DNA of 64,000 nt from Dolichospermum sp. DET69 (GTDB taxonomy: Bacteria > Cyanobacteriota > Cyanobacteriia > Cyanobacteriales > Nostocaceae). Positions 1 through 64,000 of this stretch are shown piece after piece. The translations under genes were made by a program, and so were the position numbers. The DNA is taken from positions 4,745,501 through 4,809,500 of the forward strand of contig CP070233.1 of the NCBI GenBank assembly GCA_017355425.1, given 5' to 3'. Numbering within the stretch: the stretch's first letter is position 1; each line of letters opens with the position of its first letter. A model generated the notes under the pieces. That model was given only the letters and a program-made list of their open reading frames with translations. It searched no databases and was not told where the DNA came from.

Positions 1-90
1 TTTTTCTTTTATTGCACCTGATGGTTATTTTTGGAATATAGTGGAAGGCAAGTAAATACAGCACTTCCTCCTATGATGAGGTAAATCATA

Positions 91-120
91 GCCCCCTCCT
101 CGCAAGCGGGGAGGGGGTTT
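91..120. repeat. G/C-rich palindromic repeat
   Basis: A hairpin of about 30 bases: a run of C and T ending in CCTCC, then GCAAGC, then GGGGAGGGGG and a T run. The same kind of hairpin recurs near 51285 and at 63674-63703, so this is a dispersed repeat. With its T tail it could also end transcription entering from the left edge. Confidence 0.6.
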
Positions 121-162
121 AGTTACCAATTTAAATATTTTGAAAATTCAAGGAAATATAGA

Positions 163-975
163 ATGATACCACAATCTCAACTAGTAGATGTTCAACAATG
201 GATTAAAACCCGTGCTTCTCTAAATCCTAACGAATCTAATTTTCTGAGTTGGACAGGGAATATTTATAGTTTTATTCCTGGAGAAAAACGACAATTATTA
301 TTTAAAATTGTGGGAATGAGCGTGAGTCGTTGTATTGCTACTAGTGAAAATAGTTGGGATTTTACTTCTAGAGAATTAACTTATTACCTCAACCCAGAAA
401 CAAAAGAGATTTTACATAAATGGGAAAACCCTTGGACAAAAGAAATAGTTCCAGTCATGCACGTTGCTAATAGTCCTGTTCAGGGTCAATTTAAAGGTAA
501 ATTACCTGTACAATTAGAAGGAGAAAAAACTAATTTTGTCTTTGATATCTTTCCTGATTATCCCAATCCTCTAGCTGAAAATCCCGAATTTGCTGATTAT
601 TGTTCAGGGGGAATTTACCAAGCAGCAGAATTATTTAAAATCTCTGTTTCTACAGTAGATTTAGAGAATTTAGAATTAAATTCCGTTACACAATTAAGCC
701 TATCTTGGGATAGAATTGGACAATGGTTGCCTTGGATGAAAATGGGTAAGCATCCTGGTTATTTAATTTATAGTGCTACAGGTAATAAAGTTAGCGATTT
801 TACAAAATTACACCCAATTTTACAACGGGAAATAAATACTCGCCTTCCTTTATATAAAGCAGCACCAAAAAGTTATATTGAGGGGGAAGATATGACATCT
901 TGGCTTTATTTTCAAAAGCATTTTTCCGCATATTTAGCTGGAGAAACATTCCCCATAGCAGCAGAGGAAGTTTAA
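163..975 (+). CDS. DUF1838 family protein
   Basis: A 270-residue protein whose central part (about residues 45-150) matches my memory of the DUF1838 family: an SRCIA stretch, a 'SRELTYYLNPETKEIL' segment and a W-x-NPWT motif. There is no signal peptide or membrane segment, so a cytoplasmic location is likely. The reaction is unknown. DUF1838 proteins are widespread in cyanobacteria and fungi, sometimes next to steroid- or lipid-like metabolism genes. The ATG at 163 is the first start after an AT-rich leader. The neighbouring pentapeptide gene converges on it from the other strand with a gap of only a few bases. Confidence 0.7.
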   Translation: MIPQSQLVDVQQWIKTRASLNPNESNFLSWTGNIYSFIPGEKRQLLFKIVGMSVSRCIATSENSWDFTSRELTYYLNPETKEILHKWENPWTKEIVPVMHVANSPVQGQFKGKLPVQLEGEKTNFVFDIFPDYPNPLAENPEFADYCSGGIYQAAELFKISVSTVDLENLELNSVTQLSLSWDRIGQWLPWMKMGKHPGYLIYSATGNKVSDFTKLHPILQREINTRLPLYKAAPKSYIEGEDMTSWLYFQKHFSAYLAGETFPIAAEEV

Positions 976-979
976 TTAA

Positions 980-1348
980 TTACAACTTTTGCATATTGTG
1001 ACTAAGAGGATCAAAATTTCGAGGAAATTGGGTGCTTTCATCATAATATGCGCGATGTAAATTGGCTCCGTACAACTTAGTATAATGCAGCCTAGCACCT
1101 CGAAGATTTGCTTCAGCGAGATTGACACCAGATAAATTTGCTTTAGTCAAATTTGCCTTTGCTAAATTCGCGCTACTCAAATTTGCTCCCCAGAGTTTAG
1201 CTTTAGCTAAGTTAGCTTCACTTAAATCTGCTCCCCATAAATTAATTCCTGGTAAATAGGCATTAATTAGTTTAGCTTTGACTAATTTACCACAAACAAA
1301 ATATCTTTCTCCTGCAAGATAACGCCGTTTTAGTTCCTCAGTTTCCAT
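980..1348 (-). CDS. Pentapeptide repeat protein
   Basis: A 122-residue protein. About residues 27-100 are made of A(N/D)LxxA-type pentapeptides (for example ANLAKAKLWG, ANLTKANLSG), which fold as a right-handed quadrilateral beta helix. The N-terminus (ELKRRYLAGER) is the short helical cap common to small cyanobacterial members, and the C-terminal 20 residues leave the repeat. There is no signal peptide. Many such paralogues exist per cyanobacterial genome and most have no assigned role. The fold is certain from the sequence; the function is not. Confidence 0.85.
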   Translation of the reverse strand: METEELKRRYLAGERYFVCGKLVKAKLINAYLPGINLWGADLSEANLAKAKLWGANLSSANLAKANLTKANLSGVNLAEANLRGARLHYTKLYGANLHRAYYDESTQFPRNFDPLSHNMQKL

Positions 1349-1987
1349 ATCTTGTTAACCTACTTGAGCAACAAAACCTCTATCTTCAGAATACTTCCTA
1401 AGTTGTTTGTTGACATTTTATCAGCACAAAAATTTTTGTCTATATAAACTTACATAGTATTATTAAACATGAGTAAATTCATAATACTTCTACGAATGCC
1501 ACTATTTTACACATAAAAAACGCCTGGGTTTTTAACCCAAGCGTTCCCCGTATAACTTTCTACCAATTCACTATAATTGTGACATTTGAAACCTGCGACT
1601 CAAATAACAGGAAGTATAAGCAGCGCCAGGGAAATTGTAACAAATATAATATGAAGTGGTATCACTCCTTGCATTTATCAAGAATATCCCTTTTAAAATC
1701 GAATGACTAGTGTAGAGAGTGACACTTTCTTAACTGACCCTAGTTAAAAATGAATCCTGGTAGATAGTAGCTAATAAAACACAGCTAAATAGTAAATAGC
1801 GGAGTATTTCCGTAGTTAAATGCCAGAAATGGTTTAAAATCTGTAATAGACAGTGTTTTATATTTTTGTTGAAGAAGATCCTTTTTCTTGACTCCTTCTT
1901 CCTTCTTCCTGACTCGGTGACTCCTGACTCCTTCTCCTGTTCGATAAAACAATAAAGTAACAAGTATAAAATTTACAAAAAACAGTT
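1349..1987. other. Intergenic region with one hairpin
   Basis: About 640 bases without a convincing gene. A stem-loop at 1519-1545 (AACGC-TGGGTT pairing with AACCCA-GCGTT) looks like a bidirectional terminator or dispersed repeat. Near 1890-1935 there are repeated GACTCC / CTCCT words of the short-tandem-repeat kind seen across the window. A short open frame on the minus strand here has no coding character. Confidence 0.5.
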
Positions 1988-2353
1988 ATGGCACTCAAAC
2001 GGTTTATTATTGAAATGGGCATGGGTATAGACCAACACGGACAAGAACCGACAGTAGCAGCAGCAAGAGCAGTTAGGAATGCGATCGCTCATAATGCCTT
2101 ACTTGGTATCATGGAAGTAGCAGGATTAAAAGATCCCAATGAAATGATTATCGAAGTCAAAATTGCAGTTCCCTATCCCGAACAAGTACGAGAAGCAGAA
2201 GTATTAGCTGTTCTTCCCTTTGGTCAAAAAACGCTCATATTAGAAGCAGGGGGAATGGTAGTTGATGGTTTAGCAATTGCTGCTCTCAACGATAAAAATG
2301 ACGAAATGTTAATAGCTGTAGCCGCAGTTACAGTTTTTGTCGAAATTGGATAA
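1988..2353 (+). CDS. Lin0512 family conserved protein
   Basis: A 121-residue protein that resembles the Lin0512 family (TIGR02058): an N-terminal KRFIIEMGMGIDQHGQ stretch, an AAxRAVRNAIAHNAL helix, and a hydrophobic C-terminal half with repeated A/V-rich strands. The members I recall are small soluble proteins of unknown function. The conserved GxDxHGQ-like segment and an internal PYP motif are visible. It stands alone, with about 110 bases to the next gene on the same strand. The ATG at 1988 follows an AT-rich leader and matches the expected family N-terminus. Confidence 0.7.
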   Translation: MALKRFIIEMGMGIDQHGQEPTVAAARAVRNAIAHNALLGIMEVAGLKDPNEMIIEVKIAVPYPEQVREAEVLAVLPFGQKTLILEAGGMVVDGLAIAALNDKNDEMLIAVAAVTVFVEIG

Positions 2354-2464
2354 TTAATCTGAAAATATTGATTTTGTCTGGATTTTATGAGCTAAACTAG
2401 AAACACTGGGATCATCTCTGGCAGTAACTTTTCTAAATTATACATCTACAAAACTCCAGCGAAA

Positions 2465-2803
2465 ATGTCTCAAGATCCTCAAAAATCATCTGAAATCCAA
2501 GAAATAATTGGACTAAAATCACAACACTTTGCTGACTTAATTAGAACCGCACAATTAATTTTTGATCCGACTGCGGGAGTTACCGGCAGAAATGTAAAAA
2601 TTGATTGGCAAGATTTTGGCATCCCTCGGAATATAGAGGATAATCTCAGATTTATTGGTGAAGAGTTTCAATATGCTTCTCCCCATATTCCAGTTGATGT
2701 GATCTGGGGTAAATTAACGACAGAAACTCGAATTTGGTTTTTGAAAAATAAAGACCAATTGTGGCAATTTGAAGAAATTTTACCTGCACTTGACGAAGAT
2801 TAA
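2465..2803 (+). CDS. Conserved hypothetical protein
   Basis: A 112-residue acidic protein that I do not recognise beyond a general cyanobacterial look. There is no signal peptide, membrane segment or cysteine motif. The sequence has an amphipathic N-terminal helix (IIGLKSQHFADLIRTAQL), a central Gly-rich turn and a tryptophan-containing C-terminus ending in acidic residues. The coding call rests on a full-length open frame, plausible composition and position in a same-strand run of genes. It ends about 75 bases before the likely start of the DUF3859 gene. Confidence 0.55.
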   Translation: MSQDPQKSSEIQEIIGLKSQHFADLIRTAQLIFDPTAGVTGRNVKIDWQDFGIPRNIEDNLRFIGEEFQYASPHIPVDVIWGKLTTETRIWFLKNKDQLWQFEEILPALDED

Positions 2804-2878
2804 CTATTGCCAAAAATGCTTTTTTATAGTAGGATATATAAATTTTGTATCCTACTTATTTACTGGAAAATTAAGTTT

Positions 2879-3418
2879 ATGAAAATCCTAAATTCCCAGG
2901 TTTTAGTAGTTTCTTTGTCTTTGATAGTGCCTATAATAACTCCAGCTTTAAATAAGTCTAGTATGGCTTTAGCAGCAATTACAACAAAATATGATCAGTC
3001 AATTATTAATCAGCAAATAGTTGTTAATAAAAGTGAATTTGGAGTGAAGGTAGTCAGCGCAGAAGGAAAAGTGAATTTTTTCCCAACCACTACAGTTCCC
3101 CTAAAAGAAGGTGATGCTTATGGTTGGAGAATTACACTTGATAACTATCAAGGTAACGTTAAAGGTACAGTTAAATGGCGCGAAGTTTTAACTTTACCAC
3201 AAGCTCCGGAAACTTGGACAACAGAAAATAATAAAAATTTCTCTATATCAAAAGATGGCAAAACAGCAATTTCCCAGCGCACTGCAACACCTGTTAATGG
3301 TGTAATTGAAAATTTCTGGACTATTTCTCCTGGAGATCCTTTGGGTAAACATCAAATAGAAGTCTATATTGATGAACGTTTGATTGGTACTTTTGTATTT
3401 GAAATAGTCCCATTTTAA
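2879..3418 (+). CDS. DUF3859 domain secreted protein
   Basis: The start is placed at the ATG at 2879, because translation from there opens with a signal peptide (MKILNSQVLVVSLSLIVPII, hydrophobic core then AxA region); starts further upstream add an unlikely leader. The mature part (about 130 residues) matches the DUF3859 family: GDAYGWRITL, a VKWREVLTLP stretch, and a C-terminal PGDPLGKHQIEVYI / FVFEIV strand pair typical of a small beta sandwich. It is probably periplasmic or surface exposed. The function is unknown. Confidence 0.7.
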   Translation: MKILNSQVLVVSLSLIVPIITPALNKSSMALAAITTKYDQSIINQQIVVNKSEFGVKVVSAEGKVNFFPTTTVPLKEGDAYGWRITLDNYQGNVKGTVKWREVLTLPQAPETWTTENNKNFSISKDGKTAISQRTATPVNGVIENFWTISPGDPLGKHQIEVYIDERLIGTFVFEIVPF

Positions 3419-3470
3419 AATGATAGTTTTGTGCTAAATATAAACATAGTATCTTTTTTATAGACTAATT

Positions 3471-4157
3471 ATGTCAATCACATCTTACATTTTTCTAGCT
3501 GGTGCTAGTCGCGGTGTTGGTCAAGAAATTGCTAAATATTTGACAGCACAACAAATTCAAGTTAAGGCACTTTTGAGAACAGAAGCTGCTGCTGTGGAAG
3601 CGAAAGCAATGGGTATTTATCCAGTTTTAGGAGATGCGTTAAATGTGGCTGATGTGGAACAGGCAATTTTAAGAACTGAACCTATTCAAGCCGTTATCAG
3701 TACATTAGGAGGTTTACCTACAGATAATATCAAACCTGATTATATTGGTAATAAAAACCTCATTGATGCCGCCGTAAAAGCGGGAGTACAAAAGTTTATT
3801 CTGGTAACTTCCATTGGTTGTGGTGATAGTGTTGCCGCTTTACCTCCCCAAGCTTTAGAAGCACTCAAACCAGTTTTAATTGAAAAAGAAAAAGCAGAAC
3901 AATATTTAATTACCAGCGGACTTAACTATACAATTATTCGTCCTGGTGGTTTAAAATCGGCACCAGCAACCAATAACGGAATTATCACCGAAAATCCCCA
4001 GATTGTGGGGACTATTCATCGTGCAGATGTTGCCAAATTAGTTTGTCGCTGTTTAAATTCTGCTCATACTAATAATAAGGTTTTTTCAGCCATAGATCGG
4101 AATATGATATATCCTGGATTACCGGAGTTTGTCGAATTTAATTTAGAGGATGTTTGA
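3471..4157 (+). CDS. NAD(P)-binding SDR-like oxidoreductase
   Basis: A 228-residue Rossmann protein of the NAD(P)H-binding / atypical SDR type. The dinucleotide motif GASRGVGQ is at residues 12-19, a second basic strand (ALLRTEAAA) follows, then VISTLGG and the ILVTSIGCGDS strand. The C-terminal half has the TIIRPGGL motif shared with NmrA/YwnB-like proteins. It lacks a clear YxxxK dyad, so it may be a redox sensor or reductase rather than a classical dehydrogenase. It stands alone on the plus strand and is followed by a palindromic repeat. Confidence 0.75.
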   Translation: MSITSYIFLAGASRGVGQEIAKYLTAQQIQVKALLRTEAAAVEAKAMGIYPVLGDALNVADVEQAILRTEPIQAVISTLGGLPTDNIKPDYIGNKNLIDAAVKAGVQKFILVTSIGCGDSVAALPPQALEALKPVLIEKEKAEQYLITSGLNYTIIRPGGLKSAPATNNGIITENPQIVGTIHRADVAKLVCRCLNSAHTNNKVFSAIDRNMIYPGLPEFVEFNLEDV

Positions 4158-4182
4158 GAAGTTCTCTTGTCGGTATCAAAAG

Positions 4183-4268
4183 TTTTAGATCCCTCTAAAT
4201 CTCCCTTAAAAAGGGAGACTTTGATGACCGTTCCCCCTTTTTTAAGGGGGGTTAGGGGGGATCTAAAA
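4183..4268. repeat. Palindromic intergenic element
   Basis: The ends TTTTAGATCC and GGATCTAAAA are inverted copies. Inside, CTCCCTTAAAAAGGGAG and CCCCCTTTTTTAAGGGGGG form further stems. It is about 86 bases long, has no gene, and resembles the short palindromic repeats common between cyanobacterial genes. It sits downstream of the SDR gene and could also act as a terminator. Confidence 0.7.
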
Positions 4269-4375
4269 GTGCCTAAAGTCACAGCAAAACACTTTATGAC
4301 TACACCACGCAAGCTATCAAACATCCTCTTAGATTAGTTGCTGTTGATGTTGAGGACTAAAGTCCTCACTACTAA

Positions 4376-6214
4376 TTAAACAGAAAATACTACTCGAAAC
4401 CCACACATTCTCAAACCACCGTCTGCTTCGTTCCAACTTCTACTAGCACTGCGACAAAGTTCTGCACTAAAATTCCATGCACCACCTCTTAAAACTCGAC
4501 GATGTTGATCACCGCCATCTTCCCATACAGTACCATCTGTAGGTGCGTCATTATAGTTATTATGCCAAGAATCTGCACACCATTCCCACACTAAACCGTG
4601 CATATCATATAAACCAAAAGCATTAGCAACTTCAAAATAACCAACATGAGTTGTTTCTTTCCGAAATCTACTTTTTGGTTCTACAGAATAAGTATCACTA
4701 CCGCTACAGTTAATTAAATCAGAAGTAATTGTTTCTCCAAAATGAAAAGATGTGGTAGTTCCCGCACGACAAGCATACTCCCATTCTGCTTCACTAGGTA
4801 AACGATATTGTCTCCCAGTTTTAATTGCCAATCTTGCACAAAATTCCACAGCTTCATACCAAGAAACATTTTCTACTGGCAGATTTGCACCTTTAAATTT
4901 TGATGGATTAGGGGGCAATGCTTGTTTAACTTCAGGTAAAGCTGCTACTGTTCTCCACTGTAATTGAGTAATAGGATATTTAGTTATAAAAAACGGTGGA
5001 ACTATGACTTCATGTTGAGGACGTTCATCATCATCACCTTCACAACTCAGAGAACCCATGATAAAATTCCCACTGGGAATTGATACCATTTCTAAAGTTG
5101 TATTTCTGCCTAATTCTTCGGCAAAATATTTAGTATTCCGTCTATCACGGTTAACTTCTCTCCCAGAAGTATCTACCGTAATCACATAATAATCAAAGTT
5201 GTACAAGAGAGGTAAGGGAACAGTTATTTTTATTGGAGGTGGTGGTGTTAATGGTGGTTGAGGAAAGGAAGGAAATTTGATGGCTACGGGAGATTTAGGA
5301 AAGTTTAAATCATCCAAAACATCCATTGCTGACTGATATCTATCACTAGCAAAATGTTGAAGTAATTTATTTAATATTTGCTTTAATTCATCGCTAATAG
5401 TAATTTTTTTGATTCGTAAACGTTTTTCCCATAACCATTTAGCATTCATCGCATCATAAAGATGATCTTGAAGTTGTCCATAATCATCTTGTAATGGTAA
5501 ATCTTGAGTTAATAACCGCACACAAGTGACACCCAAAGCATATAAATCACTCGCTTGACAAGCAAACCCGGCCATTTGTTCTGTCGGTGCATAACCAAGG
5601 GTATAAATAGCCGTAGCTTGTCTAGCTATACTGGTTTGAGTAACTTGTTTCGCACCTCCAAAATCAATTAAGACGGGTTTTTTGTCACTATCCCGACGCA
5701 CAATGTTTTCTGGTTTAATATCGCGGTGAATTACATTGTGTTTGTGAACAAAATCTAAAACTGGTAACAAATCAGCTAAAAATTGCCGAACTTCGGTTTC
5801 ACTATAAGCTTGATTTTGCAATTCTTCTAGCAGAGTTTTACCAATAATAAATTCCTGCACTAAATATAAACTAGAACCTTGTTCAAAGTAAGCTAAAAGT
5901 CGCGGAATTTGGGGATGATTTTCTCCCAAATCATACAATCTAAAAGCTTCTTCTTTGAAAAATTCTGCTGCTTTAGCACGTTGTCCAGTTCCTTGAACTT
6001 GAGGAAAAAATTGCTTAATTACACAAGGTGCATTCAGTCTATCTACATCTTCAGCAGCGTAGGTTCTGCTAAACCCACCTTCACCTAATAACCTCAAAAC
6101 CCGGTAACGGTTTCGCAGCAATTCCCCAAAATTACTTTCTTGACAACTCAGACAAGATTGAGAGGTTTTCGGGTTGAAGGGGTTGGAACAATTGGGATTT
6201 TGGCAAATTTGCAT
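4376..6214 (-). CDS. Ser/Thr protein kinase with C-terminal FGE-like domain
   Basis: A 612-residue fusion. Residues 4-24 hold two CxxC/CxxxxC pairs (a zinc ribbon). The Hanks kinase domain follows: glycine loop GEGGFSRTY near 44-52, lysine in VIKQFF (K67), HRDIKPEN at 163-170, DFGGAK near 184. After a proline-rich linker (about 315-340), residues from about 380 match the formylglycine-generating enzyme / SUMF1 fold: SIPSGNFIMGS, PSEAEWEYACRAG, GLVWEWCADSW, RVLRGGAW and a closing GFRVV. Kinase motifs look intact. The FGE part lacks an obvious catalytic Cys pair, so it may bind rather than oxidise a partner. No transmembrane helix is evident. Confidence 0.9.
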   Translation of the reverse strand: MQICQNPNCSNPFNPKTSQSCLSCQESNFGELLRNRYRVLRLLGEGGFSRTYAAEDVDRLNAPCVIKQFFPQVQGTGQRAKAAEFFKEEAFRLYDLGENHPQIPRLLAYFEQGSSLYLVQEFIIGKTLLEELQNQAYSETEVRQFLADLLPVLDFVHKHNVIHRDIKPENIVRRDSDKKPVLIDFGGAKQVTQTSIARQATAIYTLGYAPTEQMAGFACQASDLYALGVTCVRLLTQDLPLQDDYGQLQDHLYDAMNAKWLWEKRLRIKKITISDELKQILNKLLQHFASDRYQSAMDVLDDLNFPKSPVAIKFPSFPQPPLTPPPPIKITVPLPLLYNFDYYVITVDTSGREVNRDRRNTKYFAEELGRNTTLEMVSIPSGNFIMGSLSCEGDDDERPQHEVIVPPFFITKYPITQLQWRTVAALPEVKQALPPNPSKFKGANLPVENVSWYEAVEFCARLAIKTGRQYRLPSEAEWEYACRAGTTTSFHFGETITSDLINCSGSDTYSVEPKSRFRKETTHVGYFEVANAFGLYDMHGLVWEWCADSWHNNYNDAPTDGTVWEDGGDQHRRVLRGGAWNFSAELCRSASRSWNEADGGLRMCGFRVVFSV

Positions 6215-6301
6215 GAATGTTGAGAAAATAGGATCTTGTCAAAATTCAGCCCCAATATTATTAAGTTGTCAAAACGATATTTATTACTGTGAGAAAAATT
6301 A

Positions 6302-7190
6302 TCTGAACTATGATTTACTTGATTTAGATGATTATTGTGATTTAAATTAGAGAGATTCAAAAATCATCCTCATCACAAAAATCACAGTCTGAACTATGAT
6401 TTATTTGATTTAGATGATTATTGTGATTTAAATTAGAGAGATTCAAAAATCATCCTCATCACAAAAATCACAGTCTGAACTATGATTTACTTGATTTAGA
6501 TGATTATTGTGATTTAAATTAGAGAAATTTAAAAATCATCCTGATCACAAAAATCACAGTCTGAACTATGATTTACTTGATTTAGATGATTATTGTGATT
6601 TAAATTAGAGAAATTTAAAAATCATCCTGATCACAAAAATCACAGTCTGAACTATGATTTACTTGATTTAGATGATTATTGTGATTTAAATTAGAGAAAT
6701 TTAAAAATCATCCTGATCACAAAAATCACAAAAATCACAAAAATCATAGTTCAGACGATGATTAGAGAGATTTAAAAATCATCCTCATCACAAAAATCAC
6801 AAAAATCATAGTTCAGACGATGATTAGAGAAATCCCCAAATCATCCTCATCACAAAAATCACAAAAATCATAGTTCAGACGATGATTAGAGAGATTTAAA
6901 AATCATCCTCATCACAAAAATCACAAAAATAATAGTTCAGACGATGATTAGAGAAATCCCCAAATCATCCTCATCACAAAAATCACAAAAATCATAGTTC
7001 AGACGATGATTAGAGAAATCCCCAAATCATCCTCATCACAAAAATCACAAAAATCATAGTTCAGACGATGATTAGAGAAATCCCCAAATCATCCTCATCA
7101 CAAAAATCACAAAAATCATAGTTCAGACGATGATTAGAGAAATCCCCAAATCATCCTCATCACAAAAATCACAAAAATCATAGTTCAGAT
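6302..7190. repeat. Tandem repeat array, 86-bp then 62-bp units
   Basis: Five consecutive 86-base units begin at 6302, 6388, 6474, 6560 and 6646. From 6749 the array changes to 62-base units at 6749, 6811, 6873, 6935, 6997, 7059, 7121 and a partial unit at 7183. The two unit types share the block from ATTAGAGA to ATCACAAAAATCAC. A 15-base word, AATCATAGTTCAGAC, is present in the 62-base units and as its exact reverse complement in the 86-base units. Units carry AATCATC / GATGATT pairs that could fold. There are no unique spacers, so it is not a CRISPR array. It fills the gap between the kinase and protoglobin promoters. Confidence 0.95.
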
Positions 7191-7521
7191 TATTTATGAA
7201 TAACACTATCAGCAGGAAAAATCTGTGTTGTTTGTTGCACAGATTCTAGCTTTTTTTTTGAATATGGTTCAGTTACTCCTTTAGGACTCGCAGAATATAG
7301 ATTAAATGAACCAGGTATCCCTTACAAGACCGTAGGTATAGACGCAAAGGAAACGAAGGAAGGAAAGAAAAGTTTTGGACGAATATAATTAATAGGGAAT
7401 ATGTATCATTTTATAACTATCTTCACAACTTCTTCAAGTTTCTGATTTAACCTAAAGGTAGATAGAATGCAACTGTTTACAAGACAAATACATCAAAAAA
7501 TACTTATATCAAGGATGACTT
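7191..7521. other. Upstream region of the protoglobin gene
   Basis: About 330 bases with no recognisable gene. A direct repeat fragment of the 'attaaatgaacca' family and a purine-rich GAAGGAAGG stretch are present near 7300-7370. I see no confident promoter. Confidence 0.3.
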
Positions 7522-8073
7522 ATGGATACTCTGGCATTTATGACCACAATGGAAAATAGATTTAGTTTCACCGCTGAAGATAAATCTATTTTGAAAGCAA
7601 ATGCTGCTTGGGGTGCGGAAATTGCAGGGGAAATGGCGGAACATTTCTATGGATATTTAGGGCGTGATCCAGAAATGAATGCCATTATTAATGCTAGTGA
7701 AGGCAGAATTCAGCGGCTTACAGATACATTTATCAAATGGTTTGGCGAAATGTTTACCGGAATTGATGATTGGGGTGCTGTTTATGCCCAACGGCGTTGG
7801 CAAATTGGGGTAGTTCATGTAAAGGTGGGAATTCAACCCCAGCATATAGTTCCCGCCATGTCTACCGTCATTCATGAAGTCGCAAAAAAGCTGAAAGCTG
7901 AGGGTAAATCAGAGGATTTAAAAGATGCTTTAGGGCGAATCTGTATGATTGATTTAGCTTTTATCGAACAGTCTTATGTAGATGTTTCCGCCTCCGCTGT
8001 GTTAAAAGAAACGGGTTGGTCTTCCGCCTTATTAAAGCGATTAATTAGCACAGGTGCAGCATCAATATCTTAG
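7522..8073 (+). CDS. Protoglobin-domain heme protein
   Basis: A 183-residue single-domain protein of the globin-sensor/protoglobin family. Features are FTAEDKSILKA at the pre-A helix, a WFGEMF helix, and RRWQIGVVHVKVGI, in which His99 is the likely proximal heme ligand. The C-terminal helices (IDLAFIEQSYVD) complete the fold. There is no output domain (no MCP or GGDEF), so it is a stand-alone sensor or gas-binding protein, expected to bind O2, NO or CO in the cytoplasm. A second Met lies a few residues in, but the family N-terminus favours the first. The neighbouring genes do not suggest a partner. Confidence 0.85.
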   Translation: MDTLAFMTTMENRFSFTAEDKSILKANAAWGAEIAGEMAEHFYGYLGRDPEMNAIINASEGRIQRLTDTFIKWFGEMFTGIDDWGAVYAQRRWQIGVVHVKVGIQPQHIVPAMSTVIHEVAKKLKAEGKSEDLKDALGRICMIDLAFIEQSYVDVSASAVLKETGWSSALLKRLISTGAASIS

Positions 8074-8153
8074 GTGACAGGGAACAGGGAACAGGTTACG
8101 CAGAAAGAATCTTCTTCCTTCTTCTAAACTCCTGACTCCTGACTCCTATATCT

Positions 8154-9797
8154 TTAAACTTCGCAATTTAACTCGCCAGATTTTTTGGTAAAACGGCGAT
8201 TTTCTCGATAATCTACGCGACAATCTATAACTGCTGGTACATCTTGAGCGAGCGCTTCTTTAAGTAAGGGAATAAAATCGGCAACAGATTCCACTCGATA
8301 ACCTTTTAATCCCATACTTTCGGCAAATTTGACAAAATCAGGATTACCAAAATGGACAAAAGAAGAGTTACCTGGACCAAATTGATTTTCTTGTTTCCAC
8401 TCAATTAAACCATAACCACCATCATTAAAAATCAGAGTTACAAATGGTGTTCCTACTCGCAAAGCTGTTTCTAATTCTTGACAATTCATCATAAAACCAC
8501 CGTCACCAGTGGCAGCCACAACTTTACGATTAGGATGGACTAATTTTGCGGCTAATGCACCAGGAATAGCAATACCCATGGCGGCAAAACCATTGGAAAT
8601 AATGCAAGTATTGGGACTATGACAATGATAATGTCTAGCAATCCACATTTTATGAGCGCCGACATCAGAAATAACAATATCATCTGGGCCCATAACTTGC
8701 CGCAAGTCATAAATTAATTTTTGCGGTTTAATCGGAAATTCATCATCTTGGGCATATTCTTCATAATCAGCGCGAATATTAGAACGCAAACTAATAGAAT
8801 AGGGGTTAGGTTTGTTTTTTCTATCTGCTAATTTTAATATTTCATTCAGGGAATCAGAAATATCTCCAACTATTTCTACTTGAGGAATATAACTACTATC
8901 AATTTCCGAAGAAGTTGCTGCGACATGGATAATGGGGATTGTCCCTTCAGGATTCCATTTTTTGGGAGAAAATTCAATTAAATCATAGCCAATTGCTATA
9001 ACTAAATCTGTATTATCAAAGCCGCAGGTAATAAAATCTCGTTGTTGTAATCCCACAGACCAAAGGGCTAAGGGATGGGTATAGGGAATGACACCTTTAC
9101 CCATAAAAGTATTCACAACAGGAATATTCATTTGGGTAGCAAATTGCGTGACTGCATCACTAGCTTGGGCGCGAATTGCTCCATTCCCGACTAAAATTAT
9201 GGGATTAACGGCTTGGGAAATTGCCCCAGCAGCAGCGCGAATACTGGCAAAAGAAGCATAGGTTTTTTCGCTATTATCCTTATTTAAAGGTTTGCCTTCT
9301 ACAGGCATAGCGGCAATATTTTCAGGTAAATCAATGTGAACAGCACCAGGTTTTTCAGTTTGCGATCGCTTGAAGGCTTTTCTGACAACTTCAGGTGTAA
9401 TACTTGGTCTAACAATCTGTTTATTCCACTTAGTCACCGGGGCAAACATAGCCACCAAATCTAAATATTGATGGGATTCAATGTGCATTCTATCCGTTCC
9501 CACCTGGCCAGTAATAGCGACTAATGGCGCACCATCTAGATTAGCATCTGCCACCCCAGTCATCAAATTAGTTGCCCCAGGCCCAAGAGTAGAAAGACAT
9601 ACTCCCGCTTTTCCTGTTAACCTGCCATAAACATCAGCCATGAAAGCTGCACCCTGTTCATGACGAGTAGTAATAAATTGAATTGATGATGTTTTTAAAG
9701 CTTCCAAAACGTGCAAATTTTCTTCACCAGGAAGTCCAAAAACATATTGAACCCCTTCGTTTTCTAAACACTGTACTAACAATTCTGCGGTATTCAT
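8154..9797 (-). CDS. 2-oxoglutarate decarboxylase (TPP-dependent, acetolactate synthase-like)
   Basis: The ATG at 9797 is chosen; a longer frame only adds residues encoded by a TTGGTAA short-repeat tract. The 547-residue protein has the three ThDP-enzyme domains: Pyr (catalytic Glu in RHEQGAAFMADVYGR), a central Rossmann domain, and PP (GDGGFMMN...NDGGYG ThDP-Mg motif). By itself it would be called acetolactate synthase, but its length and its position next to a succinic-semialdehyde dehydrogenase match the cyanobacterial pair described by Zhang and Bryant (2011), which converts 2-oxoglutarate to succinate and closes the TCA cycle. Assignment over acetolactate synthase is inference from context. 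Confidence 0.8.
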   Translation of the reverse strand: MNTAELLVQCLENEGVQYVFGLPGEENLHVLEALKTSSIQFITTRHEQGAAFMADVYGRLTGKAGVCLSTLGPGATNLMTGVADANLDGAPLVAITGQVGTDRMHIESHQYLDLVAMFAPVTKWNKQIVRPSITPEVVRKAFKRSQTEKPGAVHIDLPENIAAMPVEGKPLNKDNSEKTYASFASIRAAAGAISQAVNPIILVGNGAIRAQASDAVTQFATQMNIPVVNTFMGKGVIPYTHPLALWSVGLQQRDFITCGFDNTDLVIAIGYDLIEFSPKKWNPEGTIPIIHVAATSSEIDSSYIPQVEIVGDISDSLNEILKLADRKNKPNPYSISLRSNIRADYEEYAQDDEFPIKPQKLIYDLRQVMGPDDIVISDVGAHKMWIARHYHCHSPNTCIISNGFAAMGIAIPGALAAKLVHPNRKVVAATGDGGFMMNCQELETALRVGTPFVTLIFNDGGYGLIEWKQENQFGPGNSSFVHFGNPDFVKFAESMGLKGYRVESVADFIPLLKEALAQDVPAVIDCRVDYRENRRFTKKSGELNCEV

Positions 9798-9889
9798 AAA
9801 TTTGGTAATTGGTAATTGGTAATTGGTGAAGATAAAAATTATATTTTCTGTCAACCGTCAACCGTCAACCGTCAACCGTCAACCGTCAG
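9798..9889. repeat. Short tandemly repeated sequences (heptamers)
   Basis: Two heptamer tracts: about three copies of TTGGTAA near 9801-9824 and five copies of GTCAACC near 9853-9885. Such STRRs are characteristic of heterocystous cyanobacteria. They lie between the dehydrogenase and decarboxylase genes, so the length of the intercistronic spacer could vary between strains. Confidence 0.9.
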
Positions 9890-11257
9890 CTAATTAACCC
9901 AAACAGTTTTGATATTCACAAATTCATGAATACCTTGAATACTCAACTCTCGTCCATAGCCAGAACGCTTAATCCCGCCAAAAGGTAAACGGGGATCAGA
10001 TTTAACCATGCTGTTAATAAATACTGCACCAGCTTCAATTTCTTGAATTAAGCGATTTTGTTCTTCTATATCTGTTGTCCATGCACTTGCACCCAAACCA
10101 AAGGGACTATCATTAGCTAATTTAATTGCCGCTTCGATATCAGGAACTCGGAATAATAATGCCACAGGCCCAAAAAATTCTGCTTGGGCAATTGGTGTAC
10201 CTACAGGAATATCTATGATAATTGTAGGCGGATAAAAGTTCCCTAGCATTTCTGTTAAAGGATGTCCACCGGTGAGGACAATACCCCCACTTTTGACAGC
10301 ATTTTTCACTTGTTCGTCTAATTCTTGGAGAATATCAGGAGTTGCCAATGGTCCCAAATCTGTATCTGGTAACATCGGGTTGCCAATTTTCAGGGCTTGA
10401 AATTTTTCTAACAGCAGTTTTTCAAATTGATCAGCAATAGCATCAGCAAGAATAAAACGTTTAGCAGCAATACAAGACTGCCCATTATTTAACATCCTTG
10501 CTGCTACTGCGGTAGATACTGCTGTTTCTAAATCAGCACTTTCTAACACAATAAATGGGTCACTGCCACCCAATTCTAAAACAGTTTTTTTGATTTGTTT
10601 GCCAGATGCAACAGCCAGAGATATTCCGGCTGGTTCACTACCCGTTAAAGTAGCGGCTTTAACTCGCTCATCAGCCATTAAATCGGCAACTTGGGAAGCA
10701 CCAATTAACAATGTTTGAAATACACCTGTGGGAAAGCCCGCACGGTTGAGAATATCTTCGATTGCCAGGGCGCACTGTGGCACATTAGAGGCGTGTTTAA
10801 GTAGCCCCACATTGCCTGCCATTAGCGCTGGTGCAGCAAACCGAAAAACCTGCCAAAATGGAAAATTCCAAGGCATAACGGCGAGAATTACCCCTAAAGG
10901 CTGATATTTTACAAAACTATGACTAGCATCGGTTTTGATGGTGACATCAGCTAGAAAACTAGGAGCATTTTCAGCATAATAACGACAAACAAGGGCGCAT
11001 TTTTCAACTTCAGCGATCGCCGCTTTTAATGGTTTACCCATCTCCAGCGTCATCAATTTCCCTAAATCTGCCTTTTCTTGGTCTAAAATGGTCGCTGCTT
11101 GTAATAACCAATGCGATCGCTCGATAAAACTCGTCTGACGGTATTTTTCAAAAGCTTTTCCTGCCACATCTAATTTAGCAGCAATTTCTCCATTTTTTAG
11201 CGGCTCAAAGGTTTTGAGCGTTTCCCCAGTGGTGGGATTAATGGTAGCGATAGCCAT
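9890..11257 (-). CDS. NAD(P)-dependent succinate-semialdehyde dehydrogenase
   Basis: The ATG at 11257 is chosen because GGGAGGT lies eight bases upstream, inside the longer frame. The 455-residue aldehyde dehydrogenase shows PWNFPFWQVFRFAAPALMAGN, the general base in VLELGGSDPF, the catalytic Cys in NNGQSCIAAKRF, and the C-terminal FGPVA and PFGGIKRSGYGREL motifs of the short GabD/Sad class. It is soluble and cytoplasmic. With the decarboxylase immediately downstream it would complete conversion of 2-oxoglutarate to succinate. The gene order is dehydrogenase first, decarboxylase second, about 90 bases apart, probably one transcript. Confidence 0.88.
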   Translation of the reverse strand: MAIATINPTTGETLKTFEPLKNGEIAAKLDVAGKAFEKYRQTSFIERSHWLLQAATILDQEKADLGKLMTLEMGKPLKAAIAEVEKCALVCRYYAENAPSFLADVTIKTDASHSFVKYQPLGVILAVMPWNFPFWQVFRFAAPALMAGNVGLLKHASNVPQCALAIEDILNRAGFPTGVFQTLLIGASQVADLMADERVKAATLTGSEPAGISLAVASGKQIKKTVLELGGSDPFIVLESADLETAVSTAVAARMLNNGQSCIAAKRFILADAIADQFEKLLLEKFQALKIGNPMLPDTDLGPLATPDILQELDEQVKNAVKSGGIVLTGGHPLTEMLGNFYPPTIIIDIPVGTPIAQAEFFGPVALLFRVPDIEAAIKLANDSPFGLGASAWTTDIEEQNRLIQEIEAGAVFINSMVKSDPRLPFGGIKRSGYGRELSIQGIHEFVNIKTVWVN

Positions 11258-11520
11258 GATCTGACCTCCCATTTAAATAGCTTGAGTTAGCTTAATAGTT
11301 TTACACATATTAATTACAGAAGGTAACACGAAAATTGAACTCCGGGCAAAATAAAAATATGAATTTGTTTCCTACTCTAGGCGCTGCCTTGTCACCCATT
11401 AAGAGCTTTTTCATCAGCCTTTAAAAGTTCATATTTTAACCGTGCTGAGTATAACTAAAAATAACCGTATAAATCCGACGCTATCAGCAAACCCTACCTA
11501 TTGTCTAGCATCTTCAGAAC

Positions 11521-13161
11521 TTATGGTGCATACATTTTAGTTTGATACAGCTTAATTGAACGATCAATGCCTTTAAAACGATAGTTTCCTATGTCAGAGA
11601 AATCTGATTTTTCTGACAGCATATTGTAAGTAACTTCACTAATTACACATTCACCAGGAGAACAAATTGTTTCCATTCTTGCTGCTAAATTAATTGTTGT
11701 CCCCAAAGCAGTATAGTCTACCCGTTGAGAACTACCAACATCACCAACAATAGCTTTACCACTGTTAATAGCAATGCGTAATTGTAAAGGTTCATGCCAA
11801 AAATTATGGGCATTCAGATATTGTAACCGAGTTAACATTCCCTTCGCAGATGCAACTGCCCGATCTGCATGACCTGGATCTGGGTCAGGAGCGCCAAAAA
11901 ATGCCATAATACAGTCGCCAATATATTTATCTAAAGTGCCACTATATAAAAATACTTCTTTCAACATTTCTTCAAATAACTTATTTAATAATTGAGCAAT
12001 CTCTGTGGGAGTCAGTTTTTCAGAAATTGCCGTAAAACCTACCAAATCTGCAAATACAATACTAATTTCATGTTCTGTTGGAGCTAAACGTCCATCTGGT
12101 GAAGCACCGACAGCTATCAATTGTTGGACAACTGCGGGAGAATGGTATCTTTCTAAGCGATGACGAATTACTTCTTCATTTTTGAGTTTTTCTACTAATA
12201 ACGAACGTTGGACACTAGAAGCTACAATATTTGCTAAAGCTGAAAAAAAGCTCAATTCCTCTTCCCCTTCTTTTTCCCAATGAGATGAAGAAAGACTAGC
12301 ATCAGCATAGAGAACTCCAATTACTTTATGTTCATCCCATAATGGGACAGCCATAGCACTACGAATACCTTTAAATAAAATACTTTGTTCACCAGCAAAA
12401 CGCTGATCAGATTGAGTATCAGCACTTTGAATAGCAATTTTTTCTGCAAATACTTTTTGACAAATACTTCGACTAATCCAACTACCATCCGTTGCTAGAG
12501 TTTGCTGCTCAAAAGAATTTCTAGTGGCAGAGTTTGTTAATTCCAAATTACCAGAATCATGAATTTGAACCAATAATGCTAATCTGTCAATACTATCAAG
12601 ATAACGAAAAACTACTTGTTGTACTTGGGAGAAAATTTCCTCAATAGATGCAGCAGCACAAAGATTTTTAGCTATCTCTACCAAATCTTTAAGACGGGCA
12701 ATAGTTTCATCGTTATTATTGTTCTTACTATTAATAGTATTAGCACCTATCCATTGTTGCTGTAGTTGCTCAACGTCACGAAAAATTATTTTTTGTGGCT
12801 GATTATTGACCTTTCTTAAGAACCTATTAGTAGTTCCATTTGTATCTGTATTTCTTAATTTGACTAATAGTTTAATATTGCCCAAAGAAATCACGTCGTT
12901 ATTAAATAATTCTTGGATGCCAGTAATCAGATACTGATTAACTTGCGTACCATTTTTACTACCTATATCCTGAATAGTCCACACTCTGTCAGACTTTTTG
13001 ACGATTCGCGCATGATTGCGGGAAATGCCGCCAAAAGGTAATACCATGTCACATTCGGGCAACCGTCCGATAATAAATACATCTTTATCTACTGGAACTA
13101 AGGTTTCGGTATTTCCTTCTTGCTGGAAGAGGAGTGTGAGTTGATTCATACTGTTATACAT
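11521..13161 (-). CDS. FHA-GAF adenylate cyclase (class III)
   Basis: A 546-residue signalling protein. Residues about 8-95 form an FHA domain (IGRLPECDMVLP, GGISRNHARI, DIGSKNGT), a likely phosphothreonine reader. About 150-325 form a GAF domain. From about 350 comes a class III cyclase domain: VFADLVGFTAISE, the DKYIGDCIMAFFG strand, VDYTALGTTINLAARME. The Lys in DKYIGD and the Thr in DYTALG fit ATP rather than GTP. There is no membrane segment. The protein may begin at the internal Met four codons in (MNQLTLLF). The cAMP product would feed CRP-type regulators. The layout resembles the multi-domain cyclases known from Anabaena. Confidence 0.9.
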   Translation of the reverse strand: MYNSMNQLTLLFQQEGNTETLVPVDKDVFIIGRLPECDMVLPFGGISRNHARIVKKSDRVWTIQDIGSKNGTQVNQYLITGIQELFNNDVISLGNIKLLVKLRNTDTNGTTNRFLRKVNNQPQKIIFRDVEQLQQQWIGANTINSKNNNNDETIARLKDLVEIAKNLCAAASIEEIFSQVQQVVFRYLDSIDRLALLVQIHDSGNLELTNSATRNSFEQQTLATDGSWISRSICQKVFAEKIAIQSADTQSDQRFAGEQSILFKGIRSAMAVPLWDEHKVIGVLYADASLSSSHWEKEGEEELSFFSALANIVASSVQRSLLVEKLKNEEVIRHRLERYHSPAVVQQLIAVGASPDGRLAPTEHEISIVFADLVGFTAISEKLTPTEIAQLLNKLFEEMLKEVFLYSGTLDKYIGDCIMAFFGAPDPDPGHADRAVASAKGMLTRLQYLNAHNFWHEPLQLRIAINSGKAIVGDVGSSQRVDYTALGTTINLAARMETICSPGECVISEVTYNMLSEKSDFSDIGNYRFKGIDRSIKLYQTKMYAP

Positions 13162-13529
13162 TCAGACTCGAAGCTTAGGGCGCAAGTATCAATGAAATTA
13201 ATTTAATATATGGTTTATATATATCAGCACTTACACAGTAGATGCCAGACATTTATCAAAAATTGGTTTAGATACACCAGAATTTCTTGTGTAAGTTCTA
13301 ACTTTCTATTTATGATACTATTCCTTACATTAAAAAATACCTTCGCCCGTAAAAAAAGATGATAAAAATAGGGCTGATTGGGAAATTATTGCTTTTGTTA
13401 CTGCGGATTCCTTGAAGCAGAAAATTATGCAACAGGTTTTGGTCGAGAGAATTTCGGTATAGTGAGATTATCTTGACCTAATTGCTGACAATAAAAATAA
13501 CAGTGCTGTTTTTTATTCATGGTTAATTC
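13162..13529. other. Intergenic region
   Basis: About 370 A+T-rich bases between two minus-strand genes. Nothing beyond scattered degraded repeat words is visible. Confidence 0.4.
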
Positions 13530-13913
13530 CTAACTCAAAATCTGAAGTTTAGCTTCATCAAATACCAGACCTCGACGGGTAAAATATTGATGAATGTTGA
13601 TTTGCACAAATAAATCTTTGAGTTCTTCGGCAATTTCATTTGGTGGATTTCCTGATAAAGCAACTGCAATTAAATGTTCTGCACTGTGAATTTCTCCACA
13701 GTCAATTGCTAGGGTTGCGGCACTGCGATACAATATTGAACGGGTTGGTTCTGCTGCTAAATCATTTGCTATTAATTCTGCTGCTAATCGTTCTTTCTCA
13801 AATGCTTGTCGGGATAATTGAGAAGCTAAATCTAAGTTACTTCTAAGTTTAGCAACTTGTGCCATTTCGGCTAAATCCATAGCCTGTTTATGTAACTCTT
13901 GAATCTGAATCAT
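13530..13913 (-). CDS. Hypothetical helical (TPR-like) protein
   Basis: A 127-residue, almost entirely helical protein. The register of alternating Ala/Leu positions (MDLAEMAQVAKLRS, LASQLSRQAFEKERLAAELI, SILYRSAATLAIDCGE, AEHLIAVALSG) suggests two or three TPR-like hairpins. I recall similar small proteins in cyanobacterial genomes but know no function. Its ATG overlaps the TGA of the frameshifted upstream gene (ATGA), so the two form an operon and translation is probably coupled. Confidence 0.65.
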   Translation of the reverse strand: MIQIQELHKQAMDLAEMAQVAKLRSNLDLASQLSRQAFEKERLAAELIANDLAAEPTRSILYRSAATLAIDCGEIHSAEHLIAVALSGNPPNEIAEELKDLFVQINIHQYFTRRGLVFDEAKLQILS

Positions 13914-14211
13914 TTTTTTACTATGAAGGCTAAAGGGTTGCTAAATTCAGCAACCACAATATAAGCTGGAAGTGTGCCATCTGTGGGGCTGACTTGCTCA
14001 AGTTTCTGTTTAATTCTAGCTTTTATTCGGCTGTCGTCGCCTTTACGGATGCCGGAAACTTCTAACCGCACTGCATTTTGAAATGGTAGTTCATTGTTAT
14101 CACTTTTTTTACCTAACAGGCTTCTGCTAGTGTTGCACCAAAGGCAGGAGTGATAGCAGGTAATCCTTTTTCAAGTTTAGTGATTACCAATTCTTTCGAG
14201 TTAAAATTCAT
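13910..14211 (-). pseudogene. Frameshifted small gene upstream of the TPR-like gene
   Basis: From the ATG at 14211 the frame reads MNFNSKELVITKLEKG and continues to AFGATLAEAC before a TAG near 14127. A second frame opens immediately and reads GKKSDNNELPFQNAVRLEVS, then a polar helix and AYIVVAEFSNPLAFIVKK, ending in a TGA that overlaps the next ATG by ATGA. Both halves look like protein, so a one-base indel beside the A-rich stretch has split one gene of about 100 codons. The family is not recognised. A sequencing error or a programmed frameshift are the alternatives. Confidence 0.6.
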
Positions 14212-14338
14212 CAGTTAATGAATATTTTAATTGTAATATCTTACAATAAAGTGCGATCGCATTAAAAAGGCGATCTCCCTCCTCTAATCAGTTGGGGATT
14301 CGATATACCAACGTTATATTAGGTTGCCTAAATTTTTA

Positions 14339-14364
14339 TAGAGACCTTCCATGGAAGGTCTCTA
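14339..14364. terminator. 26-bp perfect palindrome after the RiPP enzyme genes
   Basis: TAGAGACCTTC / GAAGGTCTCTA centred on CCATGG, a perfect palindrome 20 bases beyond the stop codon of the SagB-like gene. A closely related palindrome stands at 17659-17688. It would fold in RNA but has no long U tract, so it is either a terminator or a dispersed palindromic repeat that marks the 3' end of this operon. Confidence 0.55.
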
Positions 14365-14383
14365 CAACTAAGAAAGCTTTTTA

Positions 14384-15118
14384 TTACTGATAACTACCAG
14401 TACCGACAGCAACACAGTAAAGAGCCGCATGACGTTCCCCGTCAATACCCAAAATAGTGTTCAAACCCATATCATTAAATCCACCAATACAAAGACTGTC
14501 CAGCCCCAATTGCACAGCCATTAAACATACATTTTCAGCTTGATGACCAGCTTCCAAAAGCGCAAAGCGATAACCCCGCGCACCATATTTACACATAGAT
14601 CGCATAAAAACAGATGTGAACACAAATAGAGCATTGGCATTCACAATGTAATCTTGCTGTAACAATGGTTCTACAAAATCTGCTGGTACTGCCTCATTCA
14701 CCCAATGTAGCCCATGTCCGCGAGGTTCATAGTGATATAGTCCAGCACCTAGACCTGCTACTGCTTGTGTAGAAACGAACATCTCCAGCGGATAAAGTCC
14801 TCCGGCAGAAGGTGAGTTGCGAGCTTCATAAAATTGACCGTCTACTTGACGCAGCCCGTGAAGTCCACATCCTGCGTCGAGCAATTGAGCCAAGCAGACG
14901 AGTGGCATGACATGATTCTCAAATGATCGCACAGAAGAACGCGCCGCCAAAAGCTCATTTAGTGGGCTATTGCGTGGTGCTTTTGGCAATTCCAGAAAAG
15001 GATCTTCTGGCAGATACCGCAGTTCAGTAGCCGGAACCCGCTTAACATAACTTTTAGGGACAGGAGAATTCAAATGATACAGGAGAGCTAACTCCAGAGG
15101 TTCATTAACTTTGTGCAT
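14384..15118 (-). CDS. SagB-type FMN dehydrogenase (TOMM azoline oxidase)
   Basis: A 244-residue nitroreductase-fold protein of the SagB/McbC group: ARSSVRSF near the N-terminus (FMN phosphate contact), PSAGGLYPLEMFV, LYHYEPRGHGL, and the C-terminal EAGHQAENVCLMAVQLGLDSLCIGGF segment. In this family the enzyme oxidises azolines made from Cys/Ser/Thr to aromatic azoles using FMN. It lies 18 bases downstream of the YcaO gene on the same strand, as the last member of the operon. The family assignment is firm; action on the neighbouring precursor is inferred from position. Confidence 0.9.
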   Translation of the reverse strand: MHKVNEPLELALLYHLNSPVPKSYVKRVPATELRYLPEDPFLELPKAPRNSPLNELLAARSSVRSFENHVMPLVCLAQLLDAGCGLHGLRQVDGQFYEARNSPSAGGLYPLEMFVSTQAVAGLGAGLYHYEPRGHGLHWVNEAVPADFVEPLLQQDYIVNANALFVFTSVFMRSMCKYGARGYRFALLEAGHQAENVCLMAVQLGLDSLCIGGFNDMGLNTILGIDGERHAALYCVAVGTGSYQ

Positions 15119-15136
15119 GATTCTAATTTCCTTATT

Positions 15137-16447
15137 TTAAGCCATAGGATGGGGGCAGCGATTGAGATCATTTATTGTCCGTCGGCCACCATAACCCAAC
15201 CTTTCTGGGACTTCAAACAAACGCCGAGTTCCCAGTGGCTCTTGTCCATAACCAAAATATATGGGAACGATTTCACTAGCTAAAGTCCGCACCACGCGGA
15301 ACCCAAGGGAGGCAATATCAGGGGTTGTAATATCCACTAAATAGGGTTCAGCACCCACTGAATGCAGCCTAGTAACTACTGACTGTAATTTCTCTGCTTC
15401 TGCTTGAGATTCATAAATTGGTAGATATTCAACTTGGCAAGATTTGTTATGGTGAAATAAGAAATCCAACTCATTTAGGCGAGACGTTGTATAAAAGAAA
15501 GCGTTGTGATCGTCCAAATTCTTGACATCGCTATATTGATGGAGATTAGCCCCAGCCCCGGTAGTCATTCGTTCTATGTCACCAAAGCGGGCTTGACAAA
15601 CTTCAAAAATCGCCTTATTAAAAGCCGTTGCCCCATCCAGATGGCATCCCATACCAGTGGCCACAGCCGGACTTTTGCCCGAACGGTCAATTAACATAGC
15701 CAGGACCACTGGGACTTGAATATCAGTAGTCAAATCAAAGGCAACTAGCTCAATTCCAAATCTAGCGTAGTGGCGGGCAATTTCCGTCTCAATTCCTGGT
15801 AGGTGGTCGAAATAGATGCGGGGAGCAGGGAGGCGATTTAACCAGGTAATAATAAAAGCATCGCGCTCAATTAACTCACACAAGCCCCGGTAGGCAGCAA
15901 ACTCCAGATCAGGACCACTAGCCATACCATTAGAAGTAACAGGTAAAATATGATCTCCTTGTTGGTCGCCGTCCCAGTCCAAATAAACCAAGAAAGCTGG
16001 GACTAAAACCTGTTGGTTGCTGGCTAAAGACAGAGCAGTTATCCAGGAAGTCTGCATTGCTGGATCAAAAGCTGGGAAAGGGAAATTTGGATTGGAGTAT
16101 TGTTGGTCAGAAAAAGGGGAAAAAACTGAAGGAGGAACGGCACGACTACCTAATTCTTCATAACTACCAAAAGTCAGTTGCCGATAATCAACAATACCGC
16201 CACAATATCTTTCTATAGCTTCGCCCACAGCCCCAAAAATAGCCTGCTCATCAGTCATGCCCCTACCGACACCGTAGCGTAAATCATCCTGCTGTTTGCG
16301 AAGCTGGAAACTTGCTAATTCAGCTTGCCACAAAACCGGGAAATCAAACTCCGTATAAGGCTTGTTAAATCTATCTAAAGCTCGGATAATCCCAGTATGA
16401 GGGCTGACCAAATCACGCCAGCGGGGACTTGCAATTGTTGTATTCAC
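15137..16447 (-). CDS. YcaO-domain cyclodehydratase (TOMM)
   Basis: A 436-residue YcaO protein. The ATP-site motifs are visible: GEAIERYCGG (about residues 77-86), SNGMASGPDLEFAAYRGLCELIERDAF and the ATGMGCHLDG / KAIFEVCQAR segment. The C-terminus is PHPMA, a proline-containing tail of the sort that reaches the active site in azoline-forming YcaOs. The enzyme would use ATP to activate backbone amides of the precursor and cyclise Cys (or Ser/Thr). It sits 11 bases after the E1-like gene and 18 before the dehydrogenase, so the three are one operon. Confidence 0.93.
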   Translation of the reverse strand: MNTTIASPRWRDLVSPHTGIIRALDRFNKPYTEFDFPVLWQAELASFQLRKQQDDLRYGVGRGMTDEQAIFGAVGEAIERYCGGIVDYRQLTFGSYEELGSRAVPPSVFSPFSDQQYSNPNFPFPAFDPAMQTSWITALSLASNQQVLVPAFLVYLDWDGDQQGDHILPVTSNGMASGPDLEFAAYRGLCELIERDAFIITWLNRLPAPRIYFDHLPGIETEIARHYARFGIELVAFDLTTDIQVPVVLAMLIDRSGKSPAVATGMGCHLDGATAFNKAIFEVCQARFGDIERMTTGAGANLHQYSDVKNLDDHNAFFYTTSRLNELDFLFHHNKSCQVEYLPIYESQAEAEKLQSVVTRLHSVGAEPYLVDITTPDIASLGFRVVRTLASEIVPIYFGYGQEPLGTRRLFEVPERLGYGGRRTINDLNRCPHPMA

Positions 16448-16458
16448 CTTCTTCTCTC

Positions 16459-17613
16459 CTATCTTTTTCTGTTCCCTGTTCCCTGTTCCCTATTCCCTTT
16501 CTTAGGTGAACAATGAGGACAACCTGGTTTCTTCAGGACAACGTTATGAGTGAGATTTGTACCGAGTAAGTCCAGATGCAATAATTTTCCGTCAGTAGCC
16601 ATAGGTAGACCAAGAATCATTTTCACAGACTCCAGAGCTAAGTAACTGCCAACCAACATCTGGGCTATGGGCAAATTTTCGCGCAGCCGTGGTTGAGAAA
16701 GGCGTTCTCGGTTTAGCAACTGCTCAATTGCCAATTCCGCATCTGGCAGCTTAGAACAGGCCATAGACCGCATCCGATAGCATAGATAGCAAGGTCCCTC
16801 CTGGGAAAAAACCAGTGGACCAACAGTTCCCTCCACACCAGCCGCCCCACCTGGTAACAATGGGCGCTCCATCTTCAGGCATAATCTATTGAGACGATAT
16901 GCCAGATTGACTGATACGGCATCAGTGGCAACAATCACGAGGTCAACGTCATCCAGCAAAGGATTGATTGTTGCGTCATCAGTTAAAGCATCGGTGATAA
17001 TCTCAGTTTGGGTGACTCCACCAATGGACTCAATTTGTCGAGCCGCTTCTACACCCCGAAAAGCACCGATTTTATGCAATACCGAACCTGACATGATCAG
17101 AGAATCGGATGGAACTGTGTAGGCATCATCACATAAACGGAGAAAACCGATACCAGCAGTAGCTAGATTGATTGCTGCTATCAGTCCCGAACCTCCCAGC
17201 CCAAACACAGCAATCCTCGCATTGGCTAAGTGTTTCTGAACATCCTTTTTGTCAAAGCCTAACTCATGATAAAGGCTGACTTGAGGAAGTAAATAAGCAC
17301 GACTATCTAAATCAACCGTATTTTCTAAAGACTCTTCCACCAAGCGATTATCCATCAAAAACTCTAAACATTGATTTAGTGAAGAAGCTGTCAACTTTTC
17401 GCCAATTGCATCTCGGATTTCTCCTATGGTTCGAGAGCCGTCTAGTAAAGGTAAAACGATGTTTTCTACATCATGTAGAGCTTGACCTTTTACTCTCAGA
17501 GTTCGCCGCGTCGTATTGAAGATCATACTTTCTTCGCCACTACAATCTGACGGCATCACATTAATAACAACGTGTTCTAATAGCCGTAGTCGCTGATCAT
17601 CATTTAATTTCAT
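16459..17613 (-). CDS. E1-like (ThiF) TOMM leader-binding partner protein
   Basis: A 384-residue protein. Residues 1-95 have the winged-helix character of a RiPP recognition element (TLRVKGQALHDVENIVLPLLDGSRTIGEIR), followed by an E1/ThiF domain with VFGLGGSGLIAAINLA. A four-Cys zinc site is visible as CYLC and CPHC. In TOMM systems this partner binds the leader peptide and presents the core to YcaO. The final residues come from a GGGAACAG short-repeat tract, so the C-terminus has drifted. It starts about 100 bases downstream of the precursor gene, with a palindrome between. Confidence 0.88.
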   Translation of the reverse strand: MKLNDDQRLRLLEHVVINVMPSDCSGEESMIFNTTRRTLRVKGQALHDVENIVLPLLDGSRTIGEIRDAIGEKLTASSLNQCLEFLMDNRLVEESLENTVDLDSRAYLLPQVSLYHELGFDKKDVQKHLANARIAVFGLGGSGLIAAINLATAGIGFLRLCDDAYTVPSDSLIMSGSVLHKIGAFRGVEAARQIESIGGVTQTEIITDALTDDATINPLLDDVDLVIVATDAVSVNLAYRLNRLCLKMERPLLPGGAAGVEGTVGPLVFSQEGPCYLCYRMRSMACSKLPDAELAIEQLLNRERLSQPRLRENLPIAQMLVGSYLALESVKMILGLPMATDGKLLHLDLLGTNLTHNVVLKKPGCPHCSPKKGNREQGTGNRKR

Positions 17614-17658
17614 AAAATTTGTTTGAGGAATTGAATACTTGTCAGTGCGTTTCCTAGA

Positions 17659-17688
17659 TGTAGAGACGTTCCATGGAACGTCTCTACA
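17659..17688. terminator. Palindrome between precursor and enzyme genes
   Basis: A 30-base perfect palindrome, TGTAGAGACGTTC / GAACGTCTCTACA around CCATGG, lies between the stop codon of the precursor gene (17712) and the start of the E1-like gene (17613). As RNA it is a strong stem. In RiPP operons such a stem commonly leaves more precursor than enzyme message. No U tract follows, so partial termination or 3'-end protection is more likely than full stop. Confidence 0.6.
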
Positions 17689-17711
17689 TTCTGTTCTCTC
17701 TCCAGGTTTAG

Positions 17712-18065
17712 TTAGTATCCAAATCCAATTTCATCAGTGTCATCCAACACACTTGATATTGTTCCATTATCGCTAAATCTACATCCCCCACAGCCAGTAC
17801 AAGGTCTACAGCCACCACAGCCACGGCATCCACAGCCACCACAGCCACGGCATCCACCACAGCCACGGCATCCACCACATCCACCACCGCAATTAGCAAA
17901 CCATCTTTGGGTGGTTTCAGAGTCAAATACTCCCGACATTGCTAGTTTTTCTAAAGCTGCTATTTCCTCCTCCGATAACAAAAGTCTTTCGAGTCTATCT
18001 GCTTTGTCTACTAAACGCATTTCTACAGTTGGTTGGTCCAGTGTTTTTTCTGCAAGCATTGTCAT
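17712..18065 (-). CDS. TOMM/RiPP precursor peptide with Cys-Gly-Gly core
   Basis: A 117-residue peptide preceded by a good ribosome-binding site (AAGGAG, near 18069-18074). Residues 1-58 form a charged helical leader (DKADRLERLLLSEEEIAALE) with no Cys. Residues 59-97 hold 13 Cys in CGGC, CRGC and CGC steps separated by Gly and Arg, and about 20 residues of follower end in GFGY. The core DNA is internally repetitive. Leader, core and follower, plus adjacent E1-like, YcaO and SagB genes, fit an azol(in)e-type precursor similar in style to the heterocycloanthracin family. A metal-binding Cys-rich protein is the alternative. I know of no named product. Confidence 0.85.
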   Translation of the reverse strand: MTMLAEKTLDQPTVEMRLVDKADRLERLLLSEEEIAALEKLAMSGVFDSETTQRWFANCGGGCGGCRGCGGCRGCGGCGCRGCGGCRPCTGCGGCRFSDNGTISSVLDDTDEIGFGY

Positions 18066-18989
18066 CTACTCCTTTTAATTTAAACTCAATAACCTGTTGG
18101 CAAATCTATATTCGAGTTCAATCAACAATTAAGAGTCCTTCAAGAAGCTGGTTTAATTTGCTTTTTGAATTTTTAATTGTTAATTCTGCCATGGGATAAT
18201 AGCCGACAAAATGTCAAAATCACTTTCTGATTAGTGCGGGTAAGTATCAGATATAATTTGTATTTCCCCGTCATCTTTCTAGCCAAATATTGTTCTTGTT
18301 AGCATTGCAAATTATATCTTTTTTGCTTACCCAACTTCTATAAGAATATCTTTTCCTGTCAGATTTGCTTCATTCTTAAGTAGTATTAGTTTTACTATTG
18401 ATAGTGAAGAAAGCAATTCATTAAATTGGGTTGATGATGCGTAAAGTTCTGGAAATAGAAAGTAATCTGATGGTTTAGCTTGATTTTAAATAATTTATAG
18501 GTAAGTTAAAAATGTAGTTCTATTTCTTTATGATTACTACTTTAGTAAGGTATTCATCCTTTTTTATTTTTCAGCATTTTATTTAAAGAAACCAAATTAG
18601 GCATTTAATAATCCTTTAATTATCAAGCCTCTATAGATTCTATGCAGTTTTGATATCCGTAAAAATCCTGAATTAACTATATATTTGAATATTTCTCATA
18701 TATTCATCCCTAAGAAGTGGAGAACAAAAATTTTGACAATTAGAATAAAAAAATAATATAGGAATCATCAATGATATTTGAAAAATTTTCACTTTTGGTC
18801 AGCAATACCCAGCAGAACCTGTGCCAATTTAGCATCAACCTTTTGCAATCAGAGAATTGTCTAACATTTTTATGACTTACGCAAAAATCAGGAAAGAATG
18901 AACCACGAAGGAGCGAAGGACACGAAGGAAAGAGAGTTTGAGAGATATTTTGCGTAAGTCCTAATTTTATCAAAAATCAGGTTTAATTA
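18066..18989. promoter_or_regulatory. Divergent intergenic region of the RiPP locus
   Basis: About 920 A+T-rich bases between the minus-strand precursor operon and the plus-strand exporter operon, so both promoters should lie here. I cannot name either promoter with confidence. The only structured part is the inverted repeat at 18874-18960. Confidence 0.4.
18874..18960. repeat. Short inverted-repeat element
   Basis: GACTTACGCAAAA (18874-18886) and TTTTGCGTAAGTC (18948-18960) are exact inverted copies. They enclose a purine-rich stretch with GAAGGAGCGAAGGACACGAAG. A similar interior occurs at 22150-22215, so this is a dispersed element. It stands just upstream of the ABC exporter gene. Confidence 0.75.
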
Positions 18990-20804
18990 ATGAGCGATTT
19001 TAGAGTTTGGTTTGGAGACTGCACTAGAGTTTTATTTCGTTCTTTGCCTTTGTTATGGACAGCAGCACCTCAAGAAATGATCTTTTTGATTGCTGTGACT
19101 TTATTGCAAGGGTTTCTTCCGGGAATTAGTGTTTGGATTACCAAGCTAGTAGTAGATGCTGTAGCCACAGCCTTAACATCTGGAAGAGCATTAGACGATT
19201 CAATTCTCTGGCCTTTAGTAGCAGCATGGGTGGGAGCTTTGCTACTAGAAACGCTTTTATATCCTTGGATATTTGCACTTCAGGGGAATCTCAATGACAA
19301 GTTAGCAGCTCACATTAGTTTATTGTTAATGCGAAAAGCTGATAGTTTTGCCGACCTCAGCCGTTTTGAAGATGCTGAATTCTATGATGAGCTACAACTG
19401 CTCCAACAACAAGTTAGTTATAAACCGTTAAACTTAGTCGAAAATTTGGTGGAATTAAGTCGCTCTTTGGTGACTTTAATTGTAGTAGTCGGGTTACTAA
19501 TTCCACTGGCTATTTGGATACCATTGGTAATTGCGATCGCTACTATACCCCAAATAGTAGTTTCTTCCCAATACGGTAGGGCTATTTGGCTCACTTTATT
19601 TGAAAACAGTCCCCAAGCTCGGAGAATGCAGTATTACACCACAGTAATGCTGACTGATACCTATGCCAAAGAAATCAGATTGTTTCAGCTAGGCTCATTT
19701 TTTATGGAGCTTTACGGACAAGCTTTTCAATCGTTACATCAATCTATGCGTCATCTGCGGGGTAAACAAGCATTTTGGTCATCTAGTTTAGCTATTCTCA
19801 GTACATTAGGAAATGGGTTTGCTTTCTATTGGGTGGTACAAAAAGCTTTTCGAGGAGCATTTAGTCCGGGTAGTGTCCTGCTGTTTGTTCAGTCATTAAC
19901 TTACTTTCAAAATAATTTAGAAAGATTCGTCAGTCATTGGTTGGATCTATTTGAGAATATTATTTATATGCAGCAGTTTTTCAATTTTCTTGATAGTCCT
20001 ACCCCAATGGTATTAAACATACCTGGAGAAAAAATCCCCACTCCGATTCGTTCCGGTATTACTTTTGAACAAGTTGATTTTCACTATCCAGATGGTAGAT
20101 TAGCACTCAAGGATATTTCTTTTACTCTTTATCCAGGGGAAACAGTAGCCATAGTTGGAGAAAATGGTGCGGGAAAAACTACTTTAGTCAAGCTATTAAC
20201 TAGGCTCTATGATCCCACAACCGGACGGATTATTGTTGATGGTATAGACCTGAGAGATTTAAATTTACAACAGTGGCGACAACAAATTGCTGGAGTTTTT
20301 CAAGACTTTGGCCACTACTCCCTGACAATAGGGGAAAATATCGCATTAGGAAATTTAGCGGCTTTAGAAAATCGAGAGATTCTTAAATATGCGGTAGAAA
20401 AAGCCGATATCGTCAAACTAGTTGCTGATTTTCCCAGCGGGGAAGATACACAATTGGGTAAACAGTTTGGCGGTACGGAACTTTCTGGAGGACAGTGGCA
20501 AAAGTTAGCCCTAGCTCGGGCTTTTGTCCGCAAAGAAGCCCAACTACTACTTCTGGATGAGCCTACCGCAGCACTTGACCCCCGCAGCGAGTGTGATTTT
20601 TACCTTCGCTTTGTTGAACTAGCTGAAGGCAAAACTACTATTCTCATTACTCACAGATTAGCCTCAGTGCGAATGGCTGACCGGATTTTAGTCCTCAAAG
20701 ATGGTCATTTAATTGAGGATGGTACTCATCAGGAACTGTTACAAAGTGGAGGCGAATATACTGCCCTATGGAATATGCAGGTAAAACAGTACGGGGTATC
20801 ATGA
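18990..20804 (+). CDS. ABC exporter (membrane and ATPase domains fused)
   Basis: A 604-residue half-transporter. Residues about 15-330 contain five to six membrane segments; residues 345-590 contain the nucleotide-binding domain with Walker A GENGAGKTT, the variant signature LSGGQWQ, Walker B LLLLDEPTAALD and the H-loop in TILITHRLASVR. There is no C39 protease domain, so it would export the product without cleaving the leader itself. It is divergent from the precursor operon, and its TGA overlaps the ATG of the adaptor gene (ATGA). Export of the modified peptide is inferred from context. Confidence 0.88.
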   Translation: MSDFRVWFGDCTRVLFRSLPLLWTAAPQEMIFLIAVTLLQGFLPGISVWITKLVVDAVATALTSGRALDDSILWPLVAAWVGALLLETLLYPWIFALQGNLNDKLAAHISLLLMRKADSFADLSRFEDAEFYDELQLLQQQVSYKPLNLVENLVELSRSLVTLIVVVGLLIPLAIWIPLVIAIATIPQIVVSSQYGRAIWLTLFENSPQARRMQYYTTVMLTDTYAKEIRLFQLGSFFMELYGQAFQSLHQSMRHLRGKQAFWSSSLAILSTLGNGFAFYWVVQKAFRGAFSPGSVLLFVQSLTYFQNNLERFVSHWLDLFENIIYMQQFFNFLDSPTPMVLNIPGEKIPTPIRSGITFEQVDFHYPDGRLALKDISFTLYPGETVAIVGENGAGKTTLVKLLTRLYDPTTGRIIVDGIDLRDLNLQQWRQQIAGVFQDFGHYSLTIGENIALGNLAALENREILKYAVEKADIVKLVADFPSGEDTQLGKQFGGTELSGGQWQKLALARAFVRKEAQLLLLDEPTAALDPRSECDFYLRFVELAEGKTTILITHRLASVRMADRILVLKDGHLIEDGTHQELLQSGGEYTALWNMQVKQYGVS

Positions 20805-22123
20805 AACCCAAAAATCTGATTCCTTGGCTAATTGGGCTGGCTATATTTAGTTTATCGGGAGTTGGTATTGCTTATTTCAGCCATTGGTATCAACCTGCTA
20901 AGGATGATATTACAGATTTAACCGTCCCTGTTACTACCAGCAACTTAAAAATTAAAATCAAAACCAATGGAGTTGTCCAACCAGTCCGCAAAATAAATAT
21001 TGGACCGAGAGAAGCAGGTAAAATTGCTAAACTCTATGTAGATGAAGGTAGTTCTGTTTACAAAGGCCAATTAGTGGCAGAAATGGAGCGTCAAGCTTTT
21101 CAAGCCCAAGTGAATCAGTATCGGGCAATGTTATTGAAAGCAAAAGCCGATTTGCAAGAAAAGCGCAAGGGTTACAGACCAGAAGAAATTGCGATCGCTC
21201 AAGCTGATGTACATAAATATACAGCACAAGTACGGGAAGCCCAATCTCGTTTGGTATTAGCCACTCAACGAGTCAAGCGCAGACAATATCCTGTATCTCA
21301 AGGGGCAATATCTCGTGATGATTTAGATACAGCTTTGAATGAAGAAAAAAGCACCAAAGATAATTTACAACAAGCTAAATTTAGTCTCATATCTGCTCAA
21401 CAGCAACTAAAAAAACTACTTTCCGGCTATCAGTCTGAGGAAATTACTAAGGCCGCTGCTGAGGTAGCCCAGGCAACTGCCCAGTTACAATTTTACGAAA
21501 CCCAGTTAGAAAATACTTACATTCGCGCTCCTTTCTCTGGCTTAATTACCCGGCGTTTTGCCCAAGCAGGTGACTTTGTAACCCCAAATACTTCCGTTTC
21601 TACCAATGAAGGAGGAACTAGCGCCTCAATTGCCGAATTAGCCAGTGGTTTGGAGATAGAAGCTAAAGTTCCCGAAGTAAATATGGCAAAGATTAAGCAA
21701 AATCAGCCTGTGGAAATTCGTCTTGATGCTTTTCCTGAACAAGTTTTTCAAGGAAAAGTTCGTTTGATTGCTCCTAGAGGTGTCAAGGAAGAAAATGTCA
21801 CATTTATGCGAGTTAAGGTAGCTTTGGCAACAGGTCAAGATCAACTCAAGGTGGGGCTAAATGTCAAGTTAACTTTTCTCGTAAATGACATTCCCAATGC
21901 TTTGGTAATTCCTTCGGCTGCGGTGATATCTGGAAAGGAAGGCCAAGTGGGTGTACTTTTACCAGACAAAGATAATCAGGCAAAATTCCATCCTGTTCAA
22001 GTCGGAATTACATCTGGGGATAAAACCCAGATTTTGAGTGGACTTTCTCAGGGTGAACGGGTTTTTATTCAACCACCACCTAATCAATTAATTGATGGTA
22101 TTGACCGTCAGATTGGATCTTAG
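20801..22123 (+). CDS. HlyD-family periplasmic adaptor protein
   Basis: The start is placed at the ATG at 20801, because it overlaps the exporter stop codon (ATGA) and begins MKPKNLIPWLIGLAIF, an N-terminal membrane anchor. The protein is 440 residues: a lipoyl/barrel half (VNIGPREAG-like KLYVDEGSSVYKGQLVAEME), a long coiled-coil hairpin about residues 90-220, then YIRAPFSGLITRRFAQAGDFV and beta-barrel strands. This is the membrane-fusion part of a tripartite exporter. It is coupled to the ABC exporter upstream, with a MacB-like permease downstream. Confidence 0.88.
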   Translation: MKPKNLIPWLIGLAIFSLSGVGIAYFSHWYQPAKDDITDLTVPVTTSNLKIKIKTNGVVQPVRKINIGPREAGKIAKLYVDEGSSVYKGQLVAEMERQAFQAQVNQYRAMLLKAKADLQEKRKGYRPEEIAIAQADVHKYTAQVREAQSRLVLATQRVKRRQYPVSQGAISRDDLDTALNEEKSTKDNLQQAKFSLISAQQQLKKLLSGYQSEEITKAAAEVAQATAQLQFYETQLENTYIRAPFSGLITRRFAQAGDFVTPNTSVSTNEGGTSASIAELASGLEIEAKVPEVNMAKIKQNQPVEIRLDAFPEQVFQGKVRLIAPRGVKEENVTFMRVKVALATGQDQLKVGLNVKLTFLVNDIPNALVIPSAAVISGKEGQVGVLLPDKDNQAKFHPVQVGITSGDKTQILSGLSQGERVFIQPPPNQLIDGIDRQIGS

Positions 22124-22139
22124 TCTACTGCTTTCTTAG

Positions 22140-22260
22140 CAGACAAATATAGATTAAATGAACCACGTTCGCGGAGCGTCCCGGAGGGATATAGGAGCGA
22201 AGGACACGAAGGAAGAAGGAAGAAGGAAGAAGAAGGAAGAAATTTTATGCTAGGGAAGGG
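22140..22260. repeat. Degenerate dispersed repeat in the exporter operon
   Basis: Between the adaptor and permease genes lies CGCGGAGCGTCCCGGAGGGA, a palindromic word widely scattered in Nostocales genomes, followed by GGAGCGAAGGACACGAAGGA, also present at 18910-18930, and a GAAGAAGG tract. It separates two genes that otherwise belong to one operon. Confidence 0.7.
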
Positions 22261-22263
22261 AGT

Positions 22264-23469
22264 ATGAATTTGCTGGAAAGTGTAAATATGGCTTTTGCAA
22301 CTATCTCTGCTAATAAACTTCGTAGCGGACTGACGATGCTGGGGATAATTATTGGCAATGCTTCTGTTATTAGTATGATCGGTATTGGACAGGGCGCACA
22401 GAATCTTGTATTGGGCAAGCTTGAGGCGTTTGGCGCAAATCAACTGACAGTATATACCAATTTTGAAGATGATGAGGGGATGAAATTTCCTGATGCTCAA
22501 TTGGTGTTATCAGACGCGGAAGCAATTAAGGCACAAGTTCCCAGTGTTACTAAAGTTGCTCCTGTAGATGAACAGAAAATGTCAATCAGTTTTAATAATA
22601 AGTTAATATCAACAACTGTTAAAGGGACTACATCTGATTTACTCGCTGTCCAGAATCTTATTCTTGTTACTGGCAGAATGTTTAATCAAACACAACAGGA
22701 ACAACAGGCTCAAGTTACTGTTTTGGGTGCGGAAACTAGCCGGAAGCTATTCGGTGATAAAAATCCTGTTGGGAAAGAGGTGATGATTAATAATATATCT
22801 TTTCAAGTTATTGGTTTGTTGCAATCAAAAGGTGCATTTGCTGGGGAGAATTTGGATCAAACTGCTATTGTCCCACTCACAACTTATGCTAATAGGTTAG
22901 TGGGACGGAGATCAATATCTGATATTCCTATTAGTTACATTTTGGTAACGGCAAAAAATAGAGATAGTGTTCGTACCGCAGGTTTTCAAATTACTAATGT
23001 TCTGTCTCGATTACATGGTAAAAAAGATATAGCTGTTTTTGCTAATAAAAAGTTTCAAGAATTAGTGTTACAGGTAACTGGTATTTTGTCATTATTATTA
23101 GCTTTGATTGCGGCTATTTCTTTGTTAGTCGGTGGAATTGGCATTATGAATATTATGTTAGTTTCTGTGACGGAACGCACTCAAGAAATTGGTTTACGGA
23201 AAGCTGTTGGCGCAACTCAGAATGATATTTTAATGCAGTTTTTAATTGAAGCGATTATTCTCTCTCTTTCTGGGTGTTTATTGGGAATAATTTTAGGAGT
23301 TGGGGGAACTTTGCCGTTAGCATTTTTCACGCCTTTGACTCCTCAATTTCCTCTGTATGCTGTTGTTGTAGCTGTGGGCATATCCGGGAGCATAGGCTTG
23401 ATTTTTGGTGTGTTTCCTGCCCGACAAGCTGCTATGCTAGACCCAATTGTCGCTCTGAGAAGTGGTTAA
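22264..23469 (+). CDS. MacB/FtsX-like ABC permease
   Basis: A 401-residue permease. The first membrane helix lies near residues 15-38 (SANKLRSGLTMLGIIIGNASVISMIGIG). A periplasmic MacB-PCD domain follows, then three helices after residue 270 (LLLALIAAISLLVGGIGIMNIMLVSVTERTQEIGLRKAVGA), the FtsX signature. There is no ATPase domain, and no separate MacB-type ATPase gene is present in the window. The insertion element begins 120 bases downstream, so an ATPase gene may have been displaced. With the HlyD adaptor it would form an export or surface-delivery complex. Confidence 0.85.
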   Translation: MNLLESVNMAFATISANKLRSGLTMLGIIIGNASVISMIGIGQGAQNLVLGKLEAFGANQLTVYTNFEDDEGMKFPDAQLVLSDAEAIKAQVPSVTKVAPVDEQKMSISFNNKLISTTVKGTTSDLLAVQNLILVTGRMFNQTQQEQQAQVTVLGAETSRKLFGDKNPVGKEVMINNISFQVIGLLQSKGAFAGENLDQTAIVPLTTYANRLVGRRSISDIPISYILVTAKNRDSVRTAGFQITNVLSRLHGKKDIAVFANKKFQELVLQVTGILSLLLALIAAISLLVGGIGIMNIMLVSVTERTQEIGLRKAVGATQNDILMQFLIEAIILSLSGCLLGIILGVGGTLPLAFFTPLTPQFPLYAVVVAVGISGSIGLIFGVFPARQAAMLDPIVALRSG

Positions 23470-23678
23470 TTAGGATTTGCTGATAGCGGAGCGTGACGTA
23501 ATTTATGGACAGGAAACAGAAAAACCTTGACAAAACATCTTTATCTGCGTTTATTTGCGTTTAATTAGTATTAATATTTTATTCTATGTAGCTAGGACTA
23601 GCCCTTTCAAGGTGTTGTGTAATGGGGTGATTTGTAGTTTGGTTAAGAGAGGTGAAAATCACAGGGTGGAGAAAAAAA

Positions 23679-24782
23679 ATGAGTCTAGGGCAAGTATTTG
23701 AGCGGTTTATCAAAGAGAGTCCAGTATCAGTGATGATTCGTGGGCTTTTAGAAAAAGCACTAAGTCCACAAATTTTGGATGAACTATTTGAACGCACTGC
23801 GAAAACTCAGTACACCCGTGAATTATTATTCTCTACAGTCGTAAATTTAATGAGTCTTGTGGTGTGCGGAGTCCACCCATCAGTGAATGCAGCACATCAA
23901 GCATTAGCCGAAGAAATAGGAGTTTCAGTCACATCAGTCTATAACAAAATCAATGGCATTGAGCCAAATACCAGCACGGAATTAGTCAGAGAGGTTGCTG
24001 GTCAAATGGAAGCGACAATTCGGCATCTCAACGCTACGATACCTAATCTGCTCCCAGGTTATCGAGTGAAAATAATTGATGGTAATGCTATTGCCGCCAG
24101 TGAACATCGTTTAAAAGAACTACGCCAAATTAGTAGTGCCCCATTACCAGGAAAGTCCTTAGTTGTACTAGACCCTAGCTTGATGTTGGCAGTAGATGTA
24201 TTTCTTTGTGAAGACGGTCATGCCCAAGAGCGTTCTTTATTTAACGAGGTACTATCAACTGTTGAAGAAGATGATGTTTGGATCGCTGACCGGAATTTTT
24301 GTACACTCAAGTTTTTATTTGGAATCGCTAGTCAAAAAGGCTACTTTATAATTCGACAGCATCAAAGTATGCCTTGGCAAGAGACCGATGATTTCCGTTT
24401 AGTTGGTCAAAACGATAGTGGTGTTGTGTTTGAGCAAAACATCATGTTAAGTGCGGATGATGGTCATCTCTTAAAAACTCGCCGAATCAAGGTGAGCCTG
24501 AAACAACCTAATCGTGATGGCGATAAGGAAATTTTTATTCTTACTAATTTGCCTTCTCAAGTTGCAGATGCACTACTTGTAGCTAAACTATACTGCAAAC
24601 GTTGGAAGATTGAAACATTGTTTCAAGTCCTCACAGAAAATCTTCTCTGCGAGATTAATACATTAGGTTATCCAAAAGCTGCCTTATTTACCTTTTGTAT
24701 TGCATTAGTCGCCTATAATGTCCTATCTGCGGTTCAGGCAGCACTTAGAAGTGTTCATGGAACTGATAAGGTAGAAACCGAA
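23679..24782 (+). CDS. IS4-family transposase, 5' exon
   Basis: The frame begins at ATG 23679 (a GTG at 23652 is also possible) and runs to the intron boundary at 24782. DDE residues are visible in KIIDGNAIA (first Asp), DVWIADRNFC (second Asp) and YCKRWKIETLFQ (Glu of the YREK-like motif). The exon ends on a complete codon (VETE). Joined to the downstream exon it reads VETE-ISSYYLADEI, which fits the usual C-terminus of this transposase type. After splicing the protein would be about 460 residues with an intact active site. Confidence 0.88.
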
Positions 24783-27259
24783 GTGCGAATCGTTGGCTAG
24801 AAACTAAAAACCCGTAAGGGTTTTGGAGGATTAGCCGCAAGGTACAAAACCTTGACAACTGAATGACCATGTAGGTGAGAGCCATTATCCTAGAACCCCT
24901 CAAACCCTACCCCGTAGGTGCAACGGTGAAAGCATCACCCCCAGGTTCGAGACTAGCCATCAAAGCCTGAAGCGGGGTGAAAAGGTGTTATTACTGACAG
25001 CCTAAGTTGGTAAGCATCGAGCAAAGTACCCATGAGTAAAGCCTAGGCTTGAAGATGCGATTGAATCGTCGTGACTACCAACCAGCGAAATAAGGCTAAA
25101 GGCGCTGGAGTCAAAAGACACAGGATAAGGAGTTGGCAATGTTCGGTTTGACCAATTTGCACTTCCAATAAACCCGGCGAATAGCATCACTCTAAAGGTA
25201 CACAGCATGGTCATTCGGAACGAGATAACCTCTCGCTTGCTCTCAGGTGATCGAATACCTGAGTAGGTGCTAACCGTATGCAACGAGAAGGTGAGATTAA
25301 ATCAAAAGCGAATGTCTGGGGTAATGCCCAGAATATGCTGACAGATTTACGGTGATTTGGATGATAAAGTCCCAAGTAGTGAGTATATATGTCTAATACA
25401 CAGTCTCAACAACTGATGGTGGAATGGCACTCTATTAACTGGCGCAAGCTAGAACGTAGCGTGTATAAGCTCCAAAAGAGAATTTATCAAGCCTCCGCCC
25501 GTGGTGATGTAAAAGCATATCGCAGACTCCAAAAGACGCTGATGAAGTCATGGTCAGCAAGAGCTTTAGCGGTTCGTAGAGTCACCCAGGATAACCAAGG
25601 GAAAAAGACGGCTGGTGTAGATGGCGTTAAATCGCTGACTCCAAAACAGCGTCTAGAACTCACTGGAAATCTAAACCTGGGGTCAAAGGTCAGTCCAACT
25701 AGACGGGTATGGATTCCTAAGCCTGGAACGGAAGAGAAACGACCTTTGGGAATACCTACAATGAAAGACCGAGCCTTGCAAGCACTTGTCAAACTGGTAT
25801 TAGAGCCAGAATGGGAAGCGCGATTTGAGCCTAACTCTTATGGGTTCAGAGCCGGACGCTCATGCCATGATGCAATAGGGGCAATATTTAACGCTATCAA
25901 CGGGAAACCAAAATATGTTCTCGATGCCGATATTGCCAAATGTTTTGACCGCATCAACCAGGAAAAACTGCTAATAAAATTGAATACATCCCCCACCATC
26001 CGCAGACAAATTCGCGCATGGTTAAAAGCGGGAGTGATGGACGGTAAGCAGTTGTTTCCAACATCTGAGGGTACGCCACAGGGCGGGGTAATTTCCCCAT
26101 TACTGGCAAATATTGCCCTCCACGGGATGGAAGAACGGATTAAGCAATATACAGAAACGCTGGAAGGAAGGAAGCAGCATAATTATCAAAGCCTCAGCTT
26201 AATCAGATATGCCGATGACTTTGTTATTCTCCACAAAGACATAACCGTTGTCCAAAGATGCAAAGAGATAATCTCTGAATGGTTACAAGGCATGGGTTTG
26301 GAATTAAAGCCTAGTAAAACGAGACTTACTCACACCCTCCATCAGTATGAGCAAGAAAAACCAGGGTTCGACTTCCTTGGTTTTACGATACAACAATTTC
26401 CAGTAGGAAAGTATCACTCGAAGCAGGGCTTTAAAACAATCATCACCCCAAGCAAGCAGAAGCAAAAGGTACACTACGACCAAATCGCCAGTGTTATTGA
26501 AGCTCATAAGGCAGCACCGCAAGCGGCGCTAATCAGCCGTTTAAACCCAATAATTAGGGGATGGGCAAATTACTACGCGACTGTGGTAAGTAAGGTGACT
26601 TACTCAGATATTGACCACCTTATTTACCAAAAGTTAAACGCTTGGGCAAAACACCGTCACCCCAAAAAGAACGGGAAATGGGTGTCAAAAAGGTATTGGC
26701 AATCCATAGACGGTGATAACTGGGTATTCGCAACCAGGAAGGAAGGTTCAACCTCACTTCGGTTACTAAATCATGCCGACACGCCAATAGTGCGTCATGT
26801 GAAAGTCAAAGGCGAATCGTCACCATACGACGGAAATCTGGTTTACTGGAGTACAAGAATGGGTAATAACCCAGAAATGCCAACCAGAGTATCAAAACTC
26901 CTGAAAAAGCAAAAAGGGAAATGTACCCACTGTGAAATGTTTTTCCGTGAAGACGATGTAATGGAAGTTGACCATATCATCCCAAAATCAAAAGGTGGAA
27001 AGGATGAGTATAAAAATCTTCAACTTTTACACAGACATTGCCACGATACAAAGACAGCCAATAATGGCAGTCCTGGCACAAAAATCCGGCTGCAATAGTG
27101 CCGAGCCTAAGCCCACCAGAAAACTTGAAAAAGTCGAAGGAAAATGGGTAATGAGGTGTGCATGACAAGCACCAAATCATTGAGGAGCCGTGTGAAGGGA
27201 AACTTTCATGCACGGTTTTGAAGACCAACGGGGTTGGTGACAACCTCGTTGAGTTTAAT
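24783..27259 (+). other. Group II intron (ribozyme with encoded maturase)
   Basis: The 5' end GTGCG at 24783 matches the GUGYG consensus. About 600 bases of structured RNA precede the reverse transcriptase ORF. Domain V is at 27185-27218, with 8-base stem GAGCCGTG / CACGGTTT. Domain VI follows as AACGGGGTTG, a GTGA loop and CAACCTCGTT. Ending at 27259 (...AAT, an AY end) gives an in-frame exon junction. The 2477-base length and maturase type suggest the chloroplast-like class. The 3' end could be off by a few bases. Confidence 0.9.
25389..27098 (+). CDS. ltrA: Group II intron reverse transcriptase/maturase with HNH domain
   Basis: A 569-residue multidomain protein in the intron. The reverse transcriptase has PKPGTEEKRPLGIPTMKDRALQ, the GFRAGRSCHDA segment, TPQGGVISPLLANI and the catalytic YADD in IRYADDFVILH. 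The maturase (X) domain contains IIRGWANYY, and the C-terminal En domain is an HNH nuclease (CTHCEMFF, VDHIIPKSKGGKDEYKNLQLLHRHCHD). All motifs look intact, so the intron could both splice and retrohome. The start ATG at 25389 lies within domain IV by position. Known members bind their own intron RNA. Confidence 0.95.
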   Translation: MSNTQSQQLMVEWHSINWRKLERSVYKLQKRIYQASARGDVKAYRRLQKTLMKSWSARALAVRRVTQDNQGKKTAGVDGVKSLTPKQRLELTGNLNLGSKVSPTRRVWIPKPGTEEKRPLGIPTMKDRALQALVKLVLEPEWEARFEPNSYGFRAGRSCHDAIGAIFNAINGKPKYVLDADIAKCFDRINQEKLLIKLNTSPTIRRQIRAWLKAGVMDGKQLFPTSEGTPQGGVISPLLANIALHGMEERIKQYTETLEGRKQHNYQSLSLIRYADDFVILHKDITVVQRCKEIISEWLQGMGLELKPSKTRLTHTLHQYEQEKPGFDFLGFTIQQFPVGKYHSKQGFKTIITPSKQKQKVHYDQIASVIEAHKAAPQAALISRLNPIIRGWANYYATVVSKVTYSDIDHLIYQKLNAWAKHRHPKKNGKWVSKRYWQSIDGDNWVFATRKEGSTSLRLLNHADTPIVRHVKVKGESSPYDGNLVYWSTRMGNNPEMPTRVSKLLKKQKGKCTHCEMFFREDDVMEVDHIIPKSKGGKDEYKNLQLLHRHCHDTKTANNGSPGTKIRLQ

Positions 27260-27538
27260 ATTTCTAGCTATTATTTAGCTGATGAAATTAAGGGTGTTTA
27301 TAGAGGGATGATGATTGCGATTCCTCCCCAAGAGTGGCGTGTTTTTCAGAACATCACCTTCACTGAATTATCGCAAATTCTCAAACATCTGGCAGGTCAA
27401 GTCAAACTGAGAGCTTTTCGCCGTCATCCACGGGGTCCTAAAACAGCTCAACCAAAACGAACTTACCTGAAGAACAAGCCTCATGTCTCAACTGCTAAGA
27501 TTCTAGCTCAAAGAACACAGAAAATTAACACACCTTGA
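27260..27538 (+). CDS. IS4-family transposase, 3' exon
   Basis: This is the downstream exon: ISSYYLADEIKGVYRGMMIAI, then EWRVFQNITFTELSQIL and a basic tail ending at 27538, just inside the right terminal repeat. The reading frame continues exactly from the 5' exon if the intron ends at 27259. It has no start codon of its own and would be made only from spliced message. The 92 residues correspond to the usual C-terminal tail after the DDE domain. Confidence 0.85.
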   Translation: MSSYYLADEIKGVYRGMMIAIPPQEWRVFQNITFTELSQILKHLAGQVKLRAFRRHPRGPKTAQPKRTYLKNKPHVSTAKILAQRTQKINTP

Positions 27539-27554
27539 AAGGGCTAGTCCTAGA

Positions 27555-27710
27555 GTAGATGACATACCCGTACTACTCACACAAATAGAACGGTTAACTG
27601 TAACTCTTGCTAATTCCATTGAACCCGATTCTCTCACCAACTGGTTAAACCCTCGCCATACGCCGCAACTCACCTCGCCAAACTCAACTCCCCAAATTCA
27701 CGCTCTGTGA
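27555..27710 (+). pseudogene. Short protein-like remnant beside the IS
   Basis: An open frame of about 52 codons right after the IS end reads VDDIPVLLTQIERL, then SLTNWLNPRH and a TGA at 27710. It has protein-like composition but no start, and looks like the 3' end of a gene cut by the IS or an earlier rearrangement. The family is not recognised. Confidence 0.35.
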
Positions 27711-27805
27711 CCACGCCCAAAAACCTCGCCACAGTTTCAGCGATCGCACCAAGGAATTAATATTTTCCCAATTTCCGATTATGCTCTCAAATAACTACAA
27801 AAACA

Positions 27806-27889
27806 ATGTCCGCGCATAATTTAAAACCTTGGATACCGTTTTATCAAGATGTCATTGACGGTCGCAAGACTTTTGAACGGGAGCAGTAG
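27806..27889 (+). pseudogene. DUF3850/ASCH-like N-terminal fragment
   Basis: An ATG at 27806 begins MSAHNLKPWIPFYQDVIDGRKTFE and meets TAG at 27887. The DVIDGRKTFE signature is typical for the first 25 residues of DUF3850 (ASCH/PUA-like) proteins, which then continue for about 60 more residues that are missing here. It is therefore a truncated remnant rather than a gene. Confidence 0.55.
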
Positions 27890-28073
27890 ACCTATACAGT
27901 GTATGCTTATTGGTAGACTAGCTGTAGATACTAAATGGGAAACATAGGGTATAGAGTCTGGCTTATTAAAAAATGCTATTCTTCGTGTTTTATCACTATC
28001 CAAAATAGCGGATGTTAGATGTATTTTTGTTCACGCTAGTTCACGGTAAATGAAAGTTTTTCTAAGTTTATTT

Positions 28074-28529
28074 TCATTCATTAAATGAGAAAATATAACC
28101 GCGATTGGTTAAAGTTAAAACTGATCTTTTCCATTTAACCCCACCCTTTAGTACTCTATTATTAGTATCAATCTCGATACCACTAATGATGTAGTCCCGT
28201 AGTAGAACATTGTTTTCGACAAGCACTTTTTGTTGACCAGGCTTTATGATAAAATGATGATCTAAACCTGTATCAGCCTCTATTTGTACATTAATCATTT
28301 GATTAGTATTGTTATTGACATAAATATTGCCTGACGTAGGATCAACATTCCGTAATCCTTCTCTAACAGCAGAGTTTTGGTTAGTTGGATCAATATTAGT
28401 CAAACCATGATTTACAGAGTCAACTGCATCACTAAAGAATCCTGCTTGAGCAGATTTTGAAAAGGAAAGTGATAAACCTGAAACCAAACATGAAACAAAA
28501 ATCAGAGTCGAAAACTTGTTAACTTTCAT
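28074..28529 (-). CDS. Exported protein, AGFFS-type leader (member 1)
   Basis: A 151-residue protein. Residues 1-29 are a signal peptide (FSTLIFVSCLVSGLSLSF, cleavage after AQA). The mature start AGFFSDAVDSVNHGLTN is shared with two other genes of the island. The C-terminal 80 residues are beta-rich (NIYVNNNTNQMINVQIE, then a KGGVKWKRS turn) and resemble no family I can name. The promoter region and signal peptide are almost identical to those of the gene ending at 28693, while the C-terminal parts differ. It is probably secreted or periplasmic. Confidence 0.75.
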   Translation of the reverse strand: MKVNKFSTLIFVSCLVSGLSLSFSKSAQAGFFSDAVDSVNHGLTNIDPTNQNSAVREGLRNVDPTSGNIYVNNNTNQMINVQIEADTGLDHHFIIKPGQQKVLVENNVLLRDYIISGIEIDTNNRVLKGGVKWKRSVLTLTNRGYIFSFNE

Positions 28530-28640
28530 AGGATCTACTTCTCAGAATATTGTGATGAAAAACTTTCTAAATTCCAACATTTTTGAATTTAATATATAGG
28601 TAAACTGATAAAAAGTCAGATACTCTTAATATCATTTATA
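28530..28640. repeat. Duplicated promoter region, copy A
   Basis: The bases upstream of the 28074 gene repeat those upstream of the 28693 gene (29197-29300). Shared blocks are CTTCTCAGAATATTGTGATG, GTAAACTGATAAAAAGT and ATACTCTTAATATCATTT, with small gaps between. The duplication carries 5' leader and signal peptide together. Confidence 0.8.
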
Positions 28641-28692
28641 ATCACCTATCTGCTAAGATTAAATTGCTTTCAGCCGATTGAAATTGATTTTG

Positions 28693-29196
28693 CTATCGAC
28701 AATTAATTTGGGTAAAGTAAGAGTCTGCTGGTTGACTTGTCCATACTTTAGGTTTTGAATTAACGGAATTTGGGGAATCTGTAAGACTAAGAATCCATGC
28801 TTGAACTCTTGTACTCCTGTCGCCGTCAAGTATTTTCCAATAGCTAGATCCAGAAGATCCCTTTTTGTTACAATAGCTATTTGCAATGATATCTCTGGCT
28901 TTTTCTGAGCAACTAAGGACATTTGAAGTCCCTCCATTTGATGTATCTACAACATTAGAATAATAATAAGCACAACTACCTACATTCCTATTATCAAAAT
29001 TGGGCAAATTTAAATTTGATTTATAACCACTCGGTGGTTCTGGCATACTTGGTGGAGCAACATTCCTGAATCCGTCTCTAATAGAGTGAACTTGATTACT
29101 AAAGAATCCTGCTTGAGCAGATTTTGAAAAAGAAAGTGAAAGACCTGAAACCAAACATGATACTAAAATCAGAGTCGAAAACTTCTTAACTTTCAT
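28693..29196 (-). CDS. Exported Cys-containing protein, AGFFS-type leader (member 2)
   Basis: A 167-residue protein. The signal peptide and AGFFS start match the neighbour at 28074 almost residue for residue. The rest of the mature protein instead matches the product at 30066-30467: L/WPNF-x2-RN, C-x-YYY, C-x2-K, DI..SYC-K-GS, W..L, AD.YFTQINCR at the end. Conserved Cys residues suggest disulfides and an extracytoplasmic site. It is therefore a hybrid of one gene's leader and another gene's mature domain. The function is unknown. Confidence 0.75.
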   Translation of the reverse strand: MKVKKFSTLILVSCLVSGLSLSFSKSAQAGFFSNQVHSIRDGFRNVAPPSMPEPPSGYKSNLNLPNFDNRNVGSCAYYYSNVVDTSNGGTSNVLSCSEKARDIIANSYCNKKGSSGSSYWKILDGDRSTRVQAWILSLTDSPNSVNSKPKVWTSQPADSYFTQINCR

Positions 29197-30065
29197 AGGA
29201 TATACTTCTCAGAATATTGTGATGAAAAAGTTTTAATTTCACACACAAGTAAACTGATAAAAAGTTAGATACTCTTAATATCATTTTATTACCTGTCAGC
29301 TAAAATTAAATGACTGAAACTCATATACAAACATACTCGATAAAATTCCAAAAGTAAAGTATTTATTCATGAATATTGTGTATGTTTTTTCTATCGAAAT
29401 CGTGGGAGAATATACTTACTTTTCATCAAAAATAAATGCGAAATATACTTACTTTTGAAAATCTTAAAAACTTTTTCATAAATAAGTCTAGATAAATCTA
29501 CACCTATACAATCTTGTTGCTAAGAACGAAGACTCACGCTACAAATACCTAACTGTCATAACCAGAAGGAGAACGGTGATATACTCAATACCTTAGCTAA
29601 TTTTTTAGAACGCCCGCAGAATGCAGGTTTTGGGCTATCGGTTTAAACCTCCATTCAAAAGCCTGAAACCCTTTCTGTCTATGTAATTTAGCTTTTTTGT
29701 CTAGCTCTAACCCTCTAATTTTGGCGAAGGTATTGTTATAGGATCAATTTTTCTGTGGAGTTCTCTAAGCACTCTGGACAATTTAAAAATAACGTTATTG
29801 GTTAAACGAATATTCAAACTTTCTAAAATCCATTTGTTCAATTGCAGCTTCAAAAGCTTTGATTTTATCAGGGTCATCACAGTGACCCCAAAAAACAGAT
29901 TGACAGCCTTTGACACCTTCTATAGGCTGCTTCAAAAGCTTTATCCTATCCATTTTATAAGCATAGCCACCTTGGCATGGGGTTGTAGCGTTAGGAAAAT
30001 GTCCTAACTACCATACCAGCTAGTCAATTAGAATGAAATAGCCCTGCAAAGAGAAGCGCACAAAA
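29197..30065. other. Intergenic region with duplicated promoter and a gene remnant
   Basis: 29197-29300 is promoter copy B of the duplicated leader. Further on, a minus-strand frame around 29805-30006 reads CQGGYAYKMDRIKLL, VFWGHCDDPDKIKAFE and ends in TAA at 29805; it has protein-like composition but no proper start and looks like a 3' gene remnant. Nothing else stands out. Confidence 0.4.
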
Positions 30066-30467
30066 TCAGCGACAATTAATACGAGTAAAGAACCAATCAG
30101 CTGTACCAGATCTCCATTCCCGCGTATCGTCTGCTTTTTCATAAAGTGTCCACGAAACACGTCTATTGTCTACTGTACCTTGAGTCACAGAATAATTTAT
30201 TGCCGTAGATCCTGAACCTACTTTCCGACAATAGGCGCTTGCAATATCATTTCTTTTGCCTTCACAATCTCGACTCTCGTCATCGTTGCCGTAATAGTAA
30301 CAAAGAGAAATGTTTCTGCCCTTAAAGTTTGGCCAACTGGATTCAAATGGGAGAGCTGCGTTTGCAGGAGAAGCAAGCACTAAACTGAATGCACTAACTC
30401 CAAGCATTGAAATTAAACTAACAAAGCTTAAATTGAAACCTACTATAGCAATATTTTTCTTTGACAT
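30066..30467 (-). CDS. Exported Cys-containing protein (INCR C-terminus)
   Basis: The start is placed at the ATG at 30467, since translation from there begins MSKKNIAIVGFNLSF with a long hydrophobic core and an AxA site before ALPFESSWP. The longer frame adds a non-signal leader that overlaps a promoter-like repeat. The mature part (about 95 residues) has Cys in CYYYG, DCEGK, YC-RKVG and INCR, and is homologous to the mature part of the 28693 gene. It is likely a disulfide-bonded secreted protein of unknown function. Confidence 0.72.
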   Translation of the reverse strand: MSKKNIAIVGFNLSFVSLISMLGVSAFSLVLASPANAALPFESSWPNFKGRNISLCYYYGNDDESRDCEGKRNDIASAYCRKVGSGSTAINYSVTQGTVDNRRVSWTLYEKADDTREWRSGTADWFFTRINCR

Positions 30468-30583
30468 TTTTTTGACTCCAGTTAAAGTTGAATTGGCGGT
30501 ATACACAAAACTGTAGCCCCATATACTATGACCCTCACTGACAAGGTAGGAGCAATTAATAAATTTGTCAGTTGCGTTAATTT

Positions 30584-30642
30584 GGGGTAAATATAGCGAG
30601 CGTGTTACCAGACGCAAGTAGTACAAAACCTCAGTTTGTAGT
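30584..30642 (-). promoter_or_regulatory. Conserved upstream element (copy 1)
   Basis: Read on the minus strand, this block of about 59 bases begins ACTACAAACTGAGG and ends GCTCGCTATATTTACCCC. It reappears at 35411-35470 in the same orientation relative to another exported-protein gene. It ends 117 bases before the start codon at 30467. TTGCGT and TATATT, 16 bases apart, look like -35 and -10 boxes, so it is probably a shared promoter. Confidence 0.6.
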
Positions 30643-30780
30643 GAACCTACTCTAATCGTCTTAAAGTCAGCTCTATTACGTCTCGCAAAGTCCAACCGAT
30701 AAACACCTGAGATGTATTTAGCGAAAAGGATAGACCTAAAAAGTGAGATACTTAAACCGCGAGTTCAAATCTGAAGTGCA

Positions 30781-31320
30781 TCACTCTGTGTAGTTAGAAT
30801 ATGGTAAGCATATCAACTCTTTTGTACTTTCAAACGGAAGGTTTTTTTTGTTAACGCAGTCGCTTAAAAACTGTACATTGGCATTGGTCTGTCGAGATGC
30901 AATTTGCTCCCACGAAAGACGTTCAATCGGCATATTCAAACCGTAATATTGATTGAGCTCTGTACAGACACCTTCCATGCTGGGCAATTCCATGCATTGA
31001 GAATTCTCATTGATACGTTGCTGCAATCGATTTTTAAGCTCGTTCGCTTGTGCAGTGCCAATACGAACTTGCCGATTCATCCAGCGATCTGTAGCGGCTC
31101 CAAAGGCTCTTACACCAGAAGTAGTATCCAATACTTCGCGCGGATTGGTTTGTGTTGGATCACAGCCACCATGCACACAGTTCTTCAATTCATGGCGAAC
31201 AGAGTCCACGGTATTACTCCAAAAGCCAGCACGAGCAGGAAACTGTAGCACTGTCAGCGAACTCGAAACTAAGACTGCTGTCGTGAGACCAAACATCATA
31301 CGATGTTTGCTTGGGTTCAT
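30781..31320 (-). CDS. Exported protein, AGFWS-type leader (member 3)
   Basis: A 179-residue protein. The signal peptide (MMFGLTTAVLVSSSLTVLQF) is cleaved after ARA, leaving AGFWSNTVDSVRHELKN, clearly related to the AGFFS start of the 28074 and 28693 products. The rest is different: a helical stretch with ANELKNRLQQRINEN, and paired Cys in NCVHGGCDPTQ, QCMELP, VCTEL, DCVNKK and ICLPY. It is probably a secreted, disulfide-stabilised helical protein. I do not recognise a family. Confidence 0.72.
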   Translation of the reverse strand: MNPSKHRMMFGLTTAVLVSSSLTVLQFPARAGFWSNTVDSVRHELKNCVHGGCDPTQTNPREVLDTTSGVRAFGAATDRWMNRQVRIGTAQANELKNRLQQRINENSQCMELPSMEGVCTELNQYYGLNMPIERLSWEQIASRQTNANVQFLSDCVNKKNLPFESTKELICLPYSNYTE

Positions 31321-31511
31321 AAAAAGTTCCTCAAATCTAAATCGGAAATAGGTCTAGAGAGACGAAACGTGACTGAAATTAGCTTTATACAACTTTAGTT
31401 TCTGTGTATCTGATTCGACAGTCGGTAAAAGGGCTGTAAAAAGTCATTACTATAAAGAGGGCTAGTTCATGGCTTTGAATTGATGAGATTAAGTTTTTGA
31501 TTGTCGATTGG

Positions 31512-32093
31512 TTAGTGGCGAATTGCACTTCTGGCAGTTCTTCCAGTTTGGTAGCCGAATTGCTCTGAAGAGAAACCAGAGGATGTTGTAAGATTGCAAG
31601 CTTCAAAAAGATTGGGAGCATTACCAACAAAGCGACAATAAGCAGCTTTACCATTTACTAATCTAAAACCTCTGGGAAGAGAATCGTATCCCTGATCAAC
31701 ACCACTTATTGATCTAAAGGAAAATTGATTTGCAGAAGACCATCTACCATTCCTGCTACCCAGAACACAAGCAATAAAAATATTTGGAGAGTCGCCAATA
31801 AATCGGCAATAATCCTTCACGCCATCACCATTTGCATCAATAAACTCTTTGGGTAGGTTATCATAACCTAAATCTATTCCAGCAGATTTCAAAGGATTAG
31901 AATAATAGGGTCCGCCAATCTCACTACCTGACGATTCATGGATACAGTTGCCCGTAAAGTCCAAAAAACCACAGTGATTTGCTTCTGCCTTATTTGCGAA
32001 AACAGAAGAAAGAATAACCGCAGTGAAAAGTGTTGTTGCTGACACCCATCGTATTAAGCAGCTTCGTGTTTTTTGAGATTTATTTAAACTCAT
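31512..32093 (-). CDS. Exported protein with duplicated YCRF repeats
   Basis: A 193-residue protein. Residues 1-38 are an N-terminal signal (SATTLFTAVILSSVFANKAEA). The next 35 residues (NHCGFLDFTGNCIHES...GGPYYSNPLKSA) are almost identical to those of the gene at 34177. The rest contains two repeats: G-YD-LP..F.DANGDGV.DYCRF(I/V)G..PN, with the calcium-loop-like DANGDGVKD in the first copy. It is likely a surface-bound or secreted carbohydrate- or calcium-binding protein. Its 5' half lies in a 635-bp duplicated segment. Confidence 0.75.
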   Translation of the reverse strand: MSLNKSQKTRSCLIRWVSATTLFTAVILSSVFANKAEANHCGFLDFTGNCIHESSGSEIGGPYYSNPLKSAGIDLGYDNLPKEFIDANGDGVKDYCRFIGDSPNIFIACVLGSRNGRWSSANQFSFRSISGVDQGYDSLPRGFRLVNGKAAYCRFVGNAPNLFEACNLTTSSGFSSEQFGYQTGRTARSAIRH

Positions 32094-32516
32094 AAATTGA
32101 GACTTCTAGTGTAACTATATGTTTGAACTGAATTCCATCTAATCTCCATACACCTGCCTTGTCAAGCGGATAAGGTATTGAGCCGAGATAGAAGTAAAAA
32201 CCTGCAAGATGGTCTGGAAAGCGTTGCTATATTACTTGGGCTGTCATTTTTTACCTTAATTTATCTCTCACTTGTGCAAGTGTAATCAATAAAATATTGA
32301 TTGGCAAGTGAAAAATAAAGATAATTAAATTCTTCTAAAAATGAAGTTTTCGTAATGAATATTAAGACTAAAAACCCTTGTAGGATAGCGTATCTATTGC
32401 CAATTAAATATATTTTTGCTACGAGCTATATAGCTTATTTGTCTCTCACTAAGCTGATAAGCGAAACGCCTCTCAACAATTAAGAGGCGTTTTAAATGAA
32501 GAACAGGGAAACGGGG
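31882..32516. repeat. 635-bp segmental duplication, copy 1
   Basis: Nearly identical to 34504-35139. It covers the codons for the first part of the 31512 product (signal peptide and N-terminal domain), its 5' leader and about 400 upstream bases including a hairpin. Similarity ends abruptly on both sides: inside the coding region after PLKSA, and after the GAAACGGGG word. Confidence 0.95.
32464..32494 (+). terminator. Rho-independent terminator-like hairpin
   Basis: A 10-base perfect stem AAACGCCTCT / AGAGGCGTTT with a 9-base loop and a short T run. An identical copy at 35087-35117 comes with the segmental duplication. No plus-strand gene immediately upstream is evident, so it may serve as an attenuator on either strand. 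Confidence 0.6.
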
Positions 32517-32565
32517 AAACAGTTTTGGGTAAGTTTCCCGTTTAGTGGTAAATTGGAACTATAAA

Positions 32566-32591
32566 AAAGCGGCGGAATTTATCGCCGCTTT
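32566..32591 (+). terminator. Rho-independent terminator-like hairpin
   Basis: A 9-base stem AAAGCGGCG / CGCCGCTTT with an AATTTAT-type loop. It is G/C rich in an A/T-rich setting and followed by T-rich sequence. Confidence 0.55.
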
Positions 32592-33107
32592 GCTGTGCTT
32601 ATATATCCTTCTACATTCTATCCTTGTTAGTTTGAATGGCGAAAATTGGGCGTTAATCTACCTTGACAGCAATATATTTATTAATGTGACTTGAACCATA
32701 ATTTGAGCCAAATTGTGAACCATAACATGAGCCATAAGTAACGCCAAATTAAGCTTTTCGAGCAATAGCAATATAAAACTTTGCATCAAATAATGAGCCA
32801 GAGTTGATTTTTTGCACCATAAAATAAACCTGAGTTTTAAAAACTCTGTCTAACAAAAATAGAAGTAAATAACCCTCAATCAACAGGAGAATTATCAACT
32901 TTAATACTAAGATATGGTTCAAAGTAACCATGTTATGCTTCAGAAACATTAGTAATCAGCAATCTCGTCTTATGTAGTAGCAATCCAAAAGTGTTGCTAG
33001 ATAAAGGAAAACACACGCTTATCATCTATTATTGCAATGAATCGCTCTCAAAAAACAATGGGATTTCCATAACGCATATTAAGCGATGATTCCGCACAAC
33101 AACATTT

Positions 33108-33153
33108 CCATGTAATACACCGTTAATTTGACGTTTTTCCGTGTATTACATGG
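33108..33153. repeat. Perfect 13-bp inverted repeat hairpin
   Basis: CCATGTAATACAC (33108-33120) pairs with GTGTATTACATGG (33141-33153) around a 20-base loop. No gene ends directly next to it. It could be a small palindromic element or a structured RNA. Confidence 0.7.
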
Positions 33154-33202
33154 ATAAGATTAGTTCTCTACTTTAAAGAGAAGAGAAGCATAAAATGAGC
33201 TT

Positions 33203-33538
33203 TTAGCTCACTTTATGGTGCAAGTCACAATTAACGCCAACTCCATTGGATTGTTTAATGGTTTTGTTTTGCATAGTCCCCTTGTAACCTAACCAGGGAA
33301 GAAGAAGATTGAATCTACTTACAGCCGTATCTTTCATACCTTTAAAACTAATTCCCAGTGATTTAAAATACTCAAAATTATCTTTAATTTTGGTATCTAT
33401 ACCTTTAATTTCTAGTTGCTCTTGCCAGTATTCCTCACCATTTAAAATATTTTCAATCCCTAAGAAAGTGATCACCTCTTCAGATGTTTTAGGTCTAACC
33501 CACATTCCGCACCCTGGGGTGTCACATAGTATTATCAC
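33203..33538 (-). CDS. Hypothetical protein whose start is supplied by a MITE
   Basis: A 111-residue frame. The first 13 residues (MIILCDTPGCGMW) are translated from the end of the MITE-like element at 33499-33675. The remainder (RPKTSEEVITFLGIENIL, NFEYFKSLGISFKGMKD, LLLPWLGYKG) has normal protein composition. Removing both MITEs from the upstream DNA leaves an open frame reading EPFRPKTSEE, so the original gene began elsewhere. It is either a gene remnant or a newly made fusion. The family is unknown. Confidence 0.45.
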   Translation of the reverse strand: MIILCDTPGCGMWVRPKTSEEVITFLGIENILNGEEYWQEQLEIKGIDTKIKDNFEYFKSLGISFKGMKDTAVSRFNLLLPWLGYKGTMQNKTIKQSNGVGVNCDLHHKVS

Positions 33539-33675
33539 TTGATTTTTGGATACAAATTATGCCTTGTCGGCATCATGTATGCGTTAATTCATTGAGATTC
33601 GGTATATAATACATCCTCATTTCATCATAAAAAACAGTAAAAACCGATTGTGACAGTTGAGGGTGCGGAAGATAG
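33499..33675. mobile_element. MITE-like element, copy 1 (177 bp)
   Basis: Flanked by direct repeats GGTCTAA (33492-33498 and 33676-33682). The ends are imperfect inverted repeats sharing TTCCGCACCCT and TGTCACA. A second copy at 48764-48950 is nearly identical inside and has its own different 7-base flanking repeat (GGTTAAA). It has no transposase gene, so it is non-autonomous. Confidence 0.88.
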
Positions 33676-33694
33676 GGTCTAAATGGTTCTTTTA

Positions 33695-33996
33695 GGGGTC
33701 AAGCCGGGATAAGGGTAAAATGGGACACGATGTAAATAAATGTTTCAGAATGTGCTTTATTGATTTACTAATTTCTTCATAAATGATAGAGGAGCAATTG
33801 AAATTTTGCAGAGCAAAATCTACTTTTTATACCTTTAGTACATTAAAATTTTCCGTTAATGATTATTTTTAGTGCTACTCCCAAATTGGGAAAGTATTAA
33901 AACAATGAGTAAAGAACGAAAAATCAATGGTTTTGAGCATTGCGTTTACAAAACTTTACATCGTGTCCCATTTTAGCCTTATCCCGGCTTGACCCC
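33695..33996. mobile_element. MITE-like element with 42-bp terminal inverted repeats
   Basis: Terminal inverted repeats of 42 bases with one mismatch begin GGGGTCAAGCCGGGATAAGG and end GACACGATGTAAA. The element is about 302 bases and is flanked by TA on both sides, as expected for a TA-target family (IS630/Tc1-like). It has no coding content and lies only 19 bases from the first MITE. Confidence 0.85.
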
Positions 33997-34176
33997 TACT
34001 TCAACCCAACCTACAAGATCGGCGATCGCACTCAAGAAGGTTTTACGTAAATCTTTCTCTCTCCAATAGATAAAATTTTGACAAGGCGACAGCATCAAAA
34101 GCTTTGTGGGATTTGCGTTTCATGGAATCTTGATTTTGTCAATGATTGTTAAGATGCGCTTAACTTGGGTAGATAA

Positions 34177-34716
34177 TCAGTACCGAAGGGTGCCATGATC
34201 GTTCCAGATTCTTCCTAATCTTAGTTGAGAGCGAATTACTGCGCCATTACCGTTATCACATGAAGCACTTAATACATTTCCTTGAATAGACAAATCTCTA
34301 CAGCTTAACTGGAAGCTACTAGAGTTAGTATTTGGATCTTCTTGTAGTGTTCCATTACGGTTCCAGATGCCTCTTAGACCTATGGAAGTCGGAACATAAG
34401 AACCGCCTCCTCTATCACATTCGGCACTCAAAATGTTTGAATTAATAGAGATATTCCTACAAGTCAAGTGGGAGCTGCTAGAGTTAGGATTCTGAGGGGG
34501 ATGAGCGGATTTCAAAGGATTAGAATAATAGGGTCCGCCAATCTCACTACCTGACGATTCATGGATACAGTTGCCCGTAAAGTCCAAAAAACCACAGTGA
34601 TTTGCTTCTGCCTTATTTGCGAAAACAGAAGAAAGAATAACCGCAGTTAAAAGTGTTGTTGCTGACACCCATCGTATTAAGCAGCTTCGTGTTCTTTGAG
34701 ATTTATTTAAACTCAT
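34177..34716 (-). CDS. Exported cyanovirin-N homology (CVNH) lectin-like protein
   Basis: A 179-residue protein. The signal peptide and next 35 residues equal those of the 31512 product. After a Ser/Asn-rich linker come two CVNH repeats: HLTCRNISINSNILSAEC with GLRGIWNRNGTL, then QLSCRDLSIQGNVLSASC with RLGRIWNDHGTLRY. Each has the conserved Cys pair and the I-x-N-x-(D/N)G-x-L strand of cyanovirin-N. CVNH proteins bind high-mannose or similar glycans; the specificity here is unknown. The N-terminal domain and promoter come from the segmental duplication. Confidence 0.85.
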   Translation of the reverse strand: MSLNKSQRTRSCLIRWVSATTLLTAVILSSVFANKAEANHCGFLDFTGNCIHESSGSEIGGPYYSNPLKSAHPPQNPNSSSSHLTCRNISINSNILSAECDRGGGSYVPTSIGLRGIWNRNGTLQEDPNTNSSSFQLSCRDLSIQGNVLSASCDNGNGAVIRSQLRLGRIWNDHGTLRY

Positions 34717-35139
34717 AAATTGAGACTTCTAGTGTAACTATATGTTTGAACTGAATTCAATCTAATCTCCATACACCTGACTTGTCAGGCGGATAAGGTA
34801 TTGAGCCGAGATAGAAGTAAAAACCTGCAAGATGGTCTGGAAAGCGTTGCTATATTACTTGGGCTGTCATTTTTTACCTTAATTTATCTCTCACCTGTGC
34901 AAGTGTAATCAATAAAATATTGATTGGCAAGTGAAAAATAAAGATAATTAAATTCTTCTAAAAATGAAGTTTTCGTAATGAATATTAAGACTAGAAACCC
35001 TTGTAGGATAGCGTATCTATTGCCAATTAGATATATTTTTGCTACGATAAATACAACTTATTTGTCTCTCACTAAGCTGATAAGCGAAACGCCTCTCAAC
35101 AATTAAGAGGCGTTTTAAATGAAGAACAGGGAAACGGGG
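34504..35139. repeat. 635-bp segmental duplication, copy 2
   Basis: The near-identical partner of 31882-32516. It carries promoter region, signal peptide and N-terminal domain of the CVNH gene. The boundary within coding DNA lies exactly where the two proteins diverge (after PLKSA). Beyond the outer boundary, copy 2 continues into a CGAGCGTGTCATGAG block related to the shared upstream element. Confidence 0.95.
35087..35117 (+). terminator. Terminator-like hairpin, second copy
   Basis: Identical stem AAACGCCTCT / AGAGGCGTTT to that at 32464, brought along by the segmental duplication. Confidence 0.55.
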
Positions 35140-35410
35140 TAGATATAGCGAGCGTGTCATGAGAGGCAAGATAGACTGAAAGTATTACTGCATATACTTT
35201 TCAGTTATCGTTTCCGATAAAATCATCTAGACCTAATTCGCACTTATCAGCCAAAATAACCACAAGGATGGAACGAAAGAATAAAGGTTTTAGCCATGTT
35301 CTGTCATAAGTAATGAGACAAAATTAATTACACAAACATTTGGACTGAAATCCTTAATGGGCAAAGGATTGGTAAATAAATAATATGTAATTAATTCTGT
35401 CCAGGTACTT

Positions 35411-35470
35411 ACTACAAACTGAGGTTTTGTACTACTTGCCTCTGGTAACACGCTCGCTATATTTACCCCC
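35411..35470 (+). promoter_or_regulatory. Conserved upstream element (copy 2)
   Basis: Same block as 30584-30642, here on the plus strand and ending 104 bases before the start codon at 35574. It contains TTGCCT and TATATT 16 bases apart. A shorter relative (ACACGCTCGCTATATCTACCCC on the minus strand) lies at about 35138-35171, upstream of the CVNH gene. The repeated promoter supports co-regulation of the exported-protein genes. Confidence 0.6.
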
Positions 35471-35573
35471 ATAAGCTTTATTTATTAAAAAATTTTACGT
35501 AAATATGCTGCTGTTAAACCTCATACTAAATATTAAAGTATTTGATGAAGCAATATTCATATCCTCAACTTCA

Positions 35574-36197
35574 ATGAAAGCAAAGATCGTCTTGAGAAGC
35601 ATTACAACAGCAGGATTAGTATTCTTAAGTATTGGCTTCAATTTTGGAGTATTTCAGTCACCAGCTAATGCAAAAGATTTGTGCGAAAGGGCTGGTATTT
35701 GCGCTTCTCCTCCAGAACGACCTACCAAATCCTCTATTGTCAAAAGACTGTCTGGCAATTTCCGTGGAACAGGAGGACAACAGGAAGCAATCATACACGA
35801 TCTGGGGCGTAACAGAATACAGATTCTTGTCGATGGTGTCGTGTGGTTTGATTCAGGAGATGGAGAATTTAATTTCAGTAGTACACGCGGAAGATGTCTC
35901 ACTGGTCTATTTTCAGGGAGCGGAAGGACGGATATTACCTGTATGTATGACTATGGCAACTCTAACGTAGGTTTTGTTGTTTTTACCTCTAATGGACGTG
36001 GTTTCAGTTTGAATCCGTGGTGGACGAGTGGAGCAGGTAATATGAATCCTGACATGATTGGCGAGATAGTCGCTGGGGACTTTGCTCGAACTGGTGCGAC
36101 AGGACTTAGATTTTCATATAAATATCCTGAAAATACTGGTTATATTACTATGGCATCCAATGGTTCAAGTTTTAAAGTGCAGAAAATTGATCGATAA
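35574..36197 (+). CDS. Exported FG-GAP/VCBS-like repeat protein
   Basis: The start is placed at the ATG at 35574, since translation from there begins MKAKIVLRSITTAGLVFL and is a proper signal peptide cleaved after ANA. The mature part (about 175 residues) has repeated G-x-F-x-G-x-G-x-x-D-I-T and F-x-x-N-G-x-G-F strands (TGLFSGSGRTDITCMYDYG, VVFTSNGRGFSL, VAGDFARTGATGL), like FG-GAP/VCBS blades of secreted proteins. It has three Cys. It is likely extracellular. It shares an upstream element with the 30066 gene. Confidence 0.72.
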   Translation: MKAKIVLRSITTAGLVFLSIGFNFGVFQSPANAKDLCERAGICASPPERPTKSSIVKRLSGNFRGTGGQQEAIIHDLGRNRIQILVDGVVWFDSGDGEFNFSSTRGRCLTGLFSGSGRTDITCMYDYGNSNVGFVVFTSNGRGFSLNPWWTSGAGNMNPDMIGEIVAGDFARTGATGLRFSYKYPENTGYITMASNGSSFKVQKIDR

Positions 36198-36338
36198 ATT
36201 GAATATTTATTGCCAAAAAATTTGCTTGTAAGCACTAATTAGATTGATGTTTGGCTGTCAGGAATCATTTGTAGATTCTCTAGGATAGCTAGTTCTGAAG
36301 TTTCAAAACATTAAAGTCTGAAGATAAACGGATAAAAA

Positions 36339-36899
36339 ATGAACAATAAAAAATTAAATTGCTTGCTTCCCATTGTAGGATTGGTATTGGCTCTTACACC
36401 AGTTTTAGAAGCTTCAGCCCAAAACAAGACACAATACTACGAAAGCGTTGCTGCTTCTTGTAAGGCAACGCTTAACTCTACAGGGCGTGCTTCTCTGTAG
36501 TCAGATATCCGAAATGCCGCTACCAACGATGCAGGAAACACCAGTAGTGACACTTATTACAAACGAGCGACCGAACATTGTGAGTACAATCTGAGAGGTG
36601 AGAAACCTTTATGGGAGCAGATCAGGTTAAATGCGATCGCTTCTCTACCAATTTCCAACCAACCTTATTACCAAAAGAGAATTGCTGCTCATTGTGAGTG
36701 GCTCCTAAGTAATACGGGGCGTGCAGACTGGTGGCGTTTAATTCGAGATTCCGCCATTAATGATGCAAATAATACTACTAGTGAGTATTATTACAGGAGA
36801 ATTGGTGAACACTGTTCTTATCTCCTCAACCAAAGAAAGAAGCCTGAAGATTGGAATCTAATTGAGAAATCTGCAAGGTTAGATTCGTTTAATCAGTAA
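36339..36899 (+). pseudogene. Exported repeat protein gene with one in-frame amber codon
   Basis: From the ATG at 36339 the frame begins MNNKKLNCLLPIVGLVLALTP (signal, ASA cleavage). It then shows related repeats of about 45 residues containing YY-x2-R(I/A)-x3-HC..L and GRA-..W..IR..A. TAG at 36498-36500 (codon 54) interrupts it. Aligning the repeats (GRASL-stop-SDIRNAATND with GRADWWRLIRDSAIND) places the stop at a Trp position, so TGG to TAG is the likely change. The frame otherwise stays open for 132 more codons to TAA at 36897. It is a recent pseudogene, or the amber is read through. Confidence 0.75.
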
Positions 36900-37215
36900 C
36901 ACGATGATTTTATGCGATACCTACGGCGGTAAACTACACACTGGCAATAGTCCCAATCGCACATCTGAATTTTTCGATTAATCGGTGGTTCAATCGCACA
37001 GACTTGACAAAAGCTGATTGCAGAATAATCTGACATAGAAAAAGTTAGAAGAATCTGCAATTTTTCTGGTAAACACTTAATACAAGGAAGGATTTGACTA
37101 TGAACTTGAGTTTGGACTAACTGGCATTTAGCAGCAATGAAAAGAAGGCAAGAGAAAATTACCCAACATCCTTGAGAGGCCCAGTGTTGTTGAATCGTCG
37201 AAAAAGAAGCAGAAA
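36900..37215. other. Region between amber gene and IS701-like transposase
   Basis: About 315 bases. On the minus strand a frame reads on from the 3' side of the transposase with several Cys pairs (CIKC, CQVC, CDWDYC) and ends at about 36899. It has no convincing start or ribosome-binding site, so I do not call it a gene. Confidence 0.3.
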
Positions 37216-38532
37216 CTAAGCAGCAGTTAGGTCAGCGTTCTTAAGTGTTTCTTCTGATTTAGGTTTTTTAGATGGGTGTTTTTTGACAGTAGGATAACGG
37301 GGACGTGGAGGTGGCTGATGTCCTTGGGGGCGACCAGGTGATTTACCGCGAGTTTTGGGGGGTTGGGCAGGAGTGCCAATAACAGCTAAAATTAGAGGAA
37401 AAGCTTGTGCTACACGCCCTGGAGATAGTGTATCCTGAGTTGATTGCCAAGGCAATGGGGAGTCGATGCAGGCAGATATAGCTAACCATAGTTGCCAAGT
37501 TAACAGGGGCATTAGGTCACTCCATCGTTCTGCTGCCCGAGTTGAGCTAAGTTGAGGCTGTGTCCAATGTAACCTTTGCTTCGCAAAACGATACCAATGT
37601 TCTAGAGTAAAACGGCGTAAATATTTGTGCCAGAGATCCTCTAATGCAGGCATTGTCTGACCCAACCAAGCCAGCCATAAGGGTTGAAACTGACGATTGC
37701 GTCCGACTGGTTGGAGTATCTCGACGCGGATGATTTCCATTGCCCGGTTTGGGGATTGAAGGAAATGAAATCCACTCCAACGCATGACTTTCACCTTTCC
37801 AACTTTCGGGTCTTCCACTTCTAAAGTTTCAGTTGCCTCTGGCCAAGTTTCCGGGTCATTGAACTTAAACTTATGACCATGCTTACGAGGTGCGCCTCGT
37901 CCTTTATAAGTATCGGGTATACCCCATACACATCTGTTGGATGCTAACCGCAATAATAGGTCTGCCTCAATCTTCTCCGTGGCTTGCACAAATTTGGCAT
38001 TACCATAGCCTCGGTCATAGGCTGCAAGGGGTCTTTTTCCTAACTCACGAGTGACTTGTAAGAGTTGAAATGCAGCTTTACTTACTGGCGTTTCAAAGCT
38101 AGTGATTCGTTCATGTTTCAACGGTAATGCCCAACTCCCATCCTTCTCTGGTATCCAGGCTAATGTACTATAACTTTGTCCGATACCTATGCTCCCTCTG
38201 GAGTCTCCATGAAATGTTCTTTCTTTTAGTATCTTTGCTTCTGGTCGTCCCCAAAAGCTATTATCTCCTGCCAGAAATGGCTGTTCATCCGTCTTTACCT
38301 CTTGTACCACTAGTTTCATTAGTTTCCTTTTCGGTGGACGACTATCATGCAGTGCTGCATAAGTACTTGACCATTGCCGTCTAAATACTGGACTTTGTGA
38401 CAAGCTTACAAATGATGTGATACTTGGACTTGTCAATACTGCATCCATCAATTCAAATACTGCATCTCTGGCCTTCCCCAACGAATCATAGATACTTTGG
38501 CGAAATTTTTCTAGTTGTGTCAGGATCATCAT
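37216..38532 (-). CDS. IS701-like DDE transposase
   Basis: A 438-residue transposase of the DDE_5 / IS701-related type. A LAGDNSFWGRPEAKILKERTF stretch holds the first Asp (D91 region), LAAYDRGYGNAKFV the second, and LEHWYRFAKQRLHW the Glu region. The C-terminal 60 residues are basic and proline-rich (PPKTRGKSPGRPQ). The gene looks intact. Terminal repeats could not be fixed. It lies directly next to a 5'-truncated RND gene, so its insertion or an associated deletion probably removed that gene's 5' part. Confidence 0.85.
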   Translation of the reverse strand: MMILTQLEKFRQSIYDSLGKARDAVFELMDAVLTSPSITSFVSLSQSPVFRRQWSSTYAALHDSRPPKRKLMKLVVQEVKTDEQPFLAGDNSFWGRPEAKILKERTFHGDSRGSIGIGQSYSTLAWIPEKDGSWALPLKHERITSFETPVSKAAFQLLQVTRELGKRPLAAYDRGYGNAKFVQATEKIEADLLLRLASNRCVWGIPDTYKGRGAPRKHGHKFKFNDPETWPEATETLEVEDPKVGKVKVMRWSGFHFLQSPNRAMEIIRVEILQPVGRNRQFQPLWLAWLGQTMPALEDLWHKYLRRFTLEHWYRFAKQRLHWTQPQLSSTRAAERWSDLMPLLTWQLWLAISACIDSPLPWQSTQDTLSPGRVAQAFPLILAVIGTPAQPPKTRGKSPGRPQGHQPPPRPRYPTVKKHPSKKPKSEETLKNADLTAA

Positions 38533-38608
38533 GTCAATGATTTATTACTTTCATTGACTTTACGCCAGTCAGTGTTACTGCTGACTGCTTTTCTCTAGCT
38601 TTTTAGTC

Positions 38609-39805
38609 CAAAGTCCAGTTCCTATTGGTGGACAACAAACTAATTCTCAATATCAATTTACATTACAAAGTTTAAATATAGAAGAATTGCGAGAATATTT
38701 ACCAAAGTTATTAAATAGAATTAGAGTGATACCGGGTTTGCGAAGTGTGGATAGTGATTTGCAACTTAGCACTCCTCAAATACAAGTTCAGGTTGATCAT
38801 GCGAAAGCTGCAACTTTAGGGATTACAGCCGCACAAGTACAAAAAACTCTTAGTTATGCTTATGGTTCTAGTCAGGTTTCTACTATTTATAGTCCGAATA
38901 ATCAATTTTATGTAATTTTAGAATTAACGCCAGAATATCAACGTGATCCAAATGCTTTAGCTATGCTTTATGTGCGCTCAAATAATGGTAAATTAATTCC
39001 TTTGAGTGCGATCGCTAATATAATCCAAACAGTTGCACCTTTGACTGTTAATCACCTATCTCAACTGCCTTCTGCAACTATATCTTTTGATACTTTACCT
39101 GAATTTTCTTTAAATCAAGCAACAGCAGCTATTCAGAAACTGGCCGAAGAAATTCTTCCTGCCACAATTACAACTAATTTTCAAGGTTCGGCACAGGTTT
39201 TTAATCAGTCTTTTGGAGATTTAGGTTGGTTATTACTAATATCTATTGTGGTAATTTATCTAATTCTAGGGATTCTTTATGAAGATTTTATTCACCCAAT
39301 TACTATTCTTTCTGGTTTACCTGCGGCGGGTTTTGGTGCATTATTAACACTATATATTTTTCAGGTGGAATTAAATCTTTACTCGTTTATTGGCATTATT
39401 TTACTAGTGGGTATTGTGAAGAAAAATGGAATTATGTTGGTAGATTTTGCCATTGAATCCCAGCGTCAATCAGGAAAAACCCCAGTAATGGCAATTTATC
39501 AAGCTTGTTTAGTACGTTTTCGTCCCATTATGATGACAACTATGGCGGCGTTAATTGGAACTTTACCAATTGCTTTAGGAACGGGAACAGGTTCAGAAGC
39601 GCGTCGTCCCTTGGGAATTGCGATTGTTGGCGGTTTGTTATTTTCGCAAATTTTGACTTTGTATTTAACGCCAGTTTTTTATACCTATATGGAATCATTG
39701 AGAAAGAAACTAAATCGCCAAAACAAAAATAATCGGAATGGCTACTCCAAATTGAGAGCAGCAAGTCCTAATTCTCAAAACATCAATAGTGTGGATATAA
39801 ATTAG
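38609..39805 (+). pseudogene. C-terminal third of an RND (AcrB/HAE1) efflux pump
   Basis: About 398 residues matching the second half of an RND inner-membrane pump: QSPVPIGGQQTNSQYQFTLQS, the porter domain VQVDHAKAATLGIT, then membrane helices with LLLISIVVIYLILGILYEDF, SGLPAAGFGALL, GIVKKNGIMLVDFA and the RFRPIMMTTMAALIGTLPIALGTG motif. A normal protein has about 1040 residues, so roughly 60 per cent is missing at the 5' side. The open frame runs into transposase-flanking DNA near 38605. Not functional as it stands. Confidence 0.9.
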
Positions 39806-39808
39806 CAG

Positions 39809-40690
39809 TTAAATTTGTGGTAATTCTAAGGGGATACTACCTAGAAGTCCTTTCCGAAAATCAGTGATCATTTGTCTGGCTGTGCGTTCTATATCACCCT
39901 TATAACGATGTTCTGCTAAGGCTTGTAAATAGTCTTCTCCTGTGTGCATGATGGAATCGAGATCATAGCGTTTAAGAAATGGGTGTGGTGGTAATGAATG
40001 AGAATGTGTTTTCTGAAGTTCATTAACTATATCTATGAATGCCGCAGCTATGAGTTGATTATCATAAGCCGCTTCACCGATATCATCACAAATAGCTAAT
40101 TTGATAGCTGCGGCTTGGCTGTCAAGTCTGGCTGGAATGACACCAGGAGCATCTAGTAATTGTAGTTCATCTGAAATTCTTACCCACCGCAGTTGACGGG
40201 TAACACCGGGACGGGCTGCGCTTTCTACGACTCGCTTTCCTATCAACCGATTAATTAAAGCTGATTTACCGACATTGGGAAAACCAATCACGACAGCACG
40301 AACAGGACGAGGTAACATTCCTCTATCTATACGGCGTTGGTTCAGTTCTATCCCCGCTGCTTGAGCAGCTTTGATAATGGCAGTGATACCTTGACCATGT
40401 TGGGCGTTGGTAAAATATGGAAATTCACCTCGATTTTTAAACCACTCTATCCATTGCGATCGCACTTGTGGTAAAACCATATCTACTCGGTTGAGTACCA
40501 ATATTCGGGCTTTTGTCCCTACCCATTCATTCATTTGTGGGTGATTTGTGGTTATGGGAATACGAATATCTCGCACTTCTAAAACTACATCAACCCGTTT
40601 TAGCTGTTCTTTGAGATTTTTCTCAGCTTTGGCAATGTGTCCGGGATACCATTGAATCAGATTTAATTTGTAATTTTGTGTTATTGACAT
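39809..40690 (-). CDS. ylqF: Ribosome biogenesis GTPase YlqF/RbgA
   Basis: A 293-residue circularly permuted GTPase. Motif order is G4 (LNRVDM, near residue 65), G1 (GFPNVGKSALINRL, near 140) and G3 (LDAPG, near 183). The N-terminal IQWYPGHIAKAEKNLKEQL is the family signature. It acts in maturation of the 50S subunit in the cytoplasm. It is convergent with the RND remnant, three bases apart at the stops. Short TTAGTCAT repeats lie before the next gene. Confidence 0.93.
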   Translation of the reverse strand: MSITQNYKLNLIQWYPGHIAKAEKNLKEQLKRVDVVLEVRDIRIPITTNHPQMNEWVGTKARILVLNRVDMVLPQVRSQWIEWFKNRGEFPYFTNAQHGQGITAIIKAAQAAGIELNQRRIDRGMLPRPVRAVVIGFPNVGKSALINRLIGKRVVESAARPGVTRQLRWVRISDELQLLDAPGVIPARLDSQAAAIKLAICDDIGEAAYDNQLIAAAFIDIVNELQKTHSHSLPPHPFLKRYDLDSIMHTGEDYLQALAEHRYKGDIERTARQMITDFRKGLLGSIPLELPQI

Positions 40691-40740
40691 TAGTTATTAG
40701 TCATTAGTTATTAGTCATTAGTCATTGGTAATATTTCCCC
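40691..40740. repeat. Short tandem repeats (TTAGTCATTAG type)
   Basis: Several copies of TTAGTTA / TTAGTCA words in tandem, the heptamer type of Nostocales. They separate the ylqF start from the VOC gene. Confidence 0.8.
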
Positions 40741-40750
40741 CTGTTCCCTA

Positions 40751-41116
40751 TTACTTTGATTGATGTAAAATTAAACGGTTGCCGTCGGGGTCATAAGCGT
40801 AAATTTCTATTCCGTGGGAAGCTGTGCAAGTCATTCCGGGTGGGGGATAGCCTAAAGATGTTAGGTGAGATATGGCAGTTTCTAAATTATTTACTTCTAA
40901 ACACAAACTTAGGGGACTTTGGGCATTAGTGACAAATTCCGGTTCATTTGCTGATTTAGGTGTAAAAATACCTAATTTTAACCCAGCAAGTTGAAACTCA
41001 GCATAAATATGGGGAATTAATTTATTCGGTTTTTGTTCTAGCAATTGAGTATAGAAACTGACTATATTGTCAAAATTAACTGTGGCTATAGTAACGATTA
41101 TACTATTATATTGCAT
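40751..41116 (-). CDS. VOC-superfamily protein (glyoxalase/bleomycin-resistance fold)
   Basis: A 121-residue single VOC unit: an N-terminal MQYNSIIVTIATVNFDNIVSFY strand and helix, a central FQLAGLKLGIF, LCLEVNNLETAISHL, and the C-terminal AYDPDGNRLIL typical of the fold. A single unit must dimerise to form a metal site. His and Glu ligands are not certain, so the substrate is unknown. It reads in the same direction as ylqF, about 60 bases away. Confidence 0.85.
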   Translation of the reverse strand: MQYNSIIVTIATVNFDNIVSFYTQLLEQKPNKLIPHIYAEFQLAGLKLGIFTPKSANEPEFVTNAQSPLSLCLEVNNLETAISHLTSLGYPPPGMTCTASHGIEIYAYDPDGNRLILHQSK

Positions 41117-41193
41117 ATAGGAGAATTCAAAAGTATTGCTAACGTTACGCTGCGCTATCAGCAGAAAATTTATTTTCTATTACCAATTACCTA

Positions 41194-41847
41194 TTAAGCA
41201 TAATATTGTGACATAAACTTATCAGTTACCTGCCAAAGTTGCTCATCTAATTTTGATAATGCCCATTCGGCGATTTCTTGGGGTACACCACCATAAAAGG
41301 CTTCAGCAATACTACCTGTAATACAAGCTATGGTGTTACTATCACCACCAATAGAAATAGCATTACGAATTGCGTCTTCAAAATCTGTAGATTCTAAAAA
41401 GGCAGTAATAGCTTGGGGAACGGATTCTAGGCAAGATTCATTGAATTCATAAGTTGGTCTAATTTCGGCTAAAGTAGGTTTTAAGTTGTAGCCAAAGGAT
41501 TTTTGGACATAAGACCTAATACTAGATTTATCATACCCTGTCCGCGCTAAAAAGATGGTGGCTGCGGTTGCCTGTGCGCCCTTAATGCCTTCAGGATGGT
41601 TGTGGGTAACTTCGGCACTGCTTTGAGCTTCTTGTAATACAGTATTAAGATCATCAAAGACAGATCCTATGGAACTAACCCGCATGGCTGAACTGTTCCC
41701 CCAACTATTGTAGGCTTCGGTGCTATCGGATTTTGCCCATTCTCGAAATTTATCACTATAACCAAGTTCTGGATATTCAGCGTAGTATAATTTGAAGGTT
41801 TCAATATATCGAAATTGGTCAATATATTTAGCTATTTCACTGGCTTT
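41194..41847 (-). pseudogene. 5'-truncated ADP-ribosylglycohydrolase gene
   Basis: The frame from about 41847 to 41194 reads ASEIAKYIDQFRYIE, then NSWGNSSAMRVSSIG, THNHPEGIKGAQATAATIF, SIGGDSNTIACITGSIAEAFYGG and a closing helix. These are the middle and C-terminal parts of a DraG-like ADP-ribosylglycohydrolase, with the second metal site (GGDSNT) present. The N-terminal 60 or so residues with the TDDT metal motif are absent, and TAA precedes the open frame. The internal ATG at 41685 would start after much of the fold, so a functional product is unlikely. Confidence 0.8.
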
Positions 41848-41998
41848 TTAGACACAATAAAAGAGCTAGAATTTTTGTGTGCATAATTTATTTTTTGATA
41901 GTAACGTAATTTTTACGAACTATTGTTTTGAATTACCCGTGAATGTAGTTTTTGTATACTACTCATTGAAGTGCGGAATGTGGGATTTAAATCATGAT

Positions 41999-42889
41999 TC
42001 AAATAAACTCATTTATTCGCCGCCAAATACTTTCTAATAAATCAGGATTATCCATATCAATATATTCAATATTCGGAGATTGTCTAAACCAAGTCCGTTG
42101 ACGTTTTGCGAATTGTCTTGTATGTAAAGCAATTAAATCTATAGCTTCTTCTAAGTTAATTTCTCCCGTCAAATATTGCTTAATTTCTTGATATCCCAAG
42201 GTGTTTAATAAAGATAAATCAGTCCCATGTTTTTGGCAGAGATATTCAACTTCACCAACTAAACCATCGGCAATCATTTGTTCAGTTCGTTTGCGAATTC
42301 TCACATCTAAATGTTCTGCATTACTATCTAAACAAATTTGTAAAATTGGATAATTAGGGGGATTTTCTCCCTGTTGTTCAGAAATAGGAATACCAGTTGC
42401 ATAATAAACTTCTAAAGCTCTTAATGTTCGCACCAAATCATTAGCGTGAATTTTTTGGGTAGCAATCGGATCAACTTGTTGCAATATTTGATAAAGTTGA
42501 TGTTGACCAAGAGATTCTAATTGCGATCGCAATTCTAGTTGTGGTGATACTCTAGGAATCTTCATTCCCCGCACAATGGAACGGATATATAAGCCAGTCC
42601 CACCTACTAACAACAATGGCTTAACTGCCAAACTAGCAATTAAAGCTTGTGCTTGTTCCTGATAATCTGCTAATGTCATTACCTGAGTTGGTTCGCAGAT
42701 GTCTATTAAATAATGGGGAACTAATTTTTGTTCAGCTATATTTGGTTTAGCTGTACCAATATCAAAATCACGATATACTTGACGGGAATCAGCGCTCAGA
42801 ATTATAGTATCCAATCTCTGGGCTAAACTTAAAGCTAAACCGGATTTACCCGTCGCCGTCGCCCCACAAATTACAATTAATTTAGTCAT
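41999..42889 (-). CDS. miaA: tRNA dimethylallyltransferase MiaA
   Basis: A 296-residue protein. P-loop GATATGKSGLA is at residues 9-19, then SADSRQVYRDFDIGTAKP (catalytic Asp and tRNA contact), LVGGTGLYIRSIV, and TRQFAKRQRTWFR near the C-terminus. It transfers dimethylallyl from DMAPP to A37 of tRNAs reading UNN codons. The length and all motifs are normal for the family. The start at 42889 is directly followed upstream by the 35-bp palindromic repeats. Confidence 0.95.
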   Translation of the reverse strand: MTKLIVICGATATGKSGLALSLAQRLDTIILSADSRQVYRDFDIGTAKPNIAEQKLVPHYLIDICEPTQVMTLADYQEQAQALIASLAVKPLLLVGGTGLYIRSIVRGMKIPRVSPQLELRSQLESLGQHQLYQILQQVDPIATQKIHANDLVRTLRALEVYYATGIPISEQQGENPPNYPILQICLDSNAEHLDVRIRKRTEQMIADGLVGEVEYLCQKHGTDLSLLNTLGYQEIKQYLTGEINLEEAIDLIALHTRQFAKRQRTWFRQSPNIEYIDMDNPDLLESIWRRINEFI

Positions 42890-43003
42890 TAGTTAGTAGG
42901 GGCGCAGGGCCTGCGCCCATTCATTAGTTAGTAGGGGCGCAGGGCCTGCGCCCATTCATTAGTCAGTAGGGGCGCAGGGCCTGCGCCCATTCATTAGTCA
43001 GTA
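42890..43003. repeat. Three tandem 35-bp palindromic repeats
   Basis: GGGGCGCAGGGCCTGCGCCC is repeated at 42899, 42934 and 42969 with period 35 (linker CATTCATTAGT-AGTA). Each unit is a hairpin with an 8-base stem. Located between miaA and the gyrB promoter. Confidence 0.95.
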
Positions 43004-43116
43004 GATATTGTTTGAAAAGTTTTTGGCGAATATAATTCGCTACTACACAAGCAAAGTCTATCTATTCCTTCGATCCCGTAAGGGATACGTGGACTAATGA
43101 AAAATCAAAGTTTTTT

Positions 43117-43138
43117 AACCCACGCAGGTGGGTTTTGT
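43117..43138 (+). terminator. Hairpin before gyrB
   Basis: TAACCCACGCAGGTGGGTTTTG: a 6-7 base stem AACCCAC / GTGGGTT with following T run. It may insulate gyrB from upstream transcription. Confidence 0.5.
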
Positions 43139-43301
43139 CTCTGTGGTTCCGCGACTTCCAGTTGCCAGGTAGGTTATAAATTAGACTTGTTCTTTCAACC
43201 TCTCAGGGGAAATATTCTTGCCCTCCTCTTTAGATCACATCATATCCCCTAGATAAACTTCTCATCAAATTGCGCTACAGACGGCAGGAAGGCTTTTGTG
43301 T

Positions 43302-43307
43302 TATAAT
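43302..43307 (+). promoter_or_regulatory. gyrB -10 box
   Basis: TATAAT preceded by TGTGT, about 65 bases before the chosen gyrB start codon. No good -35 at the standard distance was seen. This gives a short leader. Confidence 0.45.
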
Positions 43308-43371
43308 GTTGGGGCGATTTGACTTTCTTCGCCTTTTGGCGATTTTAACCCCAAGCATCAGGAGAATTTTC

Positions 43372-46041
43372 ATGACGAGCAGTTACAGTGCCGATCAGAT
43401 TCAAGTTCTGGAAGGTCTGGAAGCCGTCCGCAAACGACCAGGGATGTACATTGGTACTACAGGTCCGCGAGGACTCCACCATTTAGTTTACGAGGTAGTG
43501 GACAACTCAGTTGATGAAGCTTTAGCAGGTTACTGTACCCATGTTGAAGTGGATATCAATGCTGATGGTTCTGTCACCGTAACAGATGATGGTCGGGGTA
43601 TTCCTACCGGTATTCACCCCAAAACAGGGAAATCAGCTTTAGAAACAGTGTTAACTGTTCTCCATGCTGGTGGTAAGTTTGGTGGTGGTGGCTATAAAGT
43701 TTCCGGTGGTTTACACGGAGTCGGTATTTCTGTAGTTAACGCCTTATCTGAGTTTGTCGAAGTTACGGTTTGGCGAGATCACAAGGTACATAACCAACGG
43801 TATGAACGGAGTTTCCCCGTTACGGAATTGGTAGCACAGCCTTATGCAGAAGATAGAACTGGTACTTCTATTACCTTTAAGCCAGATACACAAATTTTTA
43901 CCACCAGCATAGAATTCGATTACATTACTTTATCAGGACGTTTGCGCGAGTTGGCGTATCTGAATGCAGGTGTCAGAATTATTTTTACGGATCATCGTTT
44001 AGAAATCCTGAAAAGTGACACACCGAGAATAGAAACTTACGAATACAAGGGTGGTATTAAAGAGTATATCGCCTACATGAATCGGGAGAAGCAACCTCTC
44101 CATGAAGAAATTATCTATGTCCAGGGGGAACGCAACAACGTCCAAGTAGAAGTTGCTCTCCAGTGGTGTACTGATGCTTACACAGATAATGTCCTCGGCT
44201 TTGCTAATAATATTCGGACTATTGATGGTGGTACACACCTAGAAGGTTTAAAAGCAGTTTTAACTCGGACATTAAATGCGACGGCTCGCAAACGGAACAA
44301 AATTAAAGAAGGTGAATCTAACCTCAGTGGTGAACACGTTCGCGAAGGTTTAACCGCTGTAATTTCTGTCAAAGTCGTAGATCCTGAATTTGAAGGACAA
44401 ACCAAAACTAAACTAGGAAATACAGAAGTTCGCGGTATCGTTGATTCTTTTGTCGGTGAAGTCCTCACGGAGTATTTAGACTTTCATCCTGGTATAGCTG
44501 ATTCCATTTTAGACAAAGCTATTCAAGCCTTTAAAGCCGCTGAAGCTGCCCGTCATGCACGGGAATTAGTCCGCCGGAAATCGGTATTAGAATCTTCGCC
44601 GCTACCTGGTAAATTAGCAGATTGTAGTTCTCGTGATCCTGCTGAATCGGAAATATACATCGTAGAAGGCGATTCTGCCGGTGGCTGTTTTCATGGTGAT
44701 ACATTAGTAGCATTAGTTGATGGGCGATCGCTCAGTTTTAAAGAAATCGTCGCCGAACAAGCAATCGGCAAAGAGCATTTTTGCTATACCATTCGGAATA
44801 ATGGCACTATTGGGGTAGAACGGATTATTAATCCCCGTATGACTAAAGCCAATGCTGAAGTCATCAAAGTAACATTAGATAATGGTGAAACAATTGTTTG
44901 CACACCGGATCATCGCTTTATGTTACGCGATGGCAGCTATAAGCAAGCTGCATTTTTAACCCCTGATGATTCCCTCATGCCTCTATATCAGCAAATATCT
45001 GATATAAACAATCCAGGGATTACCATTAATGGCTATGAAATGGTTTGGAATCCCCGTTCTGATTCTTGGCAGCAATGGACACCTGAATTTCGCGCCCAAC
45101 ATCATGCTACTTTGCAGCAAACCTACTATCGCAAAACGATTACTGTCCTCAAGCAGATTGAAGTTGAGCAAGGTAAGCTTGATTTAGAAGTTTATAACAC
45201 CTATCGAAAACAGACAAAAGACAAGTCTTTATTACGGTTTGATAGTTTCTGTCAACGTTACTTTGAAGGTAATCCAGCCTTAGCTTATGAAGCTGTTGCT
45301 AATTACAACCACCGCATTGTCAGTATTGAACGGTTAGCAGAACAGGTGGATGTTTACGATATCGAAGTTCCTGAAACCCATAACTTCGCCTTAGCTAGTG
45401 GTGTATTTGTTCACAATAGCGCCAAGCAAGGACGCGATCGCCGTACCCAAGCAATTCTCCCGCTTCGTGGTAAAATTCTTAACATCGAAAAAACCGACGA
45501 TGCCAAAATCTATAAAAATAACGAAATTCAATCGTTAATTACGGCACTTGGTTTAGGTGTCAAAGGTGAAGAATTCAACGCCGCGCAATTACGATATCAT
45601 CATATAGTCTTAATGACTGATGCTGACGTAGATGGAGCGCACATCCGCACGCTGTTATTAACATTTTTCTATCGTTATCAACGGGCGCTGATTGAACAAG
45701 GATTCATCTATATTGCTTGTCCTCCACTCTACAAAGTAGAACGGGGCAAAAATTACCAGTATTGTTATAGCGAACGGGAATTGCAACAGCACCTTGGTAC
45801 TCTTCCCAGCAATGCTAATTATACCATTCAGCGTTTTAAAGGTTTGGGGGAAATGATGCCTGCACAACTGTGGACAACCACCATGAATCCTGAAACTCGT
45901 ACCCTCAAACGAGTGGAAATTGAAGACGCAGCCGAAGCTGATCGGATTTTTACCATCTTAATGGGTGATCGTGTCGCACCCCGTCGGGAATTCATTGAAA
46001 CCTATGGTTCTAAACTGAATATGACAGATTTAGATATCTAA
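43372..46041 (+). CDS. gyrB: DNA gyrase subunit B, interrupted by an intein
   Basis: The start at 43372 is chosen from the family N-terminus ([21 protein letters not shown]) and the CAGGAGAA site just upstream. The host protein contains the GHKL ATPase ([27 protein letters not shown]), transducer domain and Toprim domain (EGDSAGG, then DADVDGAHI), giving a normal gyrase B of about 645 residues after splicing. The intein lies between EGDSAGG and SAKQGRDR in the Toprim motif, so removal is essential for activity. Gyrase introduces negative supercoils with GyrA, which is not in this window. Confidence 0.95.
44686..45417 (+). other. GyrB intein (244 residues)
   Basis: In-frame insertion in gyrB. 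It begins with Cys ([15 protein letters not shown], block A), has [14 protein letters not shown] (block B with TxxH), [16 protein letters not shown] (block F), ends FVHN (block G) and is followed by Ser (+1 nucleophile). All splicing residues are present. Between blocks B and F are about 130 residues without LAGLIDADG motifs, so it is a mini-intein or carries a degenerate homing-nuclease region. The site is the known GyrB intein site in the Toprim signature. Confidence 0.92.
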
Positions 46042-47477
46042 GTTGATTGGTAATTGGTAATTGGGGATTGGTAATTAGGGATTGGTAATTGGTAATTGGT
46101 AATTGGTAATTACTCCTCTACCTCCCCTGTTCCCCCTTTCCATAACTTTTTCCCTAAAAATCAGAAATTTTCTCCACAAAGAGGGAAAGCATTTGCTATG
46201 CTTATAAAACCCAATTAGATATTATCTACAAGCAAAGATTAATCAGGATACACAAAACTTTTCATAAGACCTGGCTGTAAGTGGGAAACGGGCGCGTCTT
46301 TACACCTGACAGCGTTGCCGCACGTAGCAAGATCCCGAAGAGTGCGATTTTAATCGCCGTGGTCTTTGTCTTTGTGTTATGTTTGAGAAAAAGTAAGCAC
46401 AATGCTTTAAGCGGAGTGTCTAGTGGTTGTTTGGCTCAACCTTTACGAGTGAAAATCTCTTAAGAATCTCAGTGTCTTTAGACGGTGAGAGTGTCAAAAA
46501 CAGATGACAGCCACCTTCTTAAAATCCAAAGTATTTAAAAGCACAATCAGCACACGTTGATTTACCTAAATATATTATTTGGCAACTTTAGCAACAATAT
46601 TATTTATCACCTGATTAAAATATCGTTGTATACAGGAGGAACAGTTTGTCAACTTGCACAGGGTAGAAATCTCAACTCTGCGCTAATGTGTGAGTAAGGC
46701 TGAATTGATTGAAATCTCTATTCATCTCTCACCCCAATAAAATATGCCATAACTTTAACTCCTTAGTTCAGGTTCTTGGTATAGCATATACAAGGGTTAG
46801 TGCCTGGAAACAAACACCAATCACTAGCTGATAGTTAATATGTACAATTAGTTCAACCAGAACTAATTTCTGTAAACAATTACCTGCCGTCGGGTTGAGT
46901 TAGAGCAGAAGATAAACGCTAGTAGTTCAGTTGGGAGCAATTTGGATAAGTTTTATAAAGCAGCGAGTGTGCCTACCTCTTAATTTAATAAGAATGCCAC
47001 TGCCAAACCAAAAAGTTTTCGACAAGATTTAATGGTATCACCGCCATTTTTAATGTCTTTTTGATAAAGGTGGCTTAGTCTTAGTAAATGAGTTCATAAA
47101 TAATGCACAAAAACAGGCCAATTTTTGTGAAATAGGCTACAATCGGAACAGTATTTACAGTTAAATCTGTCAAGTGTCATCCACTTATATTCGCATCAGG
47201 AAACTTTTTGAAAAAGACCGATCTAGATAATAGATTTAGCCAATCAAAAGGGATATGCAGAATTTCCAGGGATGACAATTAAAAAAGCGAGCAATTCACT
47301 CTAAAAGTGACATTAGCTACTTTTACTAAACAATCCTGCCTAAAACAGGAAAAAATCACCGAAAATATCTCAAGGTAATCAGCCAAAACCCAATTTTCGG
47401 TTTATGGATTACTTAATGCCAAAAGTAATCAAAATGTCTTCATTAAATGATTCTGCAAGGAGCATGAGGAAAGCGGC
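46042..47477. promoter_or_regulatory. Long region upstream of sigA
   Basis: About 1.4 kb with no convincing gene. It begins with TTGGTAA short repeats (46030-46112) and continues as mostly A+T-rich sequence. Sigma factor genes of this kind often have several promoters and long leaders, but I could not assign boxes. A GC-richer patch near 46280-46330 has no obvious meaning. Confidence 0.4.
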
Positions 47478-48653
47478 ATGAACCAGGCTAACAACGTACT
47501 CGAAAATATTTATCAGCCTGACCTAGAAATGATAAATCCGCCTGAGATCGAATTACAAGCACTCTTAATAGAAGAAGAAGAGGACTTACTGCTGACTGAT
47601 GACGGCGAAATTGATGATTTTTTAGAGCCTCAGTCTGATGAGGACGACGCAAAGTCTGGAAAAGCCGCTAAATCGCGTCGTCGGACAACAACTACCAAGA
47701 AAAAGCACTACACCGAAGATTCAATTCGTTTGTACTTGCAAGAAATTGGGCGGATTCGTTTGTTACGCGCAGACGAAGAAATTGAACTAGCGCGGAAAAT
47801 TGCTGAATTACTGGAACTAGAACGAGCGCGGGAAAGGCTTTGTGAACGCCTAGAACGCAATCCTAGAGACAGTGAATGGGCCGCAGAAGTATCATTACCA
47901 TTACCAACCTTTCGTTATCGCCTCCACGTTGGCCGCCGAGCGAAAGACAAAATGGTACAATCTAACCTACGGCTTGTAGTTTCCATTGCCAAAAAATACA
48001 TGAATCGAGGCTTGTCCTTCCAAGACTTGATTCAAGAAGGTAGTTTGGGTTTGATTCGTGCGGCTGAAAAGTTTGATCACGAAAAAGGCTATAAGTTTTC
48101 TACCTACGCTACATGGTGGATACGTCAAGCAATTACTAGAGCGATCGCTGATCAGTCCCGGACTATCCGTCTACCTGTTCATCTTTACGAAACCATATCA
48201 CGGATTAAGAAAACCACCAAACTCCTATCCCAAGAAATGGGACGCAAGCCCACAGAAGAAGAAATTGCCACTCGCATGGAAATGACCATCGAGAAACTGC
48301 GGTTTATTGCTAAATCAGCCCAGTTACCAATTTCCTTAGAAACACCTATCGGTAAAGAAGAAGACTCCCGTTTAGGCGATTTTATTGAATCTGATGGTGA
48401 AACCCCAGAAGATCAAGTTTCTAAGAACTTGCTGCGGGAAGACCTAGAAAAAGTCCTCGATAGTCTCAGCCCCCGTGAAAGAGACGTTCTCCGACTGCGC
48501 TATGGTTTAGATGATGGTCGCATGAAAACTCTGGAAGAAATCGGCCAGATTTTTAACGTCACCCGCGAACGGATTCGCCAAATCGAAGCCAAAGCACTCC
48601 GTAAATTACGCCACCCCAACCGTAACAGCGTATTGAAAGAGTATATCCGTTAG
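47478..48653 (+). CDS. sigA: Primary RNA polymerase sigma factor SigA (RpoD)
   Basis: A 391-residue group 1 sigma factor. An acidic N-terminus is followed by region 1.2 ([16 protein letters not shown]), region 2 with [36 protein letters not shown] and [19 protein letters not shown], region 3, and region 4 with [26 protein letters not shown] and the helix-turn-helix [20 protein letters not shown]. The housekeeping RPFKxx-type C-terminal end and length fit SigA rather than a group 2 factor. A T-rich hairpin after the stop (48678-48717) may end the transcript. Confidence 0.94.
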
Positions 48654-48677
48654 AATCATCACTTATTACAATCATCA

Positions 48678-48717
48678 GGAGAAAGAGAAGCTGAATTATC
48701 AGGTTCTCTCTCTCCTG
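48678..48717 (+). terminator. Terminator-like hairpin after sigA
   Basis: AGGAGAAAGAGAA pairs with TTCTCTCTCTCCT, allowing one bulge, about 25 bases after the stop codon. A T-rich stretch follows. Confidence 0.5.
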
Positions 48718-48763
48718 TGTTGTAATTCATTGGGTATCACTTTTTATACGGAACACGGTTAAA

Positions 48764-48950
48764 CCCACATTCCGCACCCTGGGGTGTCACATAGTATTAT
48801 CACTTGATTTTCTCTTGATTTTTGGATACAAATTATGCCTTGTCGGCATCATGTATCCGTTAATTCATCGAGATTCGGTATACAATACATCCTCATTTCA
48901 TCATAAAAAACAGTAAAAACCGATTGTGACAGTTGAGGGTGCGGAAGATA
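48764..48950. mobile_element. MITE-like element, copy 2 (187 bp)
   Basis: Second copy of the element at 33499-33675, same orientation, flanked by 7-base direct repeats GGTTAAA (48757-48763, 48951-48957). It is about 11 bases longer because of an internal TTCTCTTGATT duplication. The ends share TTCCGCACCCT and TGTCACA. Intergenic, between sigA and a TPR gene. Confidence 0.88.
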
Positions 48951-49147
48951 GGTTAAAACATGGACTTTTAAAGGATCATGAAAAACCTAGATGTGTAGGG
49001 GTAAAGCAAGAGCTTCATTGGTGTCAACTTAACGTAAAACCTATAGCGGGTGTGGAAGCCAACAGATTTGAGTATATATAATAAATAATAAGAATAATCG
49101 AACGCGGATATACGCAGACAAACACAGATAAAGTTTATAGTATAATC

Positions 49148-50059
49148 TCATTTTTTCCTATTCTCTAACTGTTGTAATAACTGTTGGGAATTTTTAACCC
49201 ACTGTACGTTACCTTGAATATTATATAAATTGTGTGCATATTGAAAGACTTGTATAGCTTCCTTGTATTGTTTTAACTGCATAAAAACTAACCCGGCACC
49301 ATAATAGGCATTAGCATAACTAGAATTAGCTGCGGCTGATTTTCTGAAAGCTGCTAAACCTTCATTTAATTGACCCTGATTAAATAAAATTGAACCAAGA
49401 TTATAGTATGCTTCTGCATATTTGGGATTAATTTTAATGGCTTGATTTAAAGCTACCTTCGCTTGCTCAATTTTTCCTTGTTGTAAATAACATATACCTA
49501 AATGGTAGGCAGGTTCTGGAGCATTTTGACTATAGGTTCTAGCTTTTTGAAAAGAGGCGATCGCACTTGACCAATTTTTCTCCTGTTCCCTGAGTAACCC
49601 CATGTTATAATGGGCAAAACCCAAATTTGGATTTAATTGCAAAGCTTTATTTAAATAATCTTGCGCCAATTTTAAATTATTTCCCTCTAATAAAGCCCCA
49701 CCTAAATTTGCAAAAGCTAAAGCAAATTGAGAATCGGCTTGGGTAGCTTGATAAAAAGCATCTGCCGCAGGTTGTAACTTTCCTGATTGTCGGAGTGCTA
49801 AACCCAAATTATAGTGCGCTGCTGCTAATTTAGGATCTAATTTAATAGCTTGACGAAACGCGGCAATTGCTTCTTCTACTTTTCCTAACTGTATTTCCTG
49901 CAACCCTTGATTTAAAGCGTCTGTAGCTGCTTGACTATTGGTAGATTGTGCTAGAATCAGGGTAGGTAAAGAAGTGGAGGATACTGGTTTAATATTAATA
50001 GCTAATAACAAAAGACTGATTATCCCCAAGATAGGATATTTAATTAATGATAATTGCAT
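49148..50059 (-). CDS. Secreted TPR-repeat protein
   Basis: A 303-residue protein with a signal or membrane-anchor N-terminus (IISLLLLAINIKPVSS). Six to seven TPR units follow, each with the A-x-x-x-x-G / A-Y-x-x-L-G pattern (LAAAHYNLGLALRQSGKL, AEAYYNLGSILFNQG, and so on), from about residue 45 to 290. Such proteins scaffold complexes in the periplasm or thylakoid lumen in cyanobacteria. No operon partner is apparent. Confidence 0.88.
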   Translation of the reverse strand: MQLSLIKYPILGIISLLLLAINIKPVSSTSLPTLILAQSTNSQAATDALNQGLQEIQLGKVEEAIAAFRQAIKLDPKLAAAHYNLGLALRQSGKLQPAADAFYQATQADSQFALAFANLGGALLEGNNLKLAQDYLNKALQLNPNLGFAHYNMGLLREQEKNWSSAIASFQKARTYSQNAPEPAYHLGICYLQQGKIEQAKVALNQAIKINPKYAEAYYNLGSILFNQGQLNEGLAAFRKSAAANSSYANAYYGAGLVFMQLKQYKEAIQVFQYAHNLYNIQGNVQWVKNSQQLLQQLENRKK

Positions 50060-50239
50060 TGATTTTTTGCCAAATAATATTTTTAGTGACGTTAAATAAA
50101 TAAAAAGGTTGAGAATTTATTAATTTTTGTCTCACGCAAAGGGAAGAGAAAGAAAAGTTTCTTAGATTAACAATAGAAGGATAACACTACTTTAAATTAC
50201 CCATTCATAACTCAACCTTAACCTTATTATTATACTTGT

Positions 50240-51178
50240 ATGTTAAGTGTATATCACATCTTAACAATACAGAAAAATCTTATGGGCTTTATAGTCTCCC
50301 TCCTCACGAGTCTCATAGCAAGTCTCATATATCTCCAAACAGGCAGAATCACCAGCGAAAGGACTCAATTGGCAGTCCGAGGGATTACGATATTGATTGG
50401 TAGTATTGCCTTACTCGCGTCGATTTCTAGGCTGTTGGTGATTGTTCCACCGGGAAATGTGGGTATTATTAACTCATTTGGTAAAATTTCCGACAATACT
50501 CTTGATTCAGGAGTTCATCTAGTTAACCCCTTTGCCAAAGTCATCAACTTTTCCACTCGTCTTAAAGATATCAAGGAAAATATAGATACAACATCTCAAG
50601 AGGGTTTGAGTTTAAATCTTGATGTTAGTCTTCAATATAAACTTGATCCTCAGAAGGCAGCAATAGTATATAAAACAATTGGAACTGATGAAAAACAATT
50701 GATAATTTCTAGATTTCGTTCTACTGTTCGCGCTATTACTGCAAACTATCCAGCTAGTGCAATTTATTCAACCAAACGTCAAGAAATAGCTCAAAAAATT
50801 GATCAACAACTCACTCAAGAAATACCAACATTAGGCTTTATTGTTGATCAAGCACTTCTAAGAAACGTCAAAATGCCTGAAACTTTACAAAAAGCAATTC
50901 AAGAAAAGCTCAAAGCCGAACAAGAAAATGAACAAATGAAATTTGTATTAGAAAAAGAGCGCCAAGAAGCAGATAGGAAGAGAATTGAAGCTAAAGGTAT
51001 AGCTGATTCTCAAAAAATTATCTCTGGTGGACTTACTAACCAAGTTTTGCAATTACGCTCAATTGAAGCTACGGAAAAACTTGCTCAATCTAATAATTCT
51101 AAAATTGTTGTTATCGGTGCAGAAAAGGGAGGAATGCCTATTTTAATTCAGTCAGAAACAGGAAAATCAAAACCTTAG
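50240..51178 (+). CDS. SPFH/prohibitin-family membrane protein
   Basis: A 312-residue protein. One N-terminal membrane helix lies near residues 45-68 (an additional hydrophobic stretch precedes it), then the SPFH core: VPPGNVGIINSFGKIS, LDSGVHLVNPFAKV, LKDIKENIDTTSQEGLSLNLDVSLQYK, and a coiled coil of about 60 residues (EKLKAEQENEQMKFVLEKERQEADRKRIEAKG). It would assemble into membrane ring microdomains. A later Met (50282) is an alternative start that keeps the helix. It is related in type to the 62744 gene, but the two differ. Confidence 0.88.
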   Translation: MLSVYHILTIQKNLMGFIVSLLTSLIASLIYLQTGRITSERTQLAVRGITILIGSIALLASISRLLVIVPPGNVGIINSFGKISDNTLDSGVHLVNPFAKVINFSTRLKDIKENIDTTSQEGLSLNLDVSLQYKLDPQKAAIVYKTIGTDEKQLIISRFRSTVRAITANYPASAIYSTKRQEIAQKIDQQLTQEIPTLGFIVDQALLRNVKMPETLQKAIQEKLKAEQENEQMKFVLEKERQEADRKRIEAKGIADSQKIISGGLTNQVLQLRSIEATEKLAQSNNSKIVVIGAEKGGMPILIQSETGKSKP

Positions 51179-51284
51179 AACCTTCTCTATTTTGGTTTAT
51201 TGAAATCAAATAGATTTAAAATAAAATGTTTTTATATCATCTCTTAGAGGATGAATGAACAAGTTTTTAATGTATAAACAAACC

Positions 51285-51375
51285 ACTCTCCAAACCTCTC
51301 CCCGAAGCGGGGAGAGGCTTTGAAAACCCCCTTCCCAGCCTTCGGCACGCTGCGCTAACGTAGGGAAGGGGGGCA
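51285..51375. repeat. Two G/C-rich hairpin repeats
   Basis: CCTCTCCCCGAAGCGGGGAGAGG forms a strong stem. Immediately after, CCCCCTTCCC...GGGAAGGGGG encloses a CTTCGGCACGCTGCG word. Both types recur elsewhere in the window and in related genomes as dispersed repeats. Confidence 0.75.
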
Positions 51376-51692
51376 GGGGGGTCTCACAAGGGTAGGTTTT
51401 TTACATTGTCGTGAGGGCAAGACTTGGAAAACAAGGCAGACAAGGTGGCAAGGGAGGAAAAGCGGACAAAATAAACCATAAACTGAGTATTTTGTGGATA
51501 AAATCCACCTTGTCTACTATCCTTCCTTGTCCTCCTGGTCTTGCCTTTACAGAGAATATTAAAAACCTACACCTGTCAGGGCAGGGTGGTTAGGTTTTTG
51601 GAGATTATCGGTTTCATCTAATACTTTATCGCTAACGCCACGCTATGCCTTCGGCACACTTCGTGAACGCTATCAAACAACCTCTTAAGCAG
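51376..51692. other. Intergenic region
   Basis: About 320 bases. Contains a GGCAAGGGAGGAAAAG stretch and its loose complement near 51520, plus the TTCGGCACACTTCGTGAACGC dispersed-repeat word. No gene is seen. Confidence 0.4.
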
Positions 51693-51878
51693 TTATTTTG
51701 TGTTGTGAGCGCCATTATTACCAAAAGATACACAAGGACTATCAATTTCTACTGCTGGAGTAAATGAATTGCAAAAAGTGACAGTAGCACAATTAACTGC
51801 CATCTCATCAGGGTGAGTGCATTCTAGATTGATATAAAAAGCACACTCTTCACAAATAGTTTTATGCAAAAATTGCAT
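51693..51878 (-). CDS. Small Cys-rich protein
   Basis: The start at 51878 gives 61 residues: MQFLHKTICEECAFYINLEC, then HPDEMAVNCATVTFCNSF and a polar tail. Six Cys, including CEEC and C-x6-C spacings, suggest a metal-binding or disulfide micro-protein. I recall similar short ORFs in filamentous cyanobacteria but no name. A longer version upstream runs into IS-like DNA and is less likely. Confidence 0.5.
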   Translation of the reverse strand: MQFLHKTICEECAFYINLECTHPDEMAVNCATVTFCNSFTPAVEIDSPCVSFGNNGAHNTK

Positions 51879-51929
51879 TGTTATCTTGCATTTATCGTAA
51901 ATTAACCACAAAAGAACAGTTAAGAAACT

Positions 51930-52330
51930 GGACTTTAGTGACGTACTCCACACACTCCCTTTCAGGTGAGTGTGGGCAACGAGCGTGACTCCTAATCCGG
52001 ACATTAACTGAGCTTTAAGACCGTGCGCCCCACGGTTCTTTGGTTTTGAGATTTGTTTTTTGTTTTGTAGGCTGCATTTGGAGCATTTAATTGGACTACA
52101 CCTACTCTCCTATAATAACATAAAATCAACATTTTGTACTCGCAGGGCGAGAAGCAAGCTACGTTTCGTCGCTGTAGCCTTCTTTGTTTTCGCTACGCTC
52201 AAATACAATTTGGGCTACGCAACTCAACTCACGCGCATTCATGAGCCAGCGCTGTAGACGGGTTTCCCGTCGCAGGCGACTGGCATCCCCACGCTCCGGT
52301 ATAGTGAGACGTGGGGCTTCTGCTGATTAA
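51930..52330. mobile_element. Remnant of an IS200/IS605-type element (transposase-less)
   Basis: No transposase or tnpB gene remains, but both ends have folding sequence of the kind seen in cyanobacterial IS200/IS605/IS1341 elements: CCACACACTCCC...GAGTGTGGGC near 51948-51978, the ACCGTGCGCCCCACGGT hairpin near 52020-52037, and CCCCACG / CGTGGGG at 52287-52316 beside CTCCGGTATAGTGAGA. The middle is a TTTCGTCGCTGTAGCC / GGGCTACGCAAC filler. The assignment to that family is from resemblance only. Confidence 0.4.
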
Positions 52331-52439
52331 GCTAACTTATCTTGTTTTTATTAGTTTGTAGAATTAAGCTATTTTTGGTACATAGAATAAATAACGCTAT
52401 AAATAATTGTCCTTTATCCCATACGTGACATCAAGCTTA

Positions 52440-52703
52440 GTGAGTGCTAAACGTCTGCCAGAAACTACTGCTCATGTGAGAGTTACCCGCCAATCTTGGC
52501 AACAAGGCTTTCTTGAAGGTGAAGTTAGTGCCGGTAATTTCCATTGGCATTTCCAGTGGCATTTCCGTCGGGGAGAACTGTCTGTGAAGCCTTCCCAAGG
52601 TCGTGCTTTAATCAAAGAACCTCTAGGGCGTTTTTTGGAACAACAAGATTATCAGTTAGAACCTGGGGGGGATTATGCTTTTACGATTCGGGCTGAACTT
52701 TAA
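52440..52703 (+). CDS. DUF3146 family protein
   Basis: The GTG at 52440 (VSAKRLPETTAHVRV) is chosen as start from the family N-terminus; a TTG 33 bases upstream would add 11 residues. The 87-residue protein has SAGNFHWHFQWHFRRGELSV and GRFLEQQDYQLEPGGDYAF, matching my memory of DUF3146, a small cyanobacterial family. There is no signal or membrane segment. The role is unknown. It is convergent with the YqgF-like gene, whose stop is next to its own. Confidence 0.75.
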   Translation: MSAKRLPETTAHVRVTRQSWQQGFLEGEVSAGNFHWHFQWHFRRGELSVKPSQGRALIKEPLGRFLEQQDYQLEPGGDYAFTIRAEL

Positions 52704-52704
52704 A

Positions 52705-53127
52705 TTAGTTATCAGTTAGTCGGTTGAGATATCGTTCAATCAGAAGAATGGCAACAATATCATCTATTGGCCGTGGTGGTTGACGTAAACCCTTGGGTAA
52801 TAGTTTAGTTATGCCTTGGGGTGGATACATCTGCCAATAGCGATCGCGGGCTTCTAAAGTAGAATAACGTTCATCAACCAAAATGATATTGGTGGGTTTA
52901 CTTAATTCTTGATTAAGTTGCTGTTTCCACTTTTTCGCCGTTGTTTGATCTCCCATCACTATTAAGGATACGGGGAATTTTTGCAGTTGTATTTCAATAT
53001 TAGCGATCGCCTCATTTGCCAATACAACTTGATGATAGAACAGTTGTCGATCCAATCCCATCACCGCAACACCGCATTTATCACGACCGGGATCAAATCC
53101 TAAAATTACAGGTTGTGTGTTAGTCAT
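52705..53127 (-). CDS. YqgF/RuvX-like RNase H-fold protein
   Basis: A 140-residue protein with an RNase H-like fold: the N-terminal strand VILGFDPGRDKCGVAVMG carries the first acidic residue (D), a VDERYSTLEARDRYW segment the second, and PIDDIVAILLIERYL the third. It looks like the cyanobacterial YqgF/RuvX homologue group (pre-16S rRNA processing or Holliday-junction-like nuclease). TTGGTCA / GTTGTCA heptamer repeats separate it from the next gene on the same strand. Confidence 0.82.
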   Translation of the reverse strand: MTNTQPVILGFDPGRDKCGVAVMGLDRQLFYHQVVLANEAIANIEIQLQKFPVSLIVMGDQTTAKKWKQQLNQELSKPTNIILVDERYSTLEARDRYWQMYPPQGITKLLPKGLRQPPRPIDDIVAILLIERYLNRLTDN

Positions 53128-53180
53128 TGGTCATTGGTCAGTTGTCAGTTGTCAGTTGTTAGTTGTTAGTTGTCATTAGA
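53128..53180. repeat. Short tandem repeats (GTTGTCA type)
   Basis: ATTGGTC twice, then CAGTTGT / TAGTTGT words repeated about five times, the same heptamer class as elsewhere in the window. Confidence 0.85.
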
Positions 53181-53193
53181 TTTTTAATTGATT

Positions 53194-54642
53194 TCACGTA
53201 CTAAACAGTATTTGTCCATTCAGGATGGCTACTAACTTGACTCTCAATGGACCCACAGTATAAGTATTATCTGCGGCTACAGCTTTAATTTCTACTTCTT
53301 GCTCTGTTTGCTGTAATTGACTCATAAAGCGCAGAAAAGTGCCATCTATTTGCACACTTTCTATAATTCCGGCATTGCGGGCGCGAAATTGAGAAGCGGA
53401 AATTAGTAAGTCTAAGCGTTGACGCATTTGTTCAGATGTCATATTTTTTAAATCTGCTGTAGTCGTAGCTAGTACCTCACCTGACGAAAATACCAGTTGA
53501 TTGCGGACTGCATCTGCAAAAAATTCTATTTGCTTTTCACCTCTAACATAATTTCCTGCGGAGAAAATTCGGACTACATATTCTCGACCATCTTTAATTT
53601 GGGCAATTAGTTGTTCAACTTTATCCTTGGTAACACGAAGTATTTCTTTATTTACTGGCGTACTACCAGGTTCAGTTAACTGAACATTGGCATTGCGGTT
53701 AGCTTCCTGGAGAATTTGGATAATTGCCTGATGTGCCGCTACAGGCTTATCCACAGTAATTAACCCTGCTGCTATCACTTGACCTTTCACTAATGCTAGT
53801 TTACCTAACCGGAGGTCACGGTAGGACTGATAATATTTTTCTAGTCTGGCTACTTCGAGTTCTAAAAATTGTTGTTGTTTCTCTAATTCTTTCAAGCGAG
53901 ATTCTCTAGTAATAATCACTTCCTCTCGCTGTTTAATTTCTAGATTACGATTTTGAATAAGTTTATCTAATTTGGCAATTTTGCGATCGCGTTTTTCAAT
54001 TGCCGTCTTCGCTTCATCAATAGCTTGTTTAGCCTCAGCATACAATTTCTGCCGTTCCGTCTTTAACTCTGCCACTGCTGCTTGCAGTGTCAAACGCTGA
54101 TTGTAAAGAGTTTGTAATTCATTTCTAGCTTGTTGATACTGAATGACAATCCCACCTAAATGACTTTGAGTTTCATTAAGTCGCGCTTGGGTTTTGGCTT
54201 GTTGATTCAGAGTGCGATTGAGTTGAGCTTGTGTAGCCCTTTGTTTAGTATTTGCCGTCTGTAATGATTTATTAATTTTCTGTAATTCTTGTTGTGCCTG
54301 ACTTTGTTCCTGTCTGGCTTTATTTAACTTACCCTCTACTTGACTTTTTTGGGCTTCTGCGGTTTTTAGTTGTTCCCGCTTGTTTGTCAAGTCTCTTTGA
54401 ATATCTTCTAACTCAAATACGCCCTTTCTCAATCCGCCATCAGCAGCAAAGAGAATTGCTAAAGTTGAAGCAGAAATTAGACCACCTGTAAAAATAGTGA
54501 CAATTACAGCAGTTTTTTTCGGACGCAAATTGAAGAGTGAGAGACGGGCTTTGCCAACTCGTGTGCCGATGCGATCGCCCACGGTGGCAATTACGCCTCC
54601 CAAAATGAGAATTGCTGCAATCAGAATGTACCCAGTGGTCAT
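53194..54642 (-). CDS. DUF3084 coiled-coil membrane protein
   Basis: A 482-residue protein. Two N-terminal membrane helices (ILIAAILILGGVIATVGDRIG and IVTIFTGGLISASTLAILF), then a coiled coil over about residues 75-280 (Gln/Lys/Glu-rich, with KIAKLDKLIQNRNLEIKQR), then a globular end with KLALVKGQVIAAG, EPGSTPVNKEILR and repeated beta strands. DUF3084 proteins are conserved in cyanobacteria. The role is unknown; a membrane-tethered structural part is likely. It is cotranscribed upstream of the YqgF-like gene. Confidence 0.82.
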   Translation of the reverse strand: MTTGYILIAAILILGGVIATVGDRIGTRVGKARLSLFNLRPKKTAVIVTIFTGGLISASTLAILFAADGGLRKGVFELEDIQRDLTNKREQLKTAEAQKSQVEGKLNKARQEQSQAQQELQKINKSLQTANTKQRATQAQLNRTLNQQAKTQARLNETQSHLGGIVIQYQQARNELQTLYNQRLTLQAAVAELKTERQKLYAEAKQAIDEAKTAIEKRDRKIAKLDKLIQNRNLEIKQREEVIITRESRLKELEKQQQFLELEVARLEKYYQSYRDLRLGKLALVKGQVIAAGLITVDKPVAAHQAIIQILQEANRNANVQLTEPGSTPVNKEILRVTKDKVEQLIAQIKDGREYVVRIFSAGNYVRGEKQIEFFADAVRNQLVFSSGEVLATTTADLKNMTSEQMRQRLDLLISASQFRARNAGIIESVQIDGTFLRFMSQLQQTEQEVEIKAVAADNTYTVGPLRVKLVAILNGQILFST

Positions 54643-54898
54643 TTTTAGCTACCGCAATCCTGACCGATACAGCCTACCGCACTCAACCATTGTAATCGGG
54701 TAAATGGAGTTGGGTAAAAGTATAAATTATTCAATTTTGAAATTTTCCTCCAAATTATTGGCTTAATTTCCGCAAATAGAACCAGCCCCAACTCCATTAC
54801 CCAGAAATTTAAAAAAAGCATAGAGCAGGAGCAGGGTTTACCCGCTCGTTTATGAGTATACTGCCAGAAAAGTCTGTCATTCTGACTCGGTGACTCCT

Positions 54899-55085
54899 GT
54901 AGGGGCGTATTGCTATACGCCCATACAAAACTAGGGACGCATTGCTGTACATTCCTGTAAAACTGGGTACGCATTGCTGTACATTCCTATAAGACTGGGG
55001 ACGTATTGCCGTGTATCCCTACAAGACCAGGGGCGTATTGCCATACGCCCCTACAAAACTAGGGACGTATTGCTATACGCCCCTA
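54899..55085. repeat. Six tandem 32-bp repeats
   Basis: The unit is CTAGGGACGTATTGCTATACGCCCCTACAAAA with a few changes, in a 32-base period (54931, 54963, 54995, 55027, 55059 and a first copy at about 54899). GGGCGTAT / ATACGCCC forms a hairpin in each. It lies directly behind the ntcA stop codon, so it may be part of its 3' end. Confidence 0.92.
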
Positions 55086-55094
55086 CTGCTTTTT

Positions 55095-55766
55095 CTAAGT
55101 AAATTGCTTACTTAAAGCTACGGGTTTATGCACAGTAATCTTCTTTTTATGGATGGAAATCATTTTCTTCTCGCGCAGATCTCCCAGCAGTCTGGTGACA
55201 GTAACGCGAGTCGAGCCAATTGCTTCCGCGATCGCCTGATGGGATAACTTCAGATCAATGGTAATGCCATCAGCGCAAGGAACGCCAAAATCTCGACAAA
55301 GAATTAACAAGAAACTAATTAACCTTGAACCCATATCGCGGTGAGCAAGAGTTTCAATCATCATCTCGGTCTGAAGAATCCGCGAAGAAAGACCTCGCAG
55401 CATTAACATTGATAATTCTGGATTTTCCTTCAGTGCCTGTTCAACTTGTTCAATTGGTGCTGAAAGCAATTCTACAGTAGTAAATGCCACTGCATGATAG
55501 AATCGATCAGACTTGTTACCTGTCAGCAGCGACAGGACACCAAAAACGCTATTTTCCCGGAGCAGAGCTACCGTTATTTCTTCCCCTGCCTCATAGACCC
55601 TCGACAGTTTTACAGCACCCTTAAGAAGAAAATAAACTCGTTCAGCAGGATCTCCCGGAAAAAAGATCGTCTTATTGCGCTCAAACGTTTCCACAACCGG
55701 AGGAAATGCCCCCGTTGCCATTTGGCGAAAAACATTTGCTAGGGCTTTATCTTGTGTCACTATCAT
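55095..55766 (-). CDS. ntcA: Global nitrogen regulator NtcA
   Basis: A 223-residue CRP-family protein. Cyclic-nucleotide-like sensor domain: [43 protein letters not shown] dimer helix follows, then helix-turn-helix [25 protein letters not shown]. NtcA binds 2-oxoglutarate and activates nitrogen-assimilation and heterocyst genes at GTA-N8-TAC sites. The sequence matches NtcA throughout, and length (about 223) is normal. A near-consensus NtcA box stands 42-55 bases upstream of the start codon, so autoregulation is plausible. Confidence 0.97.
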
Positions 55767-55807
55767 TTCTCCCTTCCCCTACCCAATGCCAGAAAAACAA
55801 AAACCGA

Positions 55808-55821
55808 TTACCTAAGAATAC
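55808..55821 (-). promoter_or_regulatory. Possible NtcA box upstream of ntcA
   Basis: On the minus strand the sequence is GTA-N8-TAA (consensus GTA-N8-TAC), with one mismatch. It is 42-55 bases before the ntcA start codon. Autoregulation of ntcA is established knowledge in Anabaena, but the exact box here is only a pattern match. Confidence 0.4.
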
Positions 55822-56144
55822 ACCTGAAAAATCAATAAATCACTATTAATCTTTCTGTCTTTTCCTCTAACCAAATCCAGAATTCTTAGTCATTCGTTTA
55901 TAATGATACATAATTGTTGATCCGTTTAGCTATTAATTATTGATAAGTAGTTCCACCAAGGATAGTCAAAAGGTTTTGCCTCTAAAAATTGCAAATTCCT
56001 TGAGAATTTTTGCAAACATGACCATGTTTTTTTTGAGTCTTACTGCCTACTCTGGGAGCATTTTGGAAAATCTCTACCCCAATGAAGTCAAACTAAGCTC
56101 AGATTCTAGTATGCTCCTAATGATAAATTAAATTAGCAATTTCT

Positions 56145-56921
56145 ATGCTCAATCTATCTGGAAAAAATGCCCTAGTTACAGGTATTGCCAATAACCGTTC
56201 TATCGCTTGGGGAATTGCCCAACAACTGCACAAAGCCGGGGCTAATTTGGGCATTACCTACTTGCCAGATGACAAGGGTAAAATGGAAAAAAAAGTTTCT
56301 GAATTAGTAGAACCGCTCAGTCCTAGCCTATTTTTGCCCTGCAATGTCGAAAATGATGAGCAAATTCAATCCACTTTTGAAACCATCCGGCAAGAATGGG
56401 GGAAAATAGATATTTTAGTGCATTGTTTAGCCTTTGCTAAAAGAGAAGATTTGACCGGCGGCTTTAGTCAAACTTCTCGTTCTGGTTTCAATACAGCATT
56501 GGAAGTTAGTACTTATTCACTTGTACAGTTAAGCGGTGCAGCCAAACCTTTGATGACTGAAGGTGGAAGTATTATTACTCTTACATATTTGGGAGCAGTT
56601 CGGGCAATTCCTAACTACAATGTTATGGGTGTGGCTAAAGCCGGCTTAGAAGCCAGTGTTCGTTACTTAGCCGCAGAACTCGGTCCTGAAAATATTCGCG
56701 TTAACGGTATTTCCGCTGGTCCCATCCGCACTTTAGCATCTTCAGCGGTGGGTGGTATTTTAGATATGATTCATCATGTGGAGCAAGTAGCCCCCCTCCG
56801 TCGCACCGTCACGCAACTAGAAGTAGGTAATACTGCGGCATTCTTATGTAGTGATTTAGCAAGCGGTATTACTGGACAAATCCTGTATGTAGATGCAGGA
56901 TATGAAATCATGGGAATGTAG
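56145..56921 (+). CDS. fabI: Enoyl-[acyl-carrier-protein] reductase (NADH)
   Basis: A 258-residue SDR of the FabI type. It has GIANNRSIAWGIAQQL at the N-terminus, LPCNVENDEQ, the catalytic Y-x6-K arrangement in YNVMGVAKAGLEASV, NGISAGPIRTLAS and the GITGQILYVDAGYEIMGM end. It reduces the enoyl double bond in the last step of fatty acid elongation. The classic FabI Y-x6-K spacing is clear. A heptamer repeat tract follows the stop codon and runs to hisB. fabI-hisB adjacency is common in cyanobacteria. Confidence 0.95.
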   Translation: MLNLSGKNALVTGIANNRSIAWGIAQQLHKAGANLGITYLPDDKGKMEKKVSELVEPLSPSLFLPCNVENDEQIQSTFETIRQEWGKIDILVHCLAFAKREDLTGGFSQTSRSGFNTALEVSTYSLVQLSGAAKPLMTEGGSIITLTYLGAVRAIPNYNVMGVAKAGLEASVRYLAAELGPENIRVNGISAGPIRTLASSAVGGILDMIHHVEQVAPLRRTVTQLEVGNTAAFLCSDLASGITGQILYVDAGYEIMGM

Positions 56922-57052
56922 TCAGTGGTCAGTGGTCAGTGGTCAGTGGTCAGTGGCAAATAAAAACAACTGACAACTGACAACCGACAACCGACAACCA
57001 ACAACTGACAACTAACAACTGACAACTAACAACTGACAACTGACAACTTACA
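56921..57052. repeat. Heptamer repeat tract between fabI and hisB
   Basis: About 130 bases of short tandem repeats: CAGTGGT five times, then many CAACTGA / CAACCGA / CAACTAA words. This is the densest STRR tract of the window and separates two genes on the same strand. Confidence 0.95.
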
Positions 57053-57053
57053 A

Positions 57054-57650
57054 ATGACAAATCACCGAATAGCCACAGTTCACCGCTCTACTGGTGAAAC
57101 TAATGTTCATGTCACCATTAATCTGGACGGCACAGGGATATGTAAAGTTTCTACAGGTATTCCCTTTTTAGATCATATGCTCCATCAAATCGCATCCCAT
57201 GGGTTGTTTGATTTGGATATTCAAGCCAAAGGTGATTGGGAAATTGATGATCACCACACTAATGAAGATGTGGGAATTACTTTAGGACAAGCGTTATTTC
57301 AAGCTTTGGGTAATAAAAAAGGAATTGTCCGCTTTGGAAATTTTCTTGCTCCCCTAGATGAAGCCTTAGTGCAAGTGGCCTTAGACTTCTCTGGTAGACC
57401 TCATCTCAGTTATGGTTTAGAAATTCCTACTCAACGGGTGGGAACTTATGATACACAGTTAGTTCGGGAGTTTTTTGTAGCGTTGGTAAATCATAGCCAA
57501 ATGACTTTACATATTCGCCAATTGGATGGAATTAATTCTCATCATATTATTGAAGCCACATTTAAAGCCTTTGCTAGAGCCATGCGAATAGCTGTAGAAA
57601 TTGATTCCCGTCGGGCAGAAACAATTCCTAGTTCTAAAGGTGTGTTATAA
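57054..57650 (+). CDS. hisB: Imidazoleglycerol-phosphate dehydratase
   Basis: A 198-residue HisB. Signature motifs [26 protein letters not shown] (manganese site HHxxEDxxI) and the second half motif [16 protein letters not shown] are visible. It dehydrates imidazoleglycerol phosphate in histidine synthesis. Length and motif order are normal. It begins in the ATG just after the heptamer tract. The sequence after the stop codon is G/C richer. Confidence 0.95.
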
Positions 57651-58292
57651 AAAATCCCAGCATCGGTTAATCTATTAGTTAGCTCTAAATAGTCAGTATT
57701 TGGTAGTTCCATAGCCGTCAGTAACCCAGACCGAAAGGGACTGAGCTTGCAAGAGCAATCAAACAAGCTGTACTGGACCACCCTGAGCATAGTCGTTTGC
57801 GTAGCATACCGAAGGTTAGGGTAGCCGTTATTTGAGTCACGACCCCCACCGAATGCGTAGCTAGTTCCCTGCTCTGTCGCTTGTAATTAAACAGTTCTCA
57901 GGTCACGCTTTGCAGTGTTACAAGCTCAAGCAAGCTCTTATAACGCAGTCGTTGCTAACATTACCCCAGAAATGGGAGTTGGTTTTTCAGGTTTCCTTTT
58001 CAAAAAACCTGACTAAAATTTAAGATTCAATGCCTTTATTACCGCCTGTTCAGTCATTGGGCTTGTCAGTCAATTTTGGATTTACGATTTTGGATTTTGG
58101 ATTTACTCCACCCTAAAATGTGGAGCTTGAGGATTTTAGATTTTGGATTTTGGATGAATTCCGCCCTGAAGGGGCGGGGAACCTGTGCCGAAAATTCCCA
58201 ATCTAAAATCTAAAATCTAAAATTTTTCGGTCAAAATGTCGCTTCCCTCTCAGCCCTAAAGGGACTGATTTTCCCGCGTACCACGAGGTCTT
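57651..58292. other. Intergenic region with repeats, no gene
   Basis: About 640 bases. 57700-57960 contains short inverted words (CTTGCAAGAGCAATCAAACAAG, GTTACAAGCTCAAGCAAGC) of unclear meaning. Near 58070-58240 are ATTTTGGATTT and CTAAAATCTAAAATC heptamer tracts in inverted orientation, with the CCGCCC / GGGGCGGGG hairpin between them. No coding frame looks real. Confidence 0.45.
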
Positions 58293-59276
58293 ATGAATTC
58301 TGTTGTAGACAACCCCGATTCTCAACAAAATCCCCTAGATAAAAAACCCGTAGTCCTGACTTGTGAATTACGGAAAGTCTATCGCACAGGATTTTGGCTC
58401 AATCAAAAAGTTGTATCTCTCAAAAACTGTTCTTTACAAGTGTACCCAGGAGAAACCTTTGGTCTGTTGGGTCCCAATGGTGCGGGTAAAACTACGCTGT
58501 TAAAATTGTTGTTAGGGATTATCCGTCCTACATCTGGAAGAGGCTTACTTTTAGGTAAACCCATAGGCAACGCTAAAGTCAAGCAGCGGATTGGCTATCT
58601 TCCAGAAAATTCCTATTTATATGAATATCTGAGTGGTTGGGAGTTTTTGCAGTTAACAGCGGGTTTATTTCAAATTCCTCAAAAGTTACAACGTCAAAGG
58701 ATTCCCCAATTATTGGAATTAGTTGGATTATCCCAAGCCGATGCTCGCAAAAAGCAAATGCGGCGTTATTCTAAAGGAATGCTTCAGCGTGTGGGTATGG
58801 CTCAGGCATTAATTAATGATCCAGATTTGATTTTTTTGGATGAACCTATGTCTGGACTTGATCCTCTGGGACGTTACCAAATGCGAGAAATTATTCTTTC
58901 TTTGAAAGCATCTGGGAAAACCATATTTTTTAATAGTCATGTGTTGAGTGAAGTCGAACAAATTTGCGATCGCGTTGCTATTCTGAATCAAGGAGAATTA
59001 ATCTGTTGCGGTTCTCTCAATGAACTTTTAGGCAACCAAAACACATATCATGTTAAAGGTCAAGGAGGAGATGGAGAAATTTTGAAAAAATGGATAGGTA
59101 ATTTAGAATTTGGGGCTGATGGTTTTTGGCACGGTATACTCCAAGAAGATTATTATGATTTTCTATCTAGTCTGAGGTTAATGGGCGGGAAAATCATTAC
59201 CATGAACCTATCACGTCAATCTCTAGAAGAGTTTTTTATCCACCAGATTCAAACCCTAAATCATCCCCTTAATTAA
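58293..59276 (+). CDS. ABC transporter ATP-binding protein
   Basis: A 327-residue ATPase subunit of the DrrA/NatA-like type. Walker A GPNGAGKTT is near residue 67, signature RRYSKGMLQR (variant of LSGGQ) near 155, Walker B LIFLDEPMSGLDP near 180, H-loop TIFFNSHVLSEV. The C-terminal 90 residues form a regulatory extension. The membrane partner is not obvious nearby. It may serve polysaccharide or drug export; the neighbouring Wza-like gene is only a possible link. Confidence 0.88.
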   Translation: MNSVVDNPDSQQNPLDKKPVVLTCELRKVYRTGFWLNQKVVSLKNCSLQVYPGETFGLLGPNGAGKTTLLKLLLGIIRPTSGRGLLLGKPIGNAKVKQRIGYLPENSYLYEYLSGWEFLQLTAGLFQIPQKLQRQRIPQLLELVGLSQADARKKQMRRYSKGMLQRVGMAQALINDPDLIFLDEPMSGLDPLGRYQMREIILSLKASGKTIFFNSHVLSEVEQICDRVAILNQGELICCGSLNELLGNQNTYHVKGQGGDGEILKKWIGNLEFGADGFWHGILQEDYYDFLSSLRLMGGKIITMNLSRQSLEEFFIHQIQTLNHPLN

Positions 59277-59530
59277 GTTAAAAATTAAGAATTAACAATG
59301 AATACAGCGTAAACAAACCAATCATTCTAAATCTGCTTAAAGGCTTGTGTTGTATTTATTCTAAATTCCAAATTCCAATCAATATCCCCAGCAACAAATG
59401 ATTTATGTCCGGAGAACTAAAGATTTATTAGAAAATAAAATTGTTGAGTCACTACGATTCTTCAGTATACTCGATGTTAAAATGCTTCAGAATAACTGTA
59501 AATATCCTCATTTTCAATTTCTAGGTAAAT

Positions 59531-61036
59531 ATGTTTAATAAAGATTTGTATAAATTTCTCAGCCATTCAACTATGGGTTTAGCATTGTTAACAACAGTGA
59601 ATATCACCTTGCCATCTGTGAGTTTGGCGCAAAAACAGCCAGTAAAACCAATACTTAAACAACAGCCAGTTATATTCACGCCCCCAAAAGAATCAGTAAA
59701 ATCAACACCAAGTATCGCTACAGACTACTTGTTAGGAGGAGGCGATCGCATCCGGGTCAATGTATTTGAAGTACCAGAATATACAGGTGAATATCAAGTT
59801 CCTCCTGGTGGTTCCATTAATATGCCTTTAATTGGCAGTATTCCTGTTTCGGGCTTAACCACAGAACAGGCTGCTGATACAATTGCTAAAAAATATGCTC
59901 GCTTTCTCAAACGGCCCCTAATTTCCGTCAACCTATTATCACCACGTCCCATCAATGTGTTTGTTGCGGGAGAAGTAACAACACCAGGAGCTTACACCCT
60001 TAGATTAGAAGGAGGTGCGGGAAACAACCCAGGTGTACAATACCCAACGGTATTGGCTGCATTAACAACCGCCCAAGGTGTAACACTAGCAGCAGATGTC
60101 ACTCAAGTGCAATTACGCCGCAAGACAGGACGTTCTGGAGAGCAGACAGTCTCACTGAACTTAAAGGAATTGACACAAACAGGGAGAATATCCCAGGACA
60201 TTACCTTACGAGATGGAGATACCATTGTTGTCCCCACAGCTACCAGTCTGAATGTAGCTGAAGCCCGAAATTTATTTGCAGCTAACTTTGCTGCTAGTCA
60301 AACTGCACCGCGCACAGTAGTGGTAATTGGTCAAGTTTACCGTCCTGGCTCTTACCTGGTGACGACGGGTAGTGGCGGTGGAGCAGAATCTAGTGGTGGT
60401 AGTGGTGCTACTGGCGCTGGTGGTGGTTTACCTACTGTGATGAGAAGTTTACAACTAGCAGGGGGAATTACATCTATGGCCGATGTGCGGAAGATCAAAT
60501 TACGCCGTCCTACCCGCACTGGTACAGAGCAAACTATAGATATTAACCTATGGGAATTACTGCAAAGTGGTGATATCAATCAAGATATAGTGGTACAGGA
60601 TGGCGATACAATTATTATTCCTACAGCTACGGATATTAGTGCTGCGGAAGCTACGCAATTGGCTACTACTACTCTATCACCAACAACTATTGAAGTGGGT
60701 GTAGTAGGTGAAGTCAAAAGAGCAGGAGCAGTTAAACTACAACCGAATAGTTCTTTAAATCAGGCATTATTAGCTGCCGGTGGTTTCAACGATGGTAGAG
60801 CCAGTAGAGGAAGTGTAGAGTTAATTCGCCTCAACGCCAATGGTACTGTTACTAAACGTCCAATTAAAGTAGATTTAGCTAAAGGCATTAATGACGAGAC
60901 TAATCCTATCCTTCGCAATAATGATGTTGTGGTAGTTGATCGGAATACTTTAGCTAAAACAGGTGATAGAGTCAATACTGTAGCTGGGCCTCTCGGTACT
61001 ATCTTGGGGATTATTAGATTATTCACTGGACTTTAA
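59531..61036 (+). CDS. Polysaccharide export protein (Wza/OPX type, SLBB repeats)
   Basis: A 501-residue protein with an N-terminal signal (MGLALLTTVNITLPSVSLAQ). The polysaccharide-export domain begins LLGGGDRIRVNVFEVPEYTGEYQVPPGGSINMPLIGSIPVSGLT. SLBB domains follow (FVAGEVTTPGAYTL, VIGQVYRPGSYL, VGEVKRAGAVKL), separated by Gly/Ser-rich loops (SGGGAESSGGSGATGAGGG). It lacks the C-terminal outer-membrane helix of E. coli Wza, as in many cyanobacterial OPX proteins. It is likely part of an exopolysaccharide or sheath export pore. Confidence 0.9.
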   Translation: MFNKDLYKFLSHSTMGLALLTTVNITLPSVSLAQKQPVKPILKQQPVIFTPPKESVKSTPSIATDYLLGGGDRIRVNVFEVPEYTGEYQVPPGGSINMPLIGSIPVSGLTTEQAADTIAKKYARFLKRPLISVNLLSPRPINVFVAGEVTTPGAYTLRLEGGAGNNPGVQYPTVLAALTTAQGVTLAADVTQVQLRRKTGRSGEQTVSLNLKELTQTGRISQDITLRDGDTIVVPTATSLNVAEARNLFAANFAASQTAPRTVVVIGQVYRPGSYLVTTGSGGGAESSGGSGATGAGGGLPTVMRSLQLAGGITSMADVRKIKLRRPTRTGTEQTIDINLWELLQSGDINQDIVVQDGDTIIIPTATDISAAEATQLATTTLSPTTIEVGVVGEVKRAGAVKLQPNSSLNQALLAAGGFNDGRASRGSVELIRLNANGTVTKRPIKVDLAKGINDETNPILRNNDVVVVDRNTLAKTGDRVNTVAGPLGTILGIIRLFTGL

Positions 61037-61609
61037 ATTAAGTCTAAAAGTTGGTTTTCTAGGTTTCCACTCAAAAAATCTAGACCTCAGTAAATATATA
61101 GTAGCGTTGTCATTTTTTAACCTCACGCTCCAGGCGCAGAGAGGGTATAAGTTATTTGTATGGGATTTTGGGAAAAAAGATTTTCTCAATAATTTGGGGT
61201 CTATTCTCATGATTATTGAGAATAAAGTCAATAATTTAACGAGTTTTGGTTATTTCAGTCAGGGGGGTTGACAGTATTCCGAGTTTCGGGTATGCTTATA
61301 TTAGATCTAGAAATCTGTCCGCGCATATATATTAGGGTTTTAAGTTTTTTATATTTTCAGCATGAGGATTTGAGGATTTTCAGAATCAAATCAATTTTAA
61401 ATTTTAAGTTATTAACTGCACTTGCATCTCCAGATATTTTTAGTAATGGTGATTGTGAGTATATCTGGTAGTGTGGTGTTGAGTTTAATCATAAGCTTTT
61501 AGTGCAAATTATACATATTAATCGATCTTTTTTGCTGCAATTGATTATTAAAGGTGTGGCGATCGCTATACCTCTAATCGCTAATTCATTGGACAAAACT
61601 GGACATTAA
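61037..61609. other. Intergenic region before the IS607 element
   Basis: About 570 A+T-rich bases with no gene recognised. A HIP1-like GGCGATCGC is found at the 3' end. Nothing else stands out. Confidence 0.4.
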
Positions 61610-61634
61610 GTACATATCATGCTATAGTTTTTCT

Positions 61635-62252
61635 ATGGCTAAATATGTGAAACCTAATGAAGCAGCTAACACTCTGGGAGTTTGTTTGCGAACCCTCAGA
61701 CGATGGGAAGCAGAAGGAAAAATCAGTACCGTTAAAACGCCATCAGGGCAAAGACGGTACGAGATTGAAAAGTTCATCAAGAAAGAGTCAGAACCAGACG
61801 GAGGACGCGCCACTGTTGTCTATGCTCGCGTCTCTACCAGACCACAGAAAGCAGACCTTGATCGACAAGTTGAACAATTATCAGCGATCTATCCCGGCGC
61901 TGAAGTCGTTAAGGAAGTGGGAGGAGGACTCAATCTTAGGAGGAAAGGACTCATCGCTCTTTTGGGACGAGTTTTGCGAGGTGATATCGCAATTATTGTG
62001 GTTGCCCACAAAGACAGACTTGCAAGATTCGGATTTGATATTATCGAATGGCTATGTGAACAATTTGACTGCAAAATCGTGGTTCTCAACCAAATCAGTC
62101 TCTCTCCACACGCCGAACTCGTTCAAGATATTGTCGCAATTCTCCACAGCTTTTCAAGCCGACTTGACTCCATTAAAAGACTTGAAAACCAAATCAAAGA
62201 AGAATTACAAGTCGAAACCAAGGCACAAAATACAGAAAGACAAGCCGAATAA
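61635..62252 (+). CDS. tnpA: IS607 TnpA serine recombinase
   Basis: A 205-residue protein. A MerR-like helix-turn-helix is at the N-terminus (VKPNEAANTLGVCLRTLRRWEAEGKI). The serine-recombinase domain begins with ATVVYARVSTRPQKADLDRQVEQL (catalytic Ser in ARVS), continues RGDIAIIVVAHKDRLARFGFDIIEWL. The C-terminal helix region is short, as in IS607 enzymes. It appears intact. The ATG at 61635 is the only reasonable start. The tnpB frame overlaps its 3' end. Confidence 0.92.
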   Translation: MAKYVKPNEAANTLGVCLRTLRRWEAEGKISTVKTPSGQRRYEIEKFIKKESEPDGGRATVVYARVSTRPQKADLDRQVEQLSAIYPGAEVVKEVGGGLNLRRKGLIALLGRVLRGDIAIIVVAHKDRLARFGFDIIEWLCEQFDCKIVVLNQISLSPHAELVQDIVAILHSFSSRLDSIKRLENQIKEELQVETKAQNTERQAE

Positions 62253-62592
62253 AACACTTAAAATCAGAGTCTATCCTGAACTTAAATTGCATCAAAAATG
62301 GAAGTCGTGGCTATCAGCATCACGCTACTGCTACAACAAAGCTATTGCAGTATTAAAGGCGGGAGAGCAAGCCATAACTAGTGCCTACTCTTTAAGGGAT
62401 TATGTGTTGAGACTAGACTTACCTGACTGGGTTAAGTCTGCACCATCTCATCCAAAAGAGAATGCTATTTTTGATGCTTGGGATGCTTGCAAACAAGCTA
62501 AATCTGTGAATGGTGAGGCAAGTTTTAGAAGTTGCCGACAACCATCACAGTCAATTAAATTTCACAAAGTTAATTTTAATGGAGAGACGTGA
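62182..62592 (+). pseudogene. tnpB: tnpB N-terminal fragment
   Basis: The frame overlapping the 3' end of tnpA (start taken as TTG at 62182) encodes the N-terminal part of a TnpB: KIRVYPELKLHQKWKSWLSASRYCYNKAI, a helix AITSAYSLRDYVLRL, and NAIFDAWDACKQAK. It ends at 62592 after about 136 residues, in place of the usual 380-400. The RuvC catalytic residues and the zinc ribbon are therefore missing. It is not an active RNA-guided nuclease. Confidence 0.8.
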
Positions 62593-62743
62593 GAGTATTG
62601 CTATCGCGTATGATCTGTTTGTCCAGATATGTACAGCGTAACACCGTCAGCCTATAATGTGAGCGCAGGTTCATTTTACAGATAATGCAAGCCATAAACT
62701 TAATAATCAATTCTGCCCAAAGCTGAAAGAGGAAGATAATTTA

Positions 62744-63634
62744 ATGGATCCAATAATTTTTATCATATTTTTAGCTCTAGTCGGTTATGCTTTGGCATCT
62801 GCAAAGATGGTAAATCAAGGAAATGTCGCATTAGTTGAACGGTTGGGGCGGTATCATCGCAAACTTAATCCGGGAATCAGCTTTATTGTTCCCATTCTTG
62901 ATCAGATTGTGATGGAGGATACAACTAGAGAGCAGCTTTTAGATATTAAACCCCAAAATGTGATTACCCAAGACGGGATTTACTTAGAAGTTGATGCAAT
63001 TCTTTACTGGCGCATTAAAGATATTGAAAAAAGCTTTTATGCAATTGATGATTTACAAGTGGCATTAGCAAACTTGGCAACAACTAACTTGCGGGAAAAT
63101 ATCGCTCAGAATTCTTTAGAGGATACGAATATGTCTAGAGACGAGATGGATAGAACTATCTTAGGCGCATTAAATCCCATTACATCTGCATGGGGAATTG
63201 AAATTATCCGTTTAGATATTCAGAGCATTACCCCACCGGAAACTGTCCGCAAGTCAATGGAAGAACAACAAAATGCACAAATTAAAAAAAAGGCAGTTAT
63301 AGAAGCAGCAGAAGGGGAGCGACAAGCAGCAGTTAAACGGGCTGAAGGAACTAGAACATCCATAGAAATAATTTCTGAGGCCTTGCGTTCTCATCCTGAA
63401 AGTAAGGATATTTTAAGATATCTTGTTGCCCAAGATTATGTAGATGCTAGTCAAAAATTGGGTGAAAGCAATAATGCCAAAATTGTCTTTGTAGATCCTG
63501 CCAATTCAACAGAAATGTTTCAGGAATTGATTTCTGATTCAGTCCAAGAGAATCATGGTAAAAATTCTGGTAATGGCAATGGTAATGGCAAAGGTAACGG
63601 TAACGGTAACGGTAACGGTAATGGACTTAATTAG
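62744..63634 (+). CDS. SPFH/stomatin-like membrane protein
   Basis: A 296-residue stomatin-type protein. One N-terminal membrane helix (IIFIIFLALVGYALAS), then VNQGNVALVERLGRYHRKLNPGISFIVPILD, DTTREQLLDIKPQNVITQDGIYLEVDAILYWRI, and a coiled coil (SMEEQQNAQIKKKAVIEAAEGERQAAVKRAEG). The last 20 residues are a Gly-Asn repeat encoded by GGTAATGGCAA-type DNA. Members organise membrane microdomains. The Gly-Asn tail is expected to vary in length. It is close to, but distinct from, the protein at 50240. Confidence 0.9.
   Translation: MDPIIFIIFLALVGYALASAKMVNQGNVALVERLGRYHRKLNPGISFIVPILDQIVMEDTTREQLLDIKPQNVITQDGIYLEVDAILYWRIKDIEKSFYAIDDLQVALANLATTNLRENIAQNSLEDTNMSRDEMDRTILGALNPITSAWGIEIIRLDIQSITPPETVRKSMEEQQNAQIKKKAVIEAAEGERQAAVKRAEGTRTSIEIISEALRSHPESKDILRYLVAQDYVDASQKLGESNNAKIVFVDPANSTEMFQELISDSVQENHGKNSGNGNGNGKGNGNGNGNGNGLN
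63574..63630 (+). repeat. GGTAAC/GGTAAT hexamer tract encoding a Gly-Asn tail
   Basis: About nine hexamers GGTAAT / GGCAAA / GGTAAC in a row within the 3' end of the stomatin-like gene, ending 4 bases before the stop codon. It encodes the repeated GN tail and may vary by slippage without changing the frame. Confidence 0.85.
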
Positions 63635-63673
63635 GGAATATAGCGGTATGCACTTGCATGAGATACATTCATA

Positions 63674-63703
63674 AACCCCCTCCTCACTTGCGGGGAGGGG
63701 GTT
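63674..63703. terminator. G/C-rich hairpin after the stomatin-like gene
   Basis: CCCCCTCC / GGGGAGGGGG with TCACTTGC loop, about 40 bases after the stop codon. It is of the same family as the hairpin at 91-120, and may serve as a terminator. Confidence 0.6.
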
Positions 63704-64000
63704 GGGGGTGGAGTTATTGTATTTCACTCAACCAATTTCCTGTTTAAAAGTTGCAACCAAGCGATCGCAATATGTGTGCTGCTGTAAAATCACTTTAGGG
63801 AGTTCCAAGAAATAAATTATCCCAAATTATTTGTATATTTATGAGAGTGAAGACCTTCCACCTAGTGTGTTAATTCTGAATCCCTTATCCCATAAGACTT
63901 CATGCACAAAATGTGTCGCATATTTTCATGAGGAAGTGCCTGGAAAAGATGCTTTCGGTGTAAACTACGGTAACACCAATAATTTTCTAGACAATCCCTC
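63704..64000. other. Right-edge intergenic region
   Basis: About 300 bases with a HIP1-like AGCGATCGC at 63760 and no recognisable gene. The window ends here. Confidence 0.4.

Follow-up and report, generated by a model that had tools for sequence, protein, structure and literature searches.

The locus described here raises the question of whether a peptide of 117 amino acids with 13 cysteines, encoded in the genome of the bloom-forming cyanobacterium Dolichospermum sp. DET69, is the substrate of the modification enzymes encoded next to it and, if so, what these enzymes would make of it. The locus lies in the window (the whole stretch of 64,000 nucleotides that was analysed) and consists of seven genes, all of them open reading frames, in two blocks: the precursor, C, D and B genes on the minus strand (14384-18065), and the ABC, HlyD and MacB-like genes on the plus strand (18990-23469). 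A preliminary description of this DNA had placed the precursor, E1-like, YcaO and SagB-type genes, with the three export genes on the opposite strand, correctly:

14384..15118, minus strand: B protein, SagB-type azoline dehydrogenase (Pfam/NCBIfam matches; PDB relatives)
15137..16447, minus strand: D protein, YcaO cyclodehydratase (Pfam/NCBIfam matches; PDB relatives)
16459..17613, minus strand: C protein, predicted E1-like leader-binding/cyclodehydratase partner (Pfam/NCBIfam matches)
17657..17690: palindrome of 14-15 bp in the precursor-C spacer, possible attenuator hairpin (z -4.29)
17712..18065, minus strand: precursor gene, 117 aa, 13 Cys (41 more homologues in 40 other genomes)
18066..18989: divergent intergenic region between the precursor and ABC genes, 924 bp
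18990..20804, plus strand: ABC exporter, membrane domain and ATPase, divergent (domain matches; near-constant partner)
20768..22123, plus strand: HlyD-type periplasmic adaptor (domain matches)
22264..23469, plus strand: MacB/FtsX-like permease without an ATPase domain (domain matches)

With a high degree of confidence, we regard this locus as a TOMM/LAP (linear azol(in)e-containing peptide) cassette, of a group that is very probably the one called anabaenasin. The azol(in)e RiPP reading, already proposed in the preliminary description, gains support from co-occurrence: precursor and C are found together in 41 of the 217 genomes of the family (about one fifth), and in all 41 the leader-bearing precursor is accompanied by both C and D, which in a single genome, G128, are located on another contig than the precursor. 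Homologous precursors lacking YcaO/E1 genes, one of the refutations named in the preliminary description, were therefore not found among the leader-bearing precursors of the family.

The putative modification enzymes

The C protein contains the ThiF domain (PF00899, 1.4e-26) and exceeds the cut-off of TIGR03882, the 'TOMM precursor leader peptide-binding protein' (51.7 vs 36.9 bits); it has two CxxC pairs, and its profile matches to MccB and PaaA begin at positions 74-75 and 56, respectively. A G.G[GA].G-type pattern, which is simple and not universal, is present in 31 of the 41 C proteins, and in a poor AlphaFold model (7 sequences, mean pLDDT 41.9) residues 16-89 are predicted to form three strands followed by three helices. 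At E up to 1e-15, the matches of the C protein are confined to genomes of its own family, 15 of the 386 in the phylum sample.

The best model for the D protein is TIGR03604, the SagD family (323.7 bits vs a cut-off of 219.25), and its nearest solved (PDB) relatives are MusD, TruD and LynD. Two simple motif patterns fall short of being universal: 26 of the 41 D proteins have GEA[IL]ER[YF] and 38 have ELIERD. A C-terminal PxPxP is a feature of azoline-forming YcaO proteins, and this ending is present in 39 of the 41; in the window and the sister genome, the C-terminus is RCPHP, without the first proline. The B protein matches TIGR03605, SagB, above the cut-off (126.6 vs 78.4 bits), its PDB relatives include McbC and CyaGox, and the pattern KYG.RG[YF]R is shared by 37 of the 40 family members. 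A SagB gene is part of the locus in 40 of the 41 genomes, with none near the cassette in one relative (L103, G338). That relative, the missing proline of D, the patterns that are not universal and the poor model of C all weigh against the TOMM/LAP reading.

As a class, YcaO enzymes also make thioamides, amidines and macrocycles, and a pathway to such a product rather than to azoles could be suspected here, given that the D protein matches the McrA-thioamidation model TIGR03266 as well, if only below its cut-off (121.4 vs 365 bits). However, the E1-like C protein and the SagB dehydrogenase are azole-pathway partners, the best D model is that of SagD, and within about 9 kb no other gene, whether for a protease, immunity or anything else, is conserved in more than 7 of the 40 loci; on this count of neighbouring genes, a further partner of the TfuA kind is not constant. 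We therefore find it hard to credit that the enzymes perform a chemistry other than azole formation.

The precursor and its variable core

The 117 residues of the precursor divide into three parts, which are conserved to different degrees:

17892..18065, minus strand: leader, residues 1-58, conserved, ahead of the first Cys (alignment of 14; first-Cys position in 42 precursors)
17781..17891, minus strand: core, residues 59-95, 13 Cys as CGG/CRG units
17715..17780, minus strand: acidic tail, residues 96-117, conserved, with GFGY as its last residues; possibly a follower ([EGRN]FG[YNH] ending in all 42 precursors)

The leader is defined as the stretch ahead of the first cysteine, and by that definition is free of cysteine; in the window precursor it has 12 Asp/Glu and 7 Lys/Arg, and the first cysteine is residue 59. 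Homologous precursors, which share 47-91% identity over the matched stretch, have these genes as neighbours in 40 other genomes, and of 40 loci 35 have GGAGT, a ribosome-binding motif, no more than 22 nt from the precursor start, so the precursor gene is not a chance open reading frame. Among the 42 precursors of the 41 genomes, no two are alike. In all of them, the first cysteine occupies a position between residues 54 and 65 and the conserved acidic tail, a feature absent from the preliminary description, ends in -FG[Y/N/H]; between the conserved leader and this tail lies a hypervariable core with 9 to 20 cysteines, mostly as G-C. Cysteine makes up 36% of the core residues, whereas Ser and Thr are represented by 8 residues and 1 residue, respectively, in all 42 cores together.

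The spacing of the cysteines admits another interpretation, namely, that the peptide is a CxxC/CxC array, wholly or partly reduced, that binds copper or zinc in the manner of a metallothionein and carries few azoles, the exporter being a metal or chalkophore route. Intervals of two residues, which are typical of metal sites as well, dominate (479 of the 584 intervals in the 42 cores, with 75 of one residue; 10 of the 12 between the 13 cysteines of the window core, as read from its sequence). However, C and D accompany the precursor in every one of the 41 genomes and SagB in all but one, the number of core cysteines varies as would not be expected of a fixed cluster, and glycine directly precedes 494 of the 584 counted cysteines (85%, the first cysteine of each core left out), which suits a cyclodehydratase substrate. 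Moreover, a known non-RiPP metal-binding family, the case that the preliminary description had named as damaging to its reading, was looked for and the precursor matched none of the Pfam or NCBIfam families (NCBIfam at E up to 0.1). A metal-binding function is, accordingly, very improbable. The same searches detected neither a nitrile-hydratase-like (NHLP) nor a Nif11 leader, nor a match to TIGR03601, the heterocycloanthracin precursor.

Between the window and the sister genome, identity is 0.97 in the leader, 0.72 in the core, 0.78 in the tail and 0.61 in the spacer. The leader differs by 1 synonymous and 5 non-synonymous changes, an observation that we count against the TOMM/LAP explanation, and for the tail the sequences give no clear sign of purifying selection (of 34 pairs compared over 16 codons, 8 have a dN above dS). 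In the D tree, one core type recurs on three branches that lie apart from each other. Swapping of core and tail has few bases behind it, the three changes of this three-row core type are also what shuffled labels give, and leader and tail identities are correlated over all pairs (Spearman 0.69).

Distribution, descent and export partners

Within the genus, precursor and C are present in the same 7 of the 16 members. In the family, one further genome, G384, has only a discordant precursor-like match in a low-complexity SPC/LPC frame; this match and another one in G229 (L109), which has no cassette gene adjoining it while the genome also has a proper cassette, are the two weak precursor places that reach E 1e-5 with the profile. 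G286 has a weak second match (E 7.8e-4). In the order-level search, 18 of the 27 genomes listed have weak matches only (E 3.6e-5 or worse), several with internal stops, and a precursor search of plasmids found nothing.

The D tree follows the genera closely, with 11 label changes for 11 groups against a least possible number of 10, which argues for mostly vertical descent accompanied by loss; a mobile cassette was rejected as the main explanation on the same ground. None of the three genera g2, g6 and g151 forms one side of a branch in the D tree, and this placement suggests that some transfer or paralogy is possible.

The preliminary description credited the locus with an export set of its own. 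This holds for the ABC exporter, which is present in 40 of the 41 cassette genomes, the missing case being a contig end, and whose orthologue, within the genus, does not occur outside the 7 cassette genomes (the next best match has 38% identity). It does not hold for the other two genes as general partners, a point not made there: a HlyD-like gene is found in 20 and MacB in 12 of the 40 loci, and both partners are lineage-specific. Within the genus, the MacB-like orthologue is found only in the 7 cassette genomes.

Conceivably, the cluster has decayed or become inactive in the window strain: the MacB-like gene is closely followed by an IS4-type transposase and a group II intron (23652-27259), D is without the first proline of PxPxP, and the palindrome in the precursor-C spacer is unusual and replaces the hairpin of many relatives. 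Nevertheless, all seven genes are open, and none of precursor, C, D, B and ABC falls outside the length range of the relatives. Furthermore, in the comparison with the sister genome, dN and dS, in this order, are 0.03 and 0.15 for C, 0.017 and 0.13 for D, 0.011 and 0.06 for B, and 0.001 and 0.10 for ABC, so we consider decay improbable.

A single conserved hairpin between precursor and C was ruled out: AAACCCTG...CAGGGTTT pairing (a simple pattern) is found in only 15 of the 40 loci, and the relatives often have other hairpins or palindromes at this spacer, or none. Around the operon, terminator-like sites are not in excess (2 vs a shuffle mean of 3.8) and promoter-like sites are about as numerous as in shuffles (12 vs 10.1).

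Predicted pathway and comparison with known systems

Cox, Doroghazi and Mitchell (2015; PMC4603692), in whose paper alone the term was found in the literature searched, gave the name anabaenasin to a Gly/Cys-rich TOMM group. The section on this group describes 11 species and 5 precursors, discrete C and D proteins, a C protein that stands apart from those of other TOMMs, a D protein most similar to those of haloazolisin and mobilisin, and, in Anabaena sp. 90, a transposase separating C from D. Discrete C and D proteins and Gly/Cys-rich precursors are found here as well, the C protein may be similarly distinctive, and an Anabaena strain is among the producers; as far as that section goes, the window cassette very probably belongs to this group. 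By contrast, nothing like the transposase of Anabaena sp. 90 occurs in the 41 genomes, where the C-D gap is 215 bp at the largest and has no insertion, and the section mentions neither the C-terminal tail nor the constant exporter seen here. The preliminary description knew of no named cyanobacterial product of this kind; indeed, no isolated product of such a cassette was found in the literature searched, but the gene-cluster group very probably received its name in 2015, so the locus is less novel than was thought. A word search of Wang et al. 2011 (PMC3140520) found none of the terms cyclodehydratase, YcaO, SagB, TOMM and dehydrogenase, and 'thiazole' only in the references.

In the pathway that we propose, the C protein would bind the leader, the YcaO protein D would close the core cysteines, most of which follow a glycine, to thiazolines using ATP, and the SagB enzyme would oxidise these to thiazoles with FMN; only thiazoles are expected, because the core is almost devoid of Ser and Thr. 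The leader would be cut by a protease encoded elsewhere, the best candidate being TldD/E, as for microcin B17, and the genome has five TldD/E-like (PF01523) matches. Exit would proceed via the dedicated ABC exporter, with HlyD and the MacB-like permease as its helpers in this genus. We predict a polythiazole with Gly/Arg spacers and up to 13 rings, lighter than the unmodified peptide by as much as 260.3 Da, in which the acidic tail may or may not be retained. The most likely role of this product is in antagonism between bacteria.

Perhaps, and this is a tentative proposal that we think has clearly less than an even chance of being right, the precursor is that of a leader-core-follower azole RiPP with an exchangeable core, in which the enzymes, leader and acidic -FGY tail hardly vary, whereas species rebuild the Cys/Gly core or exchange it among themselves, yielding a strain-specific, rigid Gly-thiazole rod; the tail would be a second signal, for recognition or export, and be cut off later. 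Should the conserved C-terminal tail prove to be a follower, this would, to our knowledge, be an unusual feature among linear azole peptides. Such rods, if real, could target nucleic acids or topoisomerase, as microcin B17 does. With so large a share of cysteine in the core, the cassette lends itself to asking how one YcaO enzyme handles 9 to 20 sites and copes with a core that keeps changing; it may also become a source of programmable polythiazoles.

Microcin B17, a gyrase poison made by McbBCD and processed by TldD/E, has the same trio of E1-like, YcaO and SagB-type proteins, and its core is likewise Gly-rich, with glycine before heterocyclised residues; the protease of the cassettes may also be an unlinked TldD/E. 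Unlike microcin B17, the cassettes encode almost no core Ser/Thr, an acidic conserved tail and a single fused ABC exporter, and no immunity gene is conserved in the loci. Heterocycloanthracin and sonorensin, Bacillus TOMMs, share the core of Cys-Xaa-Xaa repeats; here, however, the precursor has no NCBIfam match and adjoins the enzymes, and C and D are discrete. The cyanobactins of the patellamide type differ in that the C and D proteins described here are separate and the core is long and Cys/Gly-rich; in addition, no further gene, one for a PatA/PatG-like protease included, is widely conserved beside the cassette, and no such protease was found among the 10 window proteins scanned. With the cyanobactins, the cassettes have in common a cyanobacterial origin, a D protein related to TruD and LynD, and a variable core between a conserved leader and a conserved C-terminal sequence.

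Gene content of the cassette and of the export block

The preliminary description had proposed an azol(in)e-type RiPP locus with precursor, E1-like, YcaO and SagB genes; all four were confirmed where it had placed them, with the enzymes scoring over the cut-offs of curated models. This reading is supported.

Cassette genes (L and G numbers in the text denote loci and compared genomes, respectively)
17712-18065, minus strand, precursor gene, encoding 117 aa
16459-17613, minus strand, C gene, E1-like partner protein with ThiF and TOMM leader-binding domain matches
15137-16447, minus strand, D gene, SagD-family YcaO cyclodehydratase
14384-15118, minus strand, B gene, SagB-type azoline dehydrogenase

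Successive genes of this series lie 98, 11 and 18 bp apart. The ABC, HlyD and MacB-like genes lie on the opposite strand, starting at 18990; the host genome comprises 6.04 Mb in two contigs. The scores were 323.7 bits for D (cut-off 219.25), 126.6 for B (78.4) and 51.7 for the leader-binding domain of C (36.9), whereas the precursor matched no family in Pfam or NCBIfam at E up to 0.1. The closest solved structures are MusD, TruD and LynD for D, and include McbC and CyaGox for B, and MoeB, ThiF, MccB and PaaA for C. One palindrome occurs twice, at 14338-14365 and 17660-17687 (one copy with 3 mismatches to the pattern), flanking the C-D-B genes, an arrangement with an expectation of 0 by shuffling.

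All 41 family genomes with the precursor encode C and D; SagB is present in 40 (missing near L103), as is ABC (L107 stops at a contig end). In the sister genome, G128, the precursor and exporter are on one contig and C-D-B on another, both contigs ending there, and adjacency is not proven. The preliminary description had credited the locus with its own export set. Within the genus, this is supported: the 7 cassette genomes alone have the ABC and MacB orthologues (at least 93% identity), so the block is gained or lost there as one; the best other ABC match reaches 38%, and a MacB paralogue of about 50% is present in all 16 genus genomes. Across the family, however, ABC alone is near-constant: of 40 loci, 20 have a HlyD-like gene and 12 a MacB-like one (counts that omit L041, the G128 exporter contig, which carries both); the next commonest neighbour cluster reaches just 7 of 40. 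At L092, L099 and L102, a HlyD-MacB pair lies on the other side, past SagB, with 49% and 56-57% identity to the genes of the window. Directly past the MacB-like gene of the window, an IS4-family transposase and then a group II intron occupy 23652-27259 (plus strand), with an RT/maturase-HNH ORF at 25389-27098 and an intron RNA match at 27183-27259.

Conserved features of the precursors and enzymes

The 41 genomes yielded 42 precursors, no two alike, the sole tandem pair being that of G299 (L091, 9566-9898 and 10054-10452), with differing core lengths. The first Cys falls at residue 54-65; the preceding stretch, taken as the leader, has QRWFAN as its last residues in 31 of the 42. The cores have 9-20 Cys in 31-55 residues (omitting one isolated tail Cys each in L093 and L101) and consist of 43% Gly, 36% Cys and 12.5% Arg, with 8 Ser and 1 Thr overall. 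Two residues separate neighbouring core Cys in 479 of 584 intervals, one residue in 75, three in 29 and four in 1; Gly directly precedes Cys in 494 of 584 cases. To the earlier picture we add an acidic tail of 18-27 residues (RFSDNGTISSVLDDTDEIGFGY in the window) that ends in [EGRN]FG[YNH] in every precursor and, in 41 of 42, contains neither Lys nor Arg among its final 12 residues; further additions are how far the export set really extends and the group name that already exists.

Every C protein contains CYLCY and a CPxC, and 31 of 41 have a G.G[GA].G-type pattern. The D proteins show ELIERD (38/41), GEA[IL]ER[YF] (26/41) and, ahead of the last two residues, PCPHP (39/41), where the window and its sister have RCPHP instead; KYG.RG[YF]R is found in 37 of 40 B proteins.

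Distribution, classification and evolution

Among 291 genomes of the order, 27 matched the precursor at E up to 0.01, 9 of them strongly (E below 1e-22). In the 217 family genomes, a 14-row precursor profile (E up to 1e-5) found 42 and the C protein (E up to 1e-60) 41, with 41 shared; the sole disagreement, G384, is a low-complexity Ser-Pro-Cys frame. In the genus, precursor and C occur together in the same 7 of 16 genomes. Across 386 genomes of the phylum, with up to 5 candidates scored per genome, C (E up to 1e-15) was found in 15, all of the same family, and short exact patterns searched against 84,980 species genomes hit seven loci, titled Anabaena, Nostoc, Dolichospermum, Trichormus or Sphaerospermopsis.

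Among ten groups without an explored product, Cox et al. (2015) describe the anabaenasins, from 11 species, with a discrete cyclodehydratase, a unique C protein and Gly- and Cys-rich precursors (PMC4603692). The present locus very probably belongs to this group, being matched to the published description rather than by sequence. In the Anabaena sp. 90 anabaenasin locus, a transposase separates C from D (PMC4603692), in contrast to the 41 genomes compared here, none of which has room for one (largest C-D gap, 215 bp). For the genome of that strain, seven putative bacteriocin clusters are reported, their products unknown (PMC3542288), and a 2023 study of marine Synechococcus reports azole clusters with SyncA/Nif11-type and other precursors (PMC10783134). 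A literature search, with most subscription journals outside its coverage, found the name in one paper and no isolated product of such a kind.

In 33 of 34 pairs with the window (six of 40 were dropped for differing leader length or start), leader dN/dS was between about 0.08 and 0.36; tail dN exceeded dS in 8 of 34. The sister leaders differ by 1 synonymous and 5 non-synonymous changes, so constraint is not shown by that pair; for the enzymes against a further relative, dN was 0.04-0.08 and dS 0.54-0.58. The D tree nearly tracks genus, and the cores change type against it: CGRPCGGC cores (L040, L041/L110, L095) sit on three separate branches, each beside relatives with CRG-type cores, although the three changes forced by supported branches equal those given by three scattered rows by chance. 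DNA identity to the sister is 97% in the leader but 72% in the core, 78% in the tail and 61% in the precursor-to-C spacer, which suggests that the core-tail-spacer stretch was replaced, albeit over short stretches and with leader and tail identity correlated over all pairs.

Probable mechanism and role

In the most likely mechanism, C would bind the leader, D would use ATP to form thiazolines at G-C sites, and B would oxidise these, all of this ring chemistry being predicted. No protease is conserved near the cassette across 40 loci, and no peptidase is among the Pfam matches of the ABC protein. The microcin B17 leader is cut off by TldD/E, often encoded outside such clusters (PMC10885120); the genome studied here has five PF01523 matches. 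Judging by position and co-occurrence, export would proceed through ABC, aided here by HlyD and MacB. Most likely, given the class to which it belongs, the product would mediate antagonism between bacteria; no immunity gene is conserved in the 40 loci.

Pentapeptide-repeat proteins shield gyrase in some systems, and one of 122 aa is encoded at 980-1348 (minus strand), about 13 kb from the cassette. DNA gyrase B (43270-46041, plus strand, 923 aa) has, immediately ahead of its Toprim match, a domain for intein splicing (PF14890, residues 489-716); since gyrase is the target of microcin B17, this protein has some interest. Several similar small secreted-looking proteins are encoded within 28074-34716 on the minus strand (28074-28529 and 28693-29196; 31512-32093 and 34177-34716). 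Pfam scans of two of them, 28693-29196 and 31512-32093, gave no match. At 37216-39805, a DDE_5 transposase ORF adjoins an ORF of 372 aa whose match is confined to the final third of an AcrB-type RND pump.
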